From Streptomyces sp. NBC_00224 (lineage in GTDB: Bacteria; Actinomycetota; Actinomycetes; Streptomycetales; Streptomycetaceae), in assembly GCF_041435195.1 (NCBI RefSeq), contig NZ_CP108106.1, positions 4,994,501-5,058,500 on the forward strand: a stretch of DNA of 64,000 bases. The letters are read 5' to 3'. Position numbers and translations under genes: made by a program. Each line of letters opens with the position of its first letter. Position 1 is the first letter of the stretch. The notes below the pieces were generated by a model. The model was not told the DNA's origin. It saw nothing but the letters and a program-made list of their open reading frames with translations, and did no database searches. This document shows positions 1 through 64,000 of this stretch, in pieces.

Positions 1-253
1 TGACGACAACCGTGGTGGCGGCTTCAACCGTGACCGCAACGACCGCCCCTCCGGTGGCTTCCGCTCCGGTGGCGGCGACCGCCCGTTCAACCGTGACCGC
101 AACGACCGCCCCTCGGGCGGCTTCCGCTCCGGCGGCAGCGGCGACCGCCCGTACGGCCGTCGCGACGACCACCGTGGTGGCACCGGCACCGGCACGAACA
201 CCGGCTCCTTCGGGCGCCGTGACGACAAGCCGCGCTGGAAGCGCAACGACTGA
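1..253 (+). CDS. DEAD/DEAH-box RNA helicase, C-terminal tail (5' end outside window)
   Basis: The frame open from base 2 to the TGA at 251-253 encodes about 83 residues rich in Gly, Arg, Asp and Asn. A 21-residue unit beginning FNRDRNDRPSGG is repeated with a 63-nt period (unit starts near bases 23 and 86). The tail ends in the basic KPRWKRND. RGG-like tails of this kind end many actinobacterial DEAD-box helicases, where they bind RNA beyond the helicase core and are often disordered. The catalytic domains lie upstream of the window, so the helicase call rests only on tail composition and my memory of the gene order in related Streptomyces. Any other RGG-tailed RNA-binding protein is possible. 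Confidence 0.6.
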   Translation, partial: DDNRGGGFNRDRNDRPSGGFRSGGGDRPFNRDRNDRPSGGFRSGGSGDRPYGRRDDHRGGTGTGTNTGSFGRRDDKPRWKRND

Positions 254-275
254 CGCTGAGTCCCAGTAGCGAGTG

Positions 276-320
276 AAGGGCCCGTACGGCACCCACCGGG
301 TGCGGTACGGGCCCTTCCGT
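276..320 (+). terminator. Rho-independent-type terminator after the helicase gene
   Basis: GGGCCCGTAC (279-288) pairs perfectly with GTACGGGCCC (304-313), followed by a short T-containing stretch. It lies 23 bases after the helicase stop codon. Confidence 0.7.
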
Positions 321-481
321 TTCCCCGCGTAATCCCAAGTCACCGTGTCAGTGGCTGCTGTTAAGGTCGAGCTCGTATGGGGGGTTTCGAAGAGCCGGGG
401 GGCTTTTCTGCGCATCGCTGCAGCGCGGTACATCGCGCGCCGTGCGCCCTCCCACGCCTGAACGGCTTCGGGAGTATCAAC

Positions 482-3460
482 TTGAGACGTCACACACTCG
501 TACGGAACGCGATCGCCGCAGTCACCGCGCTCGGCATCGCGGCCGCCGTCGCCCCGCTGGCCACGGCGCCGGCCTTCGCGGCGGACGCACCGGCGGAGCT
601 CACCGTTCCCGCCGAGCACACGCCCGACTACAACGCGACCGTGATCAACGGCGCCGGCGAGACCGGCTATCTGTCCGGCTGGACCCAGGCCGGGTTCAAC
701 TGGACCTCGTACGCGGACGGCTCCACCGCGCCGGTCGTCATGCCGCAGGGCATGACCACCGCATGGGGCACCGGCACGGACACCCTCGTCCTCACCGGCA
801 AGGACGACCGCGTGGTCGTCCAGCGGAACATGAAGGACGGCTCGGACCGGACCCTGCCGCTGCCCGAGGGCCAGCGGTTCGCGGGGACCTTCGGCGATGT
901 CGTGGTCACCGACGGCGTCCTCGGCATGCGGCTGCTGTCCTGGGAGGACGGCAAGGTCAAGGAGACGCCGGTCGGCGGGGCCGGCCAGGTCCACTCGCTC
1001 TACCAGGGCAACAAGGACGGCATCTTCGTCCAGAAGGACCTGTCCGGCATGACCATGATCGGCTGGCTGGGCCGTGACGGCATCGCCCGCACCACCCACC
1101 TCCAGGCGGAGCAGTTCGACAACGGCAAGATCGAGGTCGGCGGCGACCGCGCGGTCCAGTGGACCAAGGACGGCAAGGCCACGGTCTGGAAGACCTCGGA
1201 CTTCTGGGCGTCCACGGACCAGCTGACGATCCCCGGGTACGAGAACTCGCAGCTGCTCGGCGCGGTCGGCGACAACGTCCTGGTGGCGCGCCGGATCTCC
1301 ACCGGCGATCAGCAGCGGTACTCCTCGCTCGACTACCGCGTGGTCGCCGTGCCGCTCAAGGGCGGCCCCGAGCGGGTCGTCCTGGAGAAGGCCACCGCGA
1401 TGGCCCGCTTCAAGGCCGACGGGACGATGCTGATCGGCGCGGTGGTCGACGGCCACCAGGGCGTGTACGCGGTGGGCTCCTCGCTGGAGGTCACCAAGGT
1501 CCGCGAGTCGCCCGCCCTCGCGTCGGTGCCCACGGCGCTCACCCTGGCGCAGGGCCGACTGAACACGGTGGACCGGGTGCCGGGCGAGGACGGCCCGAGC
1601 ACGCGGCTGCGCGGCATCGACCTGTCGGTCACCGGCCCGCTGACGGCCGGTCAGCGCACCGACCGGGGCGCGGACGCCAAGGACTTCCCGGCCGCCCCGG
1701 GGGCCGACACCCCGGACATCCAGGCCACCGGCGACGGGCGCCTGGTGTACCGGCTCGCCGACGGCACGGTGAAGGTCCTCGACGAGGGCGGCAAGCTGCC
1801 CGCGCGCACGCTGGGCGTGAAGGCGGACGCGCTGCGCGTGTCGGGGCGCTACGCGGCGACGCGCAAGCAGGGCGACTCCGTGCGCGTCACCGACCTCGAC
1901 ACCGGCGCGGTCGTCTACACGGGCACCGGCTCCTCCGCCTTCGCCCTCTCGGGCAGCACGCTGTGGATCGGCGGCGAGCCGGGCGACGCGCAGGCGATCG
2001 ACGTGCGTACGGGGAAGGCCCTGGGCAAGCGGATCACCGTCCCCTGCCTGATGACGTCCCTCCAGGCGCAGGGCGGCGACGTCTACTGGGAGTGCGACCG
2101 GGACAAGTCCGGGGTGTACGACACGGCGGCGGGGAAGAACACCGACCTGCCCGCCCACCAGGGCGCCCTGCTCGGTGACGGCTATGTCGCCTGGCAGAAG
2201 GACGGCGAGCTGAGCGTCACGGACGTGCACGGCGGGACCGGCACGCACAAGGTCGGCAAGCCCGCCGTGGCCAAGCCCGGCCAGGGCTGGACGGCCGACC
2301 GCTTCGGCGGCGCGGTGGCGTACGTGGACGCGCAGGGCGACACGCATGTGGCGCCGTCCGGGGTCCAGAGCGCTCCCGTACGCGCGCTGGACGAGGACTT
2401 CCCGGCGACGGTCGACACCAAGTCGGCTGCGCGGACGGTCCGTTGGTGGGCCTCGAAGCCGCTGGTCTCCTGGGAGATCGACCTGGTGGACCTGGCGACG
2501 CGGAACACGGTCCGCACCGCCACGGGCACCGAGACGCGCGGCCCGGTGCGGCTGGACTGGGACGGCAAGAACTCCTCCGGCAAGGACCTGCCGGCCGGTA
2601 AGTACGCCTGGAACGTGACGGCTGTCCCCGCCGACGGCGGCCCGGACCAGACGTTCACCACCCCGTTCGAGGTGAAGGGCACCACCGCTGCGGCCCCGCG
2701 CGACTACGTGGGCGCCGACGGCCTGGGCGACCTGCTCGCCGTCACTCCCGCCGGTGTCGCGGACTTCCGCGCGGGCGCCGACGGCAAGGTCGACGCGAAG
2801 GTGTCGGGCAGCGGCTGGACGGGCGCGAACGAGGTGTCGGCGGCGGTCCCGTTCGACGACGTGGACGGCGACGGCAAGAACGACGTCCTGGTCCGCCTGA
2901 CGAGCGGCGAGCTCCGCGCGTACAAGCCGGCGGGCAAGGCCCTGACGCCGTCGACCCCGTACGCGAAGATCGGCTCTGGCTGGAACGCCTTCGACGTGCT
3001 GACGTCCCCGGGCGACATGACGGGCGACGGCCGGGCGGACCTGCTCGCCCGTGAGGCGTCCACCGGCGACCTCTACCTCTACGAGGCGAACGGCACGGGC
3101 AACTTCAAGGCCCGCGTGAAGATCGGCAGCGGCTTCAAGAACTACCTGGCGGCGTCGGGCGCGGGCGACCTGAACGGCGACGGCAACGCCGACCTGCTGG
3201 CCCGCGACGCGTCGGGCGTGCTGTGGCTGTACCCGAGCACGGGCAGCGGCACCCTGGCCACCCGTGTGAAGATCGGCGGCGGCTGGCAGGTCTACAACGC
3301 GCTGGTCGGCGCGGGTGACCTGAACGGTGACGGCAAGCCGGACCTGCTGGCGCGCGGCACGGACGGCGTCCTGTGGTCGTACCCGGGCGACGGCAAGGGG
3401 AACTTCGGCGGCCGCGTGAAGGTCGGCGGGGGCTGGCAGATGTACAAGTTCCTGTTCTAG
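482..3460 (+). CDS. secreted FG-GAP/VCBS-repeat protein with FlgD-like Ig domain
   Basis: This is a large extracellular protein of about 992 residues. I prefer the TTG start at 482 because GGGAG (470-474) sits 7 bases upstream and the product then begins with a basic stretch and a hydrophobic signal peptide ending APAFA|A; the longer frame from 377 adds 35 residues of unlike composition. Most of the protein is beta-rich, probably a propeller. Around residues 680-760 a WEIDLVD...LPAGKYAW segment resembles the FlgD Ig-like fold. The C-terminal ~240 residues carry calcium-loop repeats (DVDGDGKND, DMTGDGRAD, DLNGDGNAD, DLNGDGKPD) of FG-GAP/VCBS type, each followed by an LLAR...G.LWLYP block. Such proteins are common in Streptomyces secretomes; no catalytic motif is visible and the ligand is unknown. 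Confidence 0.85.
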   Translation: MRRHTLVRNAIAAVTALGIAAAVAPLATAPAFAADAPAELTVPAEHTPDYNATVINGAGETGYLSGWTQAGFNWTSYADGSTAPVVMPQGMTTAWGTGTDTLVLTGKDDRVVVQRNMKDGSDRTLPLPEGQRFAGTFGDVVVTDGVLGMRLLSWEDGKVKETPVGGAGQVHSLYQGNKDGIFVQKDLSGMTMIGWLGRDGIARTTHLQAEQFDNGKIEVGGDRAVQWTKDGKATVWKTSDFWASTDQLTIPGYENSQLLGAVGDNVLVARRISTGDQQRYSSLDYRVVAVPLKGGPERVVLEKATAMARFKADGTMLIGAVVDGHQGVYAVGSSLEVTKVRESPALASVPTALTLAQGRLNTVDRVPGEDGPSTRLRGIDLSVTGPLTAGQRTDRGADAKDFPAAPGADTPDIQATGDGRLVYRLADGTVKVLDEGGKLPARTLGVKADALRVSGRYAATRKQGDSVRVTDLDTGAVVYTGTGSSAFALSGSTLWIGGEPGDAQAIDVRTGKALGKRITVPCLMTSLQAQGGDVYWECDRDKSGVYDTAAGKNTDLPAHQGALLGDGYVAWQKDGELSVTDVHGGTGTHKVGKPAVAKPGQGWTADRFGGAVAYVDAQGDTHVAPSGVQSAPVRALDEDFPATVDTKSAARTVRWWASKPLVSWEIDLVDLATRNTVRTATGTETRGPVRLDWDGKNSSGKDLPAGKYAWNVTAVPADGGPDQTFTTPFEVKGTTAAAPRDYVGADGLGDLLAVTPAGVADFRAGADGKVDAKVSGSGWTGANEVSAAVPFDDVDGDGKNDVLVRLTSGELRAYKPAGKALTPSTPYAKIGSGWNAFDVLTSPGDMTGDGRADLLAREASTGDLYLYEANGTGNFKARVKIGSGFKNYLAASGAGDLNGDGNADLLARDASGVLWLYPSTGSGTLATRVKIGGGWQVYNALVGAGDLNGDGKPDLLARGTDGVLWSYPGDGKGNFGGRVKVGGGWQMYKFLF

Positions 3461-3476
3461 TCCTCTTCCAGCAGGC

Positions 3477-3506
3477 GGCCCAGGGCTCACCCCTGGGCCG
3501 GTTTTT
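3477..3506 (+). terminator. terminator after FG-GAP protein
   Basis: GGCCCAGGG and CCCTGGGCC form a stem with a short loop, followed by GG and a run of five T (3502-3506). This is one of the few canonical U-tract terminators in the window. Confidence 0.8.
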
Positions 3507-3524
3507 GGCCAACAGTTGGCGCAT

Positions 3525-3561
3525 GTCATGCCCCCGGCGAGGGAATCGCTGGGGGCATGAC
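3525..3561 (+). promoter_or_regulatory. 11-bp inverted repeat covering the SD and start codon of the permease
   Basis: GTCATGCCCCC (3525-3535) is perfectly complementary to GGGGGCATGAC (3551-3561). The right arm contains both the G-rich Shine-Dalgarno stretch and the ATG (3557). In mRNA the stem would hide the ribosome-binding site; in DNA it could be an operator. The pairing is visible; the function is inferred. Confidence 0.55.
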
Positions 3562-5134
3562 AAGTGACGCGAGTACGAATCCGGACGCCCACGGGGCTCC
3601 GGACGGTCTCGGTCCGGCGGGCGGCGGCGCGGTGCGCGGGAGCGGCAACGGCGCGGCGACGTCCGACGAAGAGCGGCTGGCGCAGCTCGGCTACACCCAG
3701 GTGCTGGCCCGCCGGATGTCCGGCTTCGCCAACTACGCCGTCTCGTTCACCATCATCTCGGTGCTCTCCGGCTGTCTGACGATGTACGCGTTCGGCATGA
3801 ACACCGGCGGCCCGGCCCTGATCACCTGGGGTTGGGTCGGGGTGGGCCTGATGACGCTGCTCGTCGGCCTGTCGATGGCCGAGATCTGCTCGGCGTACCC
3901 GACGTCGGCGGGCCTGTACTTCTGGGCGCACCGGCTGGCGCCGGAGCGGAGCGCGGCGGCCTGGGCCTGGTTCACGGGCTGGTTCAACGTGCTCGGCCAG
4001 GTAGCGGTGACAGCCGGGATCGATTTCGGCGCGGCATCGTTCCTGGGCGCGTACCTCAACCTGCAATGGGACTTCGAGGTCACACCGGGCCGCACGATCG
4101 CCCTCTTCGCGGCGATCCTGATCCTCCACGGCCTCCTGAACACCTTCGGCGTCCGGATCGTGGCGATCCTCAACAGCGTCAGCGTGTGGTGGCACGTACT
4201 CGGCGTCGCGGTGATCGTAGGGGCCCTGGCCTTCACCCCGGACCACCACCGCTCCACCACATTCGTCTTCACCCACTACGTGAACAACACGGGCTGGGGA
4301 AGCGGCTTCTACGTAGTCCTCATCGGCCTCCTCATGGCCCAGTACACCTTCACCGGCTACGACGCCTCCGCGCACATGACGGAGGAGACCCACGACGCCT
4401 CGACGGCGGGCCCGCGCGGGATCGTGCGCTCGATCTGGACATCGTGGATAGCGGGCTTCGTGCTGCTGCTCGGCTTCACGTACGCCATCCAGTCGTACGA
4501 CGACGAGCTCGGCTCGGCGACCGGCGCGCCACCGGCCCAGATCCTCCTGGACGCGCTCGGCGCGACGACCGGCAAGCTCCTCCTGCTGGTGGTGATCGGG
4601 GCGCAGCTGTTCTGCGGGATGGCGTCGGTGACGGCCAACTCCCGGATGATCTACGCCTTTTCGCGCGACGGCGCGCTCCCGTTCTCACGCGTCTGGCACA
4701 CGGTGAGCCCCCGCACCCGCACCCCGGTGGCGGCGGTCTGGCTGGCGACGGCGGGGGCCCTGGCGCTCGGCCTCCCGTATCTGATCAATGTGACGGCGTA
4801 CGCGGCGGTGACGTCGATCGCGGTGATCGGCCTGTACATCGCGTACGTCATCCCGACGCTGCTGCGGCTGCTGAAGGGCGACGCGTTCGAACCCGGCCCC
4901 TGGCAGCTGGGCCGCTGGTCCCGCCCGATCGGCGTGGCGGCGGTGGCCTGGGTGGCGCTGATCACGGTCCTGTTCATGCTGCCCCAGCTGTCCCCGGTGA
5001 CCTGGGAGAACTTCAACTACGCCCCGGTCGCTGTCCTGGTGGTCCTCGGCTTCGCGACGGTGTGGTGGGTGGTGTCGGCCCGCCACTGGTTCCTCCGCCC
5101 GACGCCCGCGCCCCCGGTCACCCGGCCCCGATGA
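3557..5134 (+). CDS. APC-superfamily amino acid/choline-type permease
   Basis: A 525-residue polytopic membrane protein with about 12 hydrophobic segments after a hydrophilic N-terminal ~50 residues (disordered, Gly/Ala-rich, ending SDEERLAQLGY). The segment RRMSGFANYAVSFTIISVL at the first TM helix and the AEICSAYPTSAGLYFWAHRLAP block between early TMs are hallmarks of the amino acid/choline (BAT1-like) branch of the APC superfamily, as is the central TGYDASAHMTEET motif. It should import an amino acid or related amine across the membrane; the substrate cannot be read from sequence. It stands alone between two terminators, so it is probably monocistronic, and its start codon lies inside an 11-bp inverted repeat. 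Confidence 0.88.
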   Translation: MTSDASTNPDAHGAPDGLGPAGGGAVRGSGNGAATSDEERLAQLGYTQVLARRMSGFANYAVSFTIISVLSGCLTMYAFGMNTGGPALITWGWVGVGLMTLLVGLSMAEICSAYPTSAGLYFWAHRLAPERSAAAWAWFTGWFNVLGQVAVTAGIDFGAASFLGAYLNLQWDFEVTPGRTIALFAAILILHGLLNTFGVRIVAILNSVSVWWHVLGVAVIVGALAFTPDHHRSTTFVFTHYVNNTGWGSGFYVVLIGLLMAQYTFTGYDASAHMTEETHDASTAGPRGIVRSIWTSWIAGFVLLLGFTYAIQSYDDELGSATGAPPAQILLDALGATTGKLLLLVVIGAQLFCGMASVTANSRMIYAFSRDGALPFSRVWHTVSPRTRTPVAAVWLATAGALALGLPYLINVTAYAAVTSIAVIGLYIAYVIPTLLRLLKGDAFEPGPWQLGRWSRPIGVAAVAWVALITVLFMLPQLSPVTWENFNYAPVAVLVVLGFATVWWVVSARHWFLRPTPAPPVTRPR

Positions 5135-5176
5135 CCTGCGCATCCGCACCGCACTGACCGCCGAATGGGCCCCACC

Positions 5177-5213
5177 GGGCCCGGAAGCCGATACCCGATC
5201 GGCTGCCGGGCCC
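5177..5213 (+). terminator. hairpin after permease
   Basis: GGGCCCGG (5177-5184) pairs with CCGGGCCC (5206-5213) and an inner GCCGAT/ATCGGC stem. No U-tract follows, as is usual for Streptomyces hairpin terminators. It ends just before a TATGCT box (5222-5227) that is a plausible -10 for the tRNA downstream. Confidence 0.55.
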
Positions 5214-5247
5214 CGTCGGGCTATGCTGCGGGGGTGCGGTATGCCAG

Positions 5248-5320
5248 GGGCCATTAGCTCAATTGGCAGAGCAGCGGACTTTTAATCCGTTGGTTGTCGG
5301 TTCGAGTCCGACATGGCCTA
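5248..5320 (+). tRNA. tRNA-Lys (anticodon TTT)
   Basis: A 73-nt cloverleaf folds by eye: acceptor GGGCCAT/ATGGCCT (with a G1-U72 wobble), D-arm GCTCAATTGGCAGAGC, anticodon loop CTTTTAA with TTT at 5281-5283, and T-arm TCGGTTCGAGTCCGA. The 3' CCA is not encoded. It decodes AAA/AAG lysine codons. No integrase gene or duplicated 3' end is seen nearby, so it is not used as an attachment site in this window. Confidence 0.93.
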
Positions 5321-5360
5321 CGCACAGCGGGGGAGGGTTTGTTCCCTCTGACCTGCGACA

Positions 5361-5395
5361 GAGCGCCCCAGCCGGGATTGACCGGCTGGGGCGCT
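5361..5395 (+). terminator. strong terminator after tRNA-Lys
   Basis: A perfect 15-bp stem, GAGCGCCCCAGCCGG (5361-5375) with CCGGCTGGGGCGCTC (5381-5395), has a 5-nt loop. It may also serve the convergent small secreted-protein gene. Confidence 0.8.
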
Positions 5396-5443
5396 CCGTC
5401 GTTCCCGGGCCCGGGCGTGAGCGGACGGGCCGTCGGGCGCGGG

Positions 5444-5782
5444 TTACAGATCGAACAGCACCGACCGGAACAGGCGGAGGTTTCCAGCCTCTTGGCCGGG
5501 CCCCAGGGTCGTGTGTACGCCTTCGCAGTCCCCGAGGGGGAAGAGGTTGACGGTGTTGGCGGTGAGGTTCTTGGGTGCGCGGGCGTCCAGGAGCTTGCCC
5601 TCGATCTCGGGGATGTTGATGCACTCCTGCGCGGACGGGTCTTCCAGCTGGCCGGAGCTCGGGTTGGTGAGGGAGCCGTACTTGTACTGGAAGAAGCCGT
5701 CGATCGCGTGGGCGGGGGTCGGGACGGTCGCGAGGAGGGCGAGGGCGCCGAGGGCGGCACCGATCGTGTGGCGAAGACGCAC
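5444..5782 (-). CDS. small secreted protein, unknown function
   Basis: A GTG start at 5782 has AGGAG 8 bases upstream and gives 112 residues. The first ~26 form a clear Sec signal peptide (RLRHTIGAALGALALLATV, cleavage after AHA). The mature ~86-residue chain has a polar, aromatic start (IDGFFQYKYGS) and just two cysteines, which may form a disulfide. No domain is recognised. The upstream frame could be extended to 6049, but that part has poor coding bias and lacks a ribosome site. It is convergent with tRNA-Lys and transcribed away from the small gene at 6107. Confidence 0.7.
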   Translation of the reverse strand: MRLRHTIGAALGALALLATVPTPAHAIDGFFQYKYGSLTNPSSGQLEDPSAQECINIPEIEGKLLDARAPKNLTANTVNLFPLGDCEGVHTTLGPGQEAGNLRLFRSVLFDL

Positions 5783-6106
5783 GGGACGGACTCCTGTCAG
5801 GCGGGGGGGATGGGATGGGGGACCCACGGGCTGGATCCGCTCCCGCTGATCGCAATATGTAGTCATGTGCGTGCATTCGGCAACGGGCTCGTTTTGCCTC
5901 GGCGTGTCGGCCGCTGAGCCGCCGTCGGCGGTGCTGTGGCTTGAAAGCAGCAGCTCACGCGATGGATCGGCCGCGAAATCCCTGGGCGTGCGCGGGGAAT
6001 GTGGCCCTCGTTCAGTAAAGGACCAGTCAAGTCGTCCGGGTGCGCGCACGCGGAAAGCTCGGTGTTCGCCCTACTGCCGCGCGGGCGGCGGCGGTCTCCT
6101 TGGGGC
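5783..6106. other. intergenic region upstream of two divergent small genes
   Basis: No convincing gene is seen. The sequence around 5850-5910 is less GC-rich than its surroundings and probably holds the promoters of the secreted-protein gene (minus) and the following plus-strand gene. No sigma-factor box stands out. Confidence 0.4.
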
Positions 6107-6379
6107 ATGCGATGCACAGCAGAGCAGCCGTCGGTTTCGGTCGAGGACCCCGAGTGGGTCACGGACGCAGGACAGGCCGACGGGGGACGATCCGTCTCCG
6201 ATGCCCTGCGCCGTCTGATCCGGGACATCGTGCGGGCCGTACGCGCGGCGGAAGAACGGCAGATCGGCTTCCTGCTGAACCGTTTCGCGGCGGACGCGGA
6301 CGCGGACATGCCCGCGCTGTTCGCGCTGCGCGACGCGTTGGCCGAGGCCGCGGACCACCGCGGCCGCCGCCACCCCTGA
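6107..6379 (+). CDS. hypothetical 90-residue helical protein
   Basis: From ATG 6107 the frame has strong third-position GC and encodes an acidic N-terminus followed by two probable amphipathic helices (SDALRRLIRDIVRAVRAAEER and ALFALRDALAEAADH). The frame extends upstream to 5999 but without coding bias. A weak GGGG lies directly before the start. No family is recognised; the helical, charged character could suit a small DNA-binding or protein-interaction partner, but that is only a guess. Confidence 0.5.
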   Translation: MRCTAEQPSVSVEDPEWVTDAGQADGGRSVSDALRRLIRDIVRAVRAAEERQIGFLLNRFAADADADMPALFALRDALAEAADHRGRRHP

Positions 6380-6589
6380 CGGGCCGGGGCCCGCCGACAT
6401 TCGAGTGCCGGTCGAGGCAGGCGAGTTCGGGCCACCCTCCCTGGGTGCTCGCGGCGGCCGGGCCCACGCGGGCCACCCGGCAGCGCACTCCGGGCGTACT
6501 CGTCCGGCATCGCGCTCCGGGCCCACCCCATCAGGCGAACCGGCCCAGGTCTGCCCGCTACAAACGGACTCTTTACCTACCGTTTCCGT

Positions 6590-7861
6590 ATGGCCAGCCC
6601 GCGCAATCAAGCGCTCGCCGACTGGATGACCGAACACGCCCTGACGGCGGCCGAGTTCGCCACCCGGCTCAATGCCCAACTCACCGCCCTCACCGGCCGC
6701 CCCGGCACCGCCACCGACCGGACCGTGCGCCGCTGGCTCTGCGGCGAGGTGACCTGGCCGCAGACCGGCCAGCGCGAAGCCCTGACGCGGCTGACCGGCC
6801 TTCCGCTCCAGGACCTGGGGTTCACCCCCCGGGACCCCACCCCGGCAGCGACCGGGCCCACGCCCATCGGTACGCACTCCCCGACGCCCGGCGGCGCACC
6901 TCCCGTCTTCCGCGGGCCCCCGTCCCGGGTGGGCCTCGGTGACGTCGCCCGGCTCGCCGCGAAGCTGACGGAGGTCGTGGCCGGCGACCACCGGCACGGC
7001 GGAACCCAGGCCGTGGAGAACGGCGCCGCCCACCTCGTCCGCCAGGCCCTCGAACTCCAGCAGCGCGGCACCGCGAGCACCCGCGTACGGAGCAAGCTCT
7101 ACGCCCTGGCCGCCGCCTTCGCGGGCAGCGCCCTGTGGGCCGCCACCGACGGCCACCGCTTCCCCGTCGCGGAAACGTACCTGCACCAGGCCGTCACCCT
7201 GGCCGGGCTGTCCGCCGACCCGGCCGCGCAGTACCACGTATGGGGACTGGCCGGAGGGCTGTACCGCCAGCTCGGCCGGCACACCGACGGCCTGGCCGCC
7301 GCCGACGTCAACCGCTCCCTCTCGATCAACCGCCGCGACCCGCTCTTCGCCTCCCTCGCACACGTCTCCACCGCCGTCCACCACGCCGACCTGAACGACC
7401 GCACCGCCGCCCTGCGCAGCATCGGCTGCGCCCAGGACGCCCTCGACCGCGCCGACCCCGCGCTGCCCCGGCCCCCCTGGATCAGCTTCTACGACCAGGC
7501 CGGACTCGACCTCTTCTCCCTGATGTCCCTGCTCACCCTCGGACAGTGGACGCAGGCCGAGGCACGCGCCCACCACGCCCTCGCCGTCCTGCGCGGCCGC
7601 CCCGACCTCGCGCGCAACCGCTACCGCGTCACGGTGCAGCTGGCCCGCGCGCAACTCGAACAGGGCGCCCTGGAAGCCGCGATCGCCTCCGTCCGCACCA
7701 TCCCCCGCGACGCCTGGCACGGACGCACCGGCCGGCTCATCGCCGTCTTCACCGCGCGCACGGCCGTCCTCGCCCCCGGCGCCGCGGAAACGCGTGCGTG
7801 GCACGCGTACGTACGCCACCAGGGCATCCCCGGGACGCGCGGGGACCTGACCGGCGAGTGA
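6590..7861 (+). CDS. HTH/TPR-type transcriptional regulator
   Basis: 423 residues. The N-terminal ~75 residues (ALADWMTEHALTAAEFATRL...TVRRWLCGEVTWP) look like a diverged XRE-type helix-turn-helix. After a Pro/Thr-rich linker (about 80-110) comes an all-alpha region with repeated A/L-rich helical pairs (YALAAAFAGSALWAATDG, AEARAHHALAVL, ARAQLEQGALEAAIASVR) typical of tetratricopeptide sensors. Proteins of this architecture are abundant in Streptomyces and often influence development or secondary metabolism, with TPRs binding peptides or partner proteins. It appears monocistronic, with a moderately AT-rich patch (6560-6589) upstream as promoter candidate. The regulon is unknown. Confidence 0.72.
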   Translation: MASPRNQALADWMTEHALTAAEFATRLNAQLTALTGRPGTATDRTVRRWLCGEVTWPQTGQREALTRLTGLPLQDLGFTPRDPTPAATGPTPIGTHSPTPGGAPPVFRGPPSRVGLGDVARLAAKLTEVVAGDHRHGGTQAVENGAAHLVRQALELQQRGTASTRVRSKLYALAAAFAGSALWAATDGHRFPVAETYLHQAVTLAGLSADPAAQYHVWGLAGGLYRQLGRHTDGLAAADVNRSLSINRRDPLFASLAHVSTAVHHADLNDRTAALRSIGCAQDALDRADPALPRPPWISFYDQAGLDLFSLMSLLTLGQWTQAEARAHHALAVLRGRPDLARNRYRVTVQLARAQLEQGALEAAIASVRTIPRDAWHGRTGRLIAVFTARTAVLAPGAAETRAWHAYVRHQGIPGTRGDLTGE

Positions 7862-7931
7862 GGCGTCTCCAGCCACTTGGCTGGTCTTTCCGGTAAACCG
7901 GCGGATGGTCTCCGACTCGTCACTCCTCAAG

Positions 7932-7980
7932 GATTCACAAGGCGCAGGAATTCGCTCACACAGGGAGACTCCCGCGCCTT
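7932..7980 (+). other. hairpin in the leader of the 8019 gene
   Basis: CAAGGCGC and GCGCCTTG form 8-bp arms, with a small GGGAGACTCCC palindrome inside the right half. It could be a terminator for the upstream regulator gene or an attenuator for the small secreted protein gene. Confidence 0.4.
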
Positions 7981-8018
7981 GTTCTGTTTTCACCGGATGT
8001 TTTTGAGACGACGAGGCC

Positions 8019-8336
8019 ATGAAGAAGAAGCTCACCACTGTCGTGCTCGCGGCGGCCGTTTTCGCAGGCGCCGCCCCCGCCGCCCACGCCGTGGATGTCA
8101 ATCAGGAATACAACACCGCGGGGTGCTACCTCGGGAAGAAGAAGGACCAGAAGGCGTGCGAGCGGCTGCTCTCCGCCGAGCCCATGTCCGAGACGGCCAA
8201 GAACTGCCTGGTCAAGGCCGGGATCGGTGGGGCGGCCGCGCTGATCGTCGGACGGGTCAACAAGGACCTCGCCAAGAAGATCGCCACTAATGTGGTGGCC
8301 GGCGGTGTCACCGGATGCCTCAGCTCCCTCACGTGA
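8019..8336 (+). CDS. small secreted protein with four cysteines
   Basis: 105 residues with a classical signal peptide (KKKLTTVVLAAAVFAGAAP, cleavage after AHA). The mature part starts VDVNQEYNTAGCYLGKKK and holds four cysteines (in AGCY, KACE, KNCL, TGCL), suggesting two disulfides, and a glycine/alanine-rich hydrophobic stretch near GIGGAAALIVG. Function is unknown; small size, cysteine pairs and basic charge would suit a structural or antimicrobial-like secreted peptide, but no family is recognised. Its TGA overlaps the GTG of the next gene (GTGA), implying translational coupling. Confidence 0.75.
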   Translation: MKKKLTTVVLAAAVFAGAAPAAHAVDVNQEYNTAGCYLGKKKDQKACERLLSAEPMSETAKNCLVKAGIGGAAALIVGRVNKDLAKKIATNVVAGGVTGCLSSLT

Positions 8337-8515
8337 AAGCGGCTTCGCCCATGGCACTCATGGCACTCAAAGCAGGAATCGTCCTCGTCTGGACGGCGAT
8401 CCTCGCCACCGTAAACACATTCCTGATAGACGCGTACTGGGGTGAACTCGCCTTCACCGCGGTATGCGCCGGCGCGATGGCCTTCTGTCTCGGTAAGGCC
8501 GACAGAAAGCAGTAA
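8333..8515 (+). CDS. small two-TM membrane protein, coupled to secreted protein
   Basis: I chose GTG 8333 because it overlaps the upstream stop codon by the common four-base GTGA arrangement; the ATG at 8351 is an alternative. About 60 residues form two hydrophobic helices (LKAGIVLVWTAILATVNTFL and LAFTAVCAGAMAFCL) joined by DAYWGE, with a basic C-terminus (GKADRKQ). This hairpin membrane protein probably works with the secreted partner, for example as an export, immunity or anchoring factor; that is inferred only from the overlap. Confidence 0.6.
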   Translation: MKAASPMALMALKAGIVLVWTAILATVNTFLIDAYWGELAFTAVCAGAMAFCLGKADRKQ

Positions 8516-8544
8516 CGGTCCGGAATTCGGGTGAGCGGGGGAGC

Positions 8545-8580
8545 AGGCGTCCCCGCCTGCGTCGGCCGACGGGGACGCCT
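8545..8580 (+). terminator. hairpin between small-protein operon and LuxR regulator
   Basis: AGGCGTCCCC (8545-8554) pairs with GGGGACGCCT (8571-8580); the loop itself contains the palindrome GTCGGCCGAC. It ends the two-gene operon or lies in the leader of the response regulator. Confidence 0.6.
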
Positions 8581-8629
8581 ACGCTCGATGGAGGGGCACG
8601 CACCCGAGCCGGGAACAGGCGAGCACGCC

Positions 8630-9274
8630 ATGATCCGAGTAGTCATCGTCGACAACGAGCCGTTGATACGCGCCGGACTCCAGCACGTCCTCGGCACGGC
8701 CGACGACATCACGGTCGCCGCCACATCGCCGGTCGCCCACGCCGTCGAAACCATCCAGGCGCAGCAGCCCGGGGTCGTCCTGCTGGACAGCTGCACCTCG
8801 GACGCGGAGGCGCTGTCCACCGGCATGTCGGCGATGACCGCGCCGCCACTCGTCTGCGTCCTGTCCGCCTCCCTCGAAGAGGAGCACGTGGCCACCGCCC
8901 TCGCCGCCGGGGCGTCCGGATACGTCCTCAAGGACACCCCGCCCGAACGCCTCGCCCCCCTGGTGCGGGGCCTGGCCCAGGGCTGGACCATGATGTCGGC
9001 CGGCATCAGCCAGAAGGTCGTCTCCCGCTTCCTGGGCGACGTCGTACGCCGCTCCACGCCCGAGGTCTCCCGCCTCTCGCCCCGCGAGCGAAAAATCCTG
9101 GTCCTGGTGGCCTGCGGCCTCTCCAACACGGACATCGGCCTGCGCCTGCACCTGAGCCGCGGCACGGTGAAGGACCACATCCAGTCGATCCTGCGCAAAC
9201 TGAACGTCGAACGCCGCATCCAGGCTGCCCTCATCGCCGAACGGGCGGGGCTGGTTCCCTGGGGGGACGCGTAG
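8630..9274 (+). CDS. orphan NarL/LuxR-family response regulator
   Basis: The ATG at 8630 places VVIVDNEPLIRAG at the start of the receiver domain; the open frame upstream to 8531 lacks receiver-like sequence and contains a hairpin. 214 residues. The receiver keeps Asp8, the phospho-acceptor Asp53 (VVLLD), Ser79 and Lys101 (YVLKD), although the usual MP after the acceptor is replaced by SCTSD. The LuxR HTH follows at about 150-210 (LSPRERKILVLVACGLSNTDIGLRLHLSRGTVKDHIQ, shown here in motif form only). No histidine kinase gene is adjacent, so it is an orphan or depends on a distant kinase. Confidence 0.88.
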   Translation: MIRVVIVDNEPLIRAGLQHVLGTADDITVAATSPVAHAVETIQAQQPGVVLLDSCTSDAEALSTGMSAMTAPPLVCVLSASLEEEHVATALAAGASGYVLKDTPPERLAPLVRGLAQGWTMMSAGISQKVVSRFLGDVVRRSTPEVSRLSPRERKILVLVACGLSNTDIGLRLHLSRGTVKDHIQSILRKLNVERRIQAALIAERAGLVPWGDA

Positions 9275-9295
9275 GGGTCCGCCAAAAAAGACGCC

Positions 9296-9339
9296 CGGCG
9301 CCGTGGAGCCGCCCGAGAGGGGCGGGCTCCACGGCGCCG
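9296..9339. terminator. strong bidirectional hairpin terminator
   Basis: A 14-bp perfect stem, CGGCGCCGTGGAGC (9296-9309) with GCTCCACGGCGCCG (9326-9339), has an inner CGCCC/GGGCG stem. Six A residues precede it, giving a T-run on the minus strand. Confidence 0.75.
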
Positions 9340-9796
9340 GTCGTTCAACTCCGGCCCGCATGCCGGAGCTGGCCGGAGACGGGGGAATGTTGCTCTCCGG
9401 CGCGCCGCGGGCGGCCGGTGTCGAGGACGCGACGTATTGGCGATTGTCGACACCGGCCGCTGATCTGGGTACGTGTACGCCGGCCGTCCCCGCGGCACAG
9501 GGACAGCCACCGCGTCCCGGGTGAGGGGGCGGGATTCGATGTCCGGCGAAGGACACCAAGCAACCGCTTTCACCTGGGCCGATACGTACGAGACCCGTGA
9601 GGGCTTCGTGCGGAACAGTCTGGAGGGGTACCCCGCCCCCTTTCCAGGGGGCTGAATTGCAGATAATGATCCAGCCATCAACATTCAGCCCCGGCCCCCT
9701 CCGGGCAGCAGCGTTCCTGAACAGGAGATCGCCCGCCGACAGACCGTCATCGCCCGTCGTGCCGCCGCGACGGCAGCCGTTCGTCCCCGTCCCCCC
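9340..9796. other. long intergenic region with two inverted repeats
   Basis: No convincing gene. It contains a 14-bp perfect inverted repeat, GCGGCCGGTGTCGA (9411-9424) and TCGACACCGGCCGC (9447-9460), separated by 22 less GC-rich bases, and a second 10-bp repeat, GGGGCTGAAT (9648-9657) and ATTCAGCCCC (9683-9692), with an AT-richer 25-nt spacer. The second lies about 100 bp before the MmyB-type regulator gene and may be its operator or leader hairpin. Confidence 0.6.
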
Positions 9797-10669
9797 GTGA
9801 ACGAAGGTCCCGTTTTGCCGCTCGCCGCCCGCGACCGCATGTCCCTCAAGACGCTCCTCCAGGAGCGGCGCGCCGCCATCCACCCGGAGTCCGCCGGATT
9901 TCCGCCGCGTCAGGCGGGGCCGGGCCGACGGGTCGCCGGGCTCAGTCAGGAGCAGATGGACATCCTTCTTGAGCGCACACCGGGTACGTACAACCGATTT
10001 GAGAACGGGCAGCTGAACCCCACTGCCGAATTCCTGACCAATGTGGCGCGCACCCTGCGTCTCAACGAGCAGGAGTGGACGTTCCTCTGGCGGCTCACCC
10101 GGCGCGAGTACCCGCCGTACACCCTGCACCGCGACTCCGGGATGTCGGTCCCCGGTGTCTGGCAGCGGGTCGTGGAGCAGATCGACGGGGCGATGGCCTA
10201 CATCACCGACGCCGCCTGGAACCTGCTCGCCCACAACGCGGAGTTCGCCGCGCTCTTCCCGCGTGGCGAGGTTCCGGCCAACACCATGCGGTGGATGACC
10301 CTCGACCCCGAGGCGCGCGAGCACGTATTGACGGACTGGGCGGACCGGTGGGCCCCCATGGTGCTGCCGCAGCTGCGGCACGGCGTGGAAATGCGGCCCA
10401 ACCACGTGGAGTTGCGACGCCTTGAGGCCGAGGTGCAGGACGACCCCGTCGCCGGGCCGCTCTACCGGGAGACCGGGGCGACCCCGATCCCGTACCCCGA
10501 CGGGTCCGAACGCCCCATCCGGCACAGCGAGTTGGGGCCCGGCTGGGTCACCACGTGCGTGGCCGAGCCGGTCACCTCGCCGGGGGCCCGGGTGATGCTG
10601 CTCCTCTACACCCCGGGGGCGTCGCTCGTGAGCCGGCACCCGGTGCTGAGCGCGCCGTTGACGAGCTGA
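9797..10669 (+). CDS. XRE-family regulator with MmyB-like ligand-binding domain
   Basis: GTG start at 9797; 290 residues. An N-terminal helix-turn-helix (LKTLLQERRAAIHP...GLSQEQMDILLERTPGTYNRFENG, given in part) is followed by the MmyB-like PAS-type domain: IDGAMAYITDAAWNLLAHN, MRWMTLDPEAREHVLTDW and a C-terminal LLLYTPGASLVS strand. Members of this family bind fatty-acid-like or other hydrophobic ligands and commonly sit beside the enzyme gene they control. Here the neighbour 144 bp downstream on the same strand is a type III polyketide synthase, so local control of polyketide formation is a reasonable inference. An alternative internal start at ATG 9839 would trim the N-terminus by 14 residues. 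Confidence 0.85.
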   Translation: MNEGPVLPLAARDRMSLKTLLQERRAAIHPESAGFPPRQAGPGRRVAGLSQEQMDILLERTPGTYNRFENGQLNPTAEFLTNVARTLRLNEQEWTFLWRLTRREYPPYTLHRDSGMSVPGVWQRVVEQIDGAMAYITDAAWNLLAHNAEFAALFPRGEVPANTMRWMTLDPEAREHVLTDWADRWAPMVLPQLRHGVEMRPNHVELRRLEAEVQDDPVAGPLYRETGATPIPYPDGSERPIRHSELGPGWVTTCVAEPVTSPGARVMLLLYTPGASLVSRHPVLSAPLTS

Positions 10670-10736
10670 GCGCACGACCGGCGTGTCCCAGGGGTGGGGC
10701 AGCGCGCGGAACGACTCCTTCCGGCTGAGCTCTGTT

Positions 10737-10758
10737 CGAATTCCGAGGAACGAATTCC
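10737..10758 (+). promoter_or_regulatory. direct repeat of CGAATTCC upstream of type III PKS
   Basis: CGAATTCC occurs at 10737-10744 and 10751-10758, a 14-bp period; each copy is nearly palindromic. It lies 56 bp before the PKS start, so it is a candidate operator for the MmyB-type regulator. Seen in sequence; role inferred. Confidence 0.4.
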
Positions 10759-10813
10759 AGCCGTCTCAAGTAGGTTGAGGATTCGCCCGTCGGCCACCCG
10801 AGGGAGCCCACTC

Positions 10814-11881
10814 GTGCCCGCTCACATAGCCCTCCCCGCCATAGCTCTGCCGGACCACCTCATCTCCACGGATGAGATCTGCGCAGACATCCGGCGTGCC
10901 AACCCCGATCGGCCGCGGCTGGAGGCGCACCTGCGAATAGCCCGGGCGACCACCGTCCGCACCCGCCGTTTCACCCGCCCCCTCAACGCCCCGACCGTGG
11001 CCGGAAATGCCACCATCGAGGAGCGGAACAGGGCGGCGTACGAGGACGCGCTGCGGCTCGCGGTCCGCTCCGGGCGACAGGCCCTGGCCCACGCCGGCCT
11101 CGCCCCCGACGACATCGACTGCCTCGTCACCAGCCACACCACCTCCTGGACCGTGCCGTCCCTCGACGTCGCCCTCGTCCGGGAGTTGGGCCTGCGGCCG
11201 GACGTGCGGCGCGTCCCCATGGCGACCGTCGGCTGTGCGGGCGGCGCGCAGGGCCTGGTCCGGGCGCACCAGGACATCGCCGCGCACCCGGGCTCGCACG
11301 TCCTGGTCGTCGTCGCCGAGTGCCTGTCGACGGCCACGTACAACCACACCGACACCAGCCGGGAGTCGATGATCTACAAGGTGCTCTTCGGGGACGGCTC
11401 GGGTGCGGTCGTCGTCTCGGACAGCCCGGCCTGGAGCGGGCCCAGCTACGTCATCGAGGACACCTTCGAGTACGTCCTGCCCGACAGCATCGACCGCTAC
11501 CAGGGCCGCCTCTCGGGGGCCGGGCTGCACTTCGACTCCACGGCCGCCGCCACCGCCGCCCTCAACGACAGCCTCCCGGCGGTACGCAAATGGCTCGGCG
11601 GCAGCGGCCGGGCCCTCCAGTTCGCGGTCGTCCACCCGGGCGGGCCCCGGGTCCTGGAGGACGCGGCCGCCGGGTTCGGCCTGGACGGCGACCGCGACCA
11701 CGGCGATCTGCGGCACGCCTGGGCGAGCCTGGCCACCAACGGGAACCTGGGCGGCTCCGCCGTCCTCGACGTGCTGGCCCGCACCTTCGAGCAGCCCCCC
11801 GGCGACCGGCAGTCGGGCCTGATCATCGGCTTCGGCCCGGGGTTCGTGCTGGCCGCCTCGCGGGGCCACTGGTCGGCGTGA
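10814..11881 (+). CDS. type III polyketide synthase (chalcone/stilbene synthase family)
   Basis: GTG 10814 with GAGGGAG 8 bases upstream gives 355 residues, the usual family length. The catalytic triad is present: Cys141 (TVGCAGGAQG), His274 (AVVHPGG) and Asn311 (TNGNLGGSAV). The GFGPG loop lies at 339-343. These homodimeric enzymes load an acyl-CoA starter on the cysteine, extend it with malonyl- or methylmalonyl-CoA and cyclise to pyrones, resorcinols or naphthalenes. The sequence is not a close visual match to RppA (THN synthase), and no P450, methyltransferase or oxidase lies beside it, so the product may be a simple alkylpyrone or resorcinol. Downstream is tRNA-fMet, so the gene is alone or co-regulated with the upstream MmyB-type gene. 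Confidence 0.9.
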   Translation: MPAHIALPAIALPDHLISTDEICADIRRANPDRPRLEAHLRIARATTVRTRRFTRPLNAPTVAGNATIEERNRAAYEDALRLAVRSGRQALAHAGLAPDDIDCLVTSHTTSWTVPSLDVALVRELGLRPDVRRVPMATVGCAGGAQGLVRAHQDIAAHPGSHVLVVVAECLSTATYNHTDTSRESMIYKVLFGDGSGAVVVSDSPAWSGPSYVIEDTFEYVLPDSIDRYQGRLSGAGLHFDSTAAATAALNDSLPAVRKWLGGSGRALQFAVVHPGGPRVLEDAAAGFGLDGDRDHGDLRHAWASLATNGNLGGSAVLDVLARTFEQPPGDRQSGLIIGFGPGFVLAASRGHWSA

Positions 11882-11959
11882 GCCGGAGGGTCCCGGATGG
11901 GGTCCCGCGTCAGCCGGTACGGAGCACCGCCCCGCATGCCGTACAGTTGTGTTTACCGA

Positions 11960-12033
11960 CGCGGGGTGGAGCAGCTCGGTAGCTCGCTGGGCTCATAACC
12001 CAGAGGTCGCAGGTTCAAATCCTGTCCCCGCTA
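11960..12033 (+). tRNA. initiator tRNA-fMet (anticodon CAT)
   Basis: A 74-nt tRNA with CAT anticodon in the loop CTCATAA. Initiator identity is shown by the unpaired C1-U72 end of the acceptor stem (CGCGGGG against CCCCGCT) and by three consecutive G-C pairs in the anticodon stem (TGGG/CCCA). CCA is not encoded. A TACAGT box (11942-11947) is a possible -10. Confidence 0.93.
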
Positions 12034-12045
12034 CTGAAGTCCTTG

Positions 12046-12076
12046 GGCCCGGCACATGAGAATGTGCCGGGCCTTT
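12046..12076 (+). terminator. terminator after tRNA-fMet
   Basis: A perfect 12-bp stem, GGCCCGGCACAT (12046-12057) with ATGTGCCGGGCC (12062-12073), has a GAGA tetraloop followed by TTT. Confidence 0.88.
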
Positions 12077-12148
12077 GGCATTCCCGGGCCCCGGCCGCCC
12101 TGGGGCTTCGGCATTTCCGGGCCGGCGCCCACCGGTGCGCTCGCCCGG

Positions 12149-12952
12149 CTATATGTCCGGCGTCAGCTCCGCCGCCAAGAAGCGCCGGTATGCGAATCCC
12201 AGGCCCTCGTACAGCCGTATCGCCCCGTCGTTGGCGCCGTCCACCATCAGGGCCGCCGTCCCGTGCACGGCCAGCGCCTCGGCGAGCACCTTGGCGACGA
12301 CCGTACGGGCCAGGCCCCGGCCCCGCGCCGACGGGTGCACGGCGACGCCCGCGAGCAGTCCGACCTCGGGGGACGACCAGGCGAGCGCGGCGACCGAGGT
12401 GAGGCGGCCCGCGTCGTCCCGGGTGCCCGCCCACCGCCCGACGCCCGGCGCGCCCGGCACCGCGTACGAGCCGGGGAAGGCCTCGGCGAGCAGCGCGGTG
12501 ATCTCCTCCGCGTCGTCGTCCGCCAGCCACCGCGCCTTGCCCTCGTCCGCCGCGCCCGCCTCGGCGGACGACAGGGGGCGCGTACGGCTCATCCAGCCGA
12601 AAGTGGCCACCGGACGCAGCTCCGGCAGCGCCTCCACCAGGGCCCGCACGGTCGCCTCGTCGCCGAGCGGGCGGTAGCTCGGGCCGGTCTCGGCGAGCAC
12701 CTCGGCGACCAGCGGGGCCAGTGACCCGACGGGCCCCGAGACGGCCAGCCGGTCGTGGCGGGACAGATCGGGGACGGCGACGGCGAAGGCGCGGCCGTCC
12801 CCGCTCACCCAGGCGCGGGCGCGGGAGGCCCCGGTCAGGCCCTGGGCGGCCCACAGCAGCGGCGGGTCGCAGGGCAGGGCGGCGGTCGAGCAAAGTTCGT
12901 GCATGGGCCACGAGCCTGCGGCCGGCCTTTGTGCGACGTCAAGTTCCGGCAT
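12149..12952 (-). CDS. GNAT-family N-acetyltransferase
   Basis: 267 residues from ATG 12952; ATG 12904 is an alternative, as neither has a strong SD. The C-terminal half is a GNAT fold: LLAGVAVHPSARGRGLARTVV is the acetyl-CoA-binding motif A (R/Q-x-x-G-x-G/A loop), followed by LMVDGANDGAIRLYEGLGF, the motif B helix and substrate-side strand. The N-terminal ~130 residues look like a second, degenerate GNAT half, a common arrangement. Substrate is unknown. The gene converges with tRNA-fMet. Confidence 0.82.
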   Translation of the reverse strand: MPELDVAQRPAAGSWPMHELCSTAALPCDPPLLWAAQGLTGASRARAWVSGDGRAFAVAVPDLSRHDRLAVSGPVGSLAPLVAEVLAETGPSYRPLGDEATVRALVEALPELRPVATFGWMSRTRPLSSAEAGAADEGKARWLADDDAEEITALLAEAFPGSYAVPGAPGVGRWAGTRDDAGRLTSVAALAWSSPEVGLLAGVAVHPSARGRGLARTVVAKVLAEALAVHGTAALMVDGANDGAIRLYEGLGFAYRRFLAAELTPDI

Positions 12953-13021
12953 GAGGGTCAGGAAGTGCCTGGCGGCACCTCACCGGCCGAGGGGTTCACG
13001 TCCAGTAGTCTCACGGGTGCT

Positions 13022-13315
13022 ATGCGTGAGCATGTGGCGGGACTGATGCGAGCGGCGACGCGGCGGAAGGTGCCGGCCGTGCCGCTGTTCGTCGGCCTGT
13101 GCGCGCTGCTGATGTGTCTGTCCCTGCCGCTGTCACTGCCCCTGTCGCCCGCCGCGCCCTGGGTGACCGCGCCCTCGTACACGAAGGGCGGCGTCCCCTC
13201 CGTGCACGGCGACCCGGCGACCCGGCGGCACGCCCGGGGGACCTGCGTACGGGGCCGGGCCGGGCCCCGCAGATGCCGGGCGCGGCTGATCGCGACAGGT
13301 ACGGACCGGCACTGA
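13022..13315 (+). CDS. hypothetical small membrane or exported protein
   Basis: 97 residues from ATG 13022. One hydrophobic segment (VPLFVGLCALLMCLSLPLSLPL) could be an uncleaved signal anchor or signal peptide; the rest is short, basic and Arg-rich at the C-terminus. Coding bias is moderate. It is divergent from the GNAT gene, with about 70 bp between the two starts. No family is recognised and the C-terminal part may not be conserved. Confidence 0.45.
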   Translation: MREHVAGLMRAATRRKVPAVPLFVGLCALLMCLSLPLSLPLSPAAPWVTAPSYTKGGVPSVHGDPATRRHARGTCVRGRAGPRRCRARLIATGTDRH

Positions 13316-13356
13316 GCGCTTCGCTTGGAATCGAGGTCGGGTAGCTGCGGGCCGGT

Positions 13357-13388
13357 GGGGGCTGGTCGCGCAGTTCCCCGCGCCCCTG
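13357..13388 (+). repeat. half copy of a dispersed Streptomyces-type repeat
   Basis: The core CGCGCAGTTCCCCGCGCCCC is shared with the left arm of the large hairpin at 24925-25009. Only one arm is present here. Such elements are scattered between genes in many Streptomyces genomes. Confidence 0.6.
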
Positions 13389-13427
13389 ACGGGCCGCTGA
13401 CCCGGTTGGGGGACGTGAGGTCGCCGC

Positions 13428-14648
13428 GTGCGGCGGAGCCGGACACCCTGGGTGGGGCGCGGGATGTCGGCGGCCCTGCGGACGGGCAGGAGACCACAGG
13501 TGCGGCAGCGATCGGACGGCGGTGGCCGGGAGGGCTCCCGGCGCCTCGGCCTGGTGCGCACCCTGCCCGCGCTGCTCCTGGTCGCCGGGGTCGTCCTCGA
13601 CGTGGCGACCCCGCCCGATCTGACCGCCGCCGCCCTCTTCGCGGCCGCGCCCCTGATCGCGGCCCCCTTCTTCGGGCCGGCCGGTACCGCCGTCGCGGGC
13701 GCCTCGGCGGTCGGGGCGGTGCTGCTCACGGAGTATCTGCACGACATCCCCAGCACGGGCGAGGCGGTCAGCGAGCTGTTCACCGTCACCACCGTCGGCG
13801 CCCTCGCCCTCTTCATCAACCGCATGCTGCGGCGCAGCGGCGAGCGGCTCGCCTCGGCCCGGGTCATCGCGGAGACCGCCCAGCGCGCCGTGCTGCCGAC
13901 GCCCGCCGAGCGCATCGGGGGTCTCCAGGTGGCCGCGCGGTACGAGGCGGCCCAGGCCGGTGCCTTCATCGGCGGGGACCTCTTCGCCGTTCAGGACACG
14001 CCGTACGGGGTGCGCCTGGTCGTCGGGGACGTGCGGGGCAAGGGCCTGGAGGCGGTGGAGGCGGTGGCCGTGGTCATCGGGGCGTTCCGGGAGGCGGCCG
14101 AGCAGGAGACGACTCTGGAGGCCGTGGCCGGGCGCCTGGAGCGCGCGCTGACCCGGGAGGGCACCCGGCGCGACGGCCTGGACGCCGTCGAGGGGTTCAC
14201 CACGGCCGTGCTCGCCGAGATCCCGCGCGGCGCCGGGACCGTACGGCTGGTGAACCGGGGCCACCCCGAGCCGCTGCTGCTGCACGCCGACGGGGCCCTG
14301 GACGCGCTCGCCCCGTCCGACCCCGCGCTGCCGCTGGGGATGGCGGACCTGGGGGTGTGGCCGGACCGGGCGGACGCGTACCCCTTCCCGGCCGGGGCGA
14401 CGCTGCTCTTCTACACCGACGGCCTCTCCGAGGCCCGCTCGGTGGAGCCGCCGGGGGTCTTCTACGACCCGCACGAGCGGCTGCGCGGCCGGATCTTCCC
14501 GGGGCCCGACCAGGTCCTGGACGCGCTGATCGACGATGTGCGCAGACATACGGGCGGGGGTGCGAACGACGACATGGCGCTGCTCGCGGTGGGGCGGCCG
14601 GGGGTGCGGCAGCCGGAGCGGCGGCGGACGATGCCCGTGGTGCCGTGA
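13428..14648 (+). CDS. membrane-bound SpoIIE/PP2C-type protein phosphatase
   Basis: GTG 13428 has GAGG 7 bases upstream; 406 residues. A basic N-terminal region precedes 3-4 TM helices (LPALLLVAGVVLDVA, AAALFAAAPLIAAPFFG, AVAGASAVGAVLL, VTTVGALALFINRML; about residues 43-130). A cytosolic SpoIIE domain follows with the PP2C metal-binding signatures GGDLFAV, VGDVRGKG, NRGHPEPLL, LFYTDGLSEAR and NDDMALLAV. Proteins of this type dephosphorylate anti-sigma-factor antagonists in partner-switching pathways. No kinase or antagonist gene is adjacent. It lies upstream of a c-di-AMP riboswitch gene, but hairpins in the gap suggest separate transcription. Confidence 0.88.
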   Translation: MRRSRTPWVGRGMSAALRTGRRPQVRQRSDGGGREGSRRLGLVRTLPALLLVAGVVLDVATPPDLTAAALFAAAPLIAAPFFGPAGTAVAGASAVGAVLLTEYLHDIPSTGEAVSELFTVTTVGALALFINRMLRRSGERLASARVIAETAQRAVLPTPAERIGGLQVAARYEAAQAGAFIGGDLFAVQDTPYGVRLVVGDVRGKGLEAVEAVAVVIGAFREAAEQETTLEAVAGRLERALTREGTRRDGLDAVEGFTTAVLAEIPRGAGTVRLVNRGHPEPLLLHADGALDALAPSDPALPLGMADLGVWPDRADAYPFPAGATLLFYTDGLSEARSVEPPGVFYDPHERLRGRIFPGPDQVLDALIDDVRRHTGGGANDDMALLAVGRPGVRQPERRRTMPVVP

Positions 14649-14748
14649 CGGTGTGTAGCCGAACAGCGCCCCTGCGCATAACAACTGACACACCGTCAAC
14701 AGTTGTCCCCAACGATCAGGGGGAACTGCTTGGAATCCGGTCCCCCTG
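14648..14748 (+). terminator. cluster of three hairpins after the phosphatase gene
   Basis: ACGGTGTGT (14648-14656) pairs with ACACACCGT (14688-14696); ACAACTG (14681-14687) pairs with CAGTTGT (14700-14706); and CAGGGGGA (14717-14724) pairs with TCCCCCTG (14741-14748). The first two are mutually exclusive. The set probably terminates the phosphatase transcript before the riboswitch leader. Confidence 0.5.
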
Positions 14749-14799
14749 TCTATTAACGTTCGATAACGCAGCGCGGTCGTCCCAGCCGTCGTAGAGGCG

Positions 14800-14945
14800 G
14801 CACCGTGCGCACGCGCCGAATCCCGAAAGGGAACCGGGGAACCACCAACTTGGGGTGAATCGGGCACCTTTGTACCTTTGAAGAGGTGCCCGTAGGAGAC
14901 CTTCCTGCTCCGAACCCGTCAGCTAACCCGGTAGGCGAGAAGGAA
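14800..14945 (+). promoter_or_regulatory. cyclic di-AMP riboswitch (ydaO/yuaA type)
   Basis: The leader of the M23 peptidase gene matches the conserved core of the ydaO class: GGGAACCGGGGAACC, then GGGGTGAATCGGGC, a variable stem (CACCTTTGTACCTTTGAAGAGGTG region, 14866-14889), CGTAGGAGACC, and CCGAACCCGTCAGCTAACCC with GGTAGGCGAG. This class binds c-di-AMP and in Streptomyces is known upstream of resuscitation-promoting-factor and other wall-hydrolase genes, lowering expression when c-di-AMP is high. It ends just before the AAAGGAG ribosome site (14948-14954). A promoter is likely in the AT-richer 14750-14766 stretch. Confidence 0.93.
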
Positions 14946-14961
14946 GGAAAGGAGCGCCCCA

Positions 14962-16041
14962 GTGGCGTCCAACGAGCCTGCCCTCGGCACCCAGCCGGTT
15001 CCCCCCGTCTCTCTCTACGGGGTCGCGCCCAGTGACACCGAGGTGTGGGAGGAGTGGGACCCCACCGAGGAGTCCGTGCGCTCCGTGCGCGGCCGGCACC
15101 GCGTCGCCAAGCAGCGCGGCGGGCTCGCCCGCAGCTCCACCGTCCTCGGCGTCGGCGTCATCGCGGCCGTCGGCGCGGGCGGCATGGCCAGCGCGCAGAG
15201 CAAGCCGCCGGTCTCCATATCCCTGCCCGACTCGGTCGCGGACAACCTCCCCGACGTCAAGTCCCTGCCGGGCGTGGGCACGCTGATATCCGACATCGCG
15301 GGCGACGAGAAGCCCGACGCCTCCCCGGCCGCCGAGGCCGACAGGGCCGTCGCGAGCGCCCCCCTCACCATGGCGGGCGTCTCCCGGGCCGAGGCCGAAC
15401 AGGGCGCCACCGGCGCCGGCGAGGCCCTGCGCGCCCGCATCCTCCAGCAGGCCGAGCAGCAGCAGAACGACGCCGAGGCCGAGGCGAAGGCGGTCGCCGA
15501 GAAGGCCGCGTCCCAGAAGGCGGCGGCCGAGGCGAAGGCCGCGCAGAGCGCCGCGGAGCAGAAGGCGGCGGCCGCGAAGAAGGCCGCCGAGGAGGCCGCC
15601 GCGAAGAAGGCGGAGGAGGAGCGTCTGGCCGAGCTCGCCAAGAGCTTCTCGCTGCCGGTCGCCTCGTACACGATCACCTCGACGTTCGGCGAGGCCGGCT
15701 CGATGTGGTCCTCCGGTCACCACACCGGCCTCGACTTCGCCGCCCCCACCGGCACCCCGCTCAAGGCGATCCACGGCGGCACGGTCAAGTCGGCTGGCTG
15801 GTCCGGCTCGTACGGCTACCGCACGGTCATAGAGCTGGAGGACGGCTCGGAGCTCTGGTACTGCCACCAGTCCTCGATCGCGGTCAGCGCGGGCCAGAAG
15901 GTGACGACCGGCGAGACCATCGGCCGCGTCGGCGCCACCGGCAATGTGACGGGCCCGCATCTGCACCTGGAGGTGCACACCCCGGGCGGCACGGGCATCG
16001 ACCCGATGGCGTGGCTGCAGTCGAAGGGCCTGAACCCGTAG
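14962..16041 (+). CDS. M23-family peptidoglycan endopeptidase under riboswitch control
   Basis: GTG 14962 with AAAGGAG 7 bases upstream; 359 residues. After a hydrophilic cytosolic ~55 residues, a hydrophobic segment (STVLGVGVIAAVGAGGMASA) exports or anchors the protein. An Ala/Glu/Lys-rich coiled coil spans about residues 135-230. The C-terminal LytM domain has both zinc motifs, HHTGLDFA (H-x3-D) and GPHLHLEVH (H-x-H), and the YGYRTVIEL and GETIGRVGATG strands. It should cleave peptide cross-links in peptidoglycan outside the membrane. The c-di-AMP riboswitch upstream ties its level to cell-wall or osmotic homeostasis, dormancy and germination control. Confidence 0.92.
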   Translation: MASNEPALGTQPVPPVSLYGVAPSDTEVWEEWDPTEESVRSVRGRHRVAKQRGGLARSSTVLGVGVIAAVGAGGMASAQSKPPVSISLPDSVADNLPDVKSLPGVGTLISDIAGDEKPDASPAAEADRAVASAPLTMAGVSRAEAEQGATGAGEALRARILQQAEQQQNDAEAEAKAVAEKAASQKAAAEAKAAQSAAEQKAAAAKKAAEEAAAKKAEEERLAELAKSFSLPVASYTITSTFGEAGSMWSSGHHTGLDFAAPTGTPLKAIHGGTVKSAGWSGSYGYRTVIELEDGSELWYCHQSSIAVSAGQKVTTGETIGRVGATGNVTGPHLHLEVHTPGGTGIDPMAWLQSKGLNP

Positions 16042-16102
16042 GGCGTGCTGGCTGTGGGCGGGGGCGCGGAATAGCCGTGCACCGCCCGCCCGTTCACCTC
16101 GT

Positions 16103-17047
16103 ATGACCACTCTGCGCCCCCTAGGTGCCTCCGACCTCTCCGTCTTCCCGCTCGCCCTCGGCGGCAACGTCTTCGGCTGGACCGCCGACGAGGCCGCGTC
16201 GTTCGCGGTGCTCGACGCGTACACCAAGGCGGGCGGCAACTTCGTGGACACGGCCGACACGTACTCGTCCTGGATCCCCGGCAACGAGGGCGGCGAGTCC
16301 GAGAAGATCATCGGCAAGTGGCTGGGCGCGCGCGGCAACCGCGCGGACGTCGTCGTCGCCACGAAGGTGGGCGCGCACCCCGAGTTCAAGGGGCTCGCCG
16401 CCCCCACCATCAAGGCCGCCGCCGAGGCGTCGCTGCGCCGGCTCGGCACCGACTACATCGACCTGTACTACACGCACTTCGACGACGAGTCCGTCCCGGT
16501 CGAGGAGATCGTCACCGCCCTCGACCAGCTGGTGCGGGACGGCAAGGTGCGCGCCGTCGCCGCCTCCAACATCTCCCCGGAGCGGCTCCGGGACTCGCTG
16601 GACTTCTCCGACCGCGAGGGCCTGGCCAAGTACGTCGCCCTCCAGCCGCACTACAACCTCGTCTCGCGCGGCACCTACGAGGGCCGCCTCCAGGACACCG
16701 CCGCCCGCTCGGGCCTGGCTGCCGTCCCCTATTTCTCGCTCGCCTCCGGGTTCCTCACCGGCAAGTACCGCCCGGGCCAGCACGTCGAGAGCGCGCGGGC
16801 CGGGAGCGCCGCCAAGCACCTGGAGACCGACCGGGGCGCGAAGGTCCTGGCCGCGCTGGACCGTGTCGCGCAGGCGCACGGCGCCGAGCCCGCGAGCGTC
16901 GCGCTCGCCTGGCTCGCCGCCCAGCCGACCGTGGTCGCCCCCATCGCCTCGGCCCGTACGGTCGAGCAGCTGCCCGCGCTCCTCGCGGTCGCGGACCTGG
17001 AGCTCACGGACGCGGAGCTGAGCGAGCTGAAGACCGCCTCGGCATAG
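16103..17047 (+). CDS. aldo/keto reductase
   Basis: 314 residues, the standard (beta/alpha)8 AKR length. The catalytic tetrad is complete: Asp49 and Tyr54 (NFVDTADTY), Lys88 (VVATKVG) and His125 (YYTHFDD). The C-terminal PIASARTVEQL segment is the NADPH-binding phosphate loop. It belongs to the group resembling voltage-gated K-channel beta subunits and YghZ. The carbonyl substrate is unknown. It follows the M23 gene by 61 bp on the same strand, a possible co-transcription, though the two functions are unrelated. Confidence 0.9.
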   Translation: MTTLRPLGASDLSVFPLALGGNVFGWTADEAASFAVLDAYTKAGGNFVDTADTYSSWIPGNEGGESEKIIGKWLGARGNRADVVVATKVGAHPEFKGLAAPTIKAAAEASLRRLGTDYIDLYYTHFDDESVPVEEIVTALDQLVRDGKVRAVAASNISPERLRDSLDFSDREGLAKYVALQPHYNLVSRGTYEGRLQDTAARSGLAAVPYFSLASGFLTGKYRPGQHVESARAGSAAKHLETDRGAKVLAALDRVAQAHGAEPASVALAWLAAQPTVVAPIASARTVEQLPALLAVADLELTDAELSELKTASA

Positions 17048-17095
17048 CGCGCAACGCTCCCGGCGCTGCCGCCGCTTTCGGCGCCTTGAGCGCCT

Positions 17096-18484
17096 TCAGC
17101 GCAGATAGGGGTTGTACGGGGAGGACTGGTCGTACCCGTACGGGGCCTGCTGTCCGTACGGGGCCTGGTGTCCGTACGGGTACGGCTGGGCCGGGATCCA
17201 GATGCGGCCCGCCGCGCCCGCCGCGTAGTGCAGCGCGGGCCCGGCCACCTCCCTGCGCTCCCACAGGTGGTGCAGCAGCTCCTGCTCGCGGGCCGTGAAG
17301 TCCGGGCCGGCCTGGGCGCGGCGGGCCCGGCGGCGCAGGAACGCGAGGGCCGTCGCGAACGCCTCGTACTCCGCGACCGTCCGGGCCGCCCGCCTGCCCC
17401 CGTAGGTGCGGTGCGCGAAGTCCCGGGCCATCGAGCGGGCCCGCATCGAGGAGAGCGCGAGCGGCTCGGCGGGGCCCAGCCAGCCCGCCGCCGCGTACGC
17501 GGGCAGCTCGGCCGCGACCGTACGCAGCTCCCGCTGGCGGCTCCAGATCGCCAGCCAGGTGAGCAGGCCGAAGACGGGGACCATGAACGCGGCGTAGACG
17601 AGGTAGAAGCCGTACGTCCCGAACGACGACGAGCCGTTCCACAGCGCGTGCATCCCCATCGCGGACAGCAGACCGAGCAGCGGCAGGCCGATGCGGCGCC
17701 GGCGGCGGCCCGGCGCCGCGAGCGCTGCCGCCCCGAAGCCGATGCCGGTGCACACCGTGAACAGCGGGTGCGCGAACGGCGACATCACGATCCGTACGAA
17801 GAACGTCGCCGCGGTCGTGGAGGAGAGGCCCGCGGTGTGGCTGACCTGGTCCTCGCCGAAGGCGTTGCCCAGATAGAGGATGTTCTCGGTGAAGGCGAAG
17901 CCGGTCGCGGTGAAGCCCGCGACGACGACGCCGTCGACTATCCCCTTGAAATCCCGTCTTCGGAACAGGAAGAGCAGCAGCACGGCGGCCGCCTTGGCGC
18001 TCTCCTCGACGACGGGCGCGATGACGGTCGCACCGAGGTGGTCGGCGGAGGACGGGTCGGCGGTCGCGGTGGCTATCCACTTGGTCGCGAACGAGTTGGC
18101 GATGATCGCCACCAGCGCGGCGGCGCACGCGCCCCAGGCGAAGGCGAACAGCAGGTTGCGCCACGGGCCCGGATCCACCCGGTCGAGCCAGCGGAACGCG
18201 GTGCCGAGCAGCGGCACGGGCAGCACGGCCAGCGCCAGCCCCACCAGGAACCCCTCGGTGCCGGTCTGTTCCCGCACGATCGCGAGGATGACCAGACCGC
18301 ACAGGGCGAGCAGGGTGATCAGCGCCCCGGCCCGGACGGCCTTGGAACGCCAGAAGTCGCGCCGCGGCCGGTAGCGCCACTTGGAGCGCTCCGGCACGGC
18401 GTCGAACCGCGGCTCGGCGCCCCGCTCCGGGACCGGCTGGAGCGGGCCCGGCGGCTGGCGTTGCGGAAGCGACTCGGACGACAC
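17096..18484 (-). CDS. PrsW-like intramembrane metalloprotease
   Basis: 462 residues from GTG 18484 (AGGG 8 bases upstream). About nine TM helices follow a Pro-rich N-terminus. The PrsW/CAAX-like zinc and catalytic motifs are present: APVVEESAKA (EExxK type), FAFTENILY and MGMHALWNGSS. In Bacillus PrsW makes the site-1 cut of an anti-sigma factor; here the substrate is unknown, though several sigma and anti-sigma elements lie in the window. The C-terminal ~110 residues are cytosolic and end in PYGHQAPYGQQAPYGYDQ, tandem PYG repeats. Convergent with the aldo/keto reductase gene. Confidence 0.88.
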   Translation of the reverse strand: MSSESLPQRQPPGPLQPVPERGAEPRFDAVPERSKWRYRPRRDFWRSKAVRAGALITLLALCGLVILAIVREQTGTEGFLVGLALAVLPVPLLGTAFRWLDRVDPGPWRNLLFAFAWGACAAALVAIIANSFATKWIATATADPSSADHLGATVIAPVVEESAKAAAVLLLFLFRRRDFKGIVDGVVVAGFTATGFAFTENILYLGNAFGEDQVSHTAGLSSTTAATFFVRIVMSPFAHPLFTVCTGIGFGAAALAAPGRRRRRIGLPLLGLLSAMGMHALWNGSSSFGTYGFYLVYAAFMVPVFGLLTWLAIWSRQRELRTVAAELPAYAAAGWLGPAEPLALSSMRARSMARDFAHRTYGGRRAARTVAEYEAFATALAFLRRRARRAQAGPDFTAREQELLHHLWERREVAGPALHYAAGAAGRIWIPAQPYPYGHQAPYGQQAPYGYDQSSPYNPYLR

Positions 18485-18539
18485 CAGACGACCCTAACGA
18501 GGGGTACGGACAATCCGCGACGGTGCGTGGGGTCGGCTG

Positions 18540-19319
18540 TCAGGCGGACGGCAGCTCGGCCACGCGCCTGAAGAGCAGGTCGTGCACCACATGGCCCTTG
18601 TCGAGGCCCTGTCCCTCGAAGCGTGTGAGTGGCCGGAACGCGGGCCTCGGCGCGTAGCCGCCGTCCGGCTGGGTGTTCTCGAACGCGGGGTGCGCGTCGA
18701 GCACCTCCAGCATCTGCTCGGCGTACGGCTCCCAGTCGGTGGCGCAGTGCAGTACGGCGCCGGGCTTGAGCCGGGGTGCGGCGAGGGTGAGGAAGTCGGG
18801 CTGGATGATGCGGCGCTTGTGGTGGCGCTTCTTGGGCCAGGGGTCCGGGAAGTAGACGCGCAGCCCGTCCAGCGAATCCGGCTCCAGCATCTCGCGCAGC
18901 AGGATGACCGCGTCGCCGTTGCCGACGCGTACGTTGCTGAGGCCGCCGCGCTCGGCGAGGCCGAGGAGGTTGCCCTGGCCGGGGGTGTGCACGTCGACGG
19001 CGAGGATGCCGGTGCCGGGGTCGGCGGCGGCCATCTCGGCGGTCGCCTCGCCCATCCCGAAGCCGATCTCCAGGACGACGGGCAGCCCGTCGAACATCTC
19101 CTTCAGGTCGAGCTTGCCGAGCCCGTCGATATCGAGCCCCCACAGGGGCCACAGCCGCTCCAGATACTCGCCCTGGCCGGTGGTCACCCGGCTGCGGCGC
19201 GGCTGGAAACTGCGGATCCGCCGCTCGTGGTGCGATCCGGCGGGATCTGCGACGGGACCCCCGGGAAACCGGGGCTCGCCCTTGGGGCGACGGGCGGAGG
19301 CGGCGGGCTGCTCAGACAC
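18540..19319 (-). CDS. trmB: tRNA (guanine-N7-)-methyltransferase
   Basis: 259 residues from GTG 19319. TrmB uses S-adenosylmethionine to form m7G46 in the variable loop of tRNA. SAM-binding LEIGFGMGEAT, the acidic LAVDVH strand, the signature YFPDPWPKKRHHKRRI and the later TDWEPYAEQM are all present. The N-terminal ~50 residues are a hydrophilic extension with RSFQPRRSRVT. It lies 55 bp from the start of the PrsW-like gene on the same strand and could be co-transcribed with it. Confidence 0.95.
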   Translation of the reverse strand: MSEQPAASARRPKGEPRFPGGPVADPAGSHHERRIRSFQPRRSRVTTGQGEYLERLWPLWGLDIDGLGKLDLKEMFDGLPVVLEIGFGMGEATAEMAAADPGTGILAVDVHTPGQGNLLGLAERGGLSNVRVGNGDAVILLREMLEPDSLDGLRVYFPDPWPKKRHHKRRIIQPDFLTLAAPRLKPGAVLHCATDWEPYAEQMLEVLDAHPAFENTQPDGGYAPRPAFRPLTRFEGQGLDKGHVVHDLLFRRVAELPSA

Positions 19320-19360
19320 AATTACCGGATTCTACGTGCCCGGCCCCCGGGGCCGCCTGC

Positions 19361-20569
19361 TCACACCCGCGCCGCCCCCAGCACCTCCAGTGCCCGCCGT
19401 GCCACCTCGCGGCCGATCGGCAGGGACGCCGTGGCCGCCGGGGACGGGGCGTTCAGGACGTGGATCGTGCGGGGGGCCTCGCGGATGAGGAAGTCGTCGA
19501 CCAGGGTGCCGTCGCGCAGGACCGCCTGGGCGCGGACGCCCGACGAGGTCGGGTGGAGATCGGACTCCTCGACCCCGGGGAGCAGCCGGCGGACCGCCTC
19601 CGTGAAGGCGCGGCGGGACAGGGAGCGGTGGATCTCGCCCGCTCCGTACCGCCAGTGGCGGCTCGCCATCCGCCAGGAGCCGGGCCAGGTCAGGGTCGAG
19701 GCCAGCTCGGCCGGGCGGATCGTGCGCCAGTCGTAGCCCTCGCGGGCCGCCGCCGGCACCGCGTTCGGCCCGACGTGGACGCCGCCGTTCACCCCACGGG
19801 TCAGATGCACCCCGAGGAAGGGGAACGCCGGGTCCGGGACCGGGTACACCAGCCCCTTGACCAGACCGGGTCGCGCCAGGTCGTAGTACTCGCCCCGGAA
19901 CGGCACGATCCGCACCCCCGGCTCGTCCCCGGCCAGCCGCGCCACCCGGTCGCAGTGCAGCCCCGCGCAGTTCACCAGCGCCCGCGCCCGCAGCACCGCC
20001 CCGGTCGAGGTGCGCACCGCCACACCCGCGTCGGGGCGGCGCGATATCCGGACCGCCTCCGTCCCGTACCGGATCTCCGCGCCCGACAGCTCGGCCAGGC
20101 GGGCCGCCACCGCCGGGAAGTCGCACACCCCGGTCGTGCCGACGTGGATCGCCGCCAGGCCCCGGACCTCCGGCTCGTACTCGGCGATCTGCGCGGGGCC
20201 CAGCTCGCGCACCGGTATCCCGTTCTCCCGGCCCCGCTGGACCAGCGCGTGCAGCCTCGGCAGCTCGTCGCGCTCGGTCGCCACGATCAGCTTGCCGGTC
20301 ACCTCGTGCGGGATGCCCTGCTCGGCGCAGAACGCCACCATCTCGGCCGCGCCCCGCACCGCGTACCGCGCCTTCAGGGAGTCCGGGCGGTAGTAGATCC
20401 CGCTGTGGATCACCCCGCTGTTGCGTCCGGTCTGGTGCCGGGCCGGGCCGTCCTCCTTCTCCAGGACCGTCACCCGGGTGCCGGGCGAGGCCTGCGTCAG
20501 GGCATACGCCGTCGACAGACCGACGATCCCGCCGCCGATCACCAGCACGTCACAGTCGTACGCGGTCAC
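19361..20569 (-). CDS. lhgO: L-2-hydroxyglutarate oxidase (FAD-dependent)
   Basis: The frame opens at GTG 20584, but GGGAGG lies inside that longer frame and is correctly spaced (7 bases) to the GTG at 20569, which starts TAYDCDVLVIGGGIVG; I choose that start (402 residues). Features are the FAD Rossmann motif VIGGGIVGLSTAYAL, HQTGRNSGVIHSGIYY, CNFP-like GVCDFPAVAARL and the C-terminal NAPSPAATASLPIG, typical of LhgO and YgaF. The enzyme oxidises L-2-hydroxyglutarate to 2-oxoglutarate, repairing a by-product of central metabolism. It stands downstream of the NsdA-like gene on the same strand. Confidence 0.92.
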   Translation of the reverse strand: MTAYDCDVLVIGGGIVGLSTAYALTQASPGTRVTVLEKEDGPARHQTGRNSGVIHSGIYYRPDSLKARYAVRGAAEMVAFCAEQGIPHEVTGKLIVATERDELPRLHALVQRGRENGIPVRELGPAQIAEYEPEVRGLAAIHVGTTGVCDFPAVAARLAELSGAEIRYGTEAVRISRRPDAGVAVRTSTGAVLRARALVNCAGLHCDRVARLAGDEPGVRIVPFRGEYYDLARPGLVKGLVYPVPDPAFPFLGVHLTRGVNGGVHVGPNAVPAAAREGYDWRTIRPAELASTLTWPGSWRMASRHWRYGAGEIHRSLSRRAFTEAVRRLLPGVEESDLHPTSSGVRAQAVLRDGTLVDDFLIREAPRTIHVLNAPSPAATASLPIGREVARRALEVLGAARV

Positions 20570-20639
20570 CACCACACCTCCCACCCCAGATAGTGCACTG
20601 GCCCACTGACAATGCCCGTAAACCCGTGGGGGAAGTGAT

Positions 20640-22055
20640 CTACGCCGGGGCGACGAGGAGCGGGCGCGCCCGCTCCCGCAGCTCCACGACGCGCGGCTCG
20701 TCCCCGTACGGCTCCAGGCGGTGCAGCAGGTCCCGTACGTACTCGGTGGTCCGCGCCGACGAGATCCGCCCGGCGACCTCCACCGCGCGCGTGCCCGCCG
20801 CGCACGCCGCGTCCAGGTTGCCCGACTCCAGCTCGGCCACCGCCGACACCACGAGCCGCAGGCCGTGGGAGCGCACGAACTCCTCGGTCGGCCGGGACAG
20901 CGCCTGCTCGGTGAAGCGGCGCACCTGGCGCGGGGCCTTCAGATCGCGGTAGCACTCGGCCGCGTCCGCCGCGAAGCGGTCGTACGAGTAGAAGCCCAGC
21001 CAGGACGGGTCCGAGTCGCCGTCCCGGGAGCGCTCCAGCCACGCCTCGGAGGCCTTGAGCGCGGCCCCGGCCGCGAGCGCGTCGCCCGCCTTAGCGTGCG
21101 CGCGTGCCTCGACGAGCCGGAAGAAGCTCATGGTGCGGGCGGTCGCCAGGCCCCGGTTCCGCTCGACGGCGGCCTGCGCCAGGTCCACGCCCTCGTCGGC
21201 GAAGCCCCGGTAGGTGGCCTGGAGCGACATCGAGGCCAGTACGTATCCGCCCAGTGGCACGTCGGCCGCCGCGCGCGCCAGGCGCAGCGCCTGGATGTAG
21301 TAGCGCTGGGCGGCTTCCTGCTGGCCGGTGTCGAAGGCCATCCAGCCGGCCAGTCTGGTCAGTTCGGCGGTCGCGCCGAACAGGCCCCGGCCGACCTCGT
21401 CGGTGTAGGAGCCGAGCAGCAGCGGCGCCGCGTCCACTCGTAAGCACTCGGGAACCATCGACGAACGCCAGTCCCCGCCCCCGTACTTGGAGTCCCAGCG
21501 GCGCGCGTCCTCCGCCGCCTCGCGCAGTTTGGCCACATCGCTGTGGCCGACCTTCAGCGGTGTCCCGGCCGCCCCGTCGTGGTCGCGTGCGACCGACGAG
21601 TCGGCGGGGGTTATGAGCCAGCGGGAGGCGGGGGTCGCGTACGCGGTGACCGCGAAGGATCCGGCCAGCGACTGCCAGATGCCGCCGCCCGCCCGCCGTC
21701 CGGCCAGATCGAGCCGGTAGAGCTCGGTCGCGGAGCGGACCGCCTCGCCCACGTCGCGCGGGAACGCCAGACCGACCTCGGGCGCCGGGTCGGCGTCGGC
21801 CAGCCCGATCTCGTGCAGCGGCACCGGGCGGCCCAGCTTGGCGCCGATGGCCGCCGCGATCAGATGGGGCGCGGCGCCCTGGGGCACCATGCCCTTGGAG
21901 ACCCAGCGGGCCACCGACGTCTTGTCGTAGCGAAGGGTCAGGCCGCGCTGAGCTCCGAGGTCGTTGACCCGTCGTGCGAGTCCGGCATTGCTGATTCCCG
22001 CGAGGGCGAGAACGGTGCCGAGCTTCTCGTTCGGCCCGCGTTGCTCCCTGGACAT
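20640..22055 (-). CDS. NsdA-like / sporulation-associated regulator with a TTA codon
   Basis: ATG 22055 is preceded by GAGGGGT at good spacing; 471 residues. The N-terminal ~80 residues ([22 protein letters not shown] and [13 protein letters not shown]) form an HTH-like module; the rest is an all-helical TPR-like region. Relatives include NsdA/NsdB, which influence sporulation and antibiotic production in S. coelicolor, and from memory a sporulation-associated gene at the equivalent locus (not verified). Residue 205 (in PECLRVD) is encoded by TTA (plus-strand TAA at 21441-21443), so full translation should need the bldA tRNA. It is transcribed toward lhgO. Confidence 0.82.
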
Positions 22056-22779
22056 GCGCCACCCCTCGACACAGACGGCGTCCCCCGGGGCCGCGCCCCG
22101 GGTCCGTCCGGCCGCACAATCGTGTGGCCGAGCCCCCAGGAATATGCCGCCCGCGGAGAACAGCAGTACACCCAGCGTAGTTCGCCGCATCCCGACCGTT
22201 AAGAGGCGGTGTTCCGGATGGCGAGATTGTTTTCCGTACGGACGAGTTCGGTCGCTGTCTGTGTGCTCCGGGTGTGTGGCCGTGCGCGGTGCGTGCGCTC
22301 TGGCCCGCGTGGAGCGGGGAGCGCTTCCATGTCAGGTGCGTGGGTCGGCCCGCTGAACTGGATCCAGTGGGCTGGGGGACACCGTCGCCTCAATCCCCGC
22401 GGGCGGCGGACCGGTCCGGGAGGCGGACAGCGCCTCCCGGACTGTGGGTCTTCTCCGCCGGCTTCACTGCCGGTTTCATGCCCGCTTCGAGGCGCCCGCC
22501 ACGCGCGCCCGGGGCGAAGTTGGCCGAAAAGCGACGGTCCCGCACCACCCGGAAACGTCACTCGCGCTCGTCAGAAGAGCTGTCAATCGGCCATCCATGG
22601 GGGCGCGTTCACTTTTTGCGCGCGCTACCCCGAGGCCCCTCTCGTACGCCATTGTCATGGCAGCATGGTCCCGAGCGACCTCAGAACCGCACGGACACAC
22701 CCCGCCGTACGTCCGCGTACGGCCGGTCCCGGTTCTGTCGGCGCGTACGACGGGTTGTCCACAGGCTGTGGAGGCGGCG
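22056..22779. other. 725-bp divergent intergenic region with several dyads
   Basis: No gene is supported. It contains the 12-bp palindrome ACTGGATCCAGT (22357-22368); a perfect 11-bp hairpin, GTCCGGGAGGC (22414-22424) with GCCTCCCGGAC (22432-22442); a perfect DnaA-box sequence TTGTCCACA (22755-22763); and the dyad TCCACAGGCTGTGGA (22758-22772), which overlaps the GGAGG of the next gene. Length and dyads suggest dense regulation. Confidence 0.6.
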
Positions 22780-24891
22780 ATGCGGTGGCTGGTGGGCTGG
22801 AGCAGTGTCGCCGCGAGGTTCGGTGCCGTGGGGACGGCCGGTGCCGTGGGTGCGCCCGAGGAGGGGCGCACCGTCCACCCCGTCGGCTCCCAGCTGCTGT
22901 GGGGCGACCCCGATCCGCTCTGGGCGGTCGGCGACTGGCGGCCCGACGAGATCCGCGTGGTCAGCGTGGGGGCGGACACCCGGCTCGCGGTGCTCGGCTG
23001 CTGCGCCGCCAGTGACGAGGAGCTGCGAGTAGGGCTGTTCGCGGCACGCGGGGGCGCACTGCGGCACCTGTCCGCCTGGCCGGGCAGCTATACGGCGGTT
23101 GCCCAGGTCGGCCGCAGGGTCACTGTCGTCGGTGACCTGGCCGGCGCACGCCCCGTCTTCTACACGCCCTGGGCGACCGGCACCGCGTACGCCACGGCCG
23201 CCCTGCCGCTCGCCGACCTCATCGAAGCCCAGCTGGACATCGGCCACTTGGCGGCGCTGCTCGCCTGCCCGGACGTACCCGAGGCGCTCGGCGACTCCAC
23301 CCCCTACGCGGGAGTGCGGCGCATCCCGCCCGGCCACGCGCTGGTGCTGCGGGAGGGCTCGCGGGAGGTCACCGGGTACGAGCCGGTCGCCTCGCTCGCC
23401 GTCGCCGCGGCCCAAGTGGACGAGGAGAGCGCGGTGAACGGCGTACGGGAGGCGCTGGTCGCGGCCGTACGGGCCAGGCTCACCGCGCCGCGCCACGCCC
23501 CCGAGACGCTCCCGCAGGACCCCGGCCCGGTCCCCGGCATGGGCCCCGCCGAGCGGCGCGCCGCACGCGGGGGCCCGGCGCCCGGCATCGGCGCCGACCT
23601 CTCCGGGGGCCCGGCCTCGGCCACCCTGGCCCTGCTCGCCGCCGGGCTGCCCGGCAACCCCGGCACGGTGCTCGGCCACGGCACCGGCGCGGGCGAACGG
23701 CTCCTCGCGGTCACCTTCAACGACCTTGCCGTGCCCGGCCGCAGGAGCGAGGCCGAGCTGGAGCGGGCCGGGGCGATCGCGGCCAACCCGCGGCTGCACC
23801 ACGTGGTGGTGGCCGGCGACGAGGACGCCCTGCCGTACGCGGAGCTGGAGGGCCCGCTCACCGACGAGCCCGGCCCCTCGCTGGTCACTGCCGAGCGCCA
23901 CCGCCGCCGACTCGCCGCGGGCAGCGCGGACCACTTCACGGGCAGCGGGGCACGCCAGGTCCTGGACGCCCATCCCGCCCGCCTGGCCGACCTGTTGATG
24001 GACCGTCAGCGCCGCCACCTCCTCCGCCCGGCGGCGGCGCTCGCCAAGGCGGGCGGCCCCTCGGCGCACTCCCTGTTCGTCCCGCTCACGGTGTACCGGG
24101 CGGCGCGGAAACTGGCGCGGACGCCGTACCGGACGGGCATCGAGACGGCGGCGGAACGCCTGCGCCGCGACGCGGACGTCGTCGACACGGATGCGGAGAA
24201 CCCGCTGGACGCCTCGCTCGCGTCCCTGGCCTGGACGCGGCCGGGTCCGGCGGCGCGCTGGCTCACCGGGGAGGCGCTGGCTGAAGTATCGATCCGGCTG
24301 ATGGCGTCGGCGACCCGCCCGGCGACGGTGCTGCGCCCCGGCGAGGCACGGGCCCGGGCCGCGCTCGCCCGTTACGCCGCCGACCACCGCGTCCTCGAAC
24401 AAGCCGCCGAGATCCGCAGCCAGCGGCTGCACGCGCCGTTCCTGGACAACCAGGTGGTACGGGCGTGCCGCGCCCTGCCCGAGGCGCTACGGGTGCAGCC
24501 CGGCGCCCGGGCGGCGATCCTGCGGACGGTGCTGGCGGGTTCGGGGGTGCGCGACCTGCCGGCCGGCTGGGGCGCGACGTCCCACGCTTCGTCGTCGGCG
24601 GCGGTACGGGCGGGCCTGCGCCGCTCGATCGACCCCCTGATCGCGCTCTTCGAGGCGCCGCTGCTGGCGGACGCGGGCCTGATCGAGGCCCGCACGGTCC
24701 GCCGCGCGCTCCGCGCGGCGGCCTCGGGCGAACGCCTCCCCCTGGACGGCCTCGCCGACCTGATCTCCACAGAGCTGTGGCTGCGGCGCCTGCTGTCGCG
24801 CCGGGGCACGTGCTGGACGGGGGCGGCGGCGCCGAAGCAGCGGGCGGTGGCGGGAGGGATAACGCCTGCGCGCCCACCGCTGCGGGCGTAG
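22780..24891 (+). CDS. asparagine synthase / lasso-cyclase-like (McjC-type) protein
   Basis: ATG 22780 with GGAGG (22770-22774) 5 bases upstream; 703 residues. The first ~200 residues resemble a class II glutaminase fold but begin MRWLVGW, so the nucleophilic Cys2 of true asparagine synthetases is absent. The ATP-pyrophosphatase domain starts near GADLSGGPASATLALLA: the PP-loop SGGxDS appears as SGGPAS, with the Asp replaced by Ala. Further on, RLHAPFLDNQVVRACRALP is well conserved with AsnB and lasso cyclases. It could form an amide or isopeptide bond after adenylating a carboxylate, or be a catalytically weakened regulator. No lasso leader peptidase, RRE protein or precursor is seen nearby. 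Confidence 0.75.
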   Translation: MRWLVGWSSVAARFGAVGTAGAVGAPEEGRTVHPVGSQLLWGDPDPLWAVGDWRPDEIRVVSVGADTRLAVLGCCAASDEELRVGLFAARGGALRHLSAWPGSYTAVAQVGRRVTVVGDLAGARPVFYTPWATGTAYATAALPLADLIEAQLDIGHLAALLACPDVPEALGDSTPYAGVRRIPPGHALVLREGSREVTGYEPVASLAVAAAQVDEESAVNGVREALVAAVRARLTAPRHAPETLPQDPGPVPGMGPAERRAARGGPAPGIGADLSGGPASATLALLAAGLPGNPGTVLGHGTGAGERLLAVTFNDLAVPGRRSEAELERAGAIAANPRLHHVVVAGDEDALPYAELEGPLTDEPGPSLVTAERHRRRLAAGSADHFTGSGARQVLDAHPARLADLLMDRQRRHLLRPAAALAKAGGPSAHSLFVPLTVYRAARKLARTPYRTGIETAAERLRRDADVVDTDAENPLDASLASLAWTRPGPAARWLTGEALAEVSIRLMASATRPATVLRPGEARARAALARYAADHRVLEQAAEIRSQRLHAPFLDNQVVRACRALPEALRVQPGARAAILRTVLAGSGVRDLPAGWGATSHASSSAAVRAGLRRSIDPLIALFEAPLLADAGLIEARTVRRALRAAASGERLPLDGLADLISTELWLRRLLSRRGTCWTGAAAPKQRAVAGGITPARPPLRA

Positions 24892-24924
24892 CCCGGACCC
24901 CCCGTTTGTCTGCGGCTTCGGTGG

Positions 24925-25009
24925 GGGTTGCTCGCGCAGTTCCCCGCGCCCCTAAAAGCGCCCCTGCGGGGCGCCCCTATAGGGGCGCGGGGAACTGCGC
25001 GAGCAACCC
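24925..25009. repeat. large dispersed hairpin repeat (29-bp stem)
   Basis: The left arm 24925-24953 and right arm 24981-25009 are perfectly complementary over 29 bp; the core is CGCGCAGTTCCCCGCGCCCC. An inner GCGCCCC/GGGGCGC palindrome fills the loop. It is a dispersed Streptomyces intergenic repeat (another half copy at 13357) and here acts as a probable terminator of the McjC-like gene. Confidence 0.8.
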
Positions 25010-25214
25010 AGCACGGTCCGCAGACGAACGAAGCGGGGTGCAGGGGCCGCAGGCCCCGCAACGGGGTCCGGGGGCGTAGCCCCCGGGAAACCACCTCCAC
25101 CCCCCACCCACCCCCGGAGGCCACGCGGCGGAGCCGCAAATGTCACAGCGGGAAGGGGCGGGGTGGGGAAAAAAGCCCGCCGCAGGCGGAGCGAGGCCGA
25201 GACACAATGACCCC
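25010..25214. other. intergenic mini-hairpins before the AfsR-like gene
   Basis: No gene. Small hairpins GGGGCCGCAGGCCCC (about 25043) and GGGGGCGTAGCCCCC (about 25070) are typical of degenerate Streptomyces intergenic DNA. A promoter for the next gene is probably within 25140-25205, but no clear boxes are seen. Confidence 0.4.
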
Positions 25215-28200
25215 GTGCGGTACCGGATCCTGGGCGTCACCGAGGCGCAAGACGAGCACGGCCAAAACGTCCCCCTAGGGGGACCCCGGCTGCGCGCCCT
25301 GCTCACCGCCCTCGCCGCCCGAGCCGACCGCCCCACCCCCGTCCCCCTCCCCACCCTCATCGACGCGATCTGGCCCGACGACCCCCCGCACGACGCCCCC
25401 GCCGCCCTCCAGGCCCTCGTCGGCCGCCTCCGCCGAACGATCGGCCGCGAAGCCGTCGCCTCCGAGCCGGGCGGCTACCGGCTCGCCGTCGACGCCCCGC
25501 ACGACATCGACCTCTTCGCGTTCGAGCGGCAGATCCGCACGGGCACGCGCCAGCTCGACGGCGGCGACCCCGACACCGCCGCCGAAACGCTCCGCACCGC
25601 CCTCGCCCTGTGGCGCGGCCCGGCCCTCGCCGACCTCCCGGACCGGGCGGCGGCAGCGGCGGGCCCCGACGCCCAGCGCCTCGCCGCCCTGCGCGCCCGC
25701 ATCGAGGCGGACCTGCGCCGCGGCGCCACCGCCCACCTCCCCGCCGAGCTCGCCGCGCTGATCGAGAGCCACCCGTACGACGAACCCCTCCACGCCCAGC
25801 TGATCCGCGCCCTGCGGGCCGAGGGGCGTACGGCCGACGCGCTCCTGGCGTACGAGACCGCCCGCCGCACCCTCGCCGACGCCCTCGGCGCCGACCCCGG
25901 CCCGGAACTGGCCGCGCTGCACCAGGAGCTGCTCAACCCCGCCCCCGACGTCCGCCCCGCCCCCGAAGCCCTCGGCAACCTGCGGCCCCGCCTGACCTCC
26001 TTCGTCGGGCGCGAGCCCGAACTCGCCGCGATCAGGCGCGACTTGGCCGCTCACCGGCTCGTCACCCTCACCGGGCCCGGCGGCTCCGGCAAGACCCGGC
26101 TCGCCGAGGAGTCCGCCGCGCACACCCCCGCGTGGCTCGTGGAGCTCGCCCCGCTGGACCACCCGGACGCCGTCCCCGGCGCCGTCGTCTCCGCGCTCGG
26201 GCTGCGCGAGACCACCCTGCTGGGGCGGGACGGGCAGCCGCACCCGGACGACCCCGTCGCCCGGCTCGTCGACCACTTCGCCGGCGCCCCCCGTACCCTC
26301 CTCGTCCTCGACAACTGCGAGCACGTCGTGGACGCCGCCGCCCGGCTCGCGGAGACGCTGCTGACGCGCTGTCCGGCGCTGCGGATCCTCGCCACCAGCC
26401 GCGAACCCCTCGGCGTGCCCGGCGAGCGGGTCCGGTCGGTCGAGCCGTTGCCGCCCGACCCCGCGCACCGGCTCTTCGCCGAGCGCGCCCGTACCGTACG
26501 GCCCGACTTCGACCCGGCCGACGACCCCGAGGCCATCGCCGAGATCTGCCGGCGGCTCGACGGGCTGCCGCTGGCGATCGAGCTGGCCGCCGCCCGGCTG
26601 CGGCTGCTCGCCCCGCGCCAGATCGCGGACCGGCTCGACGACCGGTTCCGCCTGCTGACCAGCGGCAGCCGGACCGTACTGCCCCGCCAGCAGACCCTGC
26701 GCGCGGTCGTCGACTGGTCGTGGGACCTGCTCGACGAGCGCGAGCGCGCGGTGCTGCGCCGCGCCTCCGTCTTCGCCGGCGGCTGGGACCTGGCCGCCGC
26801 CCAGGCCGTCTGCGGCTCGACCGACGATCTGGCGGCCCTGGTCGACAAGTCCCTGGTCGTGGCCGCCCCCGATCCGGACACGGGCGGGATGCGCTACCGG
26901 ATGCTGGAGACCATCCACGAGTACGCCACCGAGCGCGCGGCCGAGACCCCGAGCCTGCTCGACGACGCCGCCCGCGCCCACACCGCGTACTACCGCGAAC
27001 TGGCCCAGGAAGCCGACCCGTTGCTGCGCTCGCACGGGCAGCTGTCCTGGATCCGGCGCGTCGAGCGCGAGCTCGACAACATCCGGGCCGCGCTGCACCG
27101 CGCCACCGTCACCGACCCCCAACCCGTCGAGGCCCGTGACATCGCCCTCGCCATGGGCTGGTTCTGGTGGCTGCGCAACTACCGCAGTGAGGGGGTCGGG
27201 TGGGTCGACCGCATCCTCGGCCGGGAGGGGAGCGGCGAGGGGAGTGGCGAGGGCGCGGACGCCTGCCCCGACGACCCCGACGCGCCCGACTACTGGCCGC
27301 GTATGCGGCTCGCGCTGCTGCGGATCTTCCTGATCGAGGAGTCCGGCGGCCCTGCCGAGCGGCTGCGTACGCCCGAGGCGCTGGCGGAGATGGCGAGGCT
27401 CCGCGAGGCGTTCGGGCGGGGCGGGCCGGAGGCGGCCCGGTTCCCCGGGCTGCTCTGGCCGTTCGCCGTGTTCCTCGCCCAGGGCCCCGGGTCGGCGCGC
27501 GAGTCCATGGACGTCGTGGTCACCAACTGCCGTGCGTACGGCGGCGAATGGGAGATCGGCGTCAGCCTCATGTTCCGTACACACATGGTCATCGACATGC
27601 CCGGCGGGGTGTGGGACATCGACGGCGACCTCGCGGAGCTACGGACGCTGAGCCGCCGCGTCGGCGACCGCTGGATGCGGGCCCAGGTGGCCAGCGCCGC
27701 CGGGGAGGCGGCGATGATGCGCGGGCTGCCCGCGCAGGCGAGGCCGGAGTACGAGGAGGCGCTCGGCCTCGCCCGCGAGGTCGGCGCCCACGCCGAGGCG
27801 CCGTTCCTGCTGGCCCGTATCGCCGAACTCACCTATCGCGCGGGCGACTTGGACGGCGCTGTCAAGATTCTCGACGAGGCCGAGGCGGAGGCCGTCCGCT
27901 ACGGCGTCCGCGACAGTGCCTCCTACATCCACTATCAGCGTGCCTGCATGGCCCTGGACGCCGGTGATGCCGTCACCGCGCGCGCCGAGTGCGACGCGGC
28001 CCAGGCGGCGACCGTCCGCAGCACCCCGCCGCCCCACTTCACGGCGATCCTGGAAGCCCTCGACGCCCGGGTCGCGGCCATCGAGTCCGGCCCGGCCGTC
28101 GGTGTGCGCGGCCTGGCCTCGGCGCTGCGCATGGCCGACGCCGCGGGCTGCGCCGAGATCCTCCTCGCCCACTTCGCGGAGGGCGCCGCCCAACTCCTGC

Positions 28201-28427
28201 CCGACCTCGGTGAACTCGCCCTGACCGTACGGGTGTTGGCGGCCGCCGGGACCTGGCGCGCGGGGATCCCCCTGTGGCCCCGCGACCGGGCTGCCCTGGA
28301 CGCGCTCCGCGACCGGCTGCGCGAAGAGCTCGGGCCTCGCCTCTATGGGGAGGAGCAGGCGGCGGGGGCCGGGCTCACGACGACGGAGGTCGCGGGGCTG
28401 CTGGAGGAAGTCGTCAACGGCAGTTGA
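25215..28427 (+). CDS. AfsR/SARP-family regulator (BTAD + NB-ARC + TPR)
   Basis: GTG 25215 is chosen because the product then begins RYRILGVTE, the usual start of the winged-helix domain; 1070 residues. Order: OmpR-like Trans_reg_C (about 10-90), BTAD domain (95-240), NB-ARC ATPase with Walker A GPGGSGKT (287-294), Walker B TLLVLDNCEHV and the LATSREPL sensor motif, then a long helical TPR-like sensor. AfsR-type regulators integrate phosphorylation or ATP signals and activate secondary-metabolite or developmental genes. A low-complexity GEGSGEGSGEG linker lies near residue 670. It converges with the sigma-factor gene (stops 13 bp apart on facing strands), with no terminator between. Confidence 0.9.
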   Translation: MRYRILGVTEAQDEHGQNVPLGGPRLRALLTALAARADRPTPVPLPTLIDAIWPDDPPHDAPAALQALVGRLRRTIGREAVASEPGGYRLAVDAPHDIDLFAFERQIRTGTRQLDGGDPDTAAETLRTALALWRGPALADLPDRAAAAAGPDAQRLAALRARIEADLRRGATAHLPAELAALIESHPYDEPLHAQLIRALRAEGRTADALLAYETARRTLADALGADPGPELAALHQELLNPAPDVRPAPEALGNLRPRLTSFVGREPELAAIRRDLAAHRLVTLTGPGGSGKTRLAEESAAHTPAWLVELAPLDHPDAVPGAVVSALGLRETTLLGRDGQPHPDDPVARLVDHFAGAPRTLLVLDNCEHVVDAAARLAETLLTRCPALRILATSREPLGVPGERVRSVEPLPPDPAHRLFAERARTVRPDFDPADDPEAIAEICRRLDGLPLAIELAAARLRLLAPRQIADRLDDRFRLLTSGSRTVLPRQQTLRAVVDWSWDLLDERERAVLRRASVFAGGWDLAAAQAVCGSTDDLAALVDKSLVVAAPDPDTGGMRYRMLETIHEYATERAAETPSLLDDAARAHTAYYRELAQEADPLLRSHGQLSWIRRVERELDNIRAALHRATVTDPQPVEARDIALAMGWFWWLRNYRSEGVGWVDRILGREGSGEGSGEGADACPDDPDAPDYWPRMRLALLRIFLIEESGGPAERLRTPEALAEMARLREAFGRGGPEAARFPGLLWPFAVFLAQGPGSARESMDVVVTNCRAYGGEWEIGVSLMFRTHMVIDMPGGVWDIDGDLAELRTLSRRVGDRWMRAQVASAAGEAAMMRGLPAQARPEYEEALGLAREVGAHAEAPFLLARIAELTYRAGDLDGAVKILDEAEAEAVRYGVRDSASYIHYQRACMALDAGDAVTARAECDAAQAATVRSTPPPHFTAILEALDARVAAIESGPAVGVRGLASALRMADAAGCAEILLAHFAEGAAQLLPDLGELALTVRVLAAAGTWRAGIPLWPRDRAALDALRDRLREELGPRLYGEEQAAGAGLTTTEVAGLLEEVVNGS

Positions 28428-30330
28428 GGACCGACTTCGCCCAGTCCGCCAGCGCCACCGAACCGAACGGTGTGTGCGGATCGACCACCAGGCGGATCGT
28501 GCGATGGCCGGTGAGGTCGGCGTGCACCGGCACCGCCGGGTCCCCGCCGTGCATCACGGGCGAGCGCCACAGCAGGGTGTGGTCGCCGTACACCGAGAAC
28601 CGCACCGCGCCCAGCCCCATGGTCAGGTCGTCGACCCCGGCGAACGCGTCGTAACTGGAGCACTGCCGGTTGAGGTCGATCGTCACGGAGGAGCGGGCGT
28701 GCACGGTCACGCCGTGGCTGTACGGCCTGCCGTCGATCTCCATGCCCCAGCGCTGCCAGAGCCAGCTGGACGCGCCGAGCCGCACCTCGGGCTTGGTGTG
28801 GTCGCCGAACGCCCCGTACTGGAGCCGGTTGATCTGGTACACCGCCGCCGGGGGCGGCGGCGGAGGGGGCGGTGTCGGCTTCGGGGGCGTGGGCTTCGGC
28901 GGCGAAGGGGCCGGCTTCGGCTTCGGCGTCGGCTTCGGGCTGGGCTTCGGCGGCGCGGGCTTCGGCGGCTTCGGCGCGGGCTTCTTCGGTGGCGGCGGCG
29001 GTACGGGCGCGGGCGGCGCCGGGGGCTCCGGCGCGGGGGAGGGCGGCGGCTTCTGCGGGACCACCGGCACCACGGCCGGCGGCTTGGCCTCGGGCTTCGG
29101 CGCAGGCTTGGTGTCGTTGCCGCTCAGCGCGAAGACCACGCCCGCGGCCACCGCGACGGCGACCGCCGCCGCGATGCCCGCCTTGGCGGGCGCGCCGAGC
29201 CCCTCGGAGGCGGCGGCCCCGCCGGCCGCGCCTCCGGACGAACTCCCGCCCGTGGCCGCCGCGGCGGCACCGGCGCCCGCCGCACCGGCGGCGCCTCCCG
29301 CCACGATCCCGGCGGCCTTGAGCGAGTACCCGGCGGCGAACCAGCCGACCATCGCGACCGGCAGCAGCGCGGGGATCCCGGCGTTGACGTCCTTGAGCTC
29401 GACGACCGCGACCCGGCACTTGGCGCACTCCTCCAAGTGCTTGCTCAGGCCCCGCTCGGCCCGCACCCGCAGCCCGCCGCGCGCGTACGCCCCGAGCCGG
29501 TCCGCGTAACGGGCGCAGTCGCCGCCCTCGGTGAGCGAGGTGGAGACGTGCGCCTGCAGATACGCCTGCTTGAGGCCCTCCCGGGCCCGGCTGGCGAGGA
29601 CCGCCGTGGCGTTGGCGCTCAGCCCGAACAGCGGCGCGATCTCGCTGGGCGACTCCTCCTCGACGGTGGTGTGCCAGAGCACCGCCTGCCACCGCTCCGG
29701 CAGCGACCGGAACGCCTGCATGGCCAGCGACTGCTCGGCCTCGTGCATCGCCCGTACGTCCGCGCCGAGGTCGACCGTGTCGTCGTCCCGGCCGTCCGAG
29801 GTACGGGCGGCCTGGTCGGCGAAGAGGGCGAAGTCCTCGACCAGTTGCTCCCGCTTGGCCGTCTTCGTCCAGGAGGCGGCGACGCGGCGCACGGTGGTCA
29901 TCAGATAGGCGCGCACGGCCTGTTCCGGCCCGGCGCCGCCGCGCACCGCCTGGAGCGTACGGGCGAACACCTCGGCCGTGAGGTCGTCGGCCGTGTGCGC
30001 GTCCCGGCAGCAGCTGCGGGCGTACCGGCGGACCGCGTCCGAGTGACGCCGGAACAGCTCCTCGTACGCGGTGTCGTCACCGGCCCGCATCCGCTGGATC
30101 AGCTCGGCGTCGGCGGTGGTCCGCTCACGCTGCTGCGGAACACCGGGTGCGGGCGGGGCGTCGGACTCCTGGGCGGGGCCCCACGGCCCGGGCAGCACGG
30201 TCCCGCCGGGCTCGCCGCCGCCGTCGGTACGGCCACCGGGGCCGCCCTGGCTCGGCACCTGCCGCGAGGGCAGACCGTCCGGCTCGGTGCCGCTGCCGCC
30301 GCCGAGCTCGTCCCGCCCTTCAACGTTCAT
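28414..30330 (-). CDS. ECF sigma factor fused to anti-sigma zinc finger, TM anchor and NPCBM domain
   Basis: ATG 30330; 638 residues. Order: Gly/Pro-rich leader (1-70); sigma region 2 (about 76-150, AYEELFRRHSDAVRRYA and DDLTAEVFARTL); region 4 (200-260, SLPERWQAVLWHTTVEEESPSEIAPLFGL in part); a zinc-finger anti-sigma motif KHLEECAKC (H298, C302, C305); a TM helix (about 385-405); a long Pro/Lys-rich wall-spanning stretch (410-495); and a C-terminal NPCBM carbohydrate-binding module (500-638) ending in a Cys pair. This matches the architecture described for the ECF52-like group. It would be a membrane-tethered sigma factor sensing an extracellular glycan. It lies downstream of atrA on the same strand. 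Confidence 0.9.
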   Translation of the reverse strand: MNVEGRDELGGGSGTEPDGLPSRQVPSQGGPGGRTDGGGEPGGTVLPGPWGPAQESDAPPAPGVPQQRERTTADAELIQRMRAGDDTAYEELFRRHSDAVRRYARSCCRDAHTADDLTAEVFARTLQAVRGGAGPEQAVRAYLMTTVRRVAASWTKTAKREQLVEDFALFADQAARTSDGRDDDTVDLGADVRAMHEAEQSLAMQAFRSLPERWQAVLWHTTVEEESPSEIAPLFGLSANATAVLASRAREGLKQAYLQAHVSTSLTEGGDCARYADRLGAYARGGLRVRAERGLSKHLEECAKCRVAVVELKDVNAGIPALLPVAMVGWFAAGYSLKAAGIVAGGAAGAAGAGAAAAATGGSSSGGAAGGAAASEGLGAPAKAGIAAAVAVAVAAGVVFALSGNDTKPAPKPEAKPPAVVPVVPQKPPPSPAPEPPAPPAPVPPPPPKKPAPKPPKPAPPKPSPKPTPKPKPAPSPPKPTPPKPTPPPPPPPPAAVYQINRLQYGAFGDHTKPEVRLGASSWLWQRWGMEIDGRPYSHGVTVHARSSVTIDLNRQCSSYDAFAGVDDLTMGLGAVRFSVYGDHTLLWRSPVMHGGDPAVPVHADLTGHRTIRLVVDPHTPFGSVALADWAKSVLNCR

Positions 30331-30610
30331 CGCGGAAGCCCCCGTCAGCACGCTCAGACCCAACCACGCGCCAAGCGTCCCACAGAGCCCCACACCCGAG
30401 GAGCCCCCTGCCCCCCAACCACCCGATAGTGGACCGGGGCCCAGCCGCTGCGAGCATGCGTGCCGCCGCCTGGCTACGTAGCTGTGGGCGTGCGTGCCGC
30501 TAGGGGCGGGACGGGCGGGCACAGCGGCACCCCGGCCCCGCCGGACCTCGCACCCGCCCTGACCCCAGCCCCGAAACGGCCCGCGGCCCAACCAGTCCCC
30601 GCACAACCCG

Positions 30611-31462
30611 TCACGCGGGCCGCGACCGCAAGCCCTCCAGCAGAATGTCCAGCAGCCGGGAAGAAGCCGCGGCCTGCTGATGCGGATCCGGCAGCGACGG
30701 CGCAGCCGTGGCTATCACGAGCAGCACGTCGGCCACGGTCACATCGCCCCGCAGCTCGCCCGCCTCCCGAGCCCGGTCCACCAGCTGCCCGACGACCGCG
30801 AGCAGCTCCGCCGCCCCAGGGTCGTCCAGCTCGTCCGCCGACGTCGTACGCGGCTCGACGACCCGCAGGCCGGGCACGCCGAGCGCACCGGGCAGGCCGG
30901 CCTGCCGCTGCTGCGGCACCCGCGCCTCAGGTGCGATGGAGCCCGGTGAGTCCAGCGACTCGACCGGCTCCAGCACGGGCACGGGCCCCGAGCCGACCAC
31001 CGTCGACTCCTCCGCGTCCACGTCCACCCCGACCCGCAGCACCTGCGGCGGCAGCAGCCGCCCGGCACCCGAGGCCACCGATGTCCGCAGGAACCGGGAG
31101 AGCGCCGACCACGGCTCCTCCTCCTGGCCCAGCGCGGTCCGCGCCTGGTCGGTGAGACGCGCGGTCTCCTCCTCGGCTATCCGCCGCACCAGCACGTCCT
31201 TGCTCGGGAAGCGCCGGTACACCGTGCCCACGCCGACGCGGGCGCGGCGCGCCACGTCCTCCATCGGCGCGCCGTACCCCAGCTCGCCGAACACTTCGCG
31301 CGCGGCTCGCAGCACATGCTCCAGATTGCGCTGAGCGTCCACCCGCAGCGGTGCGGAGCGGGAAGCGGAAGCGCTCCCACCACCGCCGACCGCGCCTACA
31401 CGACCATTGCCGTCCGCCGACGCGACGACGGCGGACTGCCAATGAGAGTCCTGAATATGCAT
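30611..31462 (-). CDS. atrA: TetR-family regulator, AtrA orthologue
   Basis: 283 residues from ATG 31462 (GGGGAA upstream). After a Gly/Ala/Ser-rich 40-residue extension comes the TetR HTH (AQRNLEHVLRAAREVFGELG and VARRARVGVGTVYRRFPSKD). The ligand domain is unusually long, with an acidic insertion around 115-190. In S. coelicolor AtrA (SCO4118) activates actII-ORF4 and N-acetylglucosamine uptake genes and is divergent from a type II NADH dehydrogenase gene; the same divergent neighbour is present here, which supports the symbol. It lies 280 bp from the sigma-factor fusion start and is transcribed toward it. Confidence 0.87.
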   Translation of the reverse strand: MHIQDSHWQSAVVASADGNGRVGAVGGGGSASASRSAPLRVDAQRNLEHVLRAAREVFGELGYGAPMEDVARRARVGVGTVYRRFPSKDVLVRRIAEEETARLTDQARTALGQEEEPWSALSRFLRTSVASGAGRLLPPQVLRVGVDVDAEESTVVGSGPVPVLEPVESLDSPGSIAPEARVPQQRQAGLPGALGVPGLRVVEPRTTSADELDDPGAAELLAVVGQLVDRAREAGELRGDVTVADVLLVIATAAPSLPDPHQQAAASSRLLDILLEGLRSRPA

Positions 31463-31773
31463 AACCGTTCCCCCGGTAATGACGTCTCCCCCCGGAGACT
31501 CCCCGCCCTGACAGTCGGGTGGCCGGACCCGACACCCCGACGAGGTACGAACATAGTTGAGCCGGAGTCAATTCAGAAGGGGGTTGTTCCGCACGGTGTG
31601 CCCCCCGATCGGAGCAAGGACCGGAACCTTCCCGATTCGGACCCCCGCTTCGCCCCCATCTCCCGGCCCTGACCTGCGTATTCTCCTCGACTGGCGCGAA
31701 ATCTCAGCACCTGTTCCGGCCACATCCGTCAGTCACACAATTTGCCGGGCCTGTGGACAAACGCCGGAGGTCG
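31463..31773. promoter_or_regulatory. divergent atrA-ndh promoter region with a DnaA box
   Basis: Relatively AT-richer DNA between two divergent genes. TGTGGACAA at 31752-31760 is a perfect reverse DnaA box (TTGTCCACA) within the ndh leader. A GGAGG (31766-31770) precedes the ndh starts. AtrA autoregulation or control of ndh is plausible but no AtrA site was confirmed by eye. Confidence 0.5.
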
Positions 31774-33216
31774 ATGCCTCATGGGATGGTGAAGGCTGCG
31801 ATCAATCGGGGGTCGAGCCCCGAACCACCGCCCGGCACGCGCATTCTCGTCGTCGGCGGCGGCTACGTCGGGATGTACACGGCGCTGCGTCTGCAGCGCG
31901 AGCTCAAGGCGCAGCTGCGCGACGGCCGGGTGGGGATCACCGTGGTCGCCCCGGACCCGTACATGACGTACCAGCCGTTCCTGCCGGAGGCGGCCGCCGG
32001 ATCCATCTCGCCGCGCCACGTCGTCGTACCGCTGCGCCGTGTCCTGGACCGCTGTCACATCGTCATCGGCGAGGCGCAGCGCATCGATCACGCCGCGCGG
32101 ACCGCGACCGTCACCACCCTCGCCACCGAGGAGGAGGGCACCGGCCCGGTCGAGATCGGCTACGACGAACTGGTTCTCGCGCCCGGCTCGGTCTCCCGCA
32201 CCCTCCCGGTCCCGGGCCTGGCCGACTACGCCATCGGCTTCAAGACCGTCGAAGAGGCCATCGGGCTGCGCAACCACGTCATCGAGCAGATGGACATCGC
32301 CTCCTCCACCCGCGATCCCGCCGTCCGCGACGCGGCCCTCACCTTCGTCTTCGTGGGCGGCGGCTACGCGGGCGTGGAGGCGCTCGCCGAGCTGGAGGAC
32401 ATGGCCCGCTACACCGCGCGGTACTACCACAACATCAAGCCCGAGGACCTGAAGTGGATCCTCGTGGAGGCCAGCGACCGGATCCTGCCCGAGGTCGGCG
32501 AGGAGATGGGCCGGTACGCCATCCGCGAGCTGCGCGGCCGCAACATCGACGTACGTCTTGAGACGCGCCTCGACTCCTGCGAGAACCGGGTCGCCGTGCT
32601 CAGCGACGGCTCCCGCTTCCCCACCCGTACGGTCGTGTGGACCGCCGGGGTCAAGCCCGCGCCCGTCCTCGCCGCCACCGATCTGCCGCTCAACGAGCGC
32701 GGCCGCCTCAAGTGCACCGCGAAGCTCCAGGTGGAGGGCGTCGAGCACGCCTGGGCGGCCGGTGACGCGGCCGCCGTACCGGACGTCACCTCGGACGAGA
32801 AGGACAAGGAGTGCGCGCCCAACGCGCAGCACGCGGTGCGCCAGGCCAAGGCGCTCGCCGAGAACATCGCCGCGTCCGTCAACGGACGGCCCCTGCGCGA
32901 GTACGCGCACAAGTACGTGGGCTCGGTCGCCTCGCTCGGCCTCCACAAGGGCGTCGCCCATGTCTACGGCCGCAAGCTCAAGGGCTACCCTGCCTGGTTC
33001 ATGCACCGCGCCTACCATCTGAGCCGCGTCCCCACCTTCAACCGCAAGGCGCGGGTGCTCGCCGAGTGGACGCTCGCCGGCCTGTTCAAGCGTGAGATCG
33101 TCTCGCTCGGCTCGCTGGAGCACCCGCGTGCCGAATTCGAGCTCGCGGCGGGCGGCGGCCCCGCCAAGCCGGGCCCCGAACCCGGTGCCAAGGGGCCCGG
33201 CGGCAAGGAGAACTGA
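31774..33216 (+). CDS. ndh: type II NADH:quinone dehydrogenase (NDH-2)
   Basis: I give ATG 31774; ATG 31786 is equally possible because GGAGG ends only three bases before the former. About 480 residues. Two Rossmann motifs, RILVVGGGYVGMYTALRLQ (FAD) and TFVFVGGGYAGVEALAELED (NADH), are present, with the FAD-binding AGDAAAVPD near the C-terminal third and a C-terminal amphipathic helix region for membrane attachment. It oxidises NADH and reduces menaquinone without proton pumping, feeding the respiratory chain. Divergent from atrA and followed by a phosphatase gene 100 bp downstream. Confidence 0.92.
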   Translation: MPHGMVKAAINRGSSPEPPPGTRILVVGGGYVGMYTALRLQRELKAQLRDGRVGITVVAPDPYMTYQPFLPEAAAGSISPRHVVVPLRRVLDRCHIVIGEAQRIDHAARTATVTTLATEEEGTGPVEIGYDELVLAPGSVSRTLPVPGLADYAIGFKTVEEAIGLRNHVIEQMDIASSTRDPAVRDAALTFVFVGGGYAGVEALAELEDMARYTARYYHNIKPEDLKWILVEASDRILPEVGEEMGRYAIRELRGRNIDVRLETRLDSCENRVAVLSDGSRFPTRTVVWTAGVKPAPVLAATDLPLNERGRLKCTAKLQVEGVEHAWAAGDAAAVPDVTSDEKDKECAPNAQHAVRQAKALAENIAASVNGRPLREYAHKYVGSVASLGLHKGVAHVYGRKLKGYPAWFMHRAYHLSRVPTFNRKARVLAEWTLAGLFKREIVSLGSLEHPRAEFELAAGGGPAKPGPEPGAKGPGGKEN

Positions 33217-33234
33217 CGGTTGTCAGTGCGGTCC

Positions 33235-33253
33235 GTCACACTGGACGTGTGAC
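33235..33253 (+). promoter_or_regulatory. perfect palindrome GTCACAC-N5-GTGTGAC
   Basis: Arms GTCACAC (33235-33241) and GTGTGAC (33247-33253) flank TGGAC. It lies between ndh and the PAS/SpoIIE phosphatase gene and looks like a dimeric-repressor operator. No regulator is assigned. Confidence 0.5.
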
Positions 33254-33318
33254 CATAGGTGGGCCCACACCTGCACAGAGTGACCCAGCAGCCAGCGACA
33301 CACGAGGCCAAGAGATCC

Positions 33319-34971
33319 GTGAACTTCACGCGTTGGAGCGCCCGGCTCCCCGGTACGCAGCGCCGCGCCGCCGCACGGACCGATCGTGGCTCCGTGCCCG
33401 CCGCACGCGGTGAGTACGGCCCGGGGCCCGACACCTGGCCGGACGACGACGGGACGGAGGGCCCGGCGGCGCCCGCCCTGGAGGAGCTGTCGGTGCGTCA
33501 GCTCCTCGGCCAGCTCCCCGCCCTCGCCGCCCTGGTGTACGGCCCGGAGCACCGAGTGGCGTACGTGAACGACGCGTACGCGACGACGTTCGGCCCCCGC
33601 CCCGTGGGCGCCCCCGCCGCCAAGGCCCTGCCCGAGCTGGACGAGCTGGGCCTGCTGCCACTGATGGACCAGGTGCTGCGCAGCGGCAAGCCCCGTACGG
33701 TCAAGTCCCGCAAGGCCCAGGGCGGCGGGTCGTACACGGTCACCTGCACCCCGGTCGAGATCCCCGCGCGCGGGGAGGCGGGCGGCGGGGTGCTCGTCTT
33801 CGCCGCCGACGTCACCGACCACGCCGAGGCCGCCGAGCGGCTGCGCGCCAGCGAGCGGCGCCACCGCGAGACCGCCGTGACGCTCCAGCGCTCCCTGCTC
33901 CCGCAGGAGCTGGAGCAGCCCGACGACCTGCGGGTCGCCGTCACGTACCAGCCGGGCGGCACGGACGCGGCGGTCGGCGGCGACTGGTACGACGTGATCA
34001 CCCTGGGCGCCGGGCGCACCGCGCTGGTGATCGGGGACGTGATGGGGCGCGGGGTCCGCGCGGCCGCCGTGATGGGCCAGCTCCGCACGGCGGTGCGGGC
34101 GTACGCACGCCTGGACCTGCCCCCGCACGAGGTGCTCCAGCTCCTTGACGGCCTGGCCGCCGAGATCGACGCCAGCCAGATCGCCACCTGCGTCTACGCG
34201 GTCCACGACCCCAACGAGGGCCTGCTGGTGTACGCCTCGGCGGGCCACCTGCCCCTCCTCGTACGCCACGCGGACGGCAGTGTGCACCGCGCGGCGGACC
34301 CGACCGGGCCCCCGCTGGGCACCGGCGGCTGGCTGCACACCTCCGGCACCATCGCCCTGCCGCCCGGCGCGACCGCCGTCCTCTATACGGACGGTCTGGT
34401 CGAGCGCAGGGAAGAGGACATCGACGAGGGCGTCGCCGCCCTGGAGCGCGCGCTGTCCGGCGCGGTCGGCACCCCGCAGGTCGTCTGCGACCGGCTCATC
34501 CGCTCGCTGGGGGTGACCGCCGAGCACGACGACGACGTGGCGGTCCTGGTCCTCCAGCACCCGGCCCGCACGGGCCCGGACGCCGAGCTGTTCCACAACG
34601 CGGCGCTGGACCTGCTCGGCGGCGTGGAAGCCGCGCCACGCGCGCGTGCCTTCGCGTCCGGGGTGCTGGCCTCCTGGCGCTTCCCCGTGGAGCTGCGCGA
34701 CCTGGGCGTCCTGGCGGCGAGCGAGCTGGTCGCCAACTCCCTCCAGCACGGCACCCCGCCGATGCGGCTGCGACTGCGCCGCACCGACCGCCGGCTGATC
34801 ATCGAGGTGACGGACGGCGACGACCACCTGCCGCGCCGCCGCCGCGCCGAGCCCGGGGACGAGTCAGGACGAGGCATCTCGATCGTCGCGACGATCGCCT
34901 CGTCCTGGGGTTCGCGCCGCACACCGGGCGGCGGCAAAGCGGTGTGGTGCGAGTTCGCCCTGCCGGGCTAG
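33319..34971 (+). CDS. PAS-SpoIIE phosphatase-HATPase multidomain protein
   Basis: I choose GTG 33319 (product begins NFTRWSARLPG); the frame is open from 33259. About 550 residues. Order: a PAS domain (about 55-165, ALVYGPEHRVAYVNDAYATTF); a SpoIIE/PP2C domain (about 180-410) with SLLPQELEQPDDL, GGDWYDVI, GDVMGRG, ASAGHLPLL, LYTDGLVERRE and DDDVAVLVL; and a C-terminal RsbW-like HATPase (about 430-550) with N-box ELVANSLQHG and G-boxes near SGRGISIV. This combination can both phosphorylate and dephosphorylate anti-sigma antagonists and is expanded in Streptomyces. The PAS ligand is unknown. Confidence 0.88.
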   Translation: MNFTRWSARLPGTQRRAAARTDRGSVPAARGEYGPGPDTWPDDDGTEGPAAPALEELSVRQLLGQLPALAALVYGPEHRVAYVNDAYATTFGPRPVGAPAAKALPELDELGLLPLMDQVLRSGKPRTVKSRKAQGGGSYTVTCTPVEIPARGEAGGGVLVFAADVTDHAEAAERLRASERRHRETAVTLQRSLLPQELEQPDDLRVAVTYQPGGTDAAVGGDWYDVITLGAGRTALVIGDVMGRGVRAAAVMGQLRTAVRAYARLDLPPHEVLQLLDGLAAEIDASQIATCVYAVHDPNEGLLVYASAGHLPLLVRHADGSVHRAADPTGPPLGTGGWLHTSGTIALPPGATAVLYTDGLVERREEDIDEGVAALERALSGAVGTPQVVCDRLIRSLGVTAEHDDDVAVLVLQHPARTGPDAELFHNAALDLLGGVEAAPRARAFASGVLASWRFPVELRDLGVLAASELVANSLQHGTPPMRLRLRRTDRRLIIEVTDGDDHLPRRRRAEPGDESGRGISIVATIASSWGSRRTPGGGKAVWCEFALPG

Positions 34972-34981
34972 GAACCGGGTC

Positions 34982-36280
34982 CTAGGCGGACACCTGCTCC
35001 TGCTCGGTCTTGTGGACCGCGACCACCCGCGACGGGGTCGCGAGCATCGGCTGGTCCTGCGCGGGCGTCAGCTTCCCGCCGAGCCGCAGCGCGAGCACGG
35101 TGATGCCGAGCGAGAACAGGATGAACGTGACGATGTACGGGCCGTGCAGCGTGGCACCCATGGGCCCGCCCACGAACGGGCCGAGCGCCAGTGCCATCTG
35201 CTTGACCAGCGCGAACGCCGAGTTGTACTGGCCGACCATCGCCTCGGGCGCCAGGTCCGCGACGAGCGGCGCCACGGTCGGCGACAGCATCGCCTCACCG
35301 AGCCCGAAGAGCGCGTACGTGGAGATGAACGCGGCGGTCGCCATGGTCTGGCTGCCGTGGCCGAGGCCCGCGTACCCGGCGAAGAGCCAGGCCACGGTCC
35401 AGATGAGCCCCACGGACGCGATGACGCGGCTGCGGCGGCGGCGCTCGACGAAGCGCAGCACCAGGAACTGGGCGACCACGATGACGGCGGTGTTGGCGGC
35501 CAGGGCGATGCCCAGGGTCGACGGCTCGATCCCGGCGGCTTCGGTGCCGTACGCCGCGAGACCCGACTCGAACTGCCCGTAGCAGGCGAAGAACAGCACG
35601 AAGCCGAGGACGCAGAGCTGGAGCATGGCGCGGTGCCCGAGCACGGCCCGGAAGCCGCTGCCGCCCTTGCCGCCCTTGGGGCGGGCGTCCGCGATGACCG
35701 CGTTGCGCGGCAGCCTCACGGACAGCGCGATCGCGGCGAGGACCAGGAACATCCCGGCCTCGATGGCGAAGAGCAGGGTGAAGGACGACGGACGGCTCTC
35801 GTCGACGATCTGGCCGCCGAAGAGCCCGCCGATGCCGAGCCCGAGGTTCTGCAGGAAGAACTGCATGGCGAAGGCACGGGTACGCGAGGTCGGCGACGAG
35901 GACCACACGATCATGGTGGCGAGCGCCGGCTGCATGACCGCGGTGCCGGCGCCGAGCAGCGCGGCGGACCCGAGGACGGTCACCAGGTTGTCGGCGAGGC
36001 CCAGCGAGAGCGCGCCCACGGCGGCCGTCACGGCGGCGCCGACCAGCACGGGCAGGGGGCCGCGCCGGTCGATGACCCGGCCGGTGAAGAGCAGCGCGAC
36101 GAGCGCGGCCAGGGCGAAGACGCCGAGGACGATCCCGGCCCAGAAGGAGCCGAGCCCTCGCACCGAAGCCACGTAGATGTACAGATACGGAACGGTGAAC
36201 CCGAGTCCGAACGCGCTCAGCGCGTTCCCCGCCTGGATTCGGCGCATCGCCGCGCCCATCACCTTGGTCACACTCACCAC
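34982..36280 (-). CDS. MFS transporter (drug-efflux type)
   Basis: 432 residues with 12 predicted TM helices; GTG 36280 (36271 is an alternative). The loop after TM2, GRVIDRRGPLPVL, is the MFS A-motif, and SSPTSRTRAFAMQF and GEAMLSPTVAPLVADLAPE are typical of the antiporter group. It likely exports a small hydrophobic compound. It converges with the phosphatase gene and is divergent from a MarR-type repressor, the classical efflux-pump/regulator arrangement, so induction by the pump substrate is likely. Confidence 0.87.
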   Translation of the reverse strand: MVSVTKVMGAAMRRIQAGNALSAFGLGFTVPYLYIYVASVRGLGSFWAGIVLGVFALAALVALLFTGRVIDRRGPLPVLVGAAVTAAVGALSLGLADNLVTVLGSAALLGAGTAVMQPALATMIVWSSSPTSRTRAFAMQFFLQNLGLGIGGLFGGQIVDESRPSSFTLLFAIEAGMFLVLAAIALSVRLPRNAVIADARPKGGKGGSGFRAVLGHRAMLQLCVLGFVLFFACYGQFESGLAAYGTEAAGIEPSTLGIALAANTAVIVVAQFLVLRFVERRRRSRVIASVGLIWTVAWLFAGYAGLGHGSQTMATAAFISTYALFGLGEAMLSPTVAPLVADLAPEAMVGQYNSAFALVKQMALALGPFVGGPMGATLHGPYIVTFILFSLGITVLALRLGGKLTPAQDQPMLATPSRVVAVHKTEQEQVSA

Positions 36281-36411
36281 CTTGAGGTCTCGAAGTGGAA
36301 GTCCTCGAACCTGAAGGTCTCAGAGGCGAAGACTTCAACACTAAAGTTAGAACCTCAACAATACACACTCAAGGACTTAGATGCCAACGCGTACCGTGCG
36401 ATACTCGCCGC
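36281..36411. promoter_or_regulatory. divergent MFS-MarR control region with imperfect repeats
   Basis: A strikingly AT-richer stretch. Two related 15-bp sequences, TTGAGGTCTCGAAGT (36282-36296) and CTGAAGGTCTCAGAG (36311-36325), and the dyad ACTTCAACACTAAAGT (36332-36347) resemble tandem MarR operators. The repressor gene probably controls both directions. Confidence 0.6.
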
Positions 36412-36987
36412 ATGGCTGAGACCACCGAGCGCGGCGGGCCCACCGGCCCAGCCGGCCCCGAGGAGCCGACCCTCGACGAGCAGATCGCGGCGTACCAGCG
36501 CGAGTTCCGCGACCTCGACCCCCAGGTCGAGAAGGTCGTATCGGCCCTGGGCCGGCTGAACCGCCGGATGAACGTGGCGTACGGACGCCAGGTCGCCGCA
36601 CTCGGCATCAGCAACGCCGAGTGGGAGGTCCTGAAGACCCTCGTCCTCGCGGGCAAGCCGTACCGTCTGGGCCCGGGCGAGCTGGCCAAGCGCCTCGGCC
36701 TCACCCCCGCCGCCATGACCCACCGCATCGACCGCATGGCGGGCGAAGGCCTGGTCACGCGCGACCGGGACGAGAGCAACCGGGTGCGCGTCATCGTCGA
36801 GCTGACGGACGAGGGCCGTACGAAGTGGCTGGAGGCCATGCAGATGGCCACCGACTTCGAGGAGGACCTGCTCCAGGACCTCACCCCGGACGAGCGCGGG
36901 GCCCTCGGCGAGATGCTGATCCGTCTGCTGCGACGGGTGGAGCACGCCCAGCCGGACGCGGGCGGACGGCTCACGGACCTGGACTGA
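36412..36987 (+). CDS. MarR-family transcriptional regulator
   Basis: 191 residues from ATG 36412. A hydrophilic, helical N-terminal extension of about 45 residues precedes the winged helix: SNAEWEVLKTLVLAGKPYRL, GELAKRLGLTPAAMTHRIDRM (recognition helix) and the wing GLVTRDRDESNRVRVIVELT, then the C-terminal dimerisation helices. These repressors dissociate from dyad operators upon binding phenolic or other ligands. Divergent from the MFS pump gene with a repeat-rich gap, so pump control is inferred. The rRNA operon begins beyond it. Confidence 0.92.
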   Translation: MAETTERGGPTGPAGPEEPTLDEQIAAYQREFRDLDPQVEKVVSALGRLNRRMNVAYGRQVAALGISNAEWEVLKTLVLAGKPYRLGPGELAKRLGLTPAAMTHRIDRMAGEGLVTRDRDESNRVRVIVELTDEGRTKWLEAMQMATDFEEDLLQDLTPDERGALGEMLIRLLRRVEHAQPDAGGRLTDLD

Positions 36988-37039
36988 GGAGGTCCGGCCG
37001 GGGGTTCCATGAGGGTTCCGTCGAGAGCCCGGCCGGGGG

Positions 37040-37068
37040 TTGACACCCCTCTCCCAGGTGCGTAGTGT
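37040..37068 (+). promoter_or_regulatory. rRNA operon promoter P1
   Basis: TTGACA (37040-37045), a 17-bp spacer and TAGTGT (37063-37068) form a near-consensus vegetative sigma (HrdB-type) promoter, the best one in the window, about 620 bp before the 16S gene. Confidence 0.8.
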
Positions 37069-37243
37069 TCTCCGAGTTGTCACGGAGCCGGAACGGTTCT
37101 GCGGCAGCCGTCCGCCGCAGATTTGCGGCAACCCCATCTCAGTACGACCTCCCGATCGGGATGAATTTCGGCATGCCGAATTCCATTTCGAAGGGGGTTG
37201 GATGGATCGGCCGGCCCGATTAGGAGCCGCCCGGGAAATCCGC

Positions 37244-37419
37244 TAGAGTTTGGGACGTCGGAACGGCCGAACAGCCGGGAAGACAAACCGACTTGACCCG
37301 GGAGACCGGAAAGCAGGCCCGAAAGGATCTGATAGAGTCGGACTCGCCGGAAAGGGAAACGCGAAAGCGAAAACCTGGAAAGCGCCGAGGAAGTCGGACA
37401 CGAAAGAGTCTGATAGAGT
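37244..37419 (+). promoter_or_regulatory. additional tandem rRNA promoters (TAGAGT -10 boxes)
   Basis: TAGAGT occurs three times, at 37244-37249, 37333-37338 and 37414-37419; the last two lie in a shared TCTGATAGAGTCGGA direct repeat 81 bp apart. The matching -35 positions are not TTGACA-like, as expected for actinobacterial rrn promoters that rely on RbpA/CarD. Three to four tandem promoters is normal for Streptomyces rrn operons. Confidence 0.6.
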
Positions 37420-37479
37420 CGGAAACGAAGGAAGCGCCCGGAGGGCCCGGAAACGGGAACAAAGGAAGCGTCCGTACCT

Positions 37480-37685
37480 TGAGAACTCAACAGCGTGCCA
37501 AAAGTCAACGCCAGATTGACAACCCCGGCCCATCCACTGTGATGGGTTGGAGGTTCCTTTGAAAAGTCCTGTGCGCCCTTGTGGCGGGCAGGCAATTACA
37601 CAGCGAGGACGCTGAGGACGGTCGGTCTTATTCCGACATGACTGTCCCGCTCTTTCGTGTGTGTGGACCGGATTACCGGTAAACA
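37480..37685 (+). promoter_or_regulatory. rrn leader with antitermination-like hairpin and pre-16S processing region
   Basis: CTTGAGAACTCAAC (around 37480-37493) has a TTGAG/CTCAA hairpin, and a related TTTGAGAACTGCACAG occurs in the 16S-23S spacer (39458 onward), suggesting a shared antitermination or processing element. CCCATC/GATGGG around 37528-37545 is another small stem. Confidence 0.5.
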
Positions 37686-42612
<4,927 letters not shown>

Positions 42613-42690
42613 TCAGTTGCTCGCGTCCACTGTGTTAGTTCTGAAATAACGAACAGCCGTGTTGTTGCCCGGTTTCGTTAATTTCATAGT

Positions 42691-42809
42691 GTTTCGGTGG
42701 TCATAGCGTTAGGGAAACGCCCGGTTACATTCCGAACCCGGAAGCTAAGCCTTTCAGCGCCGATGGTACTGCAGGGGGGACCCTGTGGGAGAGTAGGACG
42801 CCGCCGAAC
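42691..42809 (+). rRNA. rrf: 5S ribosomal RNA
   Basis: About 119 nt, starting GTTTCGGTGGTCATAGCGT and ending GACGCCGCCGAAC, with terminal helix pairing. Typical actinobacterial 5S. Confidence 0.96.
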
Positions 42810-42821
42810 AATCATTGCGGG

Positions 42822-42866
42822 AAGCCCCGCACCATGATCCGCAAGGATTAATGGTGCGGGGCTTTT
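42822..42866 (+). terminator. rRNA operon terminator
   Basis: A perfect 14-bp stem, AAGCCCCGCACCAT (42822-42835) with ATGGTGCGGGGCTT (42851-42864), is followed by TT and CTG. It lies 13 bp after 5S. Confidence 0.9.
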
Positions 42867-42891
42867 CTGCGTTTCATGGCAGGATCTGGCC

Positions 42892-43446
42892 ATGGAACAC
42901 GTGATACGCCCCGTGCGGGCCGATGAATGGCGCGAGGCCAAGGAGCTCCGGATGGCCGGGCTGGCCGATCCCGCCGCCCCTGTTGCCTTCCTTGAGACCA
43001 CCGAACAGGCCAAGGGCCACCCCGACTCCTTCTGGCAGGAACGTACCGCCGGCGTCTCCAGCGGTACCGGCGGCCGCCAGTTCGTGGCCGAGGGCCCCGA
43101 CGGCACCTGGGCCGGATCCGTCGTCGTCCTGGCCGAGCAGGCCGGGAACGTGGATTTCTTCGGGCTGGACATCGAAGCCGCTCAGGGGCATGTCGTCGGC
43201 GTCTTCGTACGTCCCGAGTTCCGGGGGATCGGGCTCACCGAGAGGCTCTTCGAGAGCGCGCTGGAGTGGGCCTGGTCCTTGGAGGAGCCGCGCTTCGAAC
43301 GCGTACGGCTCTATGTGCACAGCCAGAACGCGCGGGCGGAGGGCTTCTACCGGAAGTTCGGGTTCGCGCGGACGGGGAAGACCGTTCCCGCGTCGGCCGG
43401 GGAACCGGACGGGCACGAGGTCGAGATGGAGTTCCTCCGCCCGTAG
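42892..43446 (+). CDS. GNAT-family N-acetyltransferase
   Basis: 184 residues from ATG 42892, 25 bp after the rrn terminator. GNAT fold: RPVRADEWREAKELRMAGL start, VVGVFVRPEFRGIGLTERLF (acetyl-CoA loop, R-G-I-G-L), VHSQNARAEGFYRKFGFARTG. It resembles enzymes acetylating amines such as RimI/aminoglycoside-type substrates; the exact substrate is unknown. It converges with the VirD4-like gene. Confidence 0.88.
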   Translation: MEHVIRPVRADEWREAKELRMAGLADPAAPVAFLETTEQAKGHPDSFWQERTAGVSSGTGGRQFVAEGPDGTWAGSVVVLAEQAGNVDFFGLDIEAAQGHVVGVFVRPEFRGIGLTERLFESALEWAWSLEEPRFERVRLYVHSQNARAEGFYRKFGFARTGKTVPASAGEPDGHEVEMEFLRP

Positions 43447-43490
43447 CCCCAAGCAGCCCCAAGTCGGGGCCGTTGTCCGATCGGGGCCCG

Positions 43491-45140
43491 CTACGGCGTC
43501 AGTGTCTCCGTCCAGCGGGCCCGGGCCTGTTCGGCCGAGCGGAGCAGGACCAGGGTCGGGAGGCCCAGGTCCTGGCCGGTCGACAGGAGTTCGGGCAGGC
43601 GCGGCAGCGGCGCGACCGCGGCCACGTCGTCCAGGACCAGCGTCATTGGTGGGTCGAGCCGACCGTCGGGTGACCGTTCGGCCATGCGGCGGCCGCGCTC
43701 GACCACGTCTGAGGCAAGGGCGGTCAGAAGCGGCATCGCGGCGGGGCGGGACCGCGGATCCTCGATGGCTTCACCCACCACGTAAAGCGTGCCCCCTTCC
43801 GCGGCGAATGATTCCAGTGCGAGCGAATCCGCTCGGTTCGGTGTGCAGGCCTCGCGGATGTGGATCGAGGAGAGCGCGTCGAGCGCACGGGCCGTCAGCT
43901 CCTGGGCGATCTCCCGGCGTTCGGGGTGCGCGGTCAGTGCCGACTCCAGCAGGCCCGCCGATCCGCTCATGGCCTTGGGGTGGGTGCGGAGTATGCGTAC
44001 GGCCTCGTGGGCGCCGGTGCCCTGGGCCCAGCGGTGCATCTGTTTGACGGCCTTGCCGTCCCGGCTGTCCAGCGCGGCCGCGTGCAGCCAGCACCGCAGC
44101 AGGGTCTCGGCGGTGTCGGCCATGGCGGCGTCTATACGGGCCTGCGGGCGTACGGGCGCGAGCAGCGCGGTCGCGCGCGCCGCCGCCACGTCCGCGTCCT
44201 CGCAGCCGCTCGTGGGCGACCAGTGCAGCCGTGCCGGAGTGTCGCAGAGGTGCCCCGGGTCGTACACGTGCACAGGGCCGAGCTTCGCGCGCGCGTCCTT
44301 CGTCTCCGCCCAGAGGGTGGGGTCCGAGGTGATGACGAGTGCGGCGCCCTCGGCGTCCTGGATGGCCTGCACTGCTGTGGGGCGGCGGGCGTCGGGGCCG
44401 CCGTAGACGAGCCGGGGCGGGCGGGCCGCGCGCGGTGACGGGAGCCGCCCGGCTTCCGGGCCTTCGGGCTGCCAACTCGCCATGCCGGGCGCCGGGGTGA
44501 GGCCCGCGCCGCCTGCGACCCCGTCCGTACGTACCGTACGAGTCGCGCCCGTGCCCGCGGCCGGTCCCCACGCGCGCGTGCCCGCAGCATCGGCGCCCCC
44601 GTCGGCCCCGTCGGCGGGAGCGCCAGCCGCCGGGTCTCCGTACGCCGTAGTACGTGCCCCCGCGTCCACCACCGGCGGCGGTCCGGCCTGAGACTGGTGC
44701 GTCGGCGGCGCACCACCACCCGGCCCGCCGCCCCTGTTCAGGCCCAGCACCGGGTTACCCGGCATCGCGGCCGCCGCCTTGGCTCTCGCGCGTACCGCTC
44801 GCCAGCGCGACCACGTGCCCAGGGCGAAGATGAACAGCACCAGGAGCACGAGCAGTTGGCCGATGAGCAGGCCCCAGAAGAGGCCGTAGCCGGAGAGCTG
44901 GGCGGCGGGGGTGTCCGGCCAGGCGGCCGGGAGGTCGTGCGGGGCCTGGACCAGCTGGTGCATGGCCTGCGGGGTGCGGGTGAACGTCACTGCGTCCGGC
45001 CAGGCGCCGTGGCTGAACAGGCCCGACAGGCCCGTCGCCGTCCAGACCAGGACCGTGAGGCCGAGCAGGAACGCGAGCAGCCCGATCAGCAGGGAGTCGG
45101 GGATGCCGCGCTCCTCGCCGCGGGAGCGGGACTCCGGCAT
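43491..45140 (-). CDS. VirD4/TraG-like coupling protein, apparently degenerate
   Basis: ATG 45140 with GGAGG 10 bases upstream; 549 residues. Two N-terminal TM helices (about 17-37 and 86-108) and a disordered Pro/Gly/Ala linker precede a RecA-like domain. VVYDPGHL-like HVYDPGHLCD and the Walker-B-like LVLDDVAAVAPLPRLPELLS (499 on) are typical of T4SS coupling ATPases. The Walker A site, however, reads GGPDARRPT (247-255) without the GKT/S lysine, and the protein stops about 45 residues after Walker B, where family members continue. It may be a non-hydrolysing scaffold. Last gene of the T4SS-like minus-strand operon, 110 bp after the ATPase gene. Confidence 0.75.
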   Translation of the reverse strand: MPESRSRGEERGIPDSLLIGLLAFLLGLTVLVWTATGLSGLFSHGAWPDAVTFTRTPQAMHQLVQAPHDLPAAWPDTPAAQLSGYGLFWGLLIGQLLVLLVLFIFALGTWSRWRAVRARAKAAAAMPGNPVLGLNRGGGPGGGAPPTHQSQAGPPPVVDAGARTTAYGDPAAGAPADGADGGADAAGTRAWGPAAGTGATRTVRTDGVAGGAGLTPAPGMASWQPEGPEAGRLPSPRAARPPRLVYGGPDARRPTAVQAIQDAEGAALVITSDPTLWAETKDARAKLGPVHVYDPGHLCDTPARLHWSPTSGCEDADVAAARATALLAPVRPQARIDAAMADTAETLLRCWLHAAALDSRDGKAVKQMHRWAQGTGAHEAVRILRTHPKAMSGSAGLLESALTAHPERREIAQELTARALDALSSIHIREACTPNRADSLALESFAAEGGTLYVVGEAIEDPRSRPAAMPLLTALASDVVERGRRMAERSPDGRLDPPMTLVLDDVAAVAPLPRLPELLSTGQDLGLPTLVLLRSAEQARARWTETLTP

Positions 45141-45250
45141 GTCAGGCAACCTCCGGCGTGTCGGGCCAACTTGCGCGTGTCGGGGAACTTCCGTGGTGTG
45201 GACGGCCGTTGATCCGGCAGGCCCCTTGAGGGGAGGGGCCCGCCGGACTG

Positions 45251-46675
45251 TCAGGCGACGGTCGACTCGGGGGAGGAGGTGCCGGACATTTGCTGTTCCA
45301 TCAGGGCTGCCCTGCGCTCGCTCTCCGTCTCCAGCTGGCTCTCCAGTTCATGGGCGAGTACGTCATCGGTCGCCGCCGACTCCGTCATCGCGCGGTCGGT
45401 GAAGACCAGCGGCCGTTCCCGCTCGGTGATCAGGTGTTTGACCACCTGGACATTGCCGTTGACGTCCCAGACGGCGATGCCGGGCGTGAGCGTCGGGATG
45501 ATCTCGACCGCCCAGCGCGGCAGGCCGAGCACCCCGCCCGTCGCCCTCGCCTCGTCCGTCTTCTGGGCGTAGATCGTCCTGGTCGACGCCATCTTCAGGA
45601 TCGCCGCCGCCTCCCGCGCCGCCGCCCCGTCCACCACGTCCGACAGATGGTGCACCACCGCCACGAAGGACAGACCGAGGCGCCGGCCGAACTTGAGCAG
45701 CCGCTGGAAGAGCTGCGCCACGAACGGCGAGTTGATGATGTGCCAGGCCTCCTCCACCAGGAAGATGCGCTTCTTGCGGTCGGGCCGGATCCAGGTGTGC
45801 TCCAGCCAGACGCCGACGATCGCCATCAGGATCGGCATCGCGATCGAGTTGCGGTCGATGTGCGAGAGGTCGAAGACGATCAGCGGGGCGTCCAGGTCGA
45901 TGCCGACCGAGGTCGGTCCGTCGAACATGCCCCGCAGGTCGCCGTCGACCAGCCGGTCCAGGACGAGCGCCACGTCCAGGCCCCAGGCCCGGACGTCGTC
46001 TATGTCGACGTTCATGGCGACCGCCGAGGCGGCCTCCGGGTGGCGCAGCTGCTCCACGATGTCCGTGAGGACGGGCTGCCGGTCGGTGATGGTCTCGTTG
46101 ACGTAGGCGTGCGCGACCTTCAGGGCGAAGCCCGACCGCTCGTCCAGGCCGTGCCCCATCGCCACCTCGATGATGGTGCGCAGCAGCGCCAGCTGGCCCG
46201 TCGTGGTGATCGCCGGGTCCAGTGGGTTGAGCCGGATGCCGCCGTCGAGGGCGGTCATCGGGTCGAGCCGGATGGGAGTTATCCCCAGCTCGCGCGCGAT
46301 GAGGTTCCATTCGCCGACGCCGTCCTCGCCCTGGGCGTCGAGCACGACGACCTGCCGGTCGCGGAAGCGAAGCTGGCGCAGCACATAGGTCTTCTCAAGG
46401 GCCGACTTGCCGTTGCCGGACTCGCCGAGGACCAGCCAGTGCGGTGCGGGCAGCTGCTGGCCGTACAGCTGGAAGGGGTCGTAGATGTATCCCTTGCCGC
46501 TGTAGACCTCGCGGCCGATGATCACGCCGGAGTCGCCAAGGCCGGGCGCGGCCGTCGGCAGGTAGACCGCCTGGGCCTGTCCGGTGGAGGTGCGGACGGG
46601 CAGCCGGGTCGTCTCCACCTTCCCGAAGAGGAAGGCGGTGAAGGCGTTGGTGAGTGCGGAGAGCGGATCTCGCAT
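45251..46675 (-). CDS. VirB4-type T4SS ATPase (C-terminal ATPase half)
   Basis: 474 residues from ATG 46675. Walker A GESGNGKS (84-91), Walker B KKRIFLVEEAWH (about 290-300) and a RecA-like arrangement with VVVLDAQGEDG, TRTIYAQKTDEARATG match VirB4/TraC/ConE ATPases. VirB4 proteins power assembly and substrate movement in type IV secretion and conjugation; they normally include an N-terminal domain of ~200-300 residues that is absent here and seems to reside in the next upstream gene product. In the operon, 24 bp after the SCO6880-like gene. Confidence 0.88.
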   Translation of the reverse strand: MRDPLSALTNAFTAFLFGKVETTRLPVRTSTGQAQAVYLPTAAPGLGDSGVIIGREVYSGKGYIYDPFQLYGQQLPAPHWLVLGESGNGKSALEKTYVLRQLRFRDRQVVVLDAQGEDGVGEWNLIARELGITPIRLDPMTALDGGIRLNPLDPAITTTGQLALLRTIIEVAMGHGLDERSGFALKVAHAYVNETITDRQPVLTDIVEQLRHPEAASAVAMNVDIDDVRAWGLDVALVLDRLVDGDLRGMFDGPTSVGIDLDAPLIVFDLSHIDRNSIAMPILMAIVGVWLEHTWIRPDRKKRIFLVEEAWHIINSPFVAQLFQRLLKFGRRLGLSFVAVVHHLSDVVDGAAAREAAAILKMASTRTIYAQKTDEARATGGVLGLPRWAVEIIPTLTPGIAVWDVNGNVQVVKHLITERERPLVFTDRAMTESAATDDVLAHELESQLETESERRAALMEQQMSGTSSPESTVA

Positions 46676-46699
46676 GAGCAGGCCCCAATCAGCTCTCGG

Positions 46700-48250
46700 C
46701 TAGCGGCGGATGCCGGTCGCGAACGGCAAGGTGTTGACGAAGGCCCGGTGGTGCTCGCGGTCGCACCACTCCAGCTTCAGGTACGACTTGCCGGCCGAGG
46801 CGCGGATGGTGCGCTTGTCCCTCGCCAGGGCCTCGGGGGAGCGCGCCGACACCGTGATGTACCCGACGAGGTTGACGCCTGCCGCGCCACTGGCGAGATC
46901 TTCACCCCGTTGGTCGAGGCGGCCGTGGGCGGCGATGTCGCGCGGGTCGACGGTCCGGTTCATCTTGGCCGCGCGCGAGGCCTCGGCCTCGTCGTTGGTC
47001 TTCTCGGTGAGCATGCGCTCGATGGCGACCTCGGTGGGTTCGAGGTCCATGCAGACCGCGACCGTACGGATCACGTCCGGGGTGTGGACGAGCAGGGGGG
47101 CGAGGAAGTTGACGCCCACCGGGGTCATCGGCCACTCCTTCACCCACGCCGTGGCGTGGCACCAGGGCGCGCGCGTGGAGGACTCGCGGGTCTTGGCCTG
47201 GAGATAGGTGGGCTCGACGGCGTCCAGCTCGGCGGGCCAGGCGTTGCGCTTGGTCATGGCCTGGATGTGGTCGATGGGGTGGTCCGGGTCGTACATGGAG
47301 TGCACGAGCGAGGCGAGCCGCCCCTGGCCGAGCGGCTGGCGCACCCGGATGTCGGCCTCGGCGAGCCGGGCGCAGATATCGGTGAGCTCACGGGCCATGA
47401 CGACGGCGAGCCCGGCGTCCCGGTCGAGCTTGCGGCCGTGCTGGGGGCGGGCGGCGCGGGCCATGGCGTGCGCCTCGGCGGCGAGCTCGCGCGAGTACTG
47501 CATACAGGCGACGAGATACGCGCGGTGCTGCTCGCTGGAGGTGGAGACCATCGACTGGAGCTGCTCGTACGACTCCTGGAGCCAGCCGGGTGAGCCGTGG
47601 TCGCCGCGCTGGGCGACGTCCTTGGCGTGCGCGTCCGGGTCGGCGGGCAGGGTGCGGGCGAGCATCTGGAGGCGGGTGACGAACCCGTCGCCGTTGGCGA
47701 CGTGCTTGAGCAGCGTGCCGAACCGGTCGACGAGGGCTTCCTGGTCCTCCGAGTCGCGCAGGCCCACACCGGGGCCCTCGATCTCGATGGCGGCGGTCAC
47801 CGTCCGGCGGTCGGCGTGCAGCAGTACGGCGATCTCGTCGGGGCCGAAGGGCGCGGCGAGCCAGCTGATCCGGCCGATGCCGGGCGGCGGGCCGACCTCG
47901 ACCTCGCGCCCGTCGCCGCCCACACCGGCCTCCATGGCGGAGGAGCGGTAGGTGGTGCCGCGGCGCAGTGAGCGTTTGTAGCTGCGGTTGATCTCGAACC
48001 ACTTGTAGAACGTGCGGTGTTTGTACGGGAGGTACACCGCGGCGAGCGCCAGCATGGGGAAGCCCATGAGGAGCACGATCCGCAGGGACAGGACGGGGAC
48101 CAGCAGTCCGGCCATCATGCCGAGGAACGCGCCGCCGATGATCAGCGCGATCTCGCCGGTCTCGCGGTTCTTGCCGACGATGGCCGACGGCCTGGCCCGG
48201 CCGATCAGATACGTGCGGCGGGGCGAGACCGGATGGGACTGGGTCGTCAA
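46700..48250 (-). CDS. SCO6880-like protein: VirB3/PrgI-type membrane segment plus VirB4 N-terminal-like domain
   Basis: 516 residues. Two adjacent TM helices lie near 32-75 (IALIIGGAFLGMMAGLLVPVL and IVLLMGFPMLALAAVYLPY), followed by a large cytosolic domain without P-loop, with SWLAAPFGPDEIAVLLHADRR and KWYLKLEWCDREHHRAFVNTLPF-like conserved blocks (the latter given approximately). SCO6880-type proteins are found next to VirB4 ATPases in actinobacterial conjugation modules. Its start overlaps the stop of the preceding gene by four bases (ATGA), so the two are translationally coupled. Confidence 0.8.
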   Translation of the reverse strand: MTTQSHPVSPRRTYLIGRARPSAIVGKNRETGEIALIIGGAFLGMMAGLLVPVLSLRIVLLMGFPMLALAAVYLPYKHRTFYKWFEINRSYKRSLRRGTTYRSSAMEAGVGGDGREVEVGPPPGIGRISWLAAPFGPDEIAVLLHADRRTVTAAIEIEGPGVGLRDSEDQEALVDRFGTLLKHVANGDGFVTRLQMLARTLPADPDAHAKDVAQRGDHGSPGWLQESYEQLQSMVSTSSEQHRAYLVACMQYSRELAAEAHAMARAARPQHGRKLDRDAGLAVVMARELTDICARLAEADIRVRQPLGQGRLASLVHSMYDPDHPIDHIQAMTKRNAWPAELDAVEPTYLQAKTRESSTRAPWCHATAWVKEWPMTPVGVNFLAPLLVHTPDVIRTVAVCMDLEPTEVAIERMLTEKTNDEAEASRAAKMNRTVDPRDIAAHGRLDQRGEDLASGAAGVNLVGYITVSARSPEALARDKRTIRASAGKSYLKLEWCDREHHRAFVNTLPFATGIRR

Positions 48251-49626
48251 CGCCCTCCACCTCCTGTGCTGTTGTTGCCTTTGTTGCCGGTGTTGCGGCT
48301 GCTGTGCGGGGTGCCGCTGGTGGGTCCGGAGCCGTTACGGGGCGGGGGTGCGGCGGAGGGGACAGATCCGCCACCGCCACCGCCACCACCGCCGCCGGAG
48401 CCCCGGCTGCTGTGGGCGGCCACGCCGCCGGACATCGGGTTGGCGGGCCGGGGCTGGGCGTTGTTGTTGCCCTGGTTGCCGCGGCTGCTGTGGGTCTTGA
48501 TGCCCTGGGAGACCAGGGCGGCCGGGGAGGAGATCACGGCGGCCGCCTGGGAGCCGTCGGTGGCCTGCTTGCGGTTGGTGCGGGCGGCGGCGATCTCGTC
48601 GCCGAAGCCGGGGACGAAGCGGTAGATCATCGCGGAGGCGAAGATGGCCAGCAGGATGATGGCGAGGCCGGAGACGACCGCCTGGAAGGAGTCCGGCCCC
48701 TTGCCCGCCGAGAGCGCGCCCGCGAGGCTCAGCACGATCACGATGATGGGCTTGACCAGGATGATCGCGATCATGATCCCGGCCCAGCGGCGGACGTGGC
48801 CCCACATGTTCTTGTCGACGAGTCCCGAGTACACGACGACGCCGAGCAGCGCTCCCACGTACAGCAGGAGGGCGCGGATGTAGAGCTCCAGGAAGAGGAT
48901 GCCGGCCGCGAGGATGGTGACCAGGGAGACGACGATCAGCATGATCGGGCCGCCGCCGATGTCCGTGCCCTTCTTCAGGGCGGCCGAGAACGACCCGAAG
49001 AAGACGTCGGTCTGGTCGCCGGTGCCGGCGGCGATGACGTCGGTGACGGCGTCGGTGGCGTTGACGACGGTGTAGAGGATCAGCGGGGTGAACGCGGAGG
49101 CGAGCACGGTGAGCCAGAGGAACCCGACGGCCTCGGAGATCGCGGTGGTCAGCGGCACCCCGCGGATCGCCCGCTTGGTGACGGCGAGCAGCCACAGGAC
49201 GAGCGTGAGGATGGTGGCGGCGGCGAAGACGACGGCGTAGCGGCCGAGGAAGGCGGGGTTGGTGAAGTCCACCTTGGCGGCGGTCTTCACGAACTTGGAG
49301 AGCGTGTCGACGACCCAGACGGCGGCGTCGGCGCAGCCGCGGGCGAGGGAGTTGAGGGGGTCTGCGGGGTCGCCGGGGGCGACGGTGCCGCCGCCCCTCT
49401 GTGGCGCGCCCGAGGACCCGCTGTCGCAGTAGTCCCGGGCCGGCCCGGAGATCAGCGAGCAGGGGTTGCCGCTCTTGTCCGGCGCGGGTGACGGCGACGT
49501 GCCGGGCGTCGTCGGCGTCGGCGTCGGGGCCGCTGCCGCGCGGGCGGCGAACAGGAAGACGGCCGTGTGCAGAGCGGTTACCGAAGTGACGAGCGCGCGG
49601 ATACGGCTGCGAGGGCTACCGGGCAT
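48247..49626 (-). CDS. VirB6/TrbL-like polytopic membrane protein
   Basis: 459 residues. A signal peptide or first TM (SVTALHTAVFLFAARAAAA) and a Pro/Thr-rich extracellular segment with two cysteines (NPCSL, DYCDS) precede 6-7 TM helices (about 130-350; e.g. YAVVFAAATILTLVLWLLA, LIVVSLVTILAAGILFLEL). The C-terminal ~100 residues are disordered, Gly/Asn/Ser-rich, with repeated HSSRG motifs (three copies). Topology and position match the VirB6/TrbL inner-membrane channel of T4SS. Overlaps its upstream neighbour by 11 bp. Confidence 0.78.
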   Translation of the reverse strand: MPGSPRSRIRALVTSVTALHTAVFLFAARAAAAPTPTPTTPGTSPSPAPDKSGNPCSLISGPARDYCDSGSSGAPQRGGGTVAPGDPADPLNSLARGCADAAVWVVDTLSKFVKTAAKVDFTNPAFLGRYAVVFAAATILTLVLWLLAVTKRAIRGVPLTTAISEAVGFLWLTVLASAFTPLILYTVVNATDAVTDVIAAGTGDQTDVFFGSFSAALKKGTDIGGGPIMLIVVSLVTILAAGILFLELYIRALLLYVGALLGVVVYSGLVDKNMWGHVRRWAGIMIAIILVKPIIVIVLSLAGALSAGKGPDSFQAVVSGLAIILLAIFASAMIYRFVPGFGDEIAAARTNRKQATDGSQAAAVISSPAALVSQGIKTHSSRGNQGNNNAQPRPANPMSGGVAAHSSRGSGGGGGGGGGGSVPSAAPPPRNGSGPTSGTPHSSRNTGNKGNNSTGGGGR

Positions 49627-50461
49627 ACGTGAACCCTCCGAATTCCTTCACGGCGTTCGCGATCTCCTCGGAGCCGGACACGGTGTTGTCGCCGGTGACC
49701 GGTGTCGGGCCCTTCTTCTGCGCGGTCTCCAGGACCTTCCAGTCCGACCCGTTCCAGGCCAGCTTCAGCGTCATCGTGAACCAGTTGGTCGTGACCGGTT
49801 TGGTGGACTTCTCCCCGGTGAGGCCGAACAGGCCGATGCACCACACGTCGACGTTCGTGGCCTGCGGCGAGTAGCTCAGCACCTTGGTGCCCGCCGGGAC
49901 CGTCCGGTTGACGAACGTCGTGCCGACGGGCGCGGCGCCGTCCGCGGTGAGGCCGATCTGCTGGTTGAGGCCGGGCGAGTAGTTGGCGTCGAACCCCGCC
50001 TGGAGCTTGTCCTTGCTGGTGGCGTCGGCCACGGCCTCGACGATGCTGTGCCGGTGCGCGGTGTTGAACATGCCGTCGGAGCCCAGCGCCACCGCGTAGT
50101 TCGCCGCCGCCGACTGCGCCCCCTGTTCCGTCTGGGGGAAGCCCGTCGCGATGCCGGCCGTCTTGCCCTGGACCGGGTTCACGCCGCTCGCCGCCGTCGG
50201 CTTCGTGTCGGACTGTTTGGGGTCGTCGGAGGAGCCGTCGCCGCCGTCGCCCCGGTTGGCGAAGGCGATCGCGCCGACGAGGAGGACCACCACGCCGACG
50301 ACCGTGAGCAGGGAGCGCGAGGCCCGGACGGGGCGGCGGGCGCCGCCGTACACGTCGGCGCCCTCGCCCTCGGGCAGCCGGGTGCGCGTCTGGCGCGTAC
50401 CGCCGACGGTGCTGTACGCGTCTTCCGTGCGCCTGGAGTCGTGCTCGTCGCCGAGGCTCAT
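49616..50461 (-). CDS. VirB8/TcpC-like bitopic conjugation protein
   Basis: 281 residues. A ~50-residue cytosolic part, one TM helix (SLLTVVGVVVLLVGAIAFA, about 50-68), an acidic linker, then an extracytoplasmic domain with a pair of NTF2-like features (ALGSDGMFNTAHRHSIVEAVAD and TNWFTMTLKLAWNGSDWKVLET). This is the layout of TcpC/VirB8-type scaffold proteins from Gram-positive conjugation systems. Its stop overlaps the VirB6-like gene by 11 bp, so the set is an operon. Confidence 0.78.
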   Translation of the reverse strand: MSLGDEHDSRRTEDAYSTVGGTRQTRTRLPEGEGADVYGGARRPVRASRSLLTVVGVVVLLVGAIAFANRGDGGDGSSDDPKQSDTKPTAASGVNPVQGKTAGIATGFPQTEQGAQSAAANYAVALGSDGMFNTAHRHSIVEAVADATSKDKLQAGFDANYSPGLNQQIGLTADGAAPVGTTFVNRTVPAGTKVLSYSPQATNVDVWCIGLFGLTGEKSTKPVTTNWFTMTLKLAWNGSDWKVLETAQKKGPTPVTGDNTVSGSEEIANAVKEFGGFTYAR

Positions 50462-50667
50462 GCCGCGTCCGCCCCCTCAACCCTTCGCTGGTCCGTCGTG
50501 TAGTACGACGGTAGCCGTGCTGGTTCCCGCGCGGGCGCGGTGTGGTGACTCGACATCAGGGAGACGCAACCTCAGCCGGTGGGCACGACGGACGGATGGT
50601 GTGGGGAAGGGCCTGGGCGGACCCTGGGGGACGAACACGGCGGGACGGAGCCGGACCTGAGGACGGG

Positions 50668-50985
50668 TCAGACCGCCATCCCGTACACGATGGTGAACAG
50701 CGTGCCGAGCGAGCCGATGATGAAGACTCCGGTCAGCCCGGCCACGATCAGACCCTTGCCCTGCTCCGCGCTGAACGTGTCGCGCAGCGCGGTCGCACCG
50801 ATCCTCTGCTTGGCGGCGCCCCAGACGGCGATGCCGAGGCACAGCAGGATGGCCACGGCCATCACGACTTCGACCATCACCCGGGCCTCGTTGCCCAGGC
50901 TCCCGAACGGCCCCCAGTTGGGCGCGATCCCGCCGATGATCGTGGTGATGTCGCCCTTTTCTGCTGCCAGGTACACGTAACTCAC
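50668..50985 (-). CDS. VirB2/TrbC-like pilin-type small membrane protein
   Basis: GTG 50985; 105 residues with two TM helices (VEVVMAVAILLCLGIAVWGAA and GLIVAGLTGVFIIGSLGTLFTIV) and a short basic loop (KQRIGATALRDTF). As the first gene of the T4SS-like operon, with the two-helix hairpin size of VirB2/TrbC pilins, it is a candidate pilus or channel subunit, though the match is by architecture only. 206 bp separate it from the VirB8-like gene. Confidence 0.6.
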   Translation of the reverse strand: MSYVYLAAEKGDITTIIGGIAPNWGPFGSLGNEARVMVEVVMAVAILLCLGIAVWGAAKQRIGATALRDTFSAEQGKGLIVAGLTGVFIIGSLGTLFTIVYGMAV

Positions 50986-51329
50986 CGCCCCTGTCGGGTA
51001 GTTCGATGCCCCTGCCCCATGGCATGGGTCAGGCTCTATCTTCGCTGATGAAACCGCCCGAGTATGTCGACTTGGCGGCTCTCTTTATTCGAAACCGCAC
51101 AGCTGTGCCGATCGCACCGCCCTGACCTGCGGTGGACCGGTTCTCTACGGATTACGTATGGTCACTCTGTGTATCACGGAGGGTGACTCCGGGCAATGAC
51201 TGTCGTTGATGCACTCTGGGCCCGTTCGCTTGAGTGGAACTCGCGCCGGGCGCTTCCGGGGGCGCTTCACAGACTCTTCTCAGAAAAGTTCCAGGGTTGC
51301 TCTCAGGTCCGCGCGGCACGGTCGGGGCC
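50986..51329. other. divergent intergenic region, T4SS-like operon and trypsin-like gene
   Basis: 344 bp without a gene. GTCACTCT (51161-51168) and AGGGTGAC (51180-51187) form an imperfect stem around an AT-richer core, a candidate operator or terminator. Promoters for both directions must lie here, but no clear boxes are seen. Confidence 0.45.
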
Positions 51330-52064
51330 ATGAGACACGTCTCCCAGCTGCGGGCCCTGTCGGCGGTGGCCGTGCTCCTGGTGGTCCCCGGGTACGGGGA
51401 CCGGGAGGCCGGATCGGCCGGTACGACCGTCACGGCGCCCGCCACGGCCGCCAACGCGCGCGTGGGCGCGCTGTTCGACGGGGGTCTGGACGGGGACCAC
51501 TTCTGTACGGCGTCGGTGGTGCGCAGTGAGGGGCACGACGTGATCGTCACGGCGGCGCACTGCCTGGACGACCAGGACGACGCGGTGTTCGTACCCGGCT
51601 ACCGGGACGGGCAGGCGCCGTACGGGACGTGGCCGGTCAAGGAGAAGTACGTGGACGACGCCTGGTCGGAGGACGAGAACGAGGACGACGACGTGGCCTT
51701 CGCGGTCCTGGGCCCCGGGTCCCTGACCGGGGCTCAGGTCGAGGACGCGGTGGGCGCGGCGCCGCTGGCCACCGACGTCCCGGCGGGCGGCACGGTCACG
51801 GTGACCGGCTACGCGGGCGACGCCGACACCCCGCAGACCTGCACCACGCGCGCGACGGCCTACGGCGACACCCAGCAGCGCGTCGAGTGCCCCGACTACC
51901 CCGGCGGCACCAGCGGCAGCCCCTGGGCGGCGGCGGACGGGTCCGTGGTGGGCGTCATAGGCGGCTACCAGCAGGGCGGGGACGACCCGGACGTGTCGTA
52001 CAGCGTGGTGTTCGGGACGACCACGGCGGCGCTCTATCGGCTGGCCGTGGGGGACGGCTGCTGA
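51330..52064 (+). CDS. secreted trypsin-like (S1) serine protease
   Basis: ATG 51330; 244 residues. A short hydrophobic signal region (LRALSAVAVLLVVPGYG) precedes the protease domain. Triad: His77 (VTAAHCL), Asp121 (EDDDVAFAVL) and Ser195 (GGTSGSPW), with FCTASVV the first-cysteine strand and a second Cys pair (QTCTTR, VECPDY). The acidic EDENEDDD stretch before the Asp is unusual. It should be exported and degrade proteins. Convergent with the lipoprotein gene, 15 bp apart. Confidence 0.9.
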   Translation: MRHVSQLRALSAVAVLLVVPGYGDREAGSAGTTVTAPATAANARVGALFDGGLDGDHFCTASVVRSEGHDVIVTAAHCLDDQDDAVFVPGYRDGQAPYGTWPVKEKYVDDAWSEDENEDDDVAFAVLGPGSLTGAQVEDAVGAAPLATDVPAGGTVTVTGYAGDADTPQTCTTRATAYGDTQQRVECPDYPGGTSGSPWAAADGSVVGVIGGYQQGGDDPDVSYSVVFGTTTAALYRLAVGDGC

Positions 52065-52079
52065 GGCGTCAGCCCACGC

Positions 52080-52658
52080 CTACTGGTCGCCGGCCTTGTA
52101 CTCCGGGTCGACGTAGCAAGGCGAGTCCAGCATGACGAACAAGCCGTCGCGGCCCGCCTTCTCCCACTTGGATGCCTTCGGATCGCGGGAGGCGAAGTCC
52201 TCCTCGATCGTCGCCGTGTGGTGCAGCTTCATGTCCTCGACGTCGAGCTGCATCTGCTGGGCCTTCGAGTTGGCCTTCTCGAAGCGGTACACCTTCCAGC
52301 CCTGCTTGGGCAGTTCCTCGTGCAGGCGCCGCAGCGCGGCGGAGAGGACTTCGCGGGAGGGGCCGTAGACCATCCAGCTGTGCTTTACGCGGTAGCCGTG
52401 CTCGACCTTCGGGCAGGGGTCGGCATACGGGCCGCCGTTCGTCGTGCCGTACTGCTTCAGGCCGGAGGCGTCCAGGATGAGACTGGACTGCCGCCGGGAC
52501 AGGTCTTCGGCGTCCTTGACGGCCTTCGTCTCGGGTGTGTAGTCGAGTCCGTCGTTGTCCATGGCGGTGCATCCTGTCGTGGCGGTGAGTGCGGCAGCGG
52601 CCAGCGCGGCGAGCCGGACCGGCCTGCTGAGACGCGTGTTCCTGGCGTTACTGGTCAA
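52080..52658 (-). CDS. lipoprotein of unknown function
   Basis: 192 residues from ATG 52658. Signal peptide (VRLAALAAAALTA) and lipobox TTGC, Cys30 acylated; the mature chain has two further cysteines (ADPCPK, DSPCYV). It is the last gene of a three-gene minus-strand operon; its start overlaps the DUF1023-type hydrolase stop by 11 bp, indicating coupled translation and probable co-function (for example an immunity or anchoring partner). Confidence 0.82.
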   Translation of the reverse strand: MTSNARNTRLSRPVRLAALAAAALTATTGCTAMDNDGLDYTPETKAVKDAEDLSRRQSSLILDASGLKQYGTTNGGPYADPCPKVEHGYRVKHSWMVYGPSREVLSAALRRLHEELPKQGWKVYRFEKANSKAQQMQLDVEDMKLHHTATIEEDFASRDPKASKWEKAGRDGLFVMLDSPCYVDPEYKAGDQ

Positions 52659-54546
52659 GGAGCTTCACCCTGTCGTACTGGCCCACCGTGACCCGGGCCT
52701 GGTTGAGGAGGCTCTGGGATCCCTCGTCCCAGTAGCCGCTGTGGCCCCGGGAGCCGTCCGTGGCGACGATGTTGGCGCCGAAGTCCGGGTTGCTCGGGGT
52801 GAGGGGTTTGACGACGCTCATGCCGTCGCCGTCGAGCCAGGACGGCAGGATGTCGATGTCGAGTTTCTTCGGCGCGTGGCCCCAGCCGCCTATCTCGGGG
52901 ACGGGGTCGCTGGTGATGAAGGGGATGTTGACGCCGCCGTACTTGTCGTCCCCGACGAACGGGATCGGGACGCCCTTGAGGAACGGCTCGCTGTCGGCGT
53001 TGGCCGCCCAGACATGGCCCTTGGGCACGTCCATCTCGGAGGCGTGGCCGACCTGCTCGCCAGGGCTGCCCGCGACGAAGACGTCGTCGACGGGCAGGGT
53101 GCCCTGGCGGGCGGCCGAGCCGATGACCGTACTGCCGTAGCTGTGGCCGACGGCGGTCAGATGGCCCGGGTCGCCCTCGTGGGAGGCGCGCAGGCCGCCC
53201 AGGAAGTTGTTGAGGATCGGGCCGCCCTCGTTCGCGTAACCGCTCTGGGGGGCGTCCGTGAAGATGTTCTGCGGGGCGTCGTAGCCGAACCAGGTGATCG
53301 TCGAGACGCTTGCCCCACGGGAGATGTCCGAGCTGGTTCGCCAGAGCTTCTCCATGCGGCCGATATCGCCGTTGATGCCTTCGAGGTTCGTTCCGGTACC
53401 GGGCACGTAGACGGAGGTGTGTGTCGCCGTGTCCGGGTTGCCGTTGGCGACGATCGCGCGGCCGATGCCGTCCGCGTTGAAGCCGAGGAGAAATGCCTCG
53501 GGGAGCGGGCGTTCACCGGGGCGGCTCGCTGTACCCGTACGGTCGAAGCGGGACTGGATCGCGTCCATGCCCTTGAGCTTGTTCTGGAGGCGATCCTTGT
53601 CCTTGTGCCACTGGGAGTAGGCCGGGTTGGTGATGACCTTGGGGTACTCGCCGTTGGGGTTCTGGACGTACTGGGTGGGCTCCGGGCCGAGCTTCTTTAT
53701 GTCGACCGCGACCTGCGCGCGCGTCTCCGCCAGCACCATCCGGTTGGCGTCGTCGCGGACCGTGGCCGGTACGCCGTCGAGGGCGCCGACGGCCGCCGGG
53801 TAGAGGGTCGCGTACTCGTCGCGCTCCTCCTGGCTCAGGCCGTCCCACCACTTCTTGTTGTCCGCGGGCGACTTCCCCTTGGGGATGCCGGACTCCGGCA
53901 GGAACTTCGCGTTCTTCTGGACGTCCTTGGTGTCCGCCGCCGCGTCGACCAGCATCTCGTCGGTGACGTCGATGCCCGGCGGGGACTTGAGGCGGCGCAG
54001 GACGCCCGCGTACCGGCCGTCGATCTCGCCCGCGTCCCGCACCGCCCCGGCGATCCGCTCGGCGATGTCCTCGGCCTGCGCCTTGTTCGGGTCGCCCCCG
54101 CCCTCGCCCTTGCCGGCCAGGAACGGGACCGGGGCGCCCGGCCTGGCGACGCCGGGGCCCGGGGCGAGCGGGACGGTGACAGCGACGGTGGTGGGGTACT
54201 TCACCGACCCGTCCGGCTGGACCGTGAACTTCAGGTTCTCCGCGTCCTCCAGCGCCTGCTTCAGCTTCTTCTGCGGCGCGGCCAGCTCGGTGGCGAGCCC
54301 GTCGAGCGCGGTACGGACGAGACCGCACTCGGTGTGCAGGTACTGGTAGTTGCGGCTGAGCCGGCCGAGGTCGCCGACCGCGCCCTCGGCGGTCCTGCTC
54401 TGCTGCGTCTCGTGGATCTTCGCGCGCATCTCGTTGTCGACGCGGTCCTTGGCGGAGTTGGCCCGGCTGCTGACCTTGCCCCAGCCGTCGGCGGCGTCGC
54501 TGAACTCGGACAGCTTCACATCGCGCAGTTGCTGCCAGGTGGGCAC
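52648..54546 (-). CDS. alpha/beta hydrolase of the DUF1023 type with WXG-like N-terminus
   Basis: 632 residues, ATG 54546. The first ~110 residues are helical (MPTWQQLRDVKLSEFSDAADGW) like an ESX/LXG-type secretion helical bundle; a linker with Pro/Gly and a DUF1023 domain follow, with nucleophile elbow TAVGHSYGSTV and VFVAGSPGEQVGHASEM. DUF1023 proteins are putative secreted lipases or effectors often linked to type VII secretion in actinobacteria. No signal peptide, consistent with WXG-dependent export. Operon middle gene. Confidence 0.85.
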   Translation of the reverse strand: MPTWQQLRDVKLSEFSDAADGWGKVSSRANSAKDRVDNEMRAKIHETQQSRTAEGAVGDLGRLSRNYQYLHTECGLVRTALDGLATELAAPQKKLKQALEDAENLKFTVQPDGSVKYPTTVAVTVPLAPGPGVARPGAPVPFLAGKGEGGGDPNKAQAEDIAERIAGAVRDAGEIDGRYAGVLRRLKSPPGIDVTDEMLVDAAADTKDVQKNAKFLPESGIPKGKSPADNKKWWDGLSQEERDEYATLYPAAVGALDGVPATVRDDANRMVLAETRAQVAVDIKKLGPEPTQYVQNPNGEYPKVITNPAYSQWHKDKDRLQNKLKGMDAIQSRFDRTGTASRPGERPLPEAFLLGFNADGIGRAIVANGNPDTATHTSVYVPGTGTNLEGINGDIGRMEKLWRTSSDISRGASVSTITWFGYDAPQNIFTDAPQSGYANEGGPILNNFLGGLRASHEGDPGHLTAVGHSYGSTVIGSAARQGTLPVDDVFVAGSPGEQVGHASEMDVPKGHVWAANADSEPFLKGVPIPFVGDDKYGGVNIPFITSDPVPEIGGWGHAPKKLDIDILPSWLDGDGMSVVKPLTPSNPDFGANIVATDGSRGHSGYWDEGSQSLLNQARVTVGQYDRVKLLDQ

Positions 54547-54553
54547 GGGCGGG

Positions 54554-55006
54554 TCACCGCCCCTTCGGCTCGGCCGGGGCGACGGCCTTCACGTCGTTGC
54601 CGACCTTCACATCGGTCTCGCCGAACTCCTTGCCGACGCTCTTGAGTACCCCGTCGAGGCGCCCGCACTCGTCGCGCACCGTGCCGAGCCGGTCCTTCCA
54701 GGACGTGCGGATCTCCTCCAGGGCGGCCGTGGCGCCGAAGCCCTCCGTACCGGCGGTGACGCCCTCGGAGGCCGAATCGAGGTCGGCGAGCGCGCCGGCC
54801 GTGCCGGTGCGCAGCTCCCCGGCGACCTTGCCGGCGGAGCTCCAGGGGGCCTTGCTGAACTGGATGTCAGGCGCGCCGCTGTCTGTGCCGTTGGCAGATT
54901 TGCCGTTGGCAGACGCGAGCCGCATCCCGGCGGCGGGCGGTTCCTGCCCGCCCGGCCTGGTCGAAGTGCCCGCGAAGAGCTCTTCCCACTGCGCGCTGAG
55001 TGCCAT
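54554..55006 (-). CDS. WXG-like helical partner protein
   Basis: 150 residues. Two long helices (PWSSAGKVAGELRTGTAGALADL and FGATAALEEIRTSWKDRLGTVRDECGRLDGV in part) with an SSW/SW feature resemble the ESX-type helical-hairpin small proteins, though the exact WXG is not present. It lies 7 bp before the DUF1023-type gene (stop 54554, next start 54546) and is likely its export chaperone or pair partner. First gene of the operon. Confidence 0.65.
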   Translation of the reverse strand: MALSAQWEELFAGTSTRPGGQEPPAAGMRLASANGKSANGTDSGAPDIQFSKAPWSSAGKVAGELRTGTAGALADLDSASEGVTAGTEGFGATAALEEIRTSWKDRLGTVRDECGRLDGVLKSVGKEFGETDVKVGNDVKAVAPAEPKGR

Positions 55007-55212
55007 GTGCGCCCGTTCCCCCGTTGCCGTGCCTTTTGGTTCCCTTTACTTGCCGACGCAACCTAGCAACGATGGGGGAGGGGAGGCGAGCCCTGAGTAG
55101 TGCGCAGCCGTGTACGTCAAGTGACCATTTTCGGATGCAGGTAATCAGCCAAGTGATCACAAGTGGGTCAACGGGCGTGAGGTGGCTGAGGGTTGCATGA
55201 CAGAGTCGTGCG
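55007..55212. promoter_or_regulatory. divergent control region with CAAGTGA repeats
   Basis: CAAGTGA at 55118-55124 and 55150-55156, and CAAGTGG at 55160-55166, are tandem copies; the palindrome GTGATCAC lies at 55153-55160. The DNA is less GC-rich than its surroundings. Probable operator for the WXG operon or the kinase gene. Confidence 0.5.
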
Positions 55213-56928
55213 GTGGACGCGCTCAGGCCCCGGGATCCGGCACACATAGGTACGTACGCCCTGCTCGCCCGGCTGGGCGCGGGCGGGATGGGCATGGTCT
55301 ACCTCGGCCGCTCGCCGGGCGGGCGGCTGGTCGCGCTCAAGGTGATCAAGGACGAGATCACCGACCACCCCGAGGCGCTGGCCCGCTTCCGCCGTGAGGC
55401 CGAGACGGTACGGGCGGTGCGCAGCGCGTACACCGCGAACCTGATCGACGCGTCGCTGGCGGCGCCGCCGTACTGGCTCGCCACGGAGTACGTCTCCGGG
55501 CCGACCCTCAGCCGGGCCGTCGCCGACCGGGGCCCGTTCCCGCCCGACACCTGCCGCAAGCTGTTCGCGGCGCTGGCGGAGGGGCTCGCGAGCGTGCACG
55601 CGTACGGGGTGACGCACCGGGACCTCAAGCCCCAGAACGTCATCCTGGCCCCACAGGGCCCCCAGCTCATCGACTTCGGCATCGCACGCGCCGCCGCGGA
55701 CACGGCCCTGACCCAGCCGGGCGTCGCCCCCGGCACCCCCGGCTACACGGCCCCGGAAGTCCTCATCCGCAACGAGGTCGCCGACCCGGCGGACGTGTTC
55801 GCCCTGGGGGCGACGATCGCGTTCGCGGCTACGGGGAGGGCGCCGTTCGGTGTGGGCGAGGCCGCGGGTGTCTCCTACCGTGCGGTGCACGAGCAGATCG
55901 ACCTGGCGGGGGTCGAGCCGAGACTGGCCGAGCTGATCCAGGCCTGCGTGGCCAAGGACCCGGCCGTCCGGCCGGACGCCGCGGAGGTGATCCGCCGGTG
56001 CGCCGTGGACTCGGCGCTGGTGGAGGACGAGTTCTACCGGCCGCTGTCGGGGCTGGCGGACGCGGTACCGGCGTACACGCCGACGCGGCTGCCAGGACCG
56101 CACGATCTGCCCACGGCCACGGCGGGCGTGGCCGGGCCTCCGCCCGACTACACACCGACCCACATGGCTGCTCCGGCGCCCACGGCCGTCGATGCCGGGG
56201 ACCGCTCGCGCCGGACGTCACCATGGCTGGTGGCCGCGACGATCGGGCTGGTGCTGGGAGTGGCGGGGGCCGCGACGATCTGGCTGCTGCCCGGGGACAA
56301 GGGCGGTGACGGCACGTCAGCGCGCGGGGGCGGCCCTTCGTCGTCCTCGCCCGGGCCGACGAAGAGCGACACCGCGCCCAGTGGGGGCGGCACAAAGCAG
56401 GGCGGACCGCGGTACATCGAGGCGACCAAGCCGTCACGGGACTACTGGACGCCTGACGGTCAGGCAGGGAGCTGCAACCTGCCGCCCGAGGAGCGCCAGG
56501 AGTACCTGCTGGTCTCCGTGGTCCAGGCGGACGACCCCGACGCGCCCATGGGCTCGGCCCTCACCGGGAAGATACGCATCAAGGTCTGGCTGAAGTACGC
56601 GGAGTCCACGGCGAAGCCGTACTACGTCTCGGTGTCCGTGAAGCCCCCGCACGAGATCGACGCGAACACCGGACAGCCGATCCCGGGCTCCGGCCAGAAC
56701 CTCTCGCTCGGATACGCCAGCAAGCCGGTCGACCTGTTCCGCGACAACCAGCCCACGACGCCGAAGATCCTCACGTACCCGGACGACTTCGAGGACCACG
56801 TCGAGGACAGGACGTTCAAGTCCATCCCGGTCAGCCGCGATCCGGGAAGCTGGACTGTCCAGTTCCACCATGTGAGGGGCACCAAGGAGTACGCGAGCAT
56901 CATGTGTACCGGGTTCGTCGGAAAATAG
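55213..56928 (+). CDS. receptor-like Ser/Thr protein kinase (PknB-type)
   Basis: 571 residues, GTG 55213. Kinase domain (about 12-270): glycine loop RLGAGGMGMVYLG, Lys in VALKVIKD, HRDLKPQN, DFGIAR and the TPGYTAPEV activation/P+1 segment. A Pro/Ala/Thr linker, one TM helix (SPWLVAATIGLVLGVAGAATIWLL, about 338-361), then a Ser/Gly-rich linker and an extracellular beta-rich domain with two cysteines (GSCNLPPEE, IMCTGFVGK). No PASTA repeats. It may sense an envelope ligand and phosphorylate cytosolic partners. Confidence 0.9.
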   Translation: MDALRPRDPAHIGTYALLARLGAGGMGMVYLGRSPGGRLVALKVIKDEITDHPEALARFRREAETVRAVRSAYTANLIDASLAAPPYWLATEYVSGPTLSRAVADRGPFPPDTCRKLFAALAEGLASVHAYGVTHRDLKPQNVILAPQGPQLIDFGIARAAADTALTQPGVAPGTPGYTAPEVLIRNEVADPADVFALGATIAFAATGRAPFGVGEAAGVSYRAVHEQIDLAGVEPRLAELIQACVAKDPAVRPDAAEVIRRCAVDSALVEDEFYRPLSGLADAVPAYTPTRLPGPHDLPTATAGVAGPPPDYTPTHMAAPAPTAVDAGDRSRRTSPWLVAATIGLVLGVAGAATIWLLPGDKGGDGTSARGGGPSSSSPGPTKSDTAPSGGGTKQGGPRYIEATKPSRDYWTPDGQAGSCNLPPEERQEYLLVSVVQADDPDAPMGSALTGKIRIKVWLKYAESTAKPYYVSVSVKPPHEIDANTGQPIPGSGQNLSLGYASKPVDLFRDNQPTTPKILTYPDDFEDHVEDRTFKSIPVSRDPGSWTVQFHHVRGTKEYASIMCTGFVGK

Positions 56929-56986
56929 CCGTGCCGCAGGCGGAGAATGAGCGCTGAATCCCGCCCGGATGGGGGAGGGTTGAGGG

Positions 56987-58000
56987 GTGCGCAAGGTCTG
57001 GATGGTCGGCGGAATCGCGGTCGGGGCGTGTCTGAGCTTCATCGCGCTGCTCGTCGTGGGCACGTACTCGGCGGCGGCGGGGCTCGCTTCGGGGGGCGGC
57101 GGTCAGTCCGTCGCCCTGGCCAAGGGCGCCGTTCCGGCGATCTATCAGCCGATCGTGCAGAAGTGGGGCAACCTCTGCCCCGCCATCAACCCGGCGCTGC
57201 TCGCCGCCCAGCTCTACCAGGAGAGCGGCTGGAAACCGGACGTCACCAGCCACGCCGACGCGCGCGGCATCGCCCAGTTCATCCCCGACACCTGGGCCGC
57301 GCACGGCGTCGACGGCAACGGGGACGGGAAGCGCGACATCTGGGACCCCCAGGACGCGATTCCCTCCGCCGCCTCGTACGACTGCGAACTCGCCAAGTAC
57401 GTACGGAACGTGCCGGGCGACAACACGAACAACATGCTCGCGGCGTACAACGCGGGGGCGTACCGGGTCATCAAGGCAGGTGGCGTCCCGCCGATCAGCG
57501 AGACCCAGGGCTACGTCAAAACCATCCGCACCCTCGAAAAAAGCTTCGCCCGCCCCACCACCCGCGTCCAGCCCTCCCAGCAGGCCGCCGGGGCCATCTA
57601 CTACGCGCAGCAGAAGCTCGGGACGCCGTATCTCTGGGGTGGGGAGGGGACCGCCGAGCAAGGGGGGCGGTTCGACTGTTCGGGGCTTACCCAGGCCGCC
57701 TACGCGAGCATCGGGATCGAGCTGCCGCGCGTCGCCAACGACCAGTACAACGCCGGCCCGCACCCCTCCCGCGGCGAGCTCCTCCCCGGTGACCTCGTCT
57801 TCTTCTCCGACGACCTCACCAACTCCCGCGCCATCCACCACGTCGGCCTCTACGTCGGCGGCGGCTACATGATCAACGCGCCCTACACCGGCGCCGTCAT
57901 CCGCTTCGACAAGATCGACGCGCCGGACTACTTCGGCGCGACCCGGGTCACCAAGGACGGCGCCGCCGCGTTGCCGACGTTCAAACCGGGTACGTGACCG
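56987..58000 (+). CDS. bifunctional lytic transglycosylase / NlpC-P60 peptidase
   Basis: The CDS ends at the TGA 57995-57997; GTG 56987 with GGAGG upstream; 336 residues. A signal anchor precedes a lysozyme-like transglycosylase domain with catalytic Glu79 (QLYQESGW) and ARGIAQFIPDTW, and an NlpC/P60 endopeptidase with Cys231 (FDCSGL) and His285 (IHHVGLYV). This architecture (CwlT/TcpG/VirB1-like) usually opens peptidoglycan for Gram-positive T4SS, which suits the T4SS-like operon 6-13 kb away, although many stand-alone Streptomyces wall hydrolases look similar. Located 58 bp after the kinase gene. Confidence 0.88.
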
Positions 58001-58206
58001 GCGGTACGGAGTGGCCGGATCTCGTCGGCACTCTCCGTCAGGCCATGGCCCTGAGCTGCGACGATGAGTCTCTCTTCGGTAACGTCGTGGTGATCATTCC
58101 GTGGAGAGTGGAACGCGAGGGCCGTTCAGGCCGTTCAGTGGACAGTGACCGCAGGAGTACTGACCACGGGGGTTGGTAGCTACACGCACAGGCAAGGGGC
58201 CTCGGC

Positions 58207-58941
58207 ATGGCTGGACTCGCGCTGGACGGGTCGAACCCGGACGTCAGCCTGCTCTACGACATCAACGGACTCGCCGCTTCCGCCCCCACGTGGTTCGACC
58301 GCGTCATGGAGTTCGTCGGCGAGTACGGCATCCTGCTCGCCCTCGTCCTCGTCGTGCTCTGGTGCTGGTGGAGCCTGCGGCGCAGCGAGGACCGCGAGAG
58401 CGCCCCGGCCTCCCTCGCGGCCCTCGTCTGGGCGCCGCTCGGCGCCGGGATCGCGCTGCTCGTCAACATCCCCATCAGGGGATTCGTGGAGCGGCCCCGG
58501 CCCTTCGTCTCCCACAAGGGGCTCGACGTCCTGGTGGACGGCAAGACGGACTACTCGTTCGTGAGCGACCACGCCACGATGTCGATGGCGATCGGCGCCG
58601 GACTCTTCGTCGCGCACCGCAAGTTCGGACTCCTCGCCATCGGGCTCGCGCTCGCCGAGGGCTTCTGCCGGGTCTACATGGGCGTGCACTACCCCACGGA
58701 CGTGGTCGGCGGCTTCGCCCTGGGCACCGCCGTCACGCTGCTGCTCGCGCCGCTCGCCCTGATGCTGCTGACCCCGCTGGTGTCGACGGTGGCCCGGTCG
58801 CCCCGGCTGGGCCGTCTCGTACGGTCGCGGCGCGCCGGGCAGTCCTCGCTGCGGCTCGCCGTGGACCTGCCCGAGCAGCGGTCGGGAGCGGGGAAGTCGG
58901 GTACGGGTGCGGGGCCGGGAGAGAACGACCTGGCGGCGTAA
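58207..58941 (+). CDS. PAP2-superfamily membrane phosphatase
   Basis: 244 residues from ATG 58207; about six TM helices. The three PAP2 motifs are visible: GFVERPRP (KxxxxxxRP variant), SFVSDHATM (SGH variant, SDH) and CRVYMGVHYPTDV (SRxxxxxHxxxD variant). It removes phosphate from lipid or prenyl diphosphates such as undecaprenyl-PP at the outer membrane face. A cytosolic Gly/Ser tail follows. It lies 209 bp after the hydrolase gene; an overlapping weak frame in the gap was rejected. Confidence 0.85.
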   Translation: MAGLALDGSNPDVSLLYDINGLAASAPTWFDRVMEFVGEYGILLALVLVVLWCWWSLRRSEDRESAPASLAALVWAPLGAGIALLVNIPIRGFVERPRPFVSHKGLDVLVDGKTDYSFVSDHATMSMAIGAGLFVAHRKFGLLAIGLALAEGFCRVYMGVHYPTDVVGGFALGTAVTLLLAPLALMLLTPLVSTVARSPRLGRLVRSRRAGQSSLRLAVDLPEQRSGAGKSGTGAGPGENDLAA

Positions 58942-58963
58942 GGCGGTTCGCCCCGCTCTCTCT

Positions 58964-60562
58964 TCACAGCGCTTGTGGGAAGTCGAACACGCGCGTCGGG
59001 TCGTAGCGGCGCTTGAGTTCGGCGAGCCGGGGCGCGGCGGCGCCGTAGTACGCCTTGCGCCAGTCCTTCAGTTCCGGGTCGGCGTAGTTCTGGTAGGCGG
59101 CCCCGTTGGCGTACCGGCTGAGCGCGTCATGGGTGGTATTCAGCCATGCCCGCTGGGCCGTTCCCGGGGTGCCCGGGCGCCAGGCGGCGATGTACTGCGC
59201 GAGCACCCGCGAGCGGCGGTGCACGAACGCCGTCGCCGTCGGTGACACGCGGTTCAGCGCCCCGCCGAGCGCCGTGAGCGCCACGCTGCCCGCCCCGCCG
59301 CCCTGCCCCACCGGCACACGCCCGAAGGCCTCGGTCCTGGCGAGCAGGGCCCGTACCCCGTCGGCCGGGACCGCCCGGTCGAAGAACGCGGACCGGGCGG
59401 CGTACGTCTCGCGCTGGAGGGCGCCCTGCGCGGTGCGGCCGGGGGTGGCGCCCGCGAGGTGGCACTGCGCCTCGGAGAGGGCCGCGCACCCGGCGTACGC
59501 GAGCATCGCGTCGGTGTAGCCGTGGCGGTGCAGCGAGACGGATGCGGCGGGGGCGCCGACGCGGTCGGCGAGGCGGTCCACGGCGTTCTGGAGGTCGCCG
59601 TAGGAGCCCAGCGAGAACGCGGAGACGCCGACCGTGGGGGCCGCCCCCGCCCCCGCGCCGCCCGCGGCCGCCGCGAGATGGGCGGCGGACCAGATCTCGT
59701 CGGGCTGGTCGGGGCCCCACTCCTGCCAGGCCTCGATCACCGCCCGCGCCCTCGCCCAGGGCCAGGTCAGATACGCGGTGACGGCCCGCGGGGCGTCGTG
59801 CGTACGGAAGCTGAGCTCGGTGACCACGCCGAAGCTGCCGTTGCCCGCGCCGCGCAGGGCCCAGAAGAGGTCGCTCTCGCGGTCGGCGTCGGCGGTGAGC
59901 CGCTTGCCGTCGGCGGTGATCAGGGTCGCGGAGGTGAGGCTGTCGCAGGTCGCCCCGTACGCGCGCGTGGCGACTCCGTGGCCGCCGCCGAGGGTGAGCC
60001 CGGTGATGCCGACGGTGGGGCAGGAACCGCCGGGGATCGTACGGCCGGTCCTGCCCAGGGCGAGGTAGACGTCGAGCAGCCGGGCGCCCGCGCCGACCGT
60101 GGCGGTGGCGCCGTCGGCGCGGACGCGGTTCAGCTTCGACACGTCGAGGACGAGGCGGCCGGTGCCGGAGGACCACCCGGCGTACGAGTGGCCGCCGTTG
60201 CGCAGGGCGACGGGAGTGCGGTGGGCGCGGGCGAACGCCAGGCACTCCCGCACGTCGGAGTCGTTCGCCACGTACGCGACGGCCGCCGGCTCCAGGCTGT
60301 CGAAGCGGGTGTTGTAGAGCTGGCGGGCGGTCGGGTACGCGGCGTCGCCGGGCCGGACGAGGGACCCGGCGAGCGAGCGCGCGAGGGCGGTCCAGGCGGC
60401 CGGGGAGGTGCCGGCGGAGGGGCGCCCGGTGCCGCCGGTGGCCGTGGGCGGCCCGGACTTCGAGGGCTGCTCGCGGGGGGCGCCGGAGGTGCAGGCGGAC
60501 GCCGTGGCGGCGGCGAGGGCGGCGCCCGCGGCCCCCGCGGCGAGGAGGGAACGCCGGTCCAT
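58964..60562 (-). CDS. secreted BBE-type FAD-dependent oxidase
   Basis: 532 residues. A twin-arginine-like N-terminus (DRRSLLAAGAAGAALAAA) with a lipobox ASAC (Cys24) precedes the FAD-binding domain with both bicovalent flavin anchors: His125 (NGGHSYAGW) and Cys206 (GATCDSL), plus the BBE domain ending AYQNYADPELKDW and YYGAAAPRLAELKRRYDP. These enzymes oxidise carbohydrates or secondary-metabolite alcohols using O2. Convergent with the PAP2 gene. A lipoprotein/Tat combination is common in Streptomyces. Confidence 0.9.
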   Translation of the reverse strand: MDRRSLLAAGAAGAALAAATASACTSGAPREQPSKSGPPTATGGTGRPSAGTSPAAWTALARSLAGSLVRPGDAAYPTARQLYNTRFDSLEPAAVAYVANDSDVRECLAFARAHRTPVALRNGGHSYAGWSSGTGRLVLDVSKLNRVRADGATATVGAGARLLDVYLALGRTGRTIPGGSCPTVGITGLTLGGGHGVATRAYGATCDSLTSATLITADGKRLTADADRESDLFWALRGAGNGSFGVVTELSFRTHDAPRAVTAYLTWPWARARAVIEAWQEWGPDQPDEIWSAAHLAAAAGGAGAGAAPTVGVSAFSLGSYGDLQNAVDRLADRVGAPAASVSLHRHGYTDAMLAYAGCAALSEAQCHLAGATPGRTAQGALQRETYAARSAFFDRAVPADGVRALLARTEAFGRVPVGQGGGAGSVALTALGGALNRVSPTATAFVHRRSRVLAQYIAAWRPGTPGTAQRAWLNTTHDALSRYANGAAYQNYADPELKDWRKAYYGAAAPRLAELKRRYDPTRVFDFPQAL

Positions 60563-60646
60563 GCGGGGAGGTCTTCCCGGACGGTCGGGTTCCGAACCGT
60601 CCCGTTCGAACCGTCCCCGTTCTTCGAACGGGAAGGGACTTGAGTC

Positions 60647-60802
60647 CTAGTCCGCCGACTCGTGCTGCTCCGCGTCCGTTCTGGCCCTGTCGCGGGAGCG
60701 GCGGGCGGGGCCGGTCCAGCCGCAGGTGCAGCGGGCGTGGGCGAAGCTGCCGCGTTCCGTCGTGGTGGTGCGGTGCTCAGGGGATGAGGCTTGGTGGGGC
60801 AC
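60647..60802 (-). CDS. small Cys-x-Cys zinc-ribbon-like protein
   Basis: GTG 60802; 51 residues, ending in RCTCGWTGPARRSRDRARTDAEQHESAD-like sequence (shown here in part only: CTCGW near the centre). Small actinobacterial proteins with this CxCGW and HExxAD-type tail recur in genomes. The frame extends upstream to 61540, but that is the shadow of the plus-strand lipoprotein. Function unknown. Confidence 0.5.
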   Translation of the reverse strand: MPHQASSPEHRTTTTERGSFAHARCTCGWTGPARRSRDRARTDAEQHESAD

Positions 60803-60913
60803 CCGGCCACGGTACCCAGGGCCGGGCGCGGGCGTGACCGGGGTGGGGACGCGGTCGTTAAGCGGGGCGGGTGGTGCGGCGGGTCGTGGACGGTGGTTGG
60901 GGGTTTGACGGCG

Positions 60914-61780
60914 ATGACGGTGCGGCGGCAGAGGCGTGGTGGCGCGGGCTTCGCCGGCGCCGTCGTGACCGGCGTGACGGCGGCCGCGGTGACCGCCGCG
61001 GGCGTGCTCGTCGCCGGGTGCGGGGCCGGCGGCTCCTCGGGCTCCGCCGGTCCTGACGGGCGGACGGCCGAGCCGGGCCAGGTGGTGGCGCGGGCCGTCG
61101 ACGCCCTGGTGGCCGCCCGCAGCTCCAAGGCCAGTACCTCCATGGAGATGGCCGTGGGCGGGACGCGCGTCACGATCCGGGGCGAGGGGGTGTACGACTT
61201 CACGCGCCGCATGGGCCAGTTGAAGGTCGTGCTGCCCAAGGACGCGGCGGGCGCGGAGGAGCACCGGCCGATCACCGAACTGCTGGCGCCCGGCGCGCTG
61301 TACATGAAGAACCGGGGCGCGGGCGTCCCCGCCGGCAAATGGGTCCGGGTCGACACGGCGACGCTGCCCGACGGCAACCTGGTCACCGGCGGGGTCACCG
61401 ACCCGATGGTCGCGGCCGAACTGCTGCGCGGGGCGGGCGCGGTGAGGTTCATGGGCGAGGAGGACCTGGCGGGCGTCCGGGTCCGGCACTACCGGGGTAC
61501 CGCCGACATCCCCCGCGCGGCGGGCGCGGCCGGGCCGCACGCGCGCGGATCGCTGGCGGCGGCGGCGAAAGGGTTCGGCAGGTCGAAGGGCGCGGTGCCG
61601 TTCGACGCGTACTTCGACGCGCAGGGGCTGCTGCGCAAGCTGCGCCAGCAGTTCAGCTACGTCAACGGGGGGCGTACGGTCGCGGTCGCCTCGACCACGC
61701 TGCTGTACGGGTTCGGGGTGCCCGCGGCCGTACGGCTGCCGGCGGCCCGGGACATCTACGCCGGAAAGATCGAGTCATAG
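60914..61780 (+). CDS. lipoprotein, LppX/LprG-like
   Basis: ATG 60914; 288 residues. Basic start, hydrophobic helix (AGAVVTGVTAAAVTAAGVLVAGC) with lipobox VAGC. The mature domain (AVDALVAARSSKASTSMEMAVGGTRVTIRGEGVYDFTRRM, shown in part) is beta-rich with repeated GxxxV-type strands, resembling the LolA/LppX-like lipid-carrier half-barrel. It may carry or sense lipids in the envelope. It is divergent from the small CxC gene. Confidence 0.78.
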   Translation: MTVRRQRRGGAGFAGAVVTGVTAAAVTAAGVLVAGCGAGGSSGSAGPDGRTAEPGQVVARAVDALVAARSSKASTSMEMAVGGTRVTIRGEGVYDFTRRMGQLKVVLPKDAAGAEEHRPITELLAPGALYMKNRGAGVPAGKWVRVDTATLPDGNLVTGGVTDPMVAAELLRGAGAVRFMGEEDLAGVRVRHYRGTADIPRAAGAAGPHARGSLAAAAKGFGRSKGAVPFDAYFDAQGLLRKLRQQFSYVNGGRTVAVASTTLLYGFGVPAAVRLPAARDIYAGKIES

Positions 61781-61915
61781 GGGTTCGGGGGGCGTTCGGG
61801 AATTCAGTCATGGGCGGTGGCGGAAATGGTCCGTCCGTGCCATGCGCGGTGTGTGTCCTCCTCCCTACGCTAGGAAGCCGACGACGGCAGAAAGAGGGGT
61901 AGAGGGGTGAGGTGC

Positions 61916-62089
61916 GTGGCCGGGCTTCGCAGCACAACCGTCCAGGACCACGTGGCCCTCGTCGAGATCGAGCTGTGCGGTGAGTTGATGATCGCCGCGT
62001 CGGCCGCGGACGGGGAGCGGCTCAGTCCGGACCTGATCGACGAGGTACTCAAGGTCGAGCCCGAGGGGCGTGCGGGGAGCGGGGGCTGA
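61916..62089 (+). CDS. conserved-looking 57-residue small protein
   Basis: GTG 61916 is preferred because GAGGGG (61902-61907) is well spaced; the frame is also open from 61907. The core TTVQDHVALVEIELCGELMIAASAA, then DGERLSPDLIDEVLKV, is compact, acidic and well biased. No family is recognised, but small proteins of this type recur in Streptomyces between a lipoprotein gene and csoR in my memory. 120 bp after the lipoprotein. Confidence 0.6.
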   Translation: MAGLRSTTVQDHVALVEIELCGELMIAASAADGERLSPDLIDEVLKVEPEGRAGSGG

Positions 62090-62386
62090 ATCCGGCCAAC
62101 CGGGCGGGCGCGCGTGACCGGGCTGCCGCTTTTCGGCCAGGCGGCCGGGGCGGGTTCGCTTGCGTGCGGGAACGCGCCGTGCCGCCTGCGTCCGGGGTCA
62201 AGGCAAGTTGCGCAGCACGGCGGGACGGGTGCGCCGCTGTGCCCACCCTCCCCCAAGCTCTCGACTCCGCTTGAGCAGGGGGGACCCCCATCGCCCCTAG
62301 CGGCACGCATGCCCACAGCGGGGTGTTAGGGGGTGCGGGGAACCCCCTGCCCCTACGTGCGGGGTGAGGGGGGGGACCCCCACCCC
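62090..62386. repeat. intergenic region with dispersed hairpin repeat
   Basis: The segment 62245-62290 (CTCCCCCAAGCTCTCGACTC and TTGAGCAGGGGGGACCCCCA) is a dispersed Streptomyces repeat with a CCCCCAAGCTC/GAGCAGGGGG stem. Further G/C-rich hairpins run to 62380. No gene; probably the terminator zone of the convergent csoR and small gene. Confidence 0.7.
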
Positions 62387-62725
62387 TTACGTGCGCAGCA
62401 GGCGGGCGATTGCCTTTGTTGCCTCTTCTACCTTCGCGTCGATCTCCCCGCCCCCCTTCACCGCCGCGTCCGCCACGCAGTGGCGCAGGTGTTCCTCCAG
62501 GAGCTGGAGGGCGAAGGACTGGAGGGCCTTGGTGGACGCGGAGACCTGGGTGAGTATGTCGATGCAGTAGACGTCCTCGTCCACCAGGCGCTGGAGCCCG
62601 CGGATCTGGCCCTCGATGCGGCGCAGCCGCTTGAGGTGCTCGTCCTTCTGCTTGTGGTAGCCGTGCACCGTGTGCGGCTGGTCCGTGAGGACGGTGTCCG
62701 GCTCGGCGGGCTCGGTGGTCGTCAT
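62387..62725 (-). CDS. csoR: CsoR-family copper-sensing repressor
   Basis: ATG 62725 with GGGAGG 6 bases upstream; 112 residues. The all-helical CsoR fold keeps the Cu(I) ligands Cys54 (VYCIDIL), His79 and Cys83 (HLRHC) with the C-x24-H-x3-C spacing of M. tuberculosis CsoR. Copper binding releases the protein from DNA. The likely operator is ATACCCCTCATGGGTAT (62757-62773). Divergent from the phosphate transport genes; autoregulation is likely. Confidence 0.93.
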   Translation of the reverse strand: MTTTEPAEPDTVLTDQPHTVHGYHKQKDEHLKRLRRIEGQIRGLQRLVDEDVYCIDILTQVSASTKALQSFALQLLEEHLRHCVADAAVKGGGEIDAKVEEATKAIARLLRT

Positions 62726-62756
62726 CGCGTCCTCCCGTTGTGCGAAGAGGGGGTGG

Positions 62757-62773
62757 ATACCCCTCATGGGTAT
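62757..62773 (-). promoter_or_regulatory. CsoR operator
   Basis: ATACCCCTCATGGGTAT is a GC-centred dyad (ATACCC...GGGTAT) of the kind bound by CsoR, 31 bp before the csoR start, consistent with autorepression. Confidence 0.75.
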
Positions 62774-62931
62774 AGGGTAACGAACCCTGCGAAAGCGGGC
62801 CCGGAAACGGGCCGGGGGCCCGTGCTGATCACTGTGCCTGATGGGCGACACTGAAGTACGCCGGTTAGCCGTGGCCGGATGATGCGCCTAGCATCAGCCT
62901 GACCGAATCCAAAGCACCCCGAGGACCCCAC
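62774..62931. promoter_or_regulatory. divergent csoR / DUF47-PiT control region
   Basis: Holds the promoter for the phosphate genes. No PHO-box-like direct repeat was clearly seen by eye; GAGGA near 62919 serves as ribosome site. Confidence 0.4.
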
Positions 62932-63552
62932 GTGCGCTTTCGTCTGACCCCCAGGGAGACGAGCTTCTACGACATGTTCTCCGCATCCGCGGACAACATC
63001 GTCACGGGCTCGAAGCTCCTCATGGAACTGCTCGGAGCGGACTCCGCGTCCCGGGCCGAGATCGCGGAGCGCATGCGGGCAGCGGAGCACGCGGGGGACG
63101 ATGCCACCCACGCGATCTTCCACCAGCTGAACTCCTCCTTCATCACGCCGTTCGACCGCGAGGACATCTACAACCTCGCCTCGTGCCTCGACGACATCAT
63201 GGACTTCATGGAGGAGGCCGTCGACCTCGTCGTCCTCTACAACGTCGAGGAACTGCCGAAGGGCGTCGAGCAGCAGATCGAGGTGCTGGCCCGGGCGGCC
63301 GAGCTGACCGCCGAGGCCATGCCGAACCTGCGGACGATGTCCAACCTCACCGAGTACTGGATCGAGGTCAACCGTCTGGAGAACCAGGCCGACCAGATCC
63401 ACCGCAAGCTGCTCGCCCATCTCTTCAACGGCAAGTACGACGCCATTGAGGTGCTCAAGCTCAAGCAGATCGTGGACGTACTCGAAGAGGCCGCCGACGC
63501 CTTCGAGCACGTGGCGAACACGGTGGAGACCATCGCCGTCAAGGAGTCCTGA
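62932..63552 (+). CDS. DUF47 (PhoU-like) phosphate transport accessory protein
   Basis: GTG 62932; 206 residues. Helical PhoU-like bundle (SFYDMFSASADNIVTGSKLLME, EDIYNLASCLDDIMDFMEEAVDL, LKQIVDVLEEAADAFEHVANTVE) with the E/DxxxD metal-binding positions of the DUF47 family. It is the usual partner of PiT transporters, modulating Pi uptake; its stop and the PiT GTG are 5 bp apart, so the pair is coupled. Confidence 0.95.
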   Translation: MRFRLTPRETSFYDMFSASADNIVTGSKLLMELLGADSASRAEIAERMRAAEHAGDDATHAIFHQLNSSFITPFDREDIYNLASCLDDIMDFMEEAVDLVVLYNVEELPKGVEQQIEVLARAAELTAEAMPNLRTMSNLTEYWIEVNRLENQADQIHRKLLAHLFNGKYDAIEVLKLKQIVDVLEEAADAFEHVANTVETIAVKES

Positions 63553-63557
63553 GCTTC

Positions 63558-64000
63558 GTGGACACCTTTGCACTGGTCGTGACCATCGCGGTCGCGCTCG
63601 GATTCACGTACACGAACGGGTTCCACGACTCGGCGAACGCCATCGCGACCTCCGTCTCGACGCGGGCGCTGACTCCGCGTGCGGCGCTGGCGATGGCCGC
63701 CGTCATGAACCTGGCCGGTGCCTTCCTCGGCAGTGGCGTCGCCAAGACCGTCAGTGAAGGCCTGATCGCCACCCCCGAGGGCAACAAGGGGATGGGGATC
63801 CTGTTCGCCGCGCTGGTCGGGGCGATCATCTGGAACCTGGTGACCTGGTACTTCGGGCTGCCGTCCTCGTCCTCGCACGCCCTGTTCGGCGGCATGGTCG
63901 GCGCGGCGCTCGCGGGTGGCACGACGGTCCACTGGAACGGCGTGCTCGACAAGGTCGTCATCCCGATGTTCATCTCGCCGGTGGTCGGCCTCGTCGTCGG
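63558..64000 (+). CDS. pit: PiT-family inorganic phosphate transporter (3' end outside window)
   Basis: GTG 63558 with AAGGAG (63541-63546, inside the upstream gene); 147 residues seen. The N-terminal signature GFTYTNGFHDSANAIATSV and the GLPSSSSHALFGGMVGAA repeat of the PiT family are present. It is a low-affinity, proton- or metal-phosphate symporter. From memory the equivalent pair in S. coelicolor is pitH1; not verified. Truncated by the window end. Confidence 0.95.
   Translation, partial: MDTFALVVTIAVALGFTYTNGFHDSANAIATSVSTRALTPRAALAMAAVMNLAGAFLGSGVAKTVSEGLIATPEGNKGMGILFAALVGAIIWNLVTWYFGLPSSSSHALFGGMVGAALAGGTTVHWNGVLDKVVIPMFISPVVGLVV

Follow-up and report, generated by a model that had tools for sequence, protein, structure and literature searches.

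Gram-positive conjugative cores, as in ICEBs1, Tn916, pIP501 and pCF10, share with the cmd locus of Streptomyces a VirB8 protein of NTF2 fold, a VirB1-like hydrolase, VirB6 and VirB4. The core of ICEBs1 is comparable to that of cmd; all four elements possess an active coupling protein and a relaxase, unlike cmd. According to a December 2025 review of type IV secretion systems (T4SSs), in which the word cmd is absent, Gram-positive T4SSs serve, in almost every known case, to move DNA in one direction, with Streptococcus suis 89K and Saccharibacteria named as exceptions. The Trw system of Bartonella, like cmd, is a conjugation-derived VirB set without a coupling protein, and the available part of PMC12857230 describes it as proposed to be kept for pili; Trw is diderm, serves host adhesion and has several pilin copies, whereas cmd is monoderm and developmental.

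The S. coelicolor genes SCO4126-4131 were named cmdA-F in 2009 (Xie 2009; PMC2782261). As far as the accessible part of that paper goes, they are co-transcribed, with stage-dependent expression, and their deletion, with phenotypes in three species, impairs sporulation, the segregation of chromosomes and the formation of septa; among the spores of null mutants 6-8% are anucleate and DNA is unevenly distributed, and aerial growth is delayed and branched. Normal sporulation requires cmdB-cmdF; a cmdA deletion mutant sporulates like the wild type. CmdB lies at the membrane, and its K90 P-loop mutant fails to complement, possibly through protein instability, as the authors noted. They already likened CmdB to VirB4 and three cmd genes to SLP2 transfer genes, and found transfer of an SLP2-derived plasmid unchanged in a cluster mutant (data not shown there). 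Blue pigment was over-produced in cmdB, cmdD, cmdE and whole-cluster mutants and not in cmdA, cmdC or cmdF mutants (PMC2782261); in that assay the subunits are unlike one another, which counts against the reading that we prefer below. A 2019 transposon screen, again judging from the part available, recovered cmdBCDEF and tgdA mutants and cites a 2013 paper on tgdA (PMC6585502). Searches of the open-access literature turned up no account that treats cmd more fully as a T4SS. A preliminary description of the locus analysed here had pointed to a comparable gene set near SCO4126-4131, which is indeed the published cmdA-F; its view that the function was undescribed is contradicted by the 2009 and 2019 papers.

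The cmdF-A operon and tgdA

The window, a stretch of 64,000 nucleotides from Streptomyces sp. NBC_00224, holds at 43491-50985 the cmdF-A operon (SCO4131-4126; table 1). The order F-E-D-C-B-A with a CmdC of the SCO6880 family is that of cmd, and genes were assigned to the S. coelicolor numbering by gene order, family and K90 position; S. coelicolor cmd/tgdA has the same order and families, K90 in CmdB, an SCO6880-like CmdC and a transglycosylase next in number, and its published phenotypes concern sporulation and actinorhodin. All six minus-strand reading frames of the preliminary description are present in the transcription order it gave (VirB2-, VirB8-, VirB6-, SCO6880-, VirB4- and VirD4-like). 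Its "several 4-11 bp overlaps" were generous, since two junctions overlap, E/D by 11 bp (49616-49626) and D/C by 4 bp (48247-48250), and the remaining ones are gaps (F-E 206 bp, C-B 24 bp, B-A about 100 bp). An rrn operon flanks the cmdA end, and csoR, together with a DUF47 gene, is found 11-13 kb away from cmdF.

Table 1. Features of the cmd locus and its surroundings in the window
Feature	Coordinates	Strand	Description
rrn operon	37686..42809	+	16S, 23S, 5S; adjoins cmdA end
cmdA-type gene (SCO4126 type)	43491..45149	-	degenerate VirD4/TraG-type coupling protein
cmdB-type gene (SCO4127 type)	45251..46675	-	VirB4 motor domain
cmdC-type gene (SCO4128 type)	46700..48250	-	SCO6880 family
cmdD-type gene (SCO4129 type)	48247..49626	-	VirB6/TrbL-like polytopic membrane protein
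cmdE-type gene (SCO4130 type)	49616..50461	-	single-TM VirB8-type protein
cmdF-type gene (SCO4131 type)	50668..50985	-	pilin-like two-TM protein of 105 aa in the VirB2 position
Additional genes in the cmdF-tgdA interval here	51330..55006		trypsin-like, two without family, Abhydrolase_8
Ser/Thr protein kinase gene, likewise in the cmdF-tgdA interval here	55213..56928	+	
tgdA-type gene (SCO4132 type)	56987..57997	+	SLT lytic transglycosylase and NlpC/P60 peptidase

Outside the span covered by the preliminary description lies a VirB1-like hydrolase gene that it missed. TgdA combines its SLT and NlpC/P60 domains with an N-terminal membrane/signal stretch, and two of its 44 PDB matches are Tn916-like cell wall hydrolases; it is a putative VirB1/CwlT-like hydrolase, the VirB1-like component of a T4SS. 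The gene is divergent from cmdF in all 18 loci holding both, the gap being just 100-400 bp in 13 of them, and in four genomes (G041, G109, G035, G247) the two remain a divergent pair away from cmdE-A. The genes between them vary between genomes. Together, cmdF-A and tgdA appear to encode a whole Gram-positive T4SS core (VirB1, a candidate B2, B8, B6, B3/B4-N, B4, D4), which ties two separately published loci into one machine.

Subunit families, folds and constraint

Profile searches had been proposed beforehand as a check on the family assignments: CmdC and CmdB pass, CmdA stays below the cut-off, and CmdD, CmdE and CmdF have no meaningful direct match in Pfam or NCBIfam. CmdC matches the SCO6880 family (NF042935) with an E value of 2.2e-54 and 185 bits against a cut-off of 60, the one match above cut-off in the whole genome, another lying far below. 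It has an N-terminal hydrophobic stretch in a VirB3-like place and a VirB4-N-like region; we take the SCO6880 family to equal VirB3 plus VirB4-N. CmdB matches AAA_10 (3.4e-12), the TraG P-loop (2.8e-7) and the VirB4-like PDB entry 4ag5 (1.3e-6); its Walker A reads GESGNGKS, the lysine being residue 90, its Walker B LVEEAW at 306, and the P-loop is intact in 22 of 22 loci. By transitivity CmdD is classed as a VirB6/TrbL-type channel protein: three of ten homologues scanned (L071, L073, L131) pass TrbL/VirB6 PF04610, the other seven and CmdD itself falling short. CmdE is predicted to be a VirB8/TcpC-type protein from its structure model, in which residues 109-255 form an NTF2/VirB8-like fold; VIA-align places T4SS chains top, with 3ub1, pIP501 TraM and PrgL among the matches, and in Foldseek chloroplast ARC6 ranks first and second and IcmL-like 5cnl third. 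Relatives of CmdE carry Pfam PF26526 (DUF8175); the eight homologues scanned gave no match in the Pfam copy used, nor did a CmdE profile among PDB sequences. Position, two membrane stretches in the hydropathy profile and a T4SS_pilin match below cut-off in one of two homologues scanned (E 0.005) point only weakly to CmdF as pilin-like.

In five pairs picked by hand, four of them sharing this window, and with dN/dS computed by a Nei-Gojobori script of our own, constraint is strongest on CmdB (0.06-0.09), CmdC (0.08-0.15) and CmdF (0-0.13). CmdD and CmdE evolve fast (0.25-0.60 and 0.28-0.72, respectively), which is unusual for a tight structural core and counts against our preferred reading.

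The loss of ATPase motifs from the VirD4-like protein had also been missed. CmdA matches TraG-D_C only under the cut-off (17.6 vs 22 bits). In this genome the N-terminal membrane pair is retained, the Walker A GK[ST] is lost, the Walker B DE has become DD, and the C-terminus is at least 100 residues shorter than in mobile relatives. The Walker A lysine occurs at one of 15 cmd loci (L085, with GKA and DD) and in none of the 120 closest relatives listed, and the Walker B DE in neither set (hits below 80 bits being left out of the count), whereas mobile counterparts have the lysine in 22 of 22 cases and DE in all 21 that are readable. GK[ST] in two of the 120 relatives (P0060, P0067) was rejected as a Walker A; it sits in the linker past the second membrane stretch. 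On these motifs, CmdA is predicted not to be an active coupling protein (VirD4/TcpA). The gene is present at 15 of 22 loci and not found at six, the last (L068) ending at a contig edge; with this presence and a dN/dS of 0.27-0.47 over the same five pairs, CmdA, though motor-dead, may therefore still do something, perhaps as a receptor for substrates that lacks ATPase activity, which counts against our preferred reading. Its remaining domain is conserved across 30 aligned relatives; its structure model is of too low quality to be used (pLDDT 49.4, pTM 0.28).

Distribution, plasmid relatives and mobility

The CmdC marker occurs in 292 of 293 Streptomycetales genomes, this one counted; beyond the order, a single genome (G299) among 394 of the class has a strong orthologue. 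The rrn operon adjoins cmdA in four of four further Streptomyces loci and in none of three loci outside the genus, and the earlier surmise that the location may be conserved gains from both the marker count and the Streptomyces loci. In a careful tree of 42 hand-picked rows out of 70, which carries long-branch warnings, cmd loci form one clade (support 100/99) beside plasmid systems. The T4SSs of Streptomycetaceae plasmids have the same gene set as cmd, CmdC is 37-40% identical to plasmid homologues (ten near-full-length plasmid hits), and in two of five plasmids a bifunctional transglycosylase/C40 peptidase adjoins the pilin-like gene, comparable to the pairing of tgdA with cmdF. Plasmid coupling proteins retain Walker A and B; the CmdA of cmd is without both. 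Judging from these comparisons, cmd appears to share an ancestor with the plasmid T4SSs and to have been inherited in place across Streptomycetales. A relaxase was typed in one of the five sister plasmids (pMDJK44.2, MOBF) and the other four were typed non-mobilizable, so a "conjugative" ancestry leans on this one relaxase and on family knowledge. A single shared domestication of the Streptomycetales and Frankiaceae loci was rejected by a constrained-tree test (p-AU 2.7e-75) chosen after the first tree had been seen; the 70-row tree leaves out seven Frankia loci as near-duplicates. Common synteny with a tgdA homologue, which had first pointed to such a shared event, was discarded as a sign of it, mobile systems having the same neighbour.

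Across the whole 9.18 Mb genome, the two Pfam models TrwC and Relaxase gave no match, which suggests that the relaxase of a conjugation system is missing. Among 26 neighbour genes scanned (between 22768 and the end of the window, 20 of 21 genes called outside cmd, and six of the 11 in the next 14 kb), some of them without any family, there is no integrase, transposase or relaxase. The absence of relaxase and integrase stated in the preliminary description agrees with both searches.

Possible functions of cmd

With no relaxase by the two models, and with CmdA ATPase-dead or lost, cmd is not a conjugation apparatus feeding DNA via a VirD4 motor. Published mutants in this operon show poor sporulation, and cmd is therefore probably a conjugation-type machine turned developmental tool, a rare case, and the idea of a relaxase-less T4SS-type machine that is developmental rather than conjugative, already voiced in the preliminary description, fits both the families found here and the published mutants. 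We hold it very likely that cmd is a T4SS that has been domesticated and operates with neither a coupling ATPase nor a relaxase. Our reading as a whole, to which we give a probability of roughly 0.6, adds the VirB4-driven assembly of a pilus-like or wall-spanning structure in aerial hyphae. TgdA would open the peptidoglycan, CmdC, CmdD and CmdE would make up a complex spanning membrane and wall, and CmdB would power the building of a pilus-like or pseudopilus structure from CmdF in aerial hyphae; this structure would act on wall growth, branching and septation and thereby, indirectly, on chromosome segregation. The pilus or pseudopilus step is tentative, at somewhat under even odds; the accessible parts of the cmd literature examined report neither a pilus nor a substrate. 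More speculative still is the combined proposal that a developmental T4SS on VirB4 alone builds a CmdF pilus or pseudopilus (or a wall conduit) and that Frankiaceae independently fixed a second chromosomal T4SS without a coupling protein.

Close to a suggestion of the 2009 authors, CmdB could instead pump or position DNA at sporulation septa, much like FtsK/SpoIIIE, through a T4SS-type pore. The anucleate spores and uneven DNA of null mutants would fit, as would the FtsK/RecA-type fold prediction and membrane location of CmdB (PMC2782261, in the part available), and plasmid relatives have coupling proteins, one with a typed relaxase. Yet CmdA, the ATPase that would feed in DNA, is defunct or missing and its deletion leaves sporulation like wild type, the retained pairing of pilin-type and wall-hydrolase genes has no obvious use in a septal DNA pump, and the aerial growth of cmd mutants is already disturbed; such a translocator seems unlikely. 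Export of a developmental protein or peptide without a coupling ATPase, CmdA perhaps being a passive docking protein, we consider unlikely. T4SSs that move proteins without VirD4 are known, such as Ptl and Brucella VirB (PMC12857230, in its available part), the conserved remaining domain of CmdA would suit docking, and early pigment in the mutant could reflect the loss of an extracellular signal; the locus shows no obvious cargo gene, however, the genes between cmdF and tgdA being variable and the gap below 400 bp in 13 of 18 loci, and the accessible cmd literature holds no secreted substrate. A decaying ICE remnant without its own role would explain the missing relaxase and integrase and the decay of CmdA, and in surveys clusters that lack a relaxase are counted as defective ICEs; it is nevertheless highly improbable, as neither an integrase among the 26 neighbour genes scanned nor patchy presence is observed, the locus is found in all but one of the 293 genomes of the order with strong purifying selection on CmdB, CmdC and CmdF, and loss-of-function phenotypes are published for three species.

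Beyond the 2009 account, as available in PMC2782261, the domesticated-machine reading draws on a dead coupling protein, a VirB8 fold, TgdA as a putative VirB1, plasmid sisterhood and a Frankia parallel. A seemingly complete Gram-positive T4SS core, present in 292/293 Streptomycetales by its CmdC marker, is joined here to published sporulation mutants and to DNA-feeding parts that are broken or gone. If the reading is true, cmd would be a Gram-positive T4SS serving morphogenesis rather than transfer, and it makes the role of a T4SS without coupling ATPase or relaxase testable in model strains.

The cmd operon and its proposed hydrolase gene

Reading the ORFs of the window bore out six consecutive minus-strand genes in the order cmdF-E-D-C-B-A, as the preliminary description had it; of the several overlaps also claimed there, two are present (11 bp and 4 bp), the other three junctions being gaps. 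Only three of the six proteins are named by direct profiles, CmdC (SCO6880 family, E 2.2e-54), CmdB (AAA_10 and TraG P-loop) and CmdA (TraG-D_C, sub-threshold), and the sole PDB sequence match of CmdB is a VirB4-like protein (4ag5, E 1.3e-6). Judged by gene order, family and the position of K90, the operon and the neighbouring tgdA would be the counterparts of SCO4126-4131 and SCO4132.

Features of the cmd region and of other parts of the window
Feature	Position	Strand	Basis or note
cmdF	50668-50985	-	ORF
cmdE	49616-50461	-	ORF
cmdD	48247-49626	-	ORF
cmdC	46700-48250	-	ORF; SCO6880 family
cmdB	45251-46675	-	ORF; AAA_10/TraG P-loop
cmdA	43491-45149	-	ORF; TraG-D_C below threshold
tgdA-type gene	56987-57997	+	domain matches, SLT + NlpC/P60
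c-di-AMP riboswitch	14804-14952		
Streptomyces sRNA Scr4115	22338-22446		
sigma-70 region 2/4 protein	28414-30330	-	fused NPCBM/NEW2 domain

tgdA and cmdF travel as a pair. Across 22 loci (the window; L074-L093, all Streptomycetales; and L068, from G299, of the same class but another order), both genes are present in 18 and divergent in all 18, with a spacing of 100-400 bp in 13 and of 1.2-6.0 kb in five, the window among the latter. Here the interval 51330-56928 holds a trypsin-like gene, two family-less genes, Abhydrolase_8 and a Ser/Thr kinase; insertions of this kind have no room in 13 of the 18 loci. tgdA is absent from the stretch examined in L074, L079, L080 and L081, as is cmdF in three of these four; both were found in all six whole genomes searched, namely the sources of these loci (G080, G041, G247, G109) and two added genomes of the same genus (G035, G044). 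In the Streptomyces genomes G041, G035, G109 and G247 they still form a divergent pair apart from the remaining operon: the distance between the matches is 130-165 bp in the first three and 2.7 kb in G247, with cmdB on the same contig at ~0.9 Mb (G109) or ~1.2 Mb (G247), or on a different contig (G041, G035). In G080 7.3 kb separate the two genes, and in G044 they are adjacent. The 44 PDB matches of the window tgdA product include two Tn916-like cell wall hydrolases, and the available text of PMC6585502 describes actinorhodin raised to the same level in cmdBCDEF and tgdA mutants, cmdA not being listed there; a paper cited in it reports, by its title, that SCO4132 influences differentiation and actinorhodin. 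We propose that the window TgdA is a VirB1/CwlT-like hydrolase of the cmd machine.

Motor motifs and constraint

CmdA can be aligned with the VirD4/TraG-type coupling proteins of mobile elements, which carry GK[STG] and DE; the window CmdA has neither. The Walker A lysine occurs in one of 15 Streptomycetales loci (L085) and in none of 120 relatives, these being the best 120 of 3871 database matches and not a wide sample; in the same sets Walker B DE is found in 0/15 and 0/120, and DD in 9/15 and 116/120. Mobile counterparts keep the lysine in 22/22 and DE in 21/21 readable copies. Beyond Walker B, cmd-type CmdA retains 41-63 residues in nine of the 15, 4-13 in three and 115-122 in two, while that of L091 has 354 and its ORF runs on; the 21 readable mobile copies have 140-241. 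The L085 protein, from a sister family (L085:7166-9040, minus strand), with GKA at Walker A and DD at Walker B, is on its sequence a decay intermediate. CmdA was not found in six of the 22 loci (L083, L084, L086-L089); in L068 the contig stops too early for its presence to be assessed. CmdB, in contrast, shows the P-loop GESGNGKS in 22/22 loci, its lysine being residue 90, the same number as one of two residues reported as needed (PMC2782261).

In dN/dS comparisons of five pairs, four of which share the window, values were 0.06-0.09 for CmdB, 0.08-0.15 for CmdC and 0-0.13 for CmdF, against 0.27-0.47 for CmdA, 0.25-0.60 for CmdD and 0.28-0.72 for CmdE; TgdA, from four pairs, gave 0.20-0.26. The strongest protection falls on the motor CmdB, the SCO6880 protein CmdC and the pilin-like CmdF, and the fast-evolving CmdD and CmdE speak against a simple rigid-core picture.

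Distribution and descent

CmdC is present in 292 of 293 Streptomycetales genomes, our own counted; G216, the exception, an assembly of 850 contigs, lacks matches to both CmdC and CmdB. Class-wide, any CmdC match occurs in 112 of 394 genomes (40 of the 394 belonging to the same genus), and a strong orthologue beyond the order only in G299 (70%). Near-full-length relatives (37-40% identity) lie on ten of 85 matching plasmid records. All five plasmids examined carry a TraM/VirD4-type gene, and in two a transglycosylase/C40 peptidase gene adjoins the pilin-like gene; one was typed as MOBF and four as non-mobilizable. In a CmdB+CmdC tree of 42 rows, 12 Streptomycetales loci and G299 form one clade (100/99), grouped with seven plasmid-type systems. 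Another SCO6880-type cluster, perhaps of the SCO6871-6884 type, occurs in four Streptomyces loci (L123, L127, L128, L129); it comprises a TgdA-like gene together with CmdD and CmdC, and its CmdB is separated.

In Frankiaceae, matches were found in 31 of 35 genomes, with 22 named loci holding pilin, VirB8, VirB6, SCO6880 and VirB4 homologues. CmdA is absent from all 22 of these stretches and a tgdA homologue is present in 13, several stretches being shortened by contig ends; across L062-L067, L072 and L094-L115 the pilin is DUF6112 and VirD4 was not found in the stretches examined. The VirB4 Walker A resembles GAVGSRKS, the pattern G....GK[ST] missing in 22/22 named loci. An ORF of ParA/MinD-like look sits before the pilin, with no Pfam match in the two scanned. 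In uncultured Frankia (L114, L115) two ORFs share the CmdC homologue between them, and split matches suggest the same in G452 and G579; given these, the system is possibly decaying in some lineages. Part of an earlier report (PMC2266912) describes a single VirB4 homologue that is shared by three Frankia genomes and is closest to a Streptomyces protein. The Frankiaceae locus is placed apart from the Streptomycetales cmd, and a single clade of the two was rejected (p-AU 2.7e-75), with long-branch warnings and in a test that came after the first tree. Because of this placement and rejection, chromosomal fixation with loss of the coupling function would, if the tree holds, have occurred at least twice.

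A proposed role for a coupling-free apparatus

The 2009 paper that named cmdA-F (PMC2782261) describes, in the portions available, SCO4126-4131 as co-transcribed; on deletion, aerial growth was late, branching occurred, septation was poor, 6-8% of spores were anucleate and blue pigment was over-produced. Colonies were light grey in every single mutant but cmdA, the pigment increase was limited to cmdB, D, E and whole-cluster mutants, and S. lividans and S. avermitilis also had developmental defects. The same portions state the VirB4 and FtsK likeness of CmdB, report unchanged transfer of an SLP2-derived plasmid in the cluster mutant, and put forward a type IV-like channel for later study. SCO4130 is reported elsewhere as a glycoprotein (PMC6593405, in part). 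The available text of a 2025 review (PMC12857230) makes no mention of cmd; it gives two exceptions to DNA transfer among Gram-positive systems, and describes systems that lack VirD4, Bartonella Trw among them, with a proposed role in pili.

Two rival readings are a septal DNA pump and a coupling-free protein exporter. Published genetics and motif decay agree in that CmdA, alone deletable without a sporulation defect, is the subunit with the lost motor, and the subunits left are the set that builds an envelope complex in VirD4-less relatives and, by proposal, pili. On account of this agreement and this match we favour a VirB4-driven role, in which CmdB would power a pseudopilus or wall conduit in aerial hyphae, the pilus step being one that we infer, and the septation and DNA defects would arise downstream of it.
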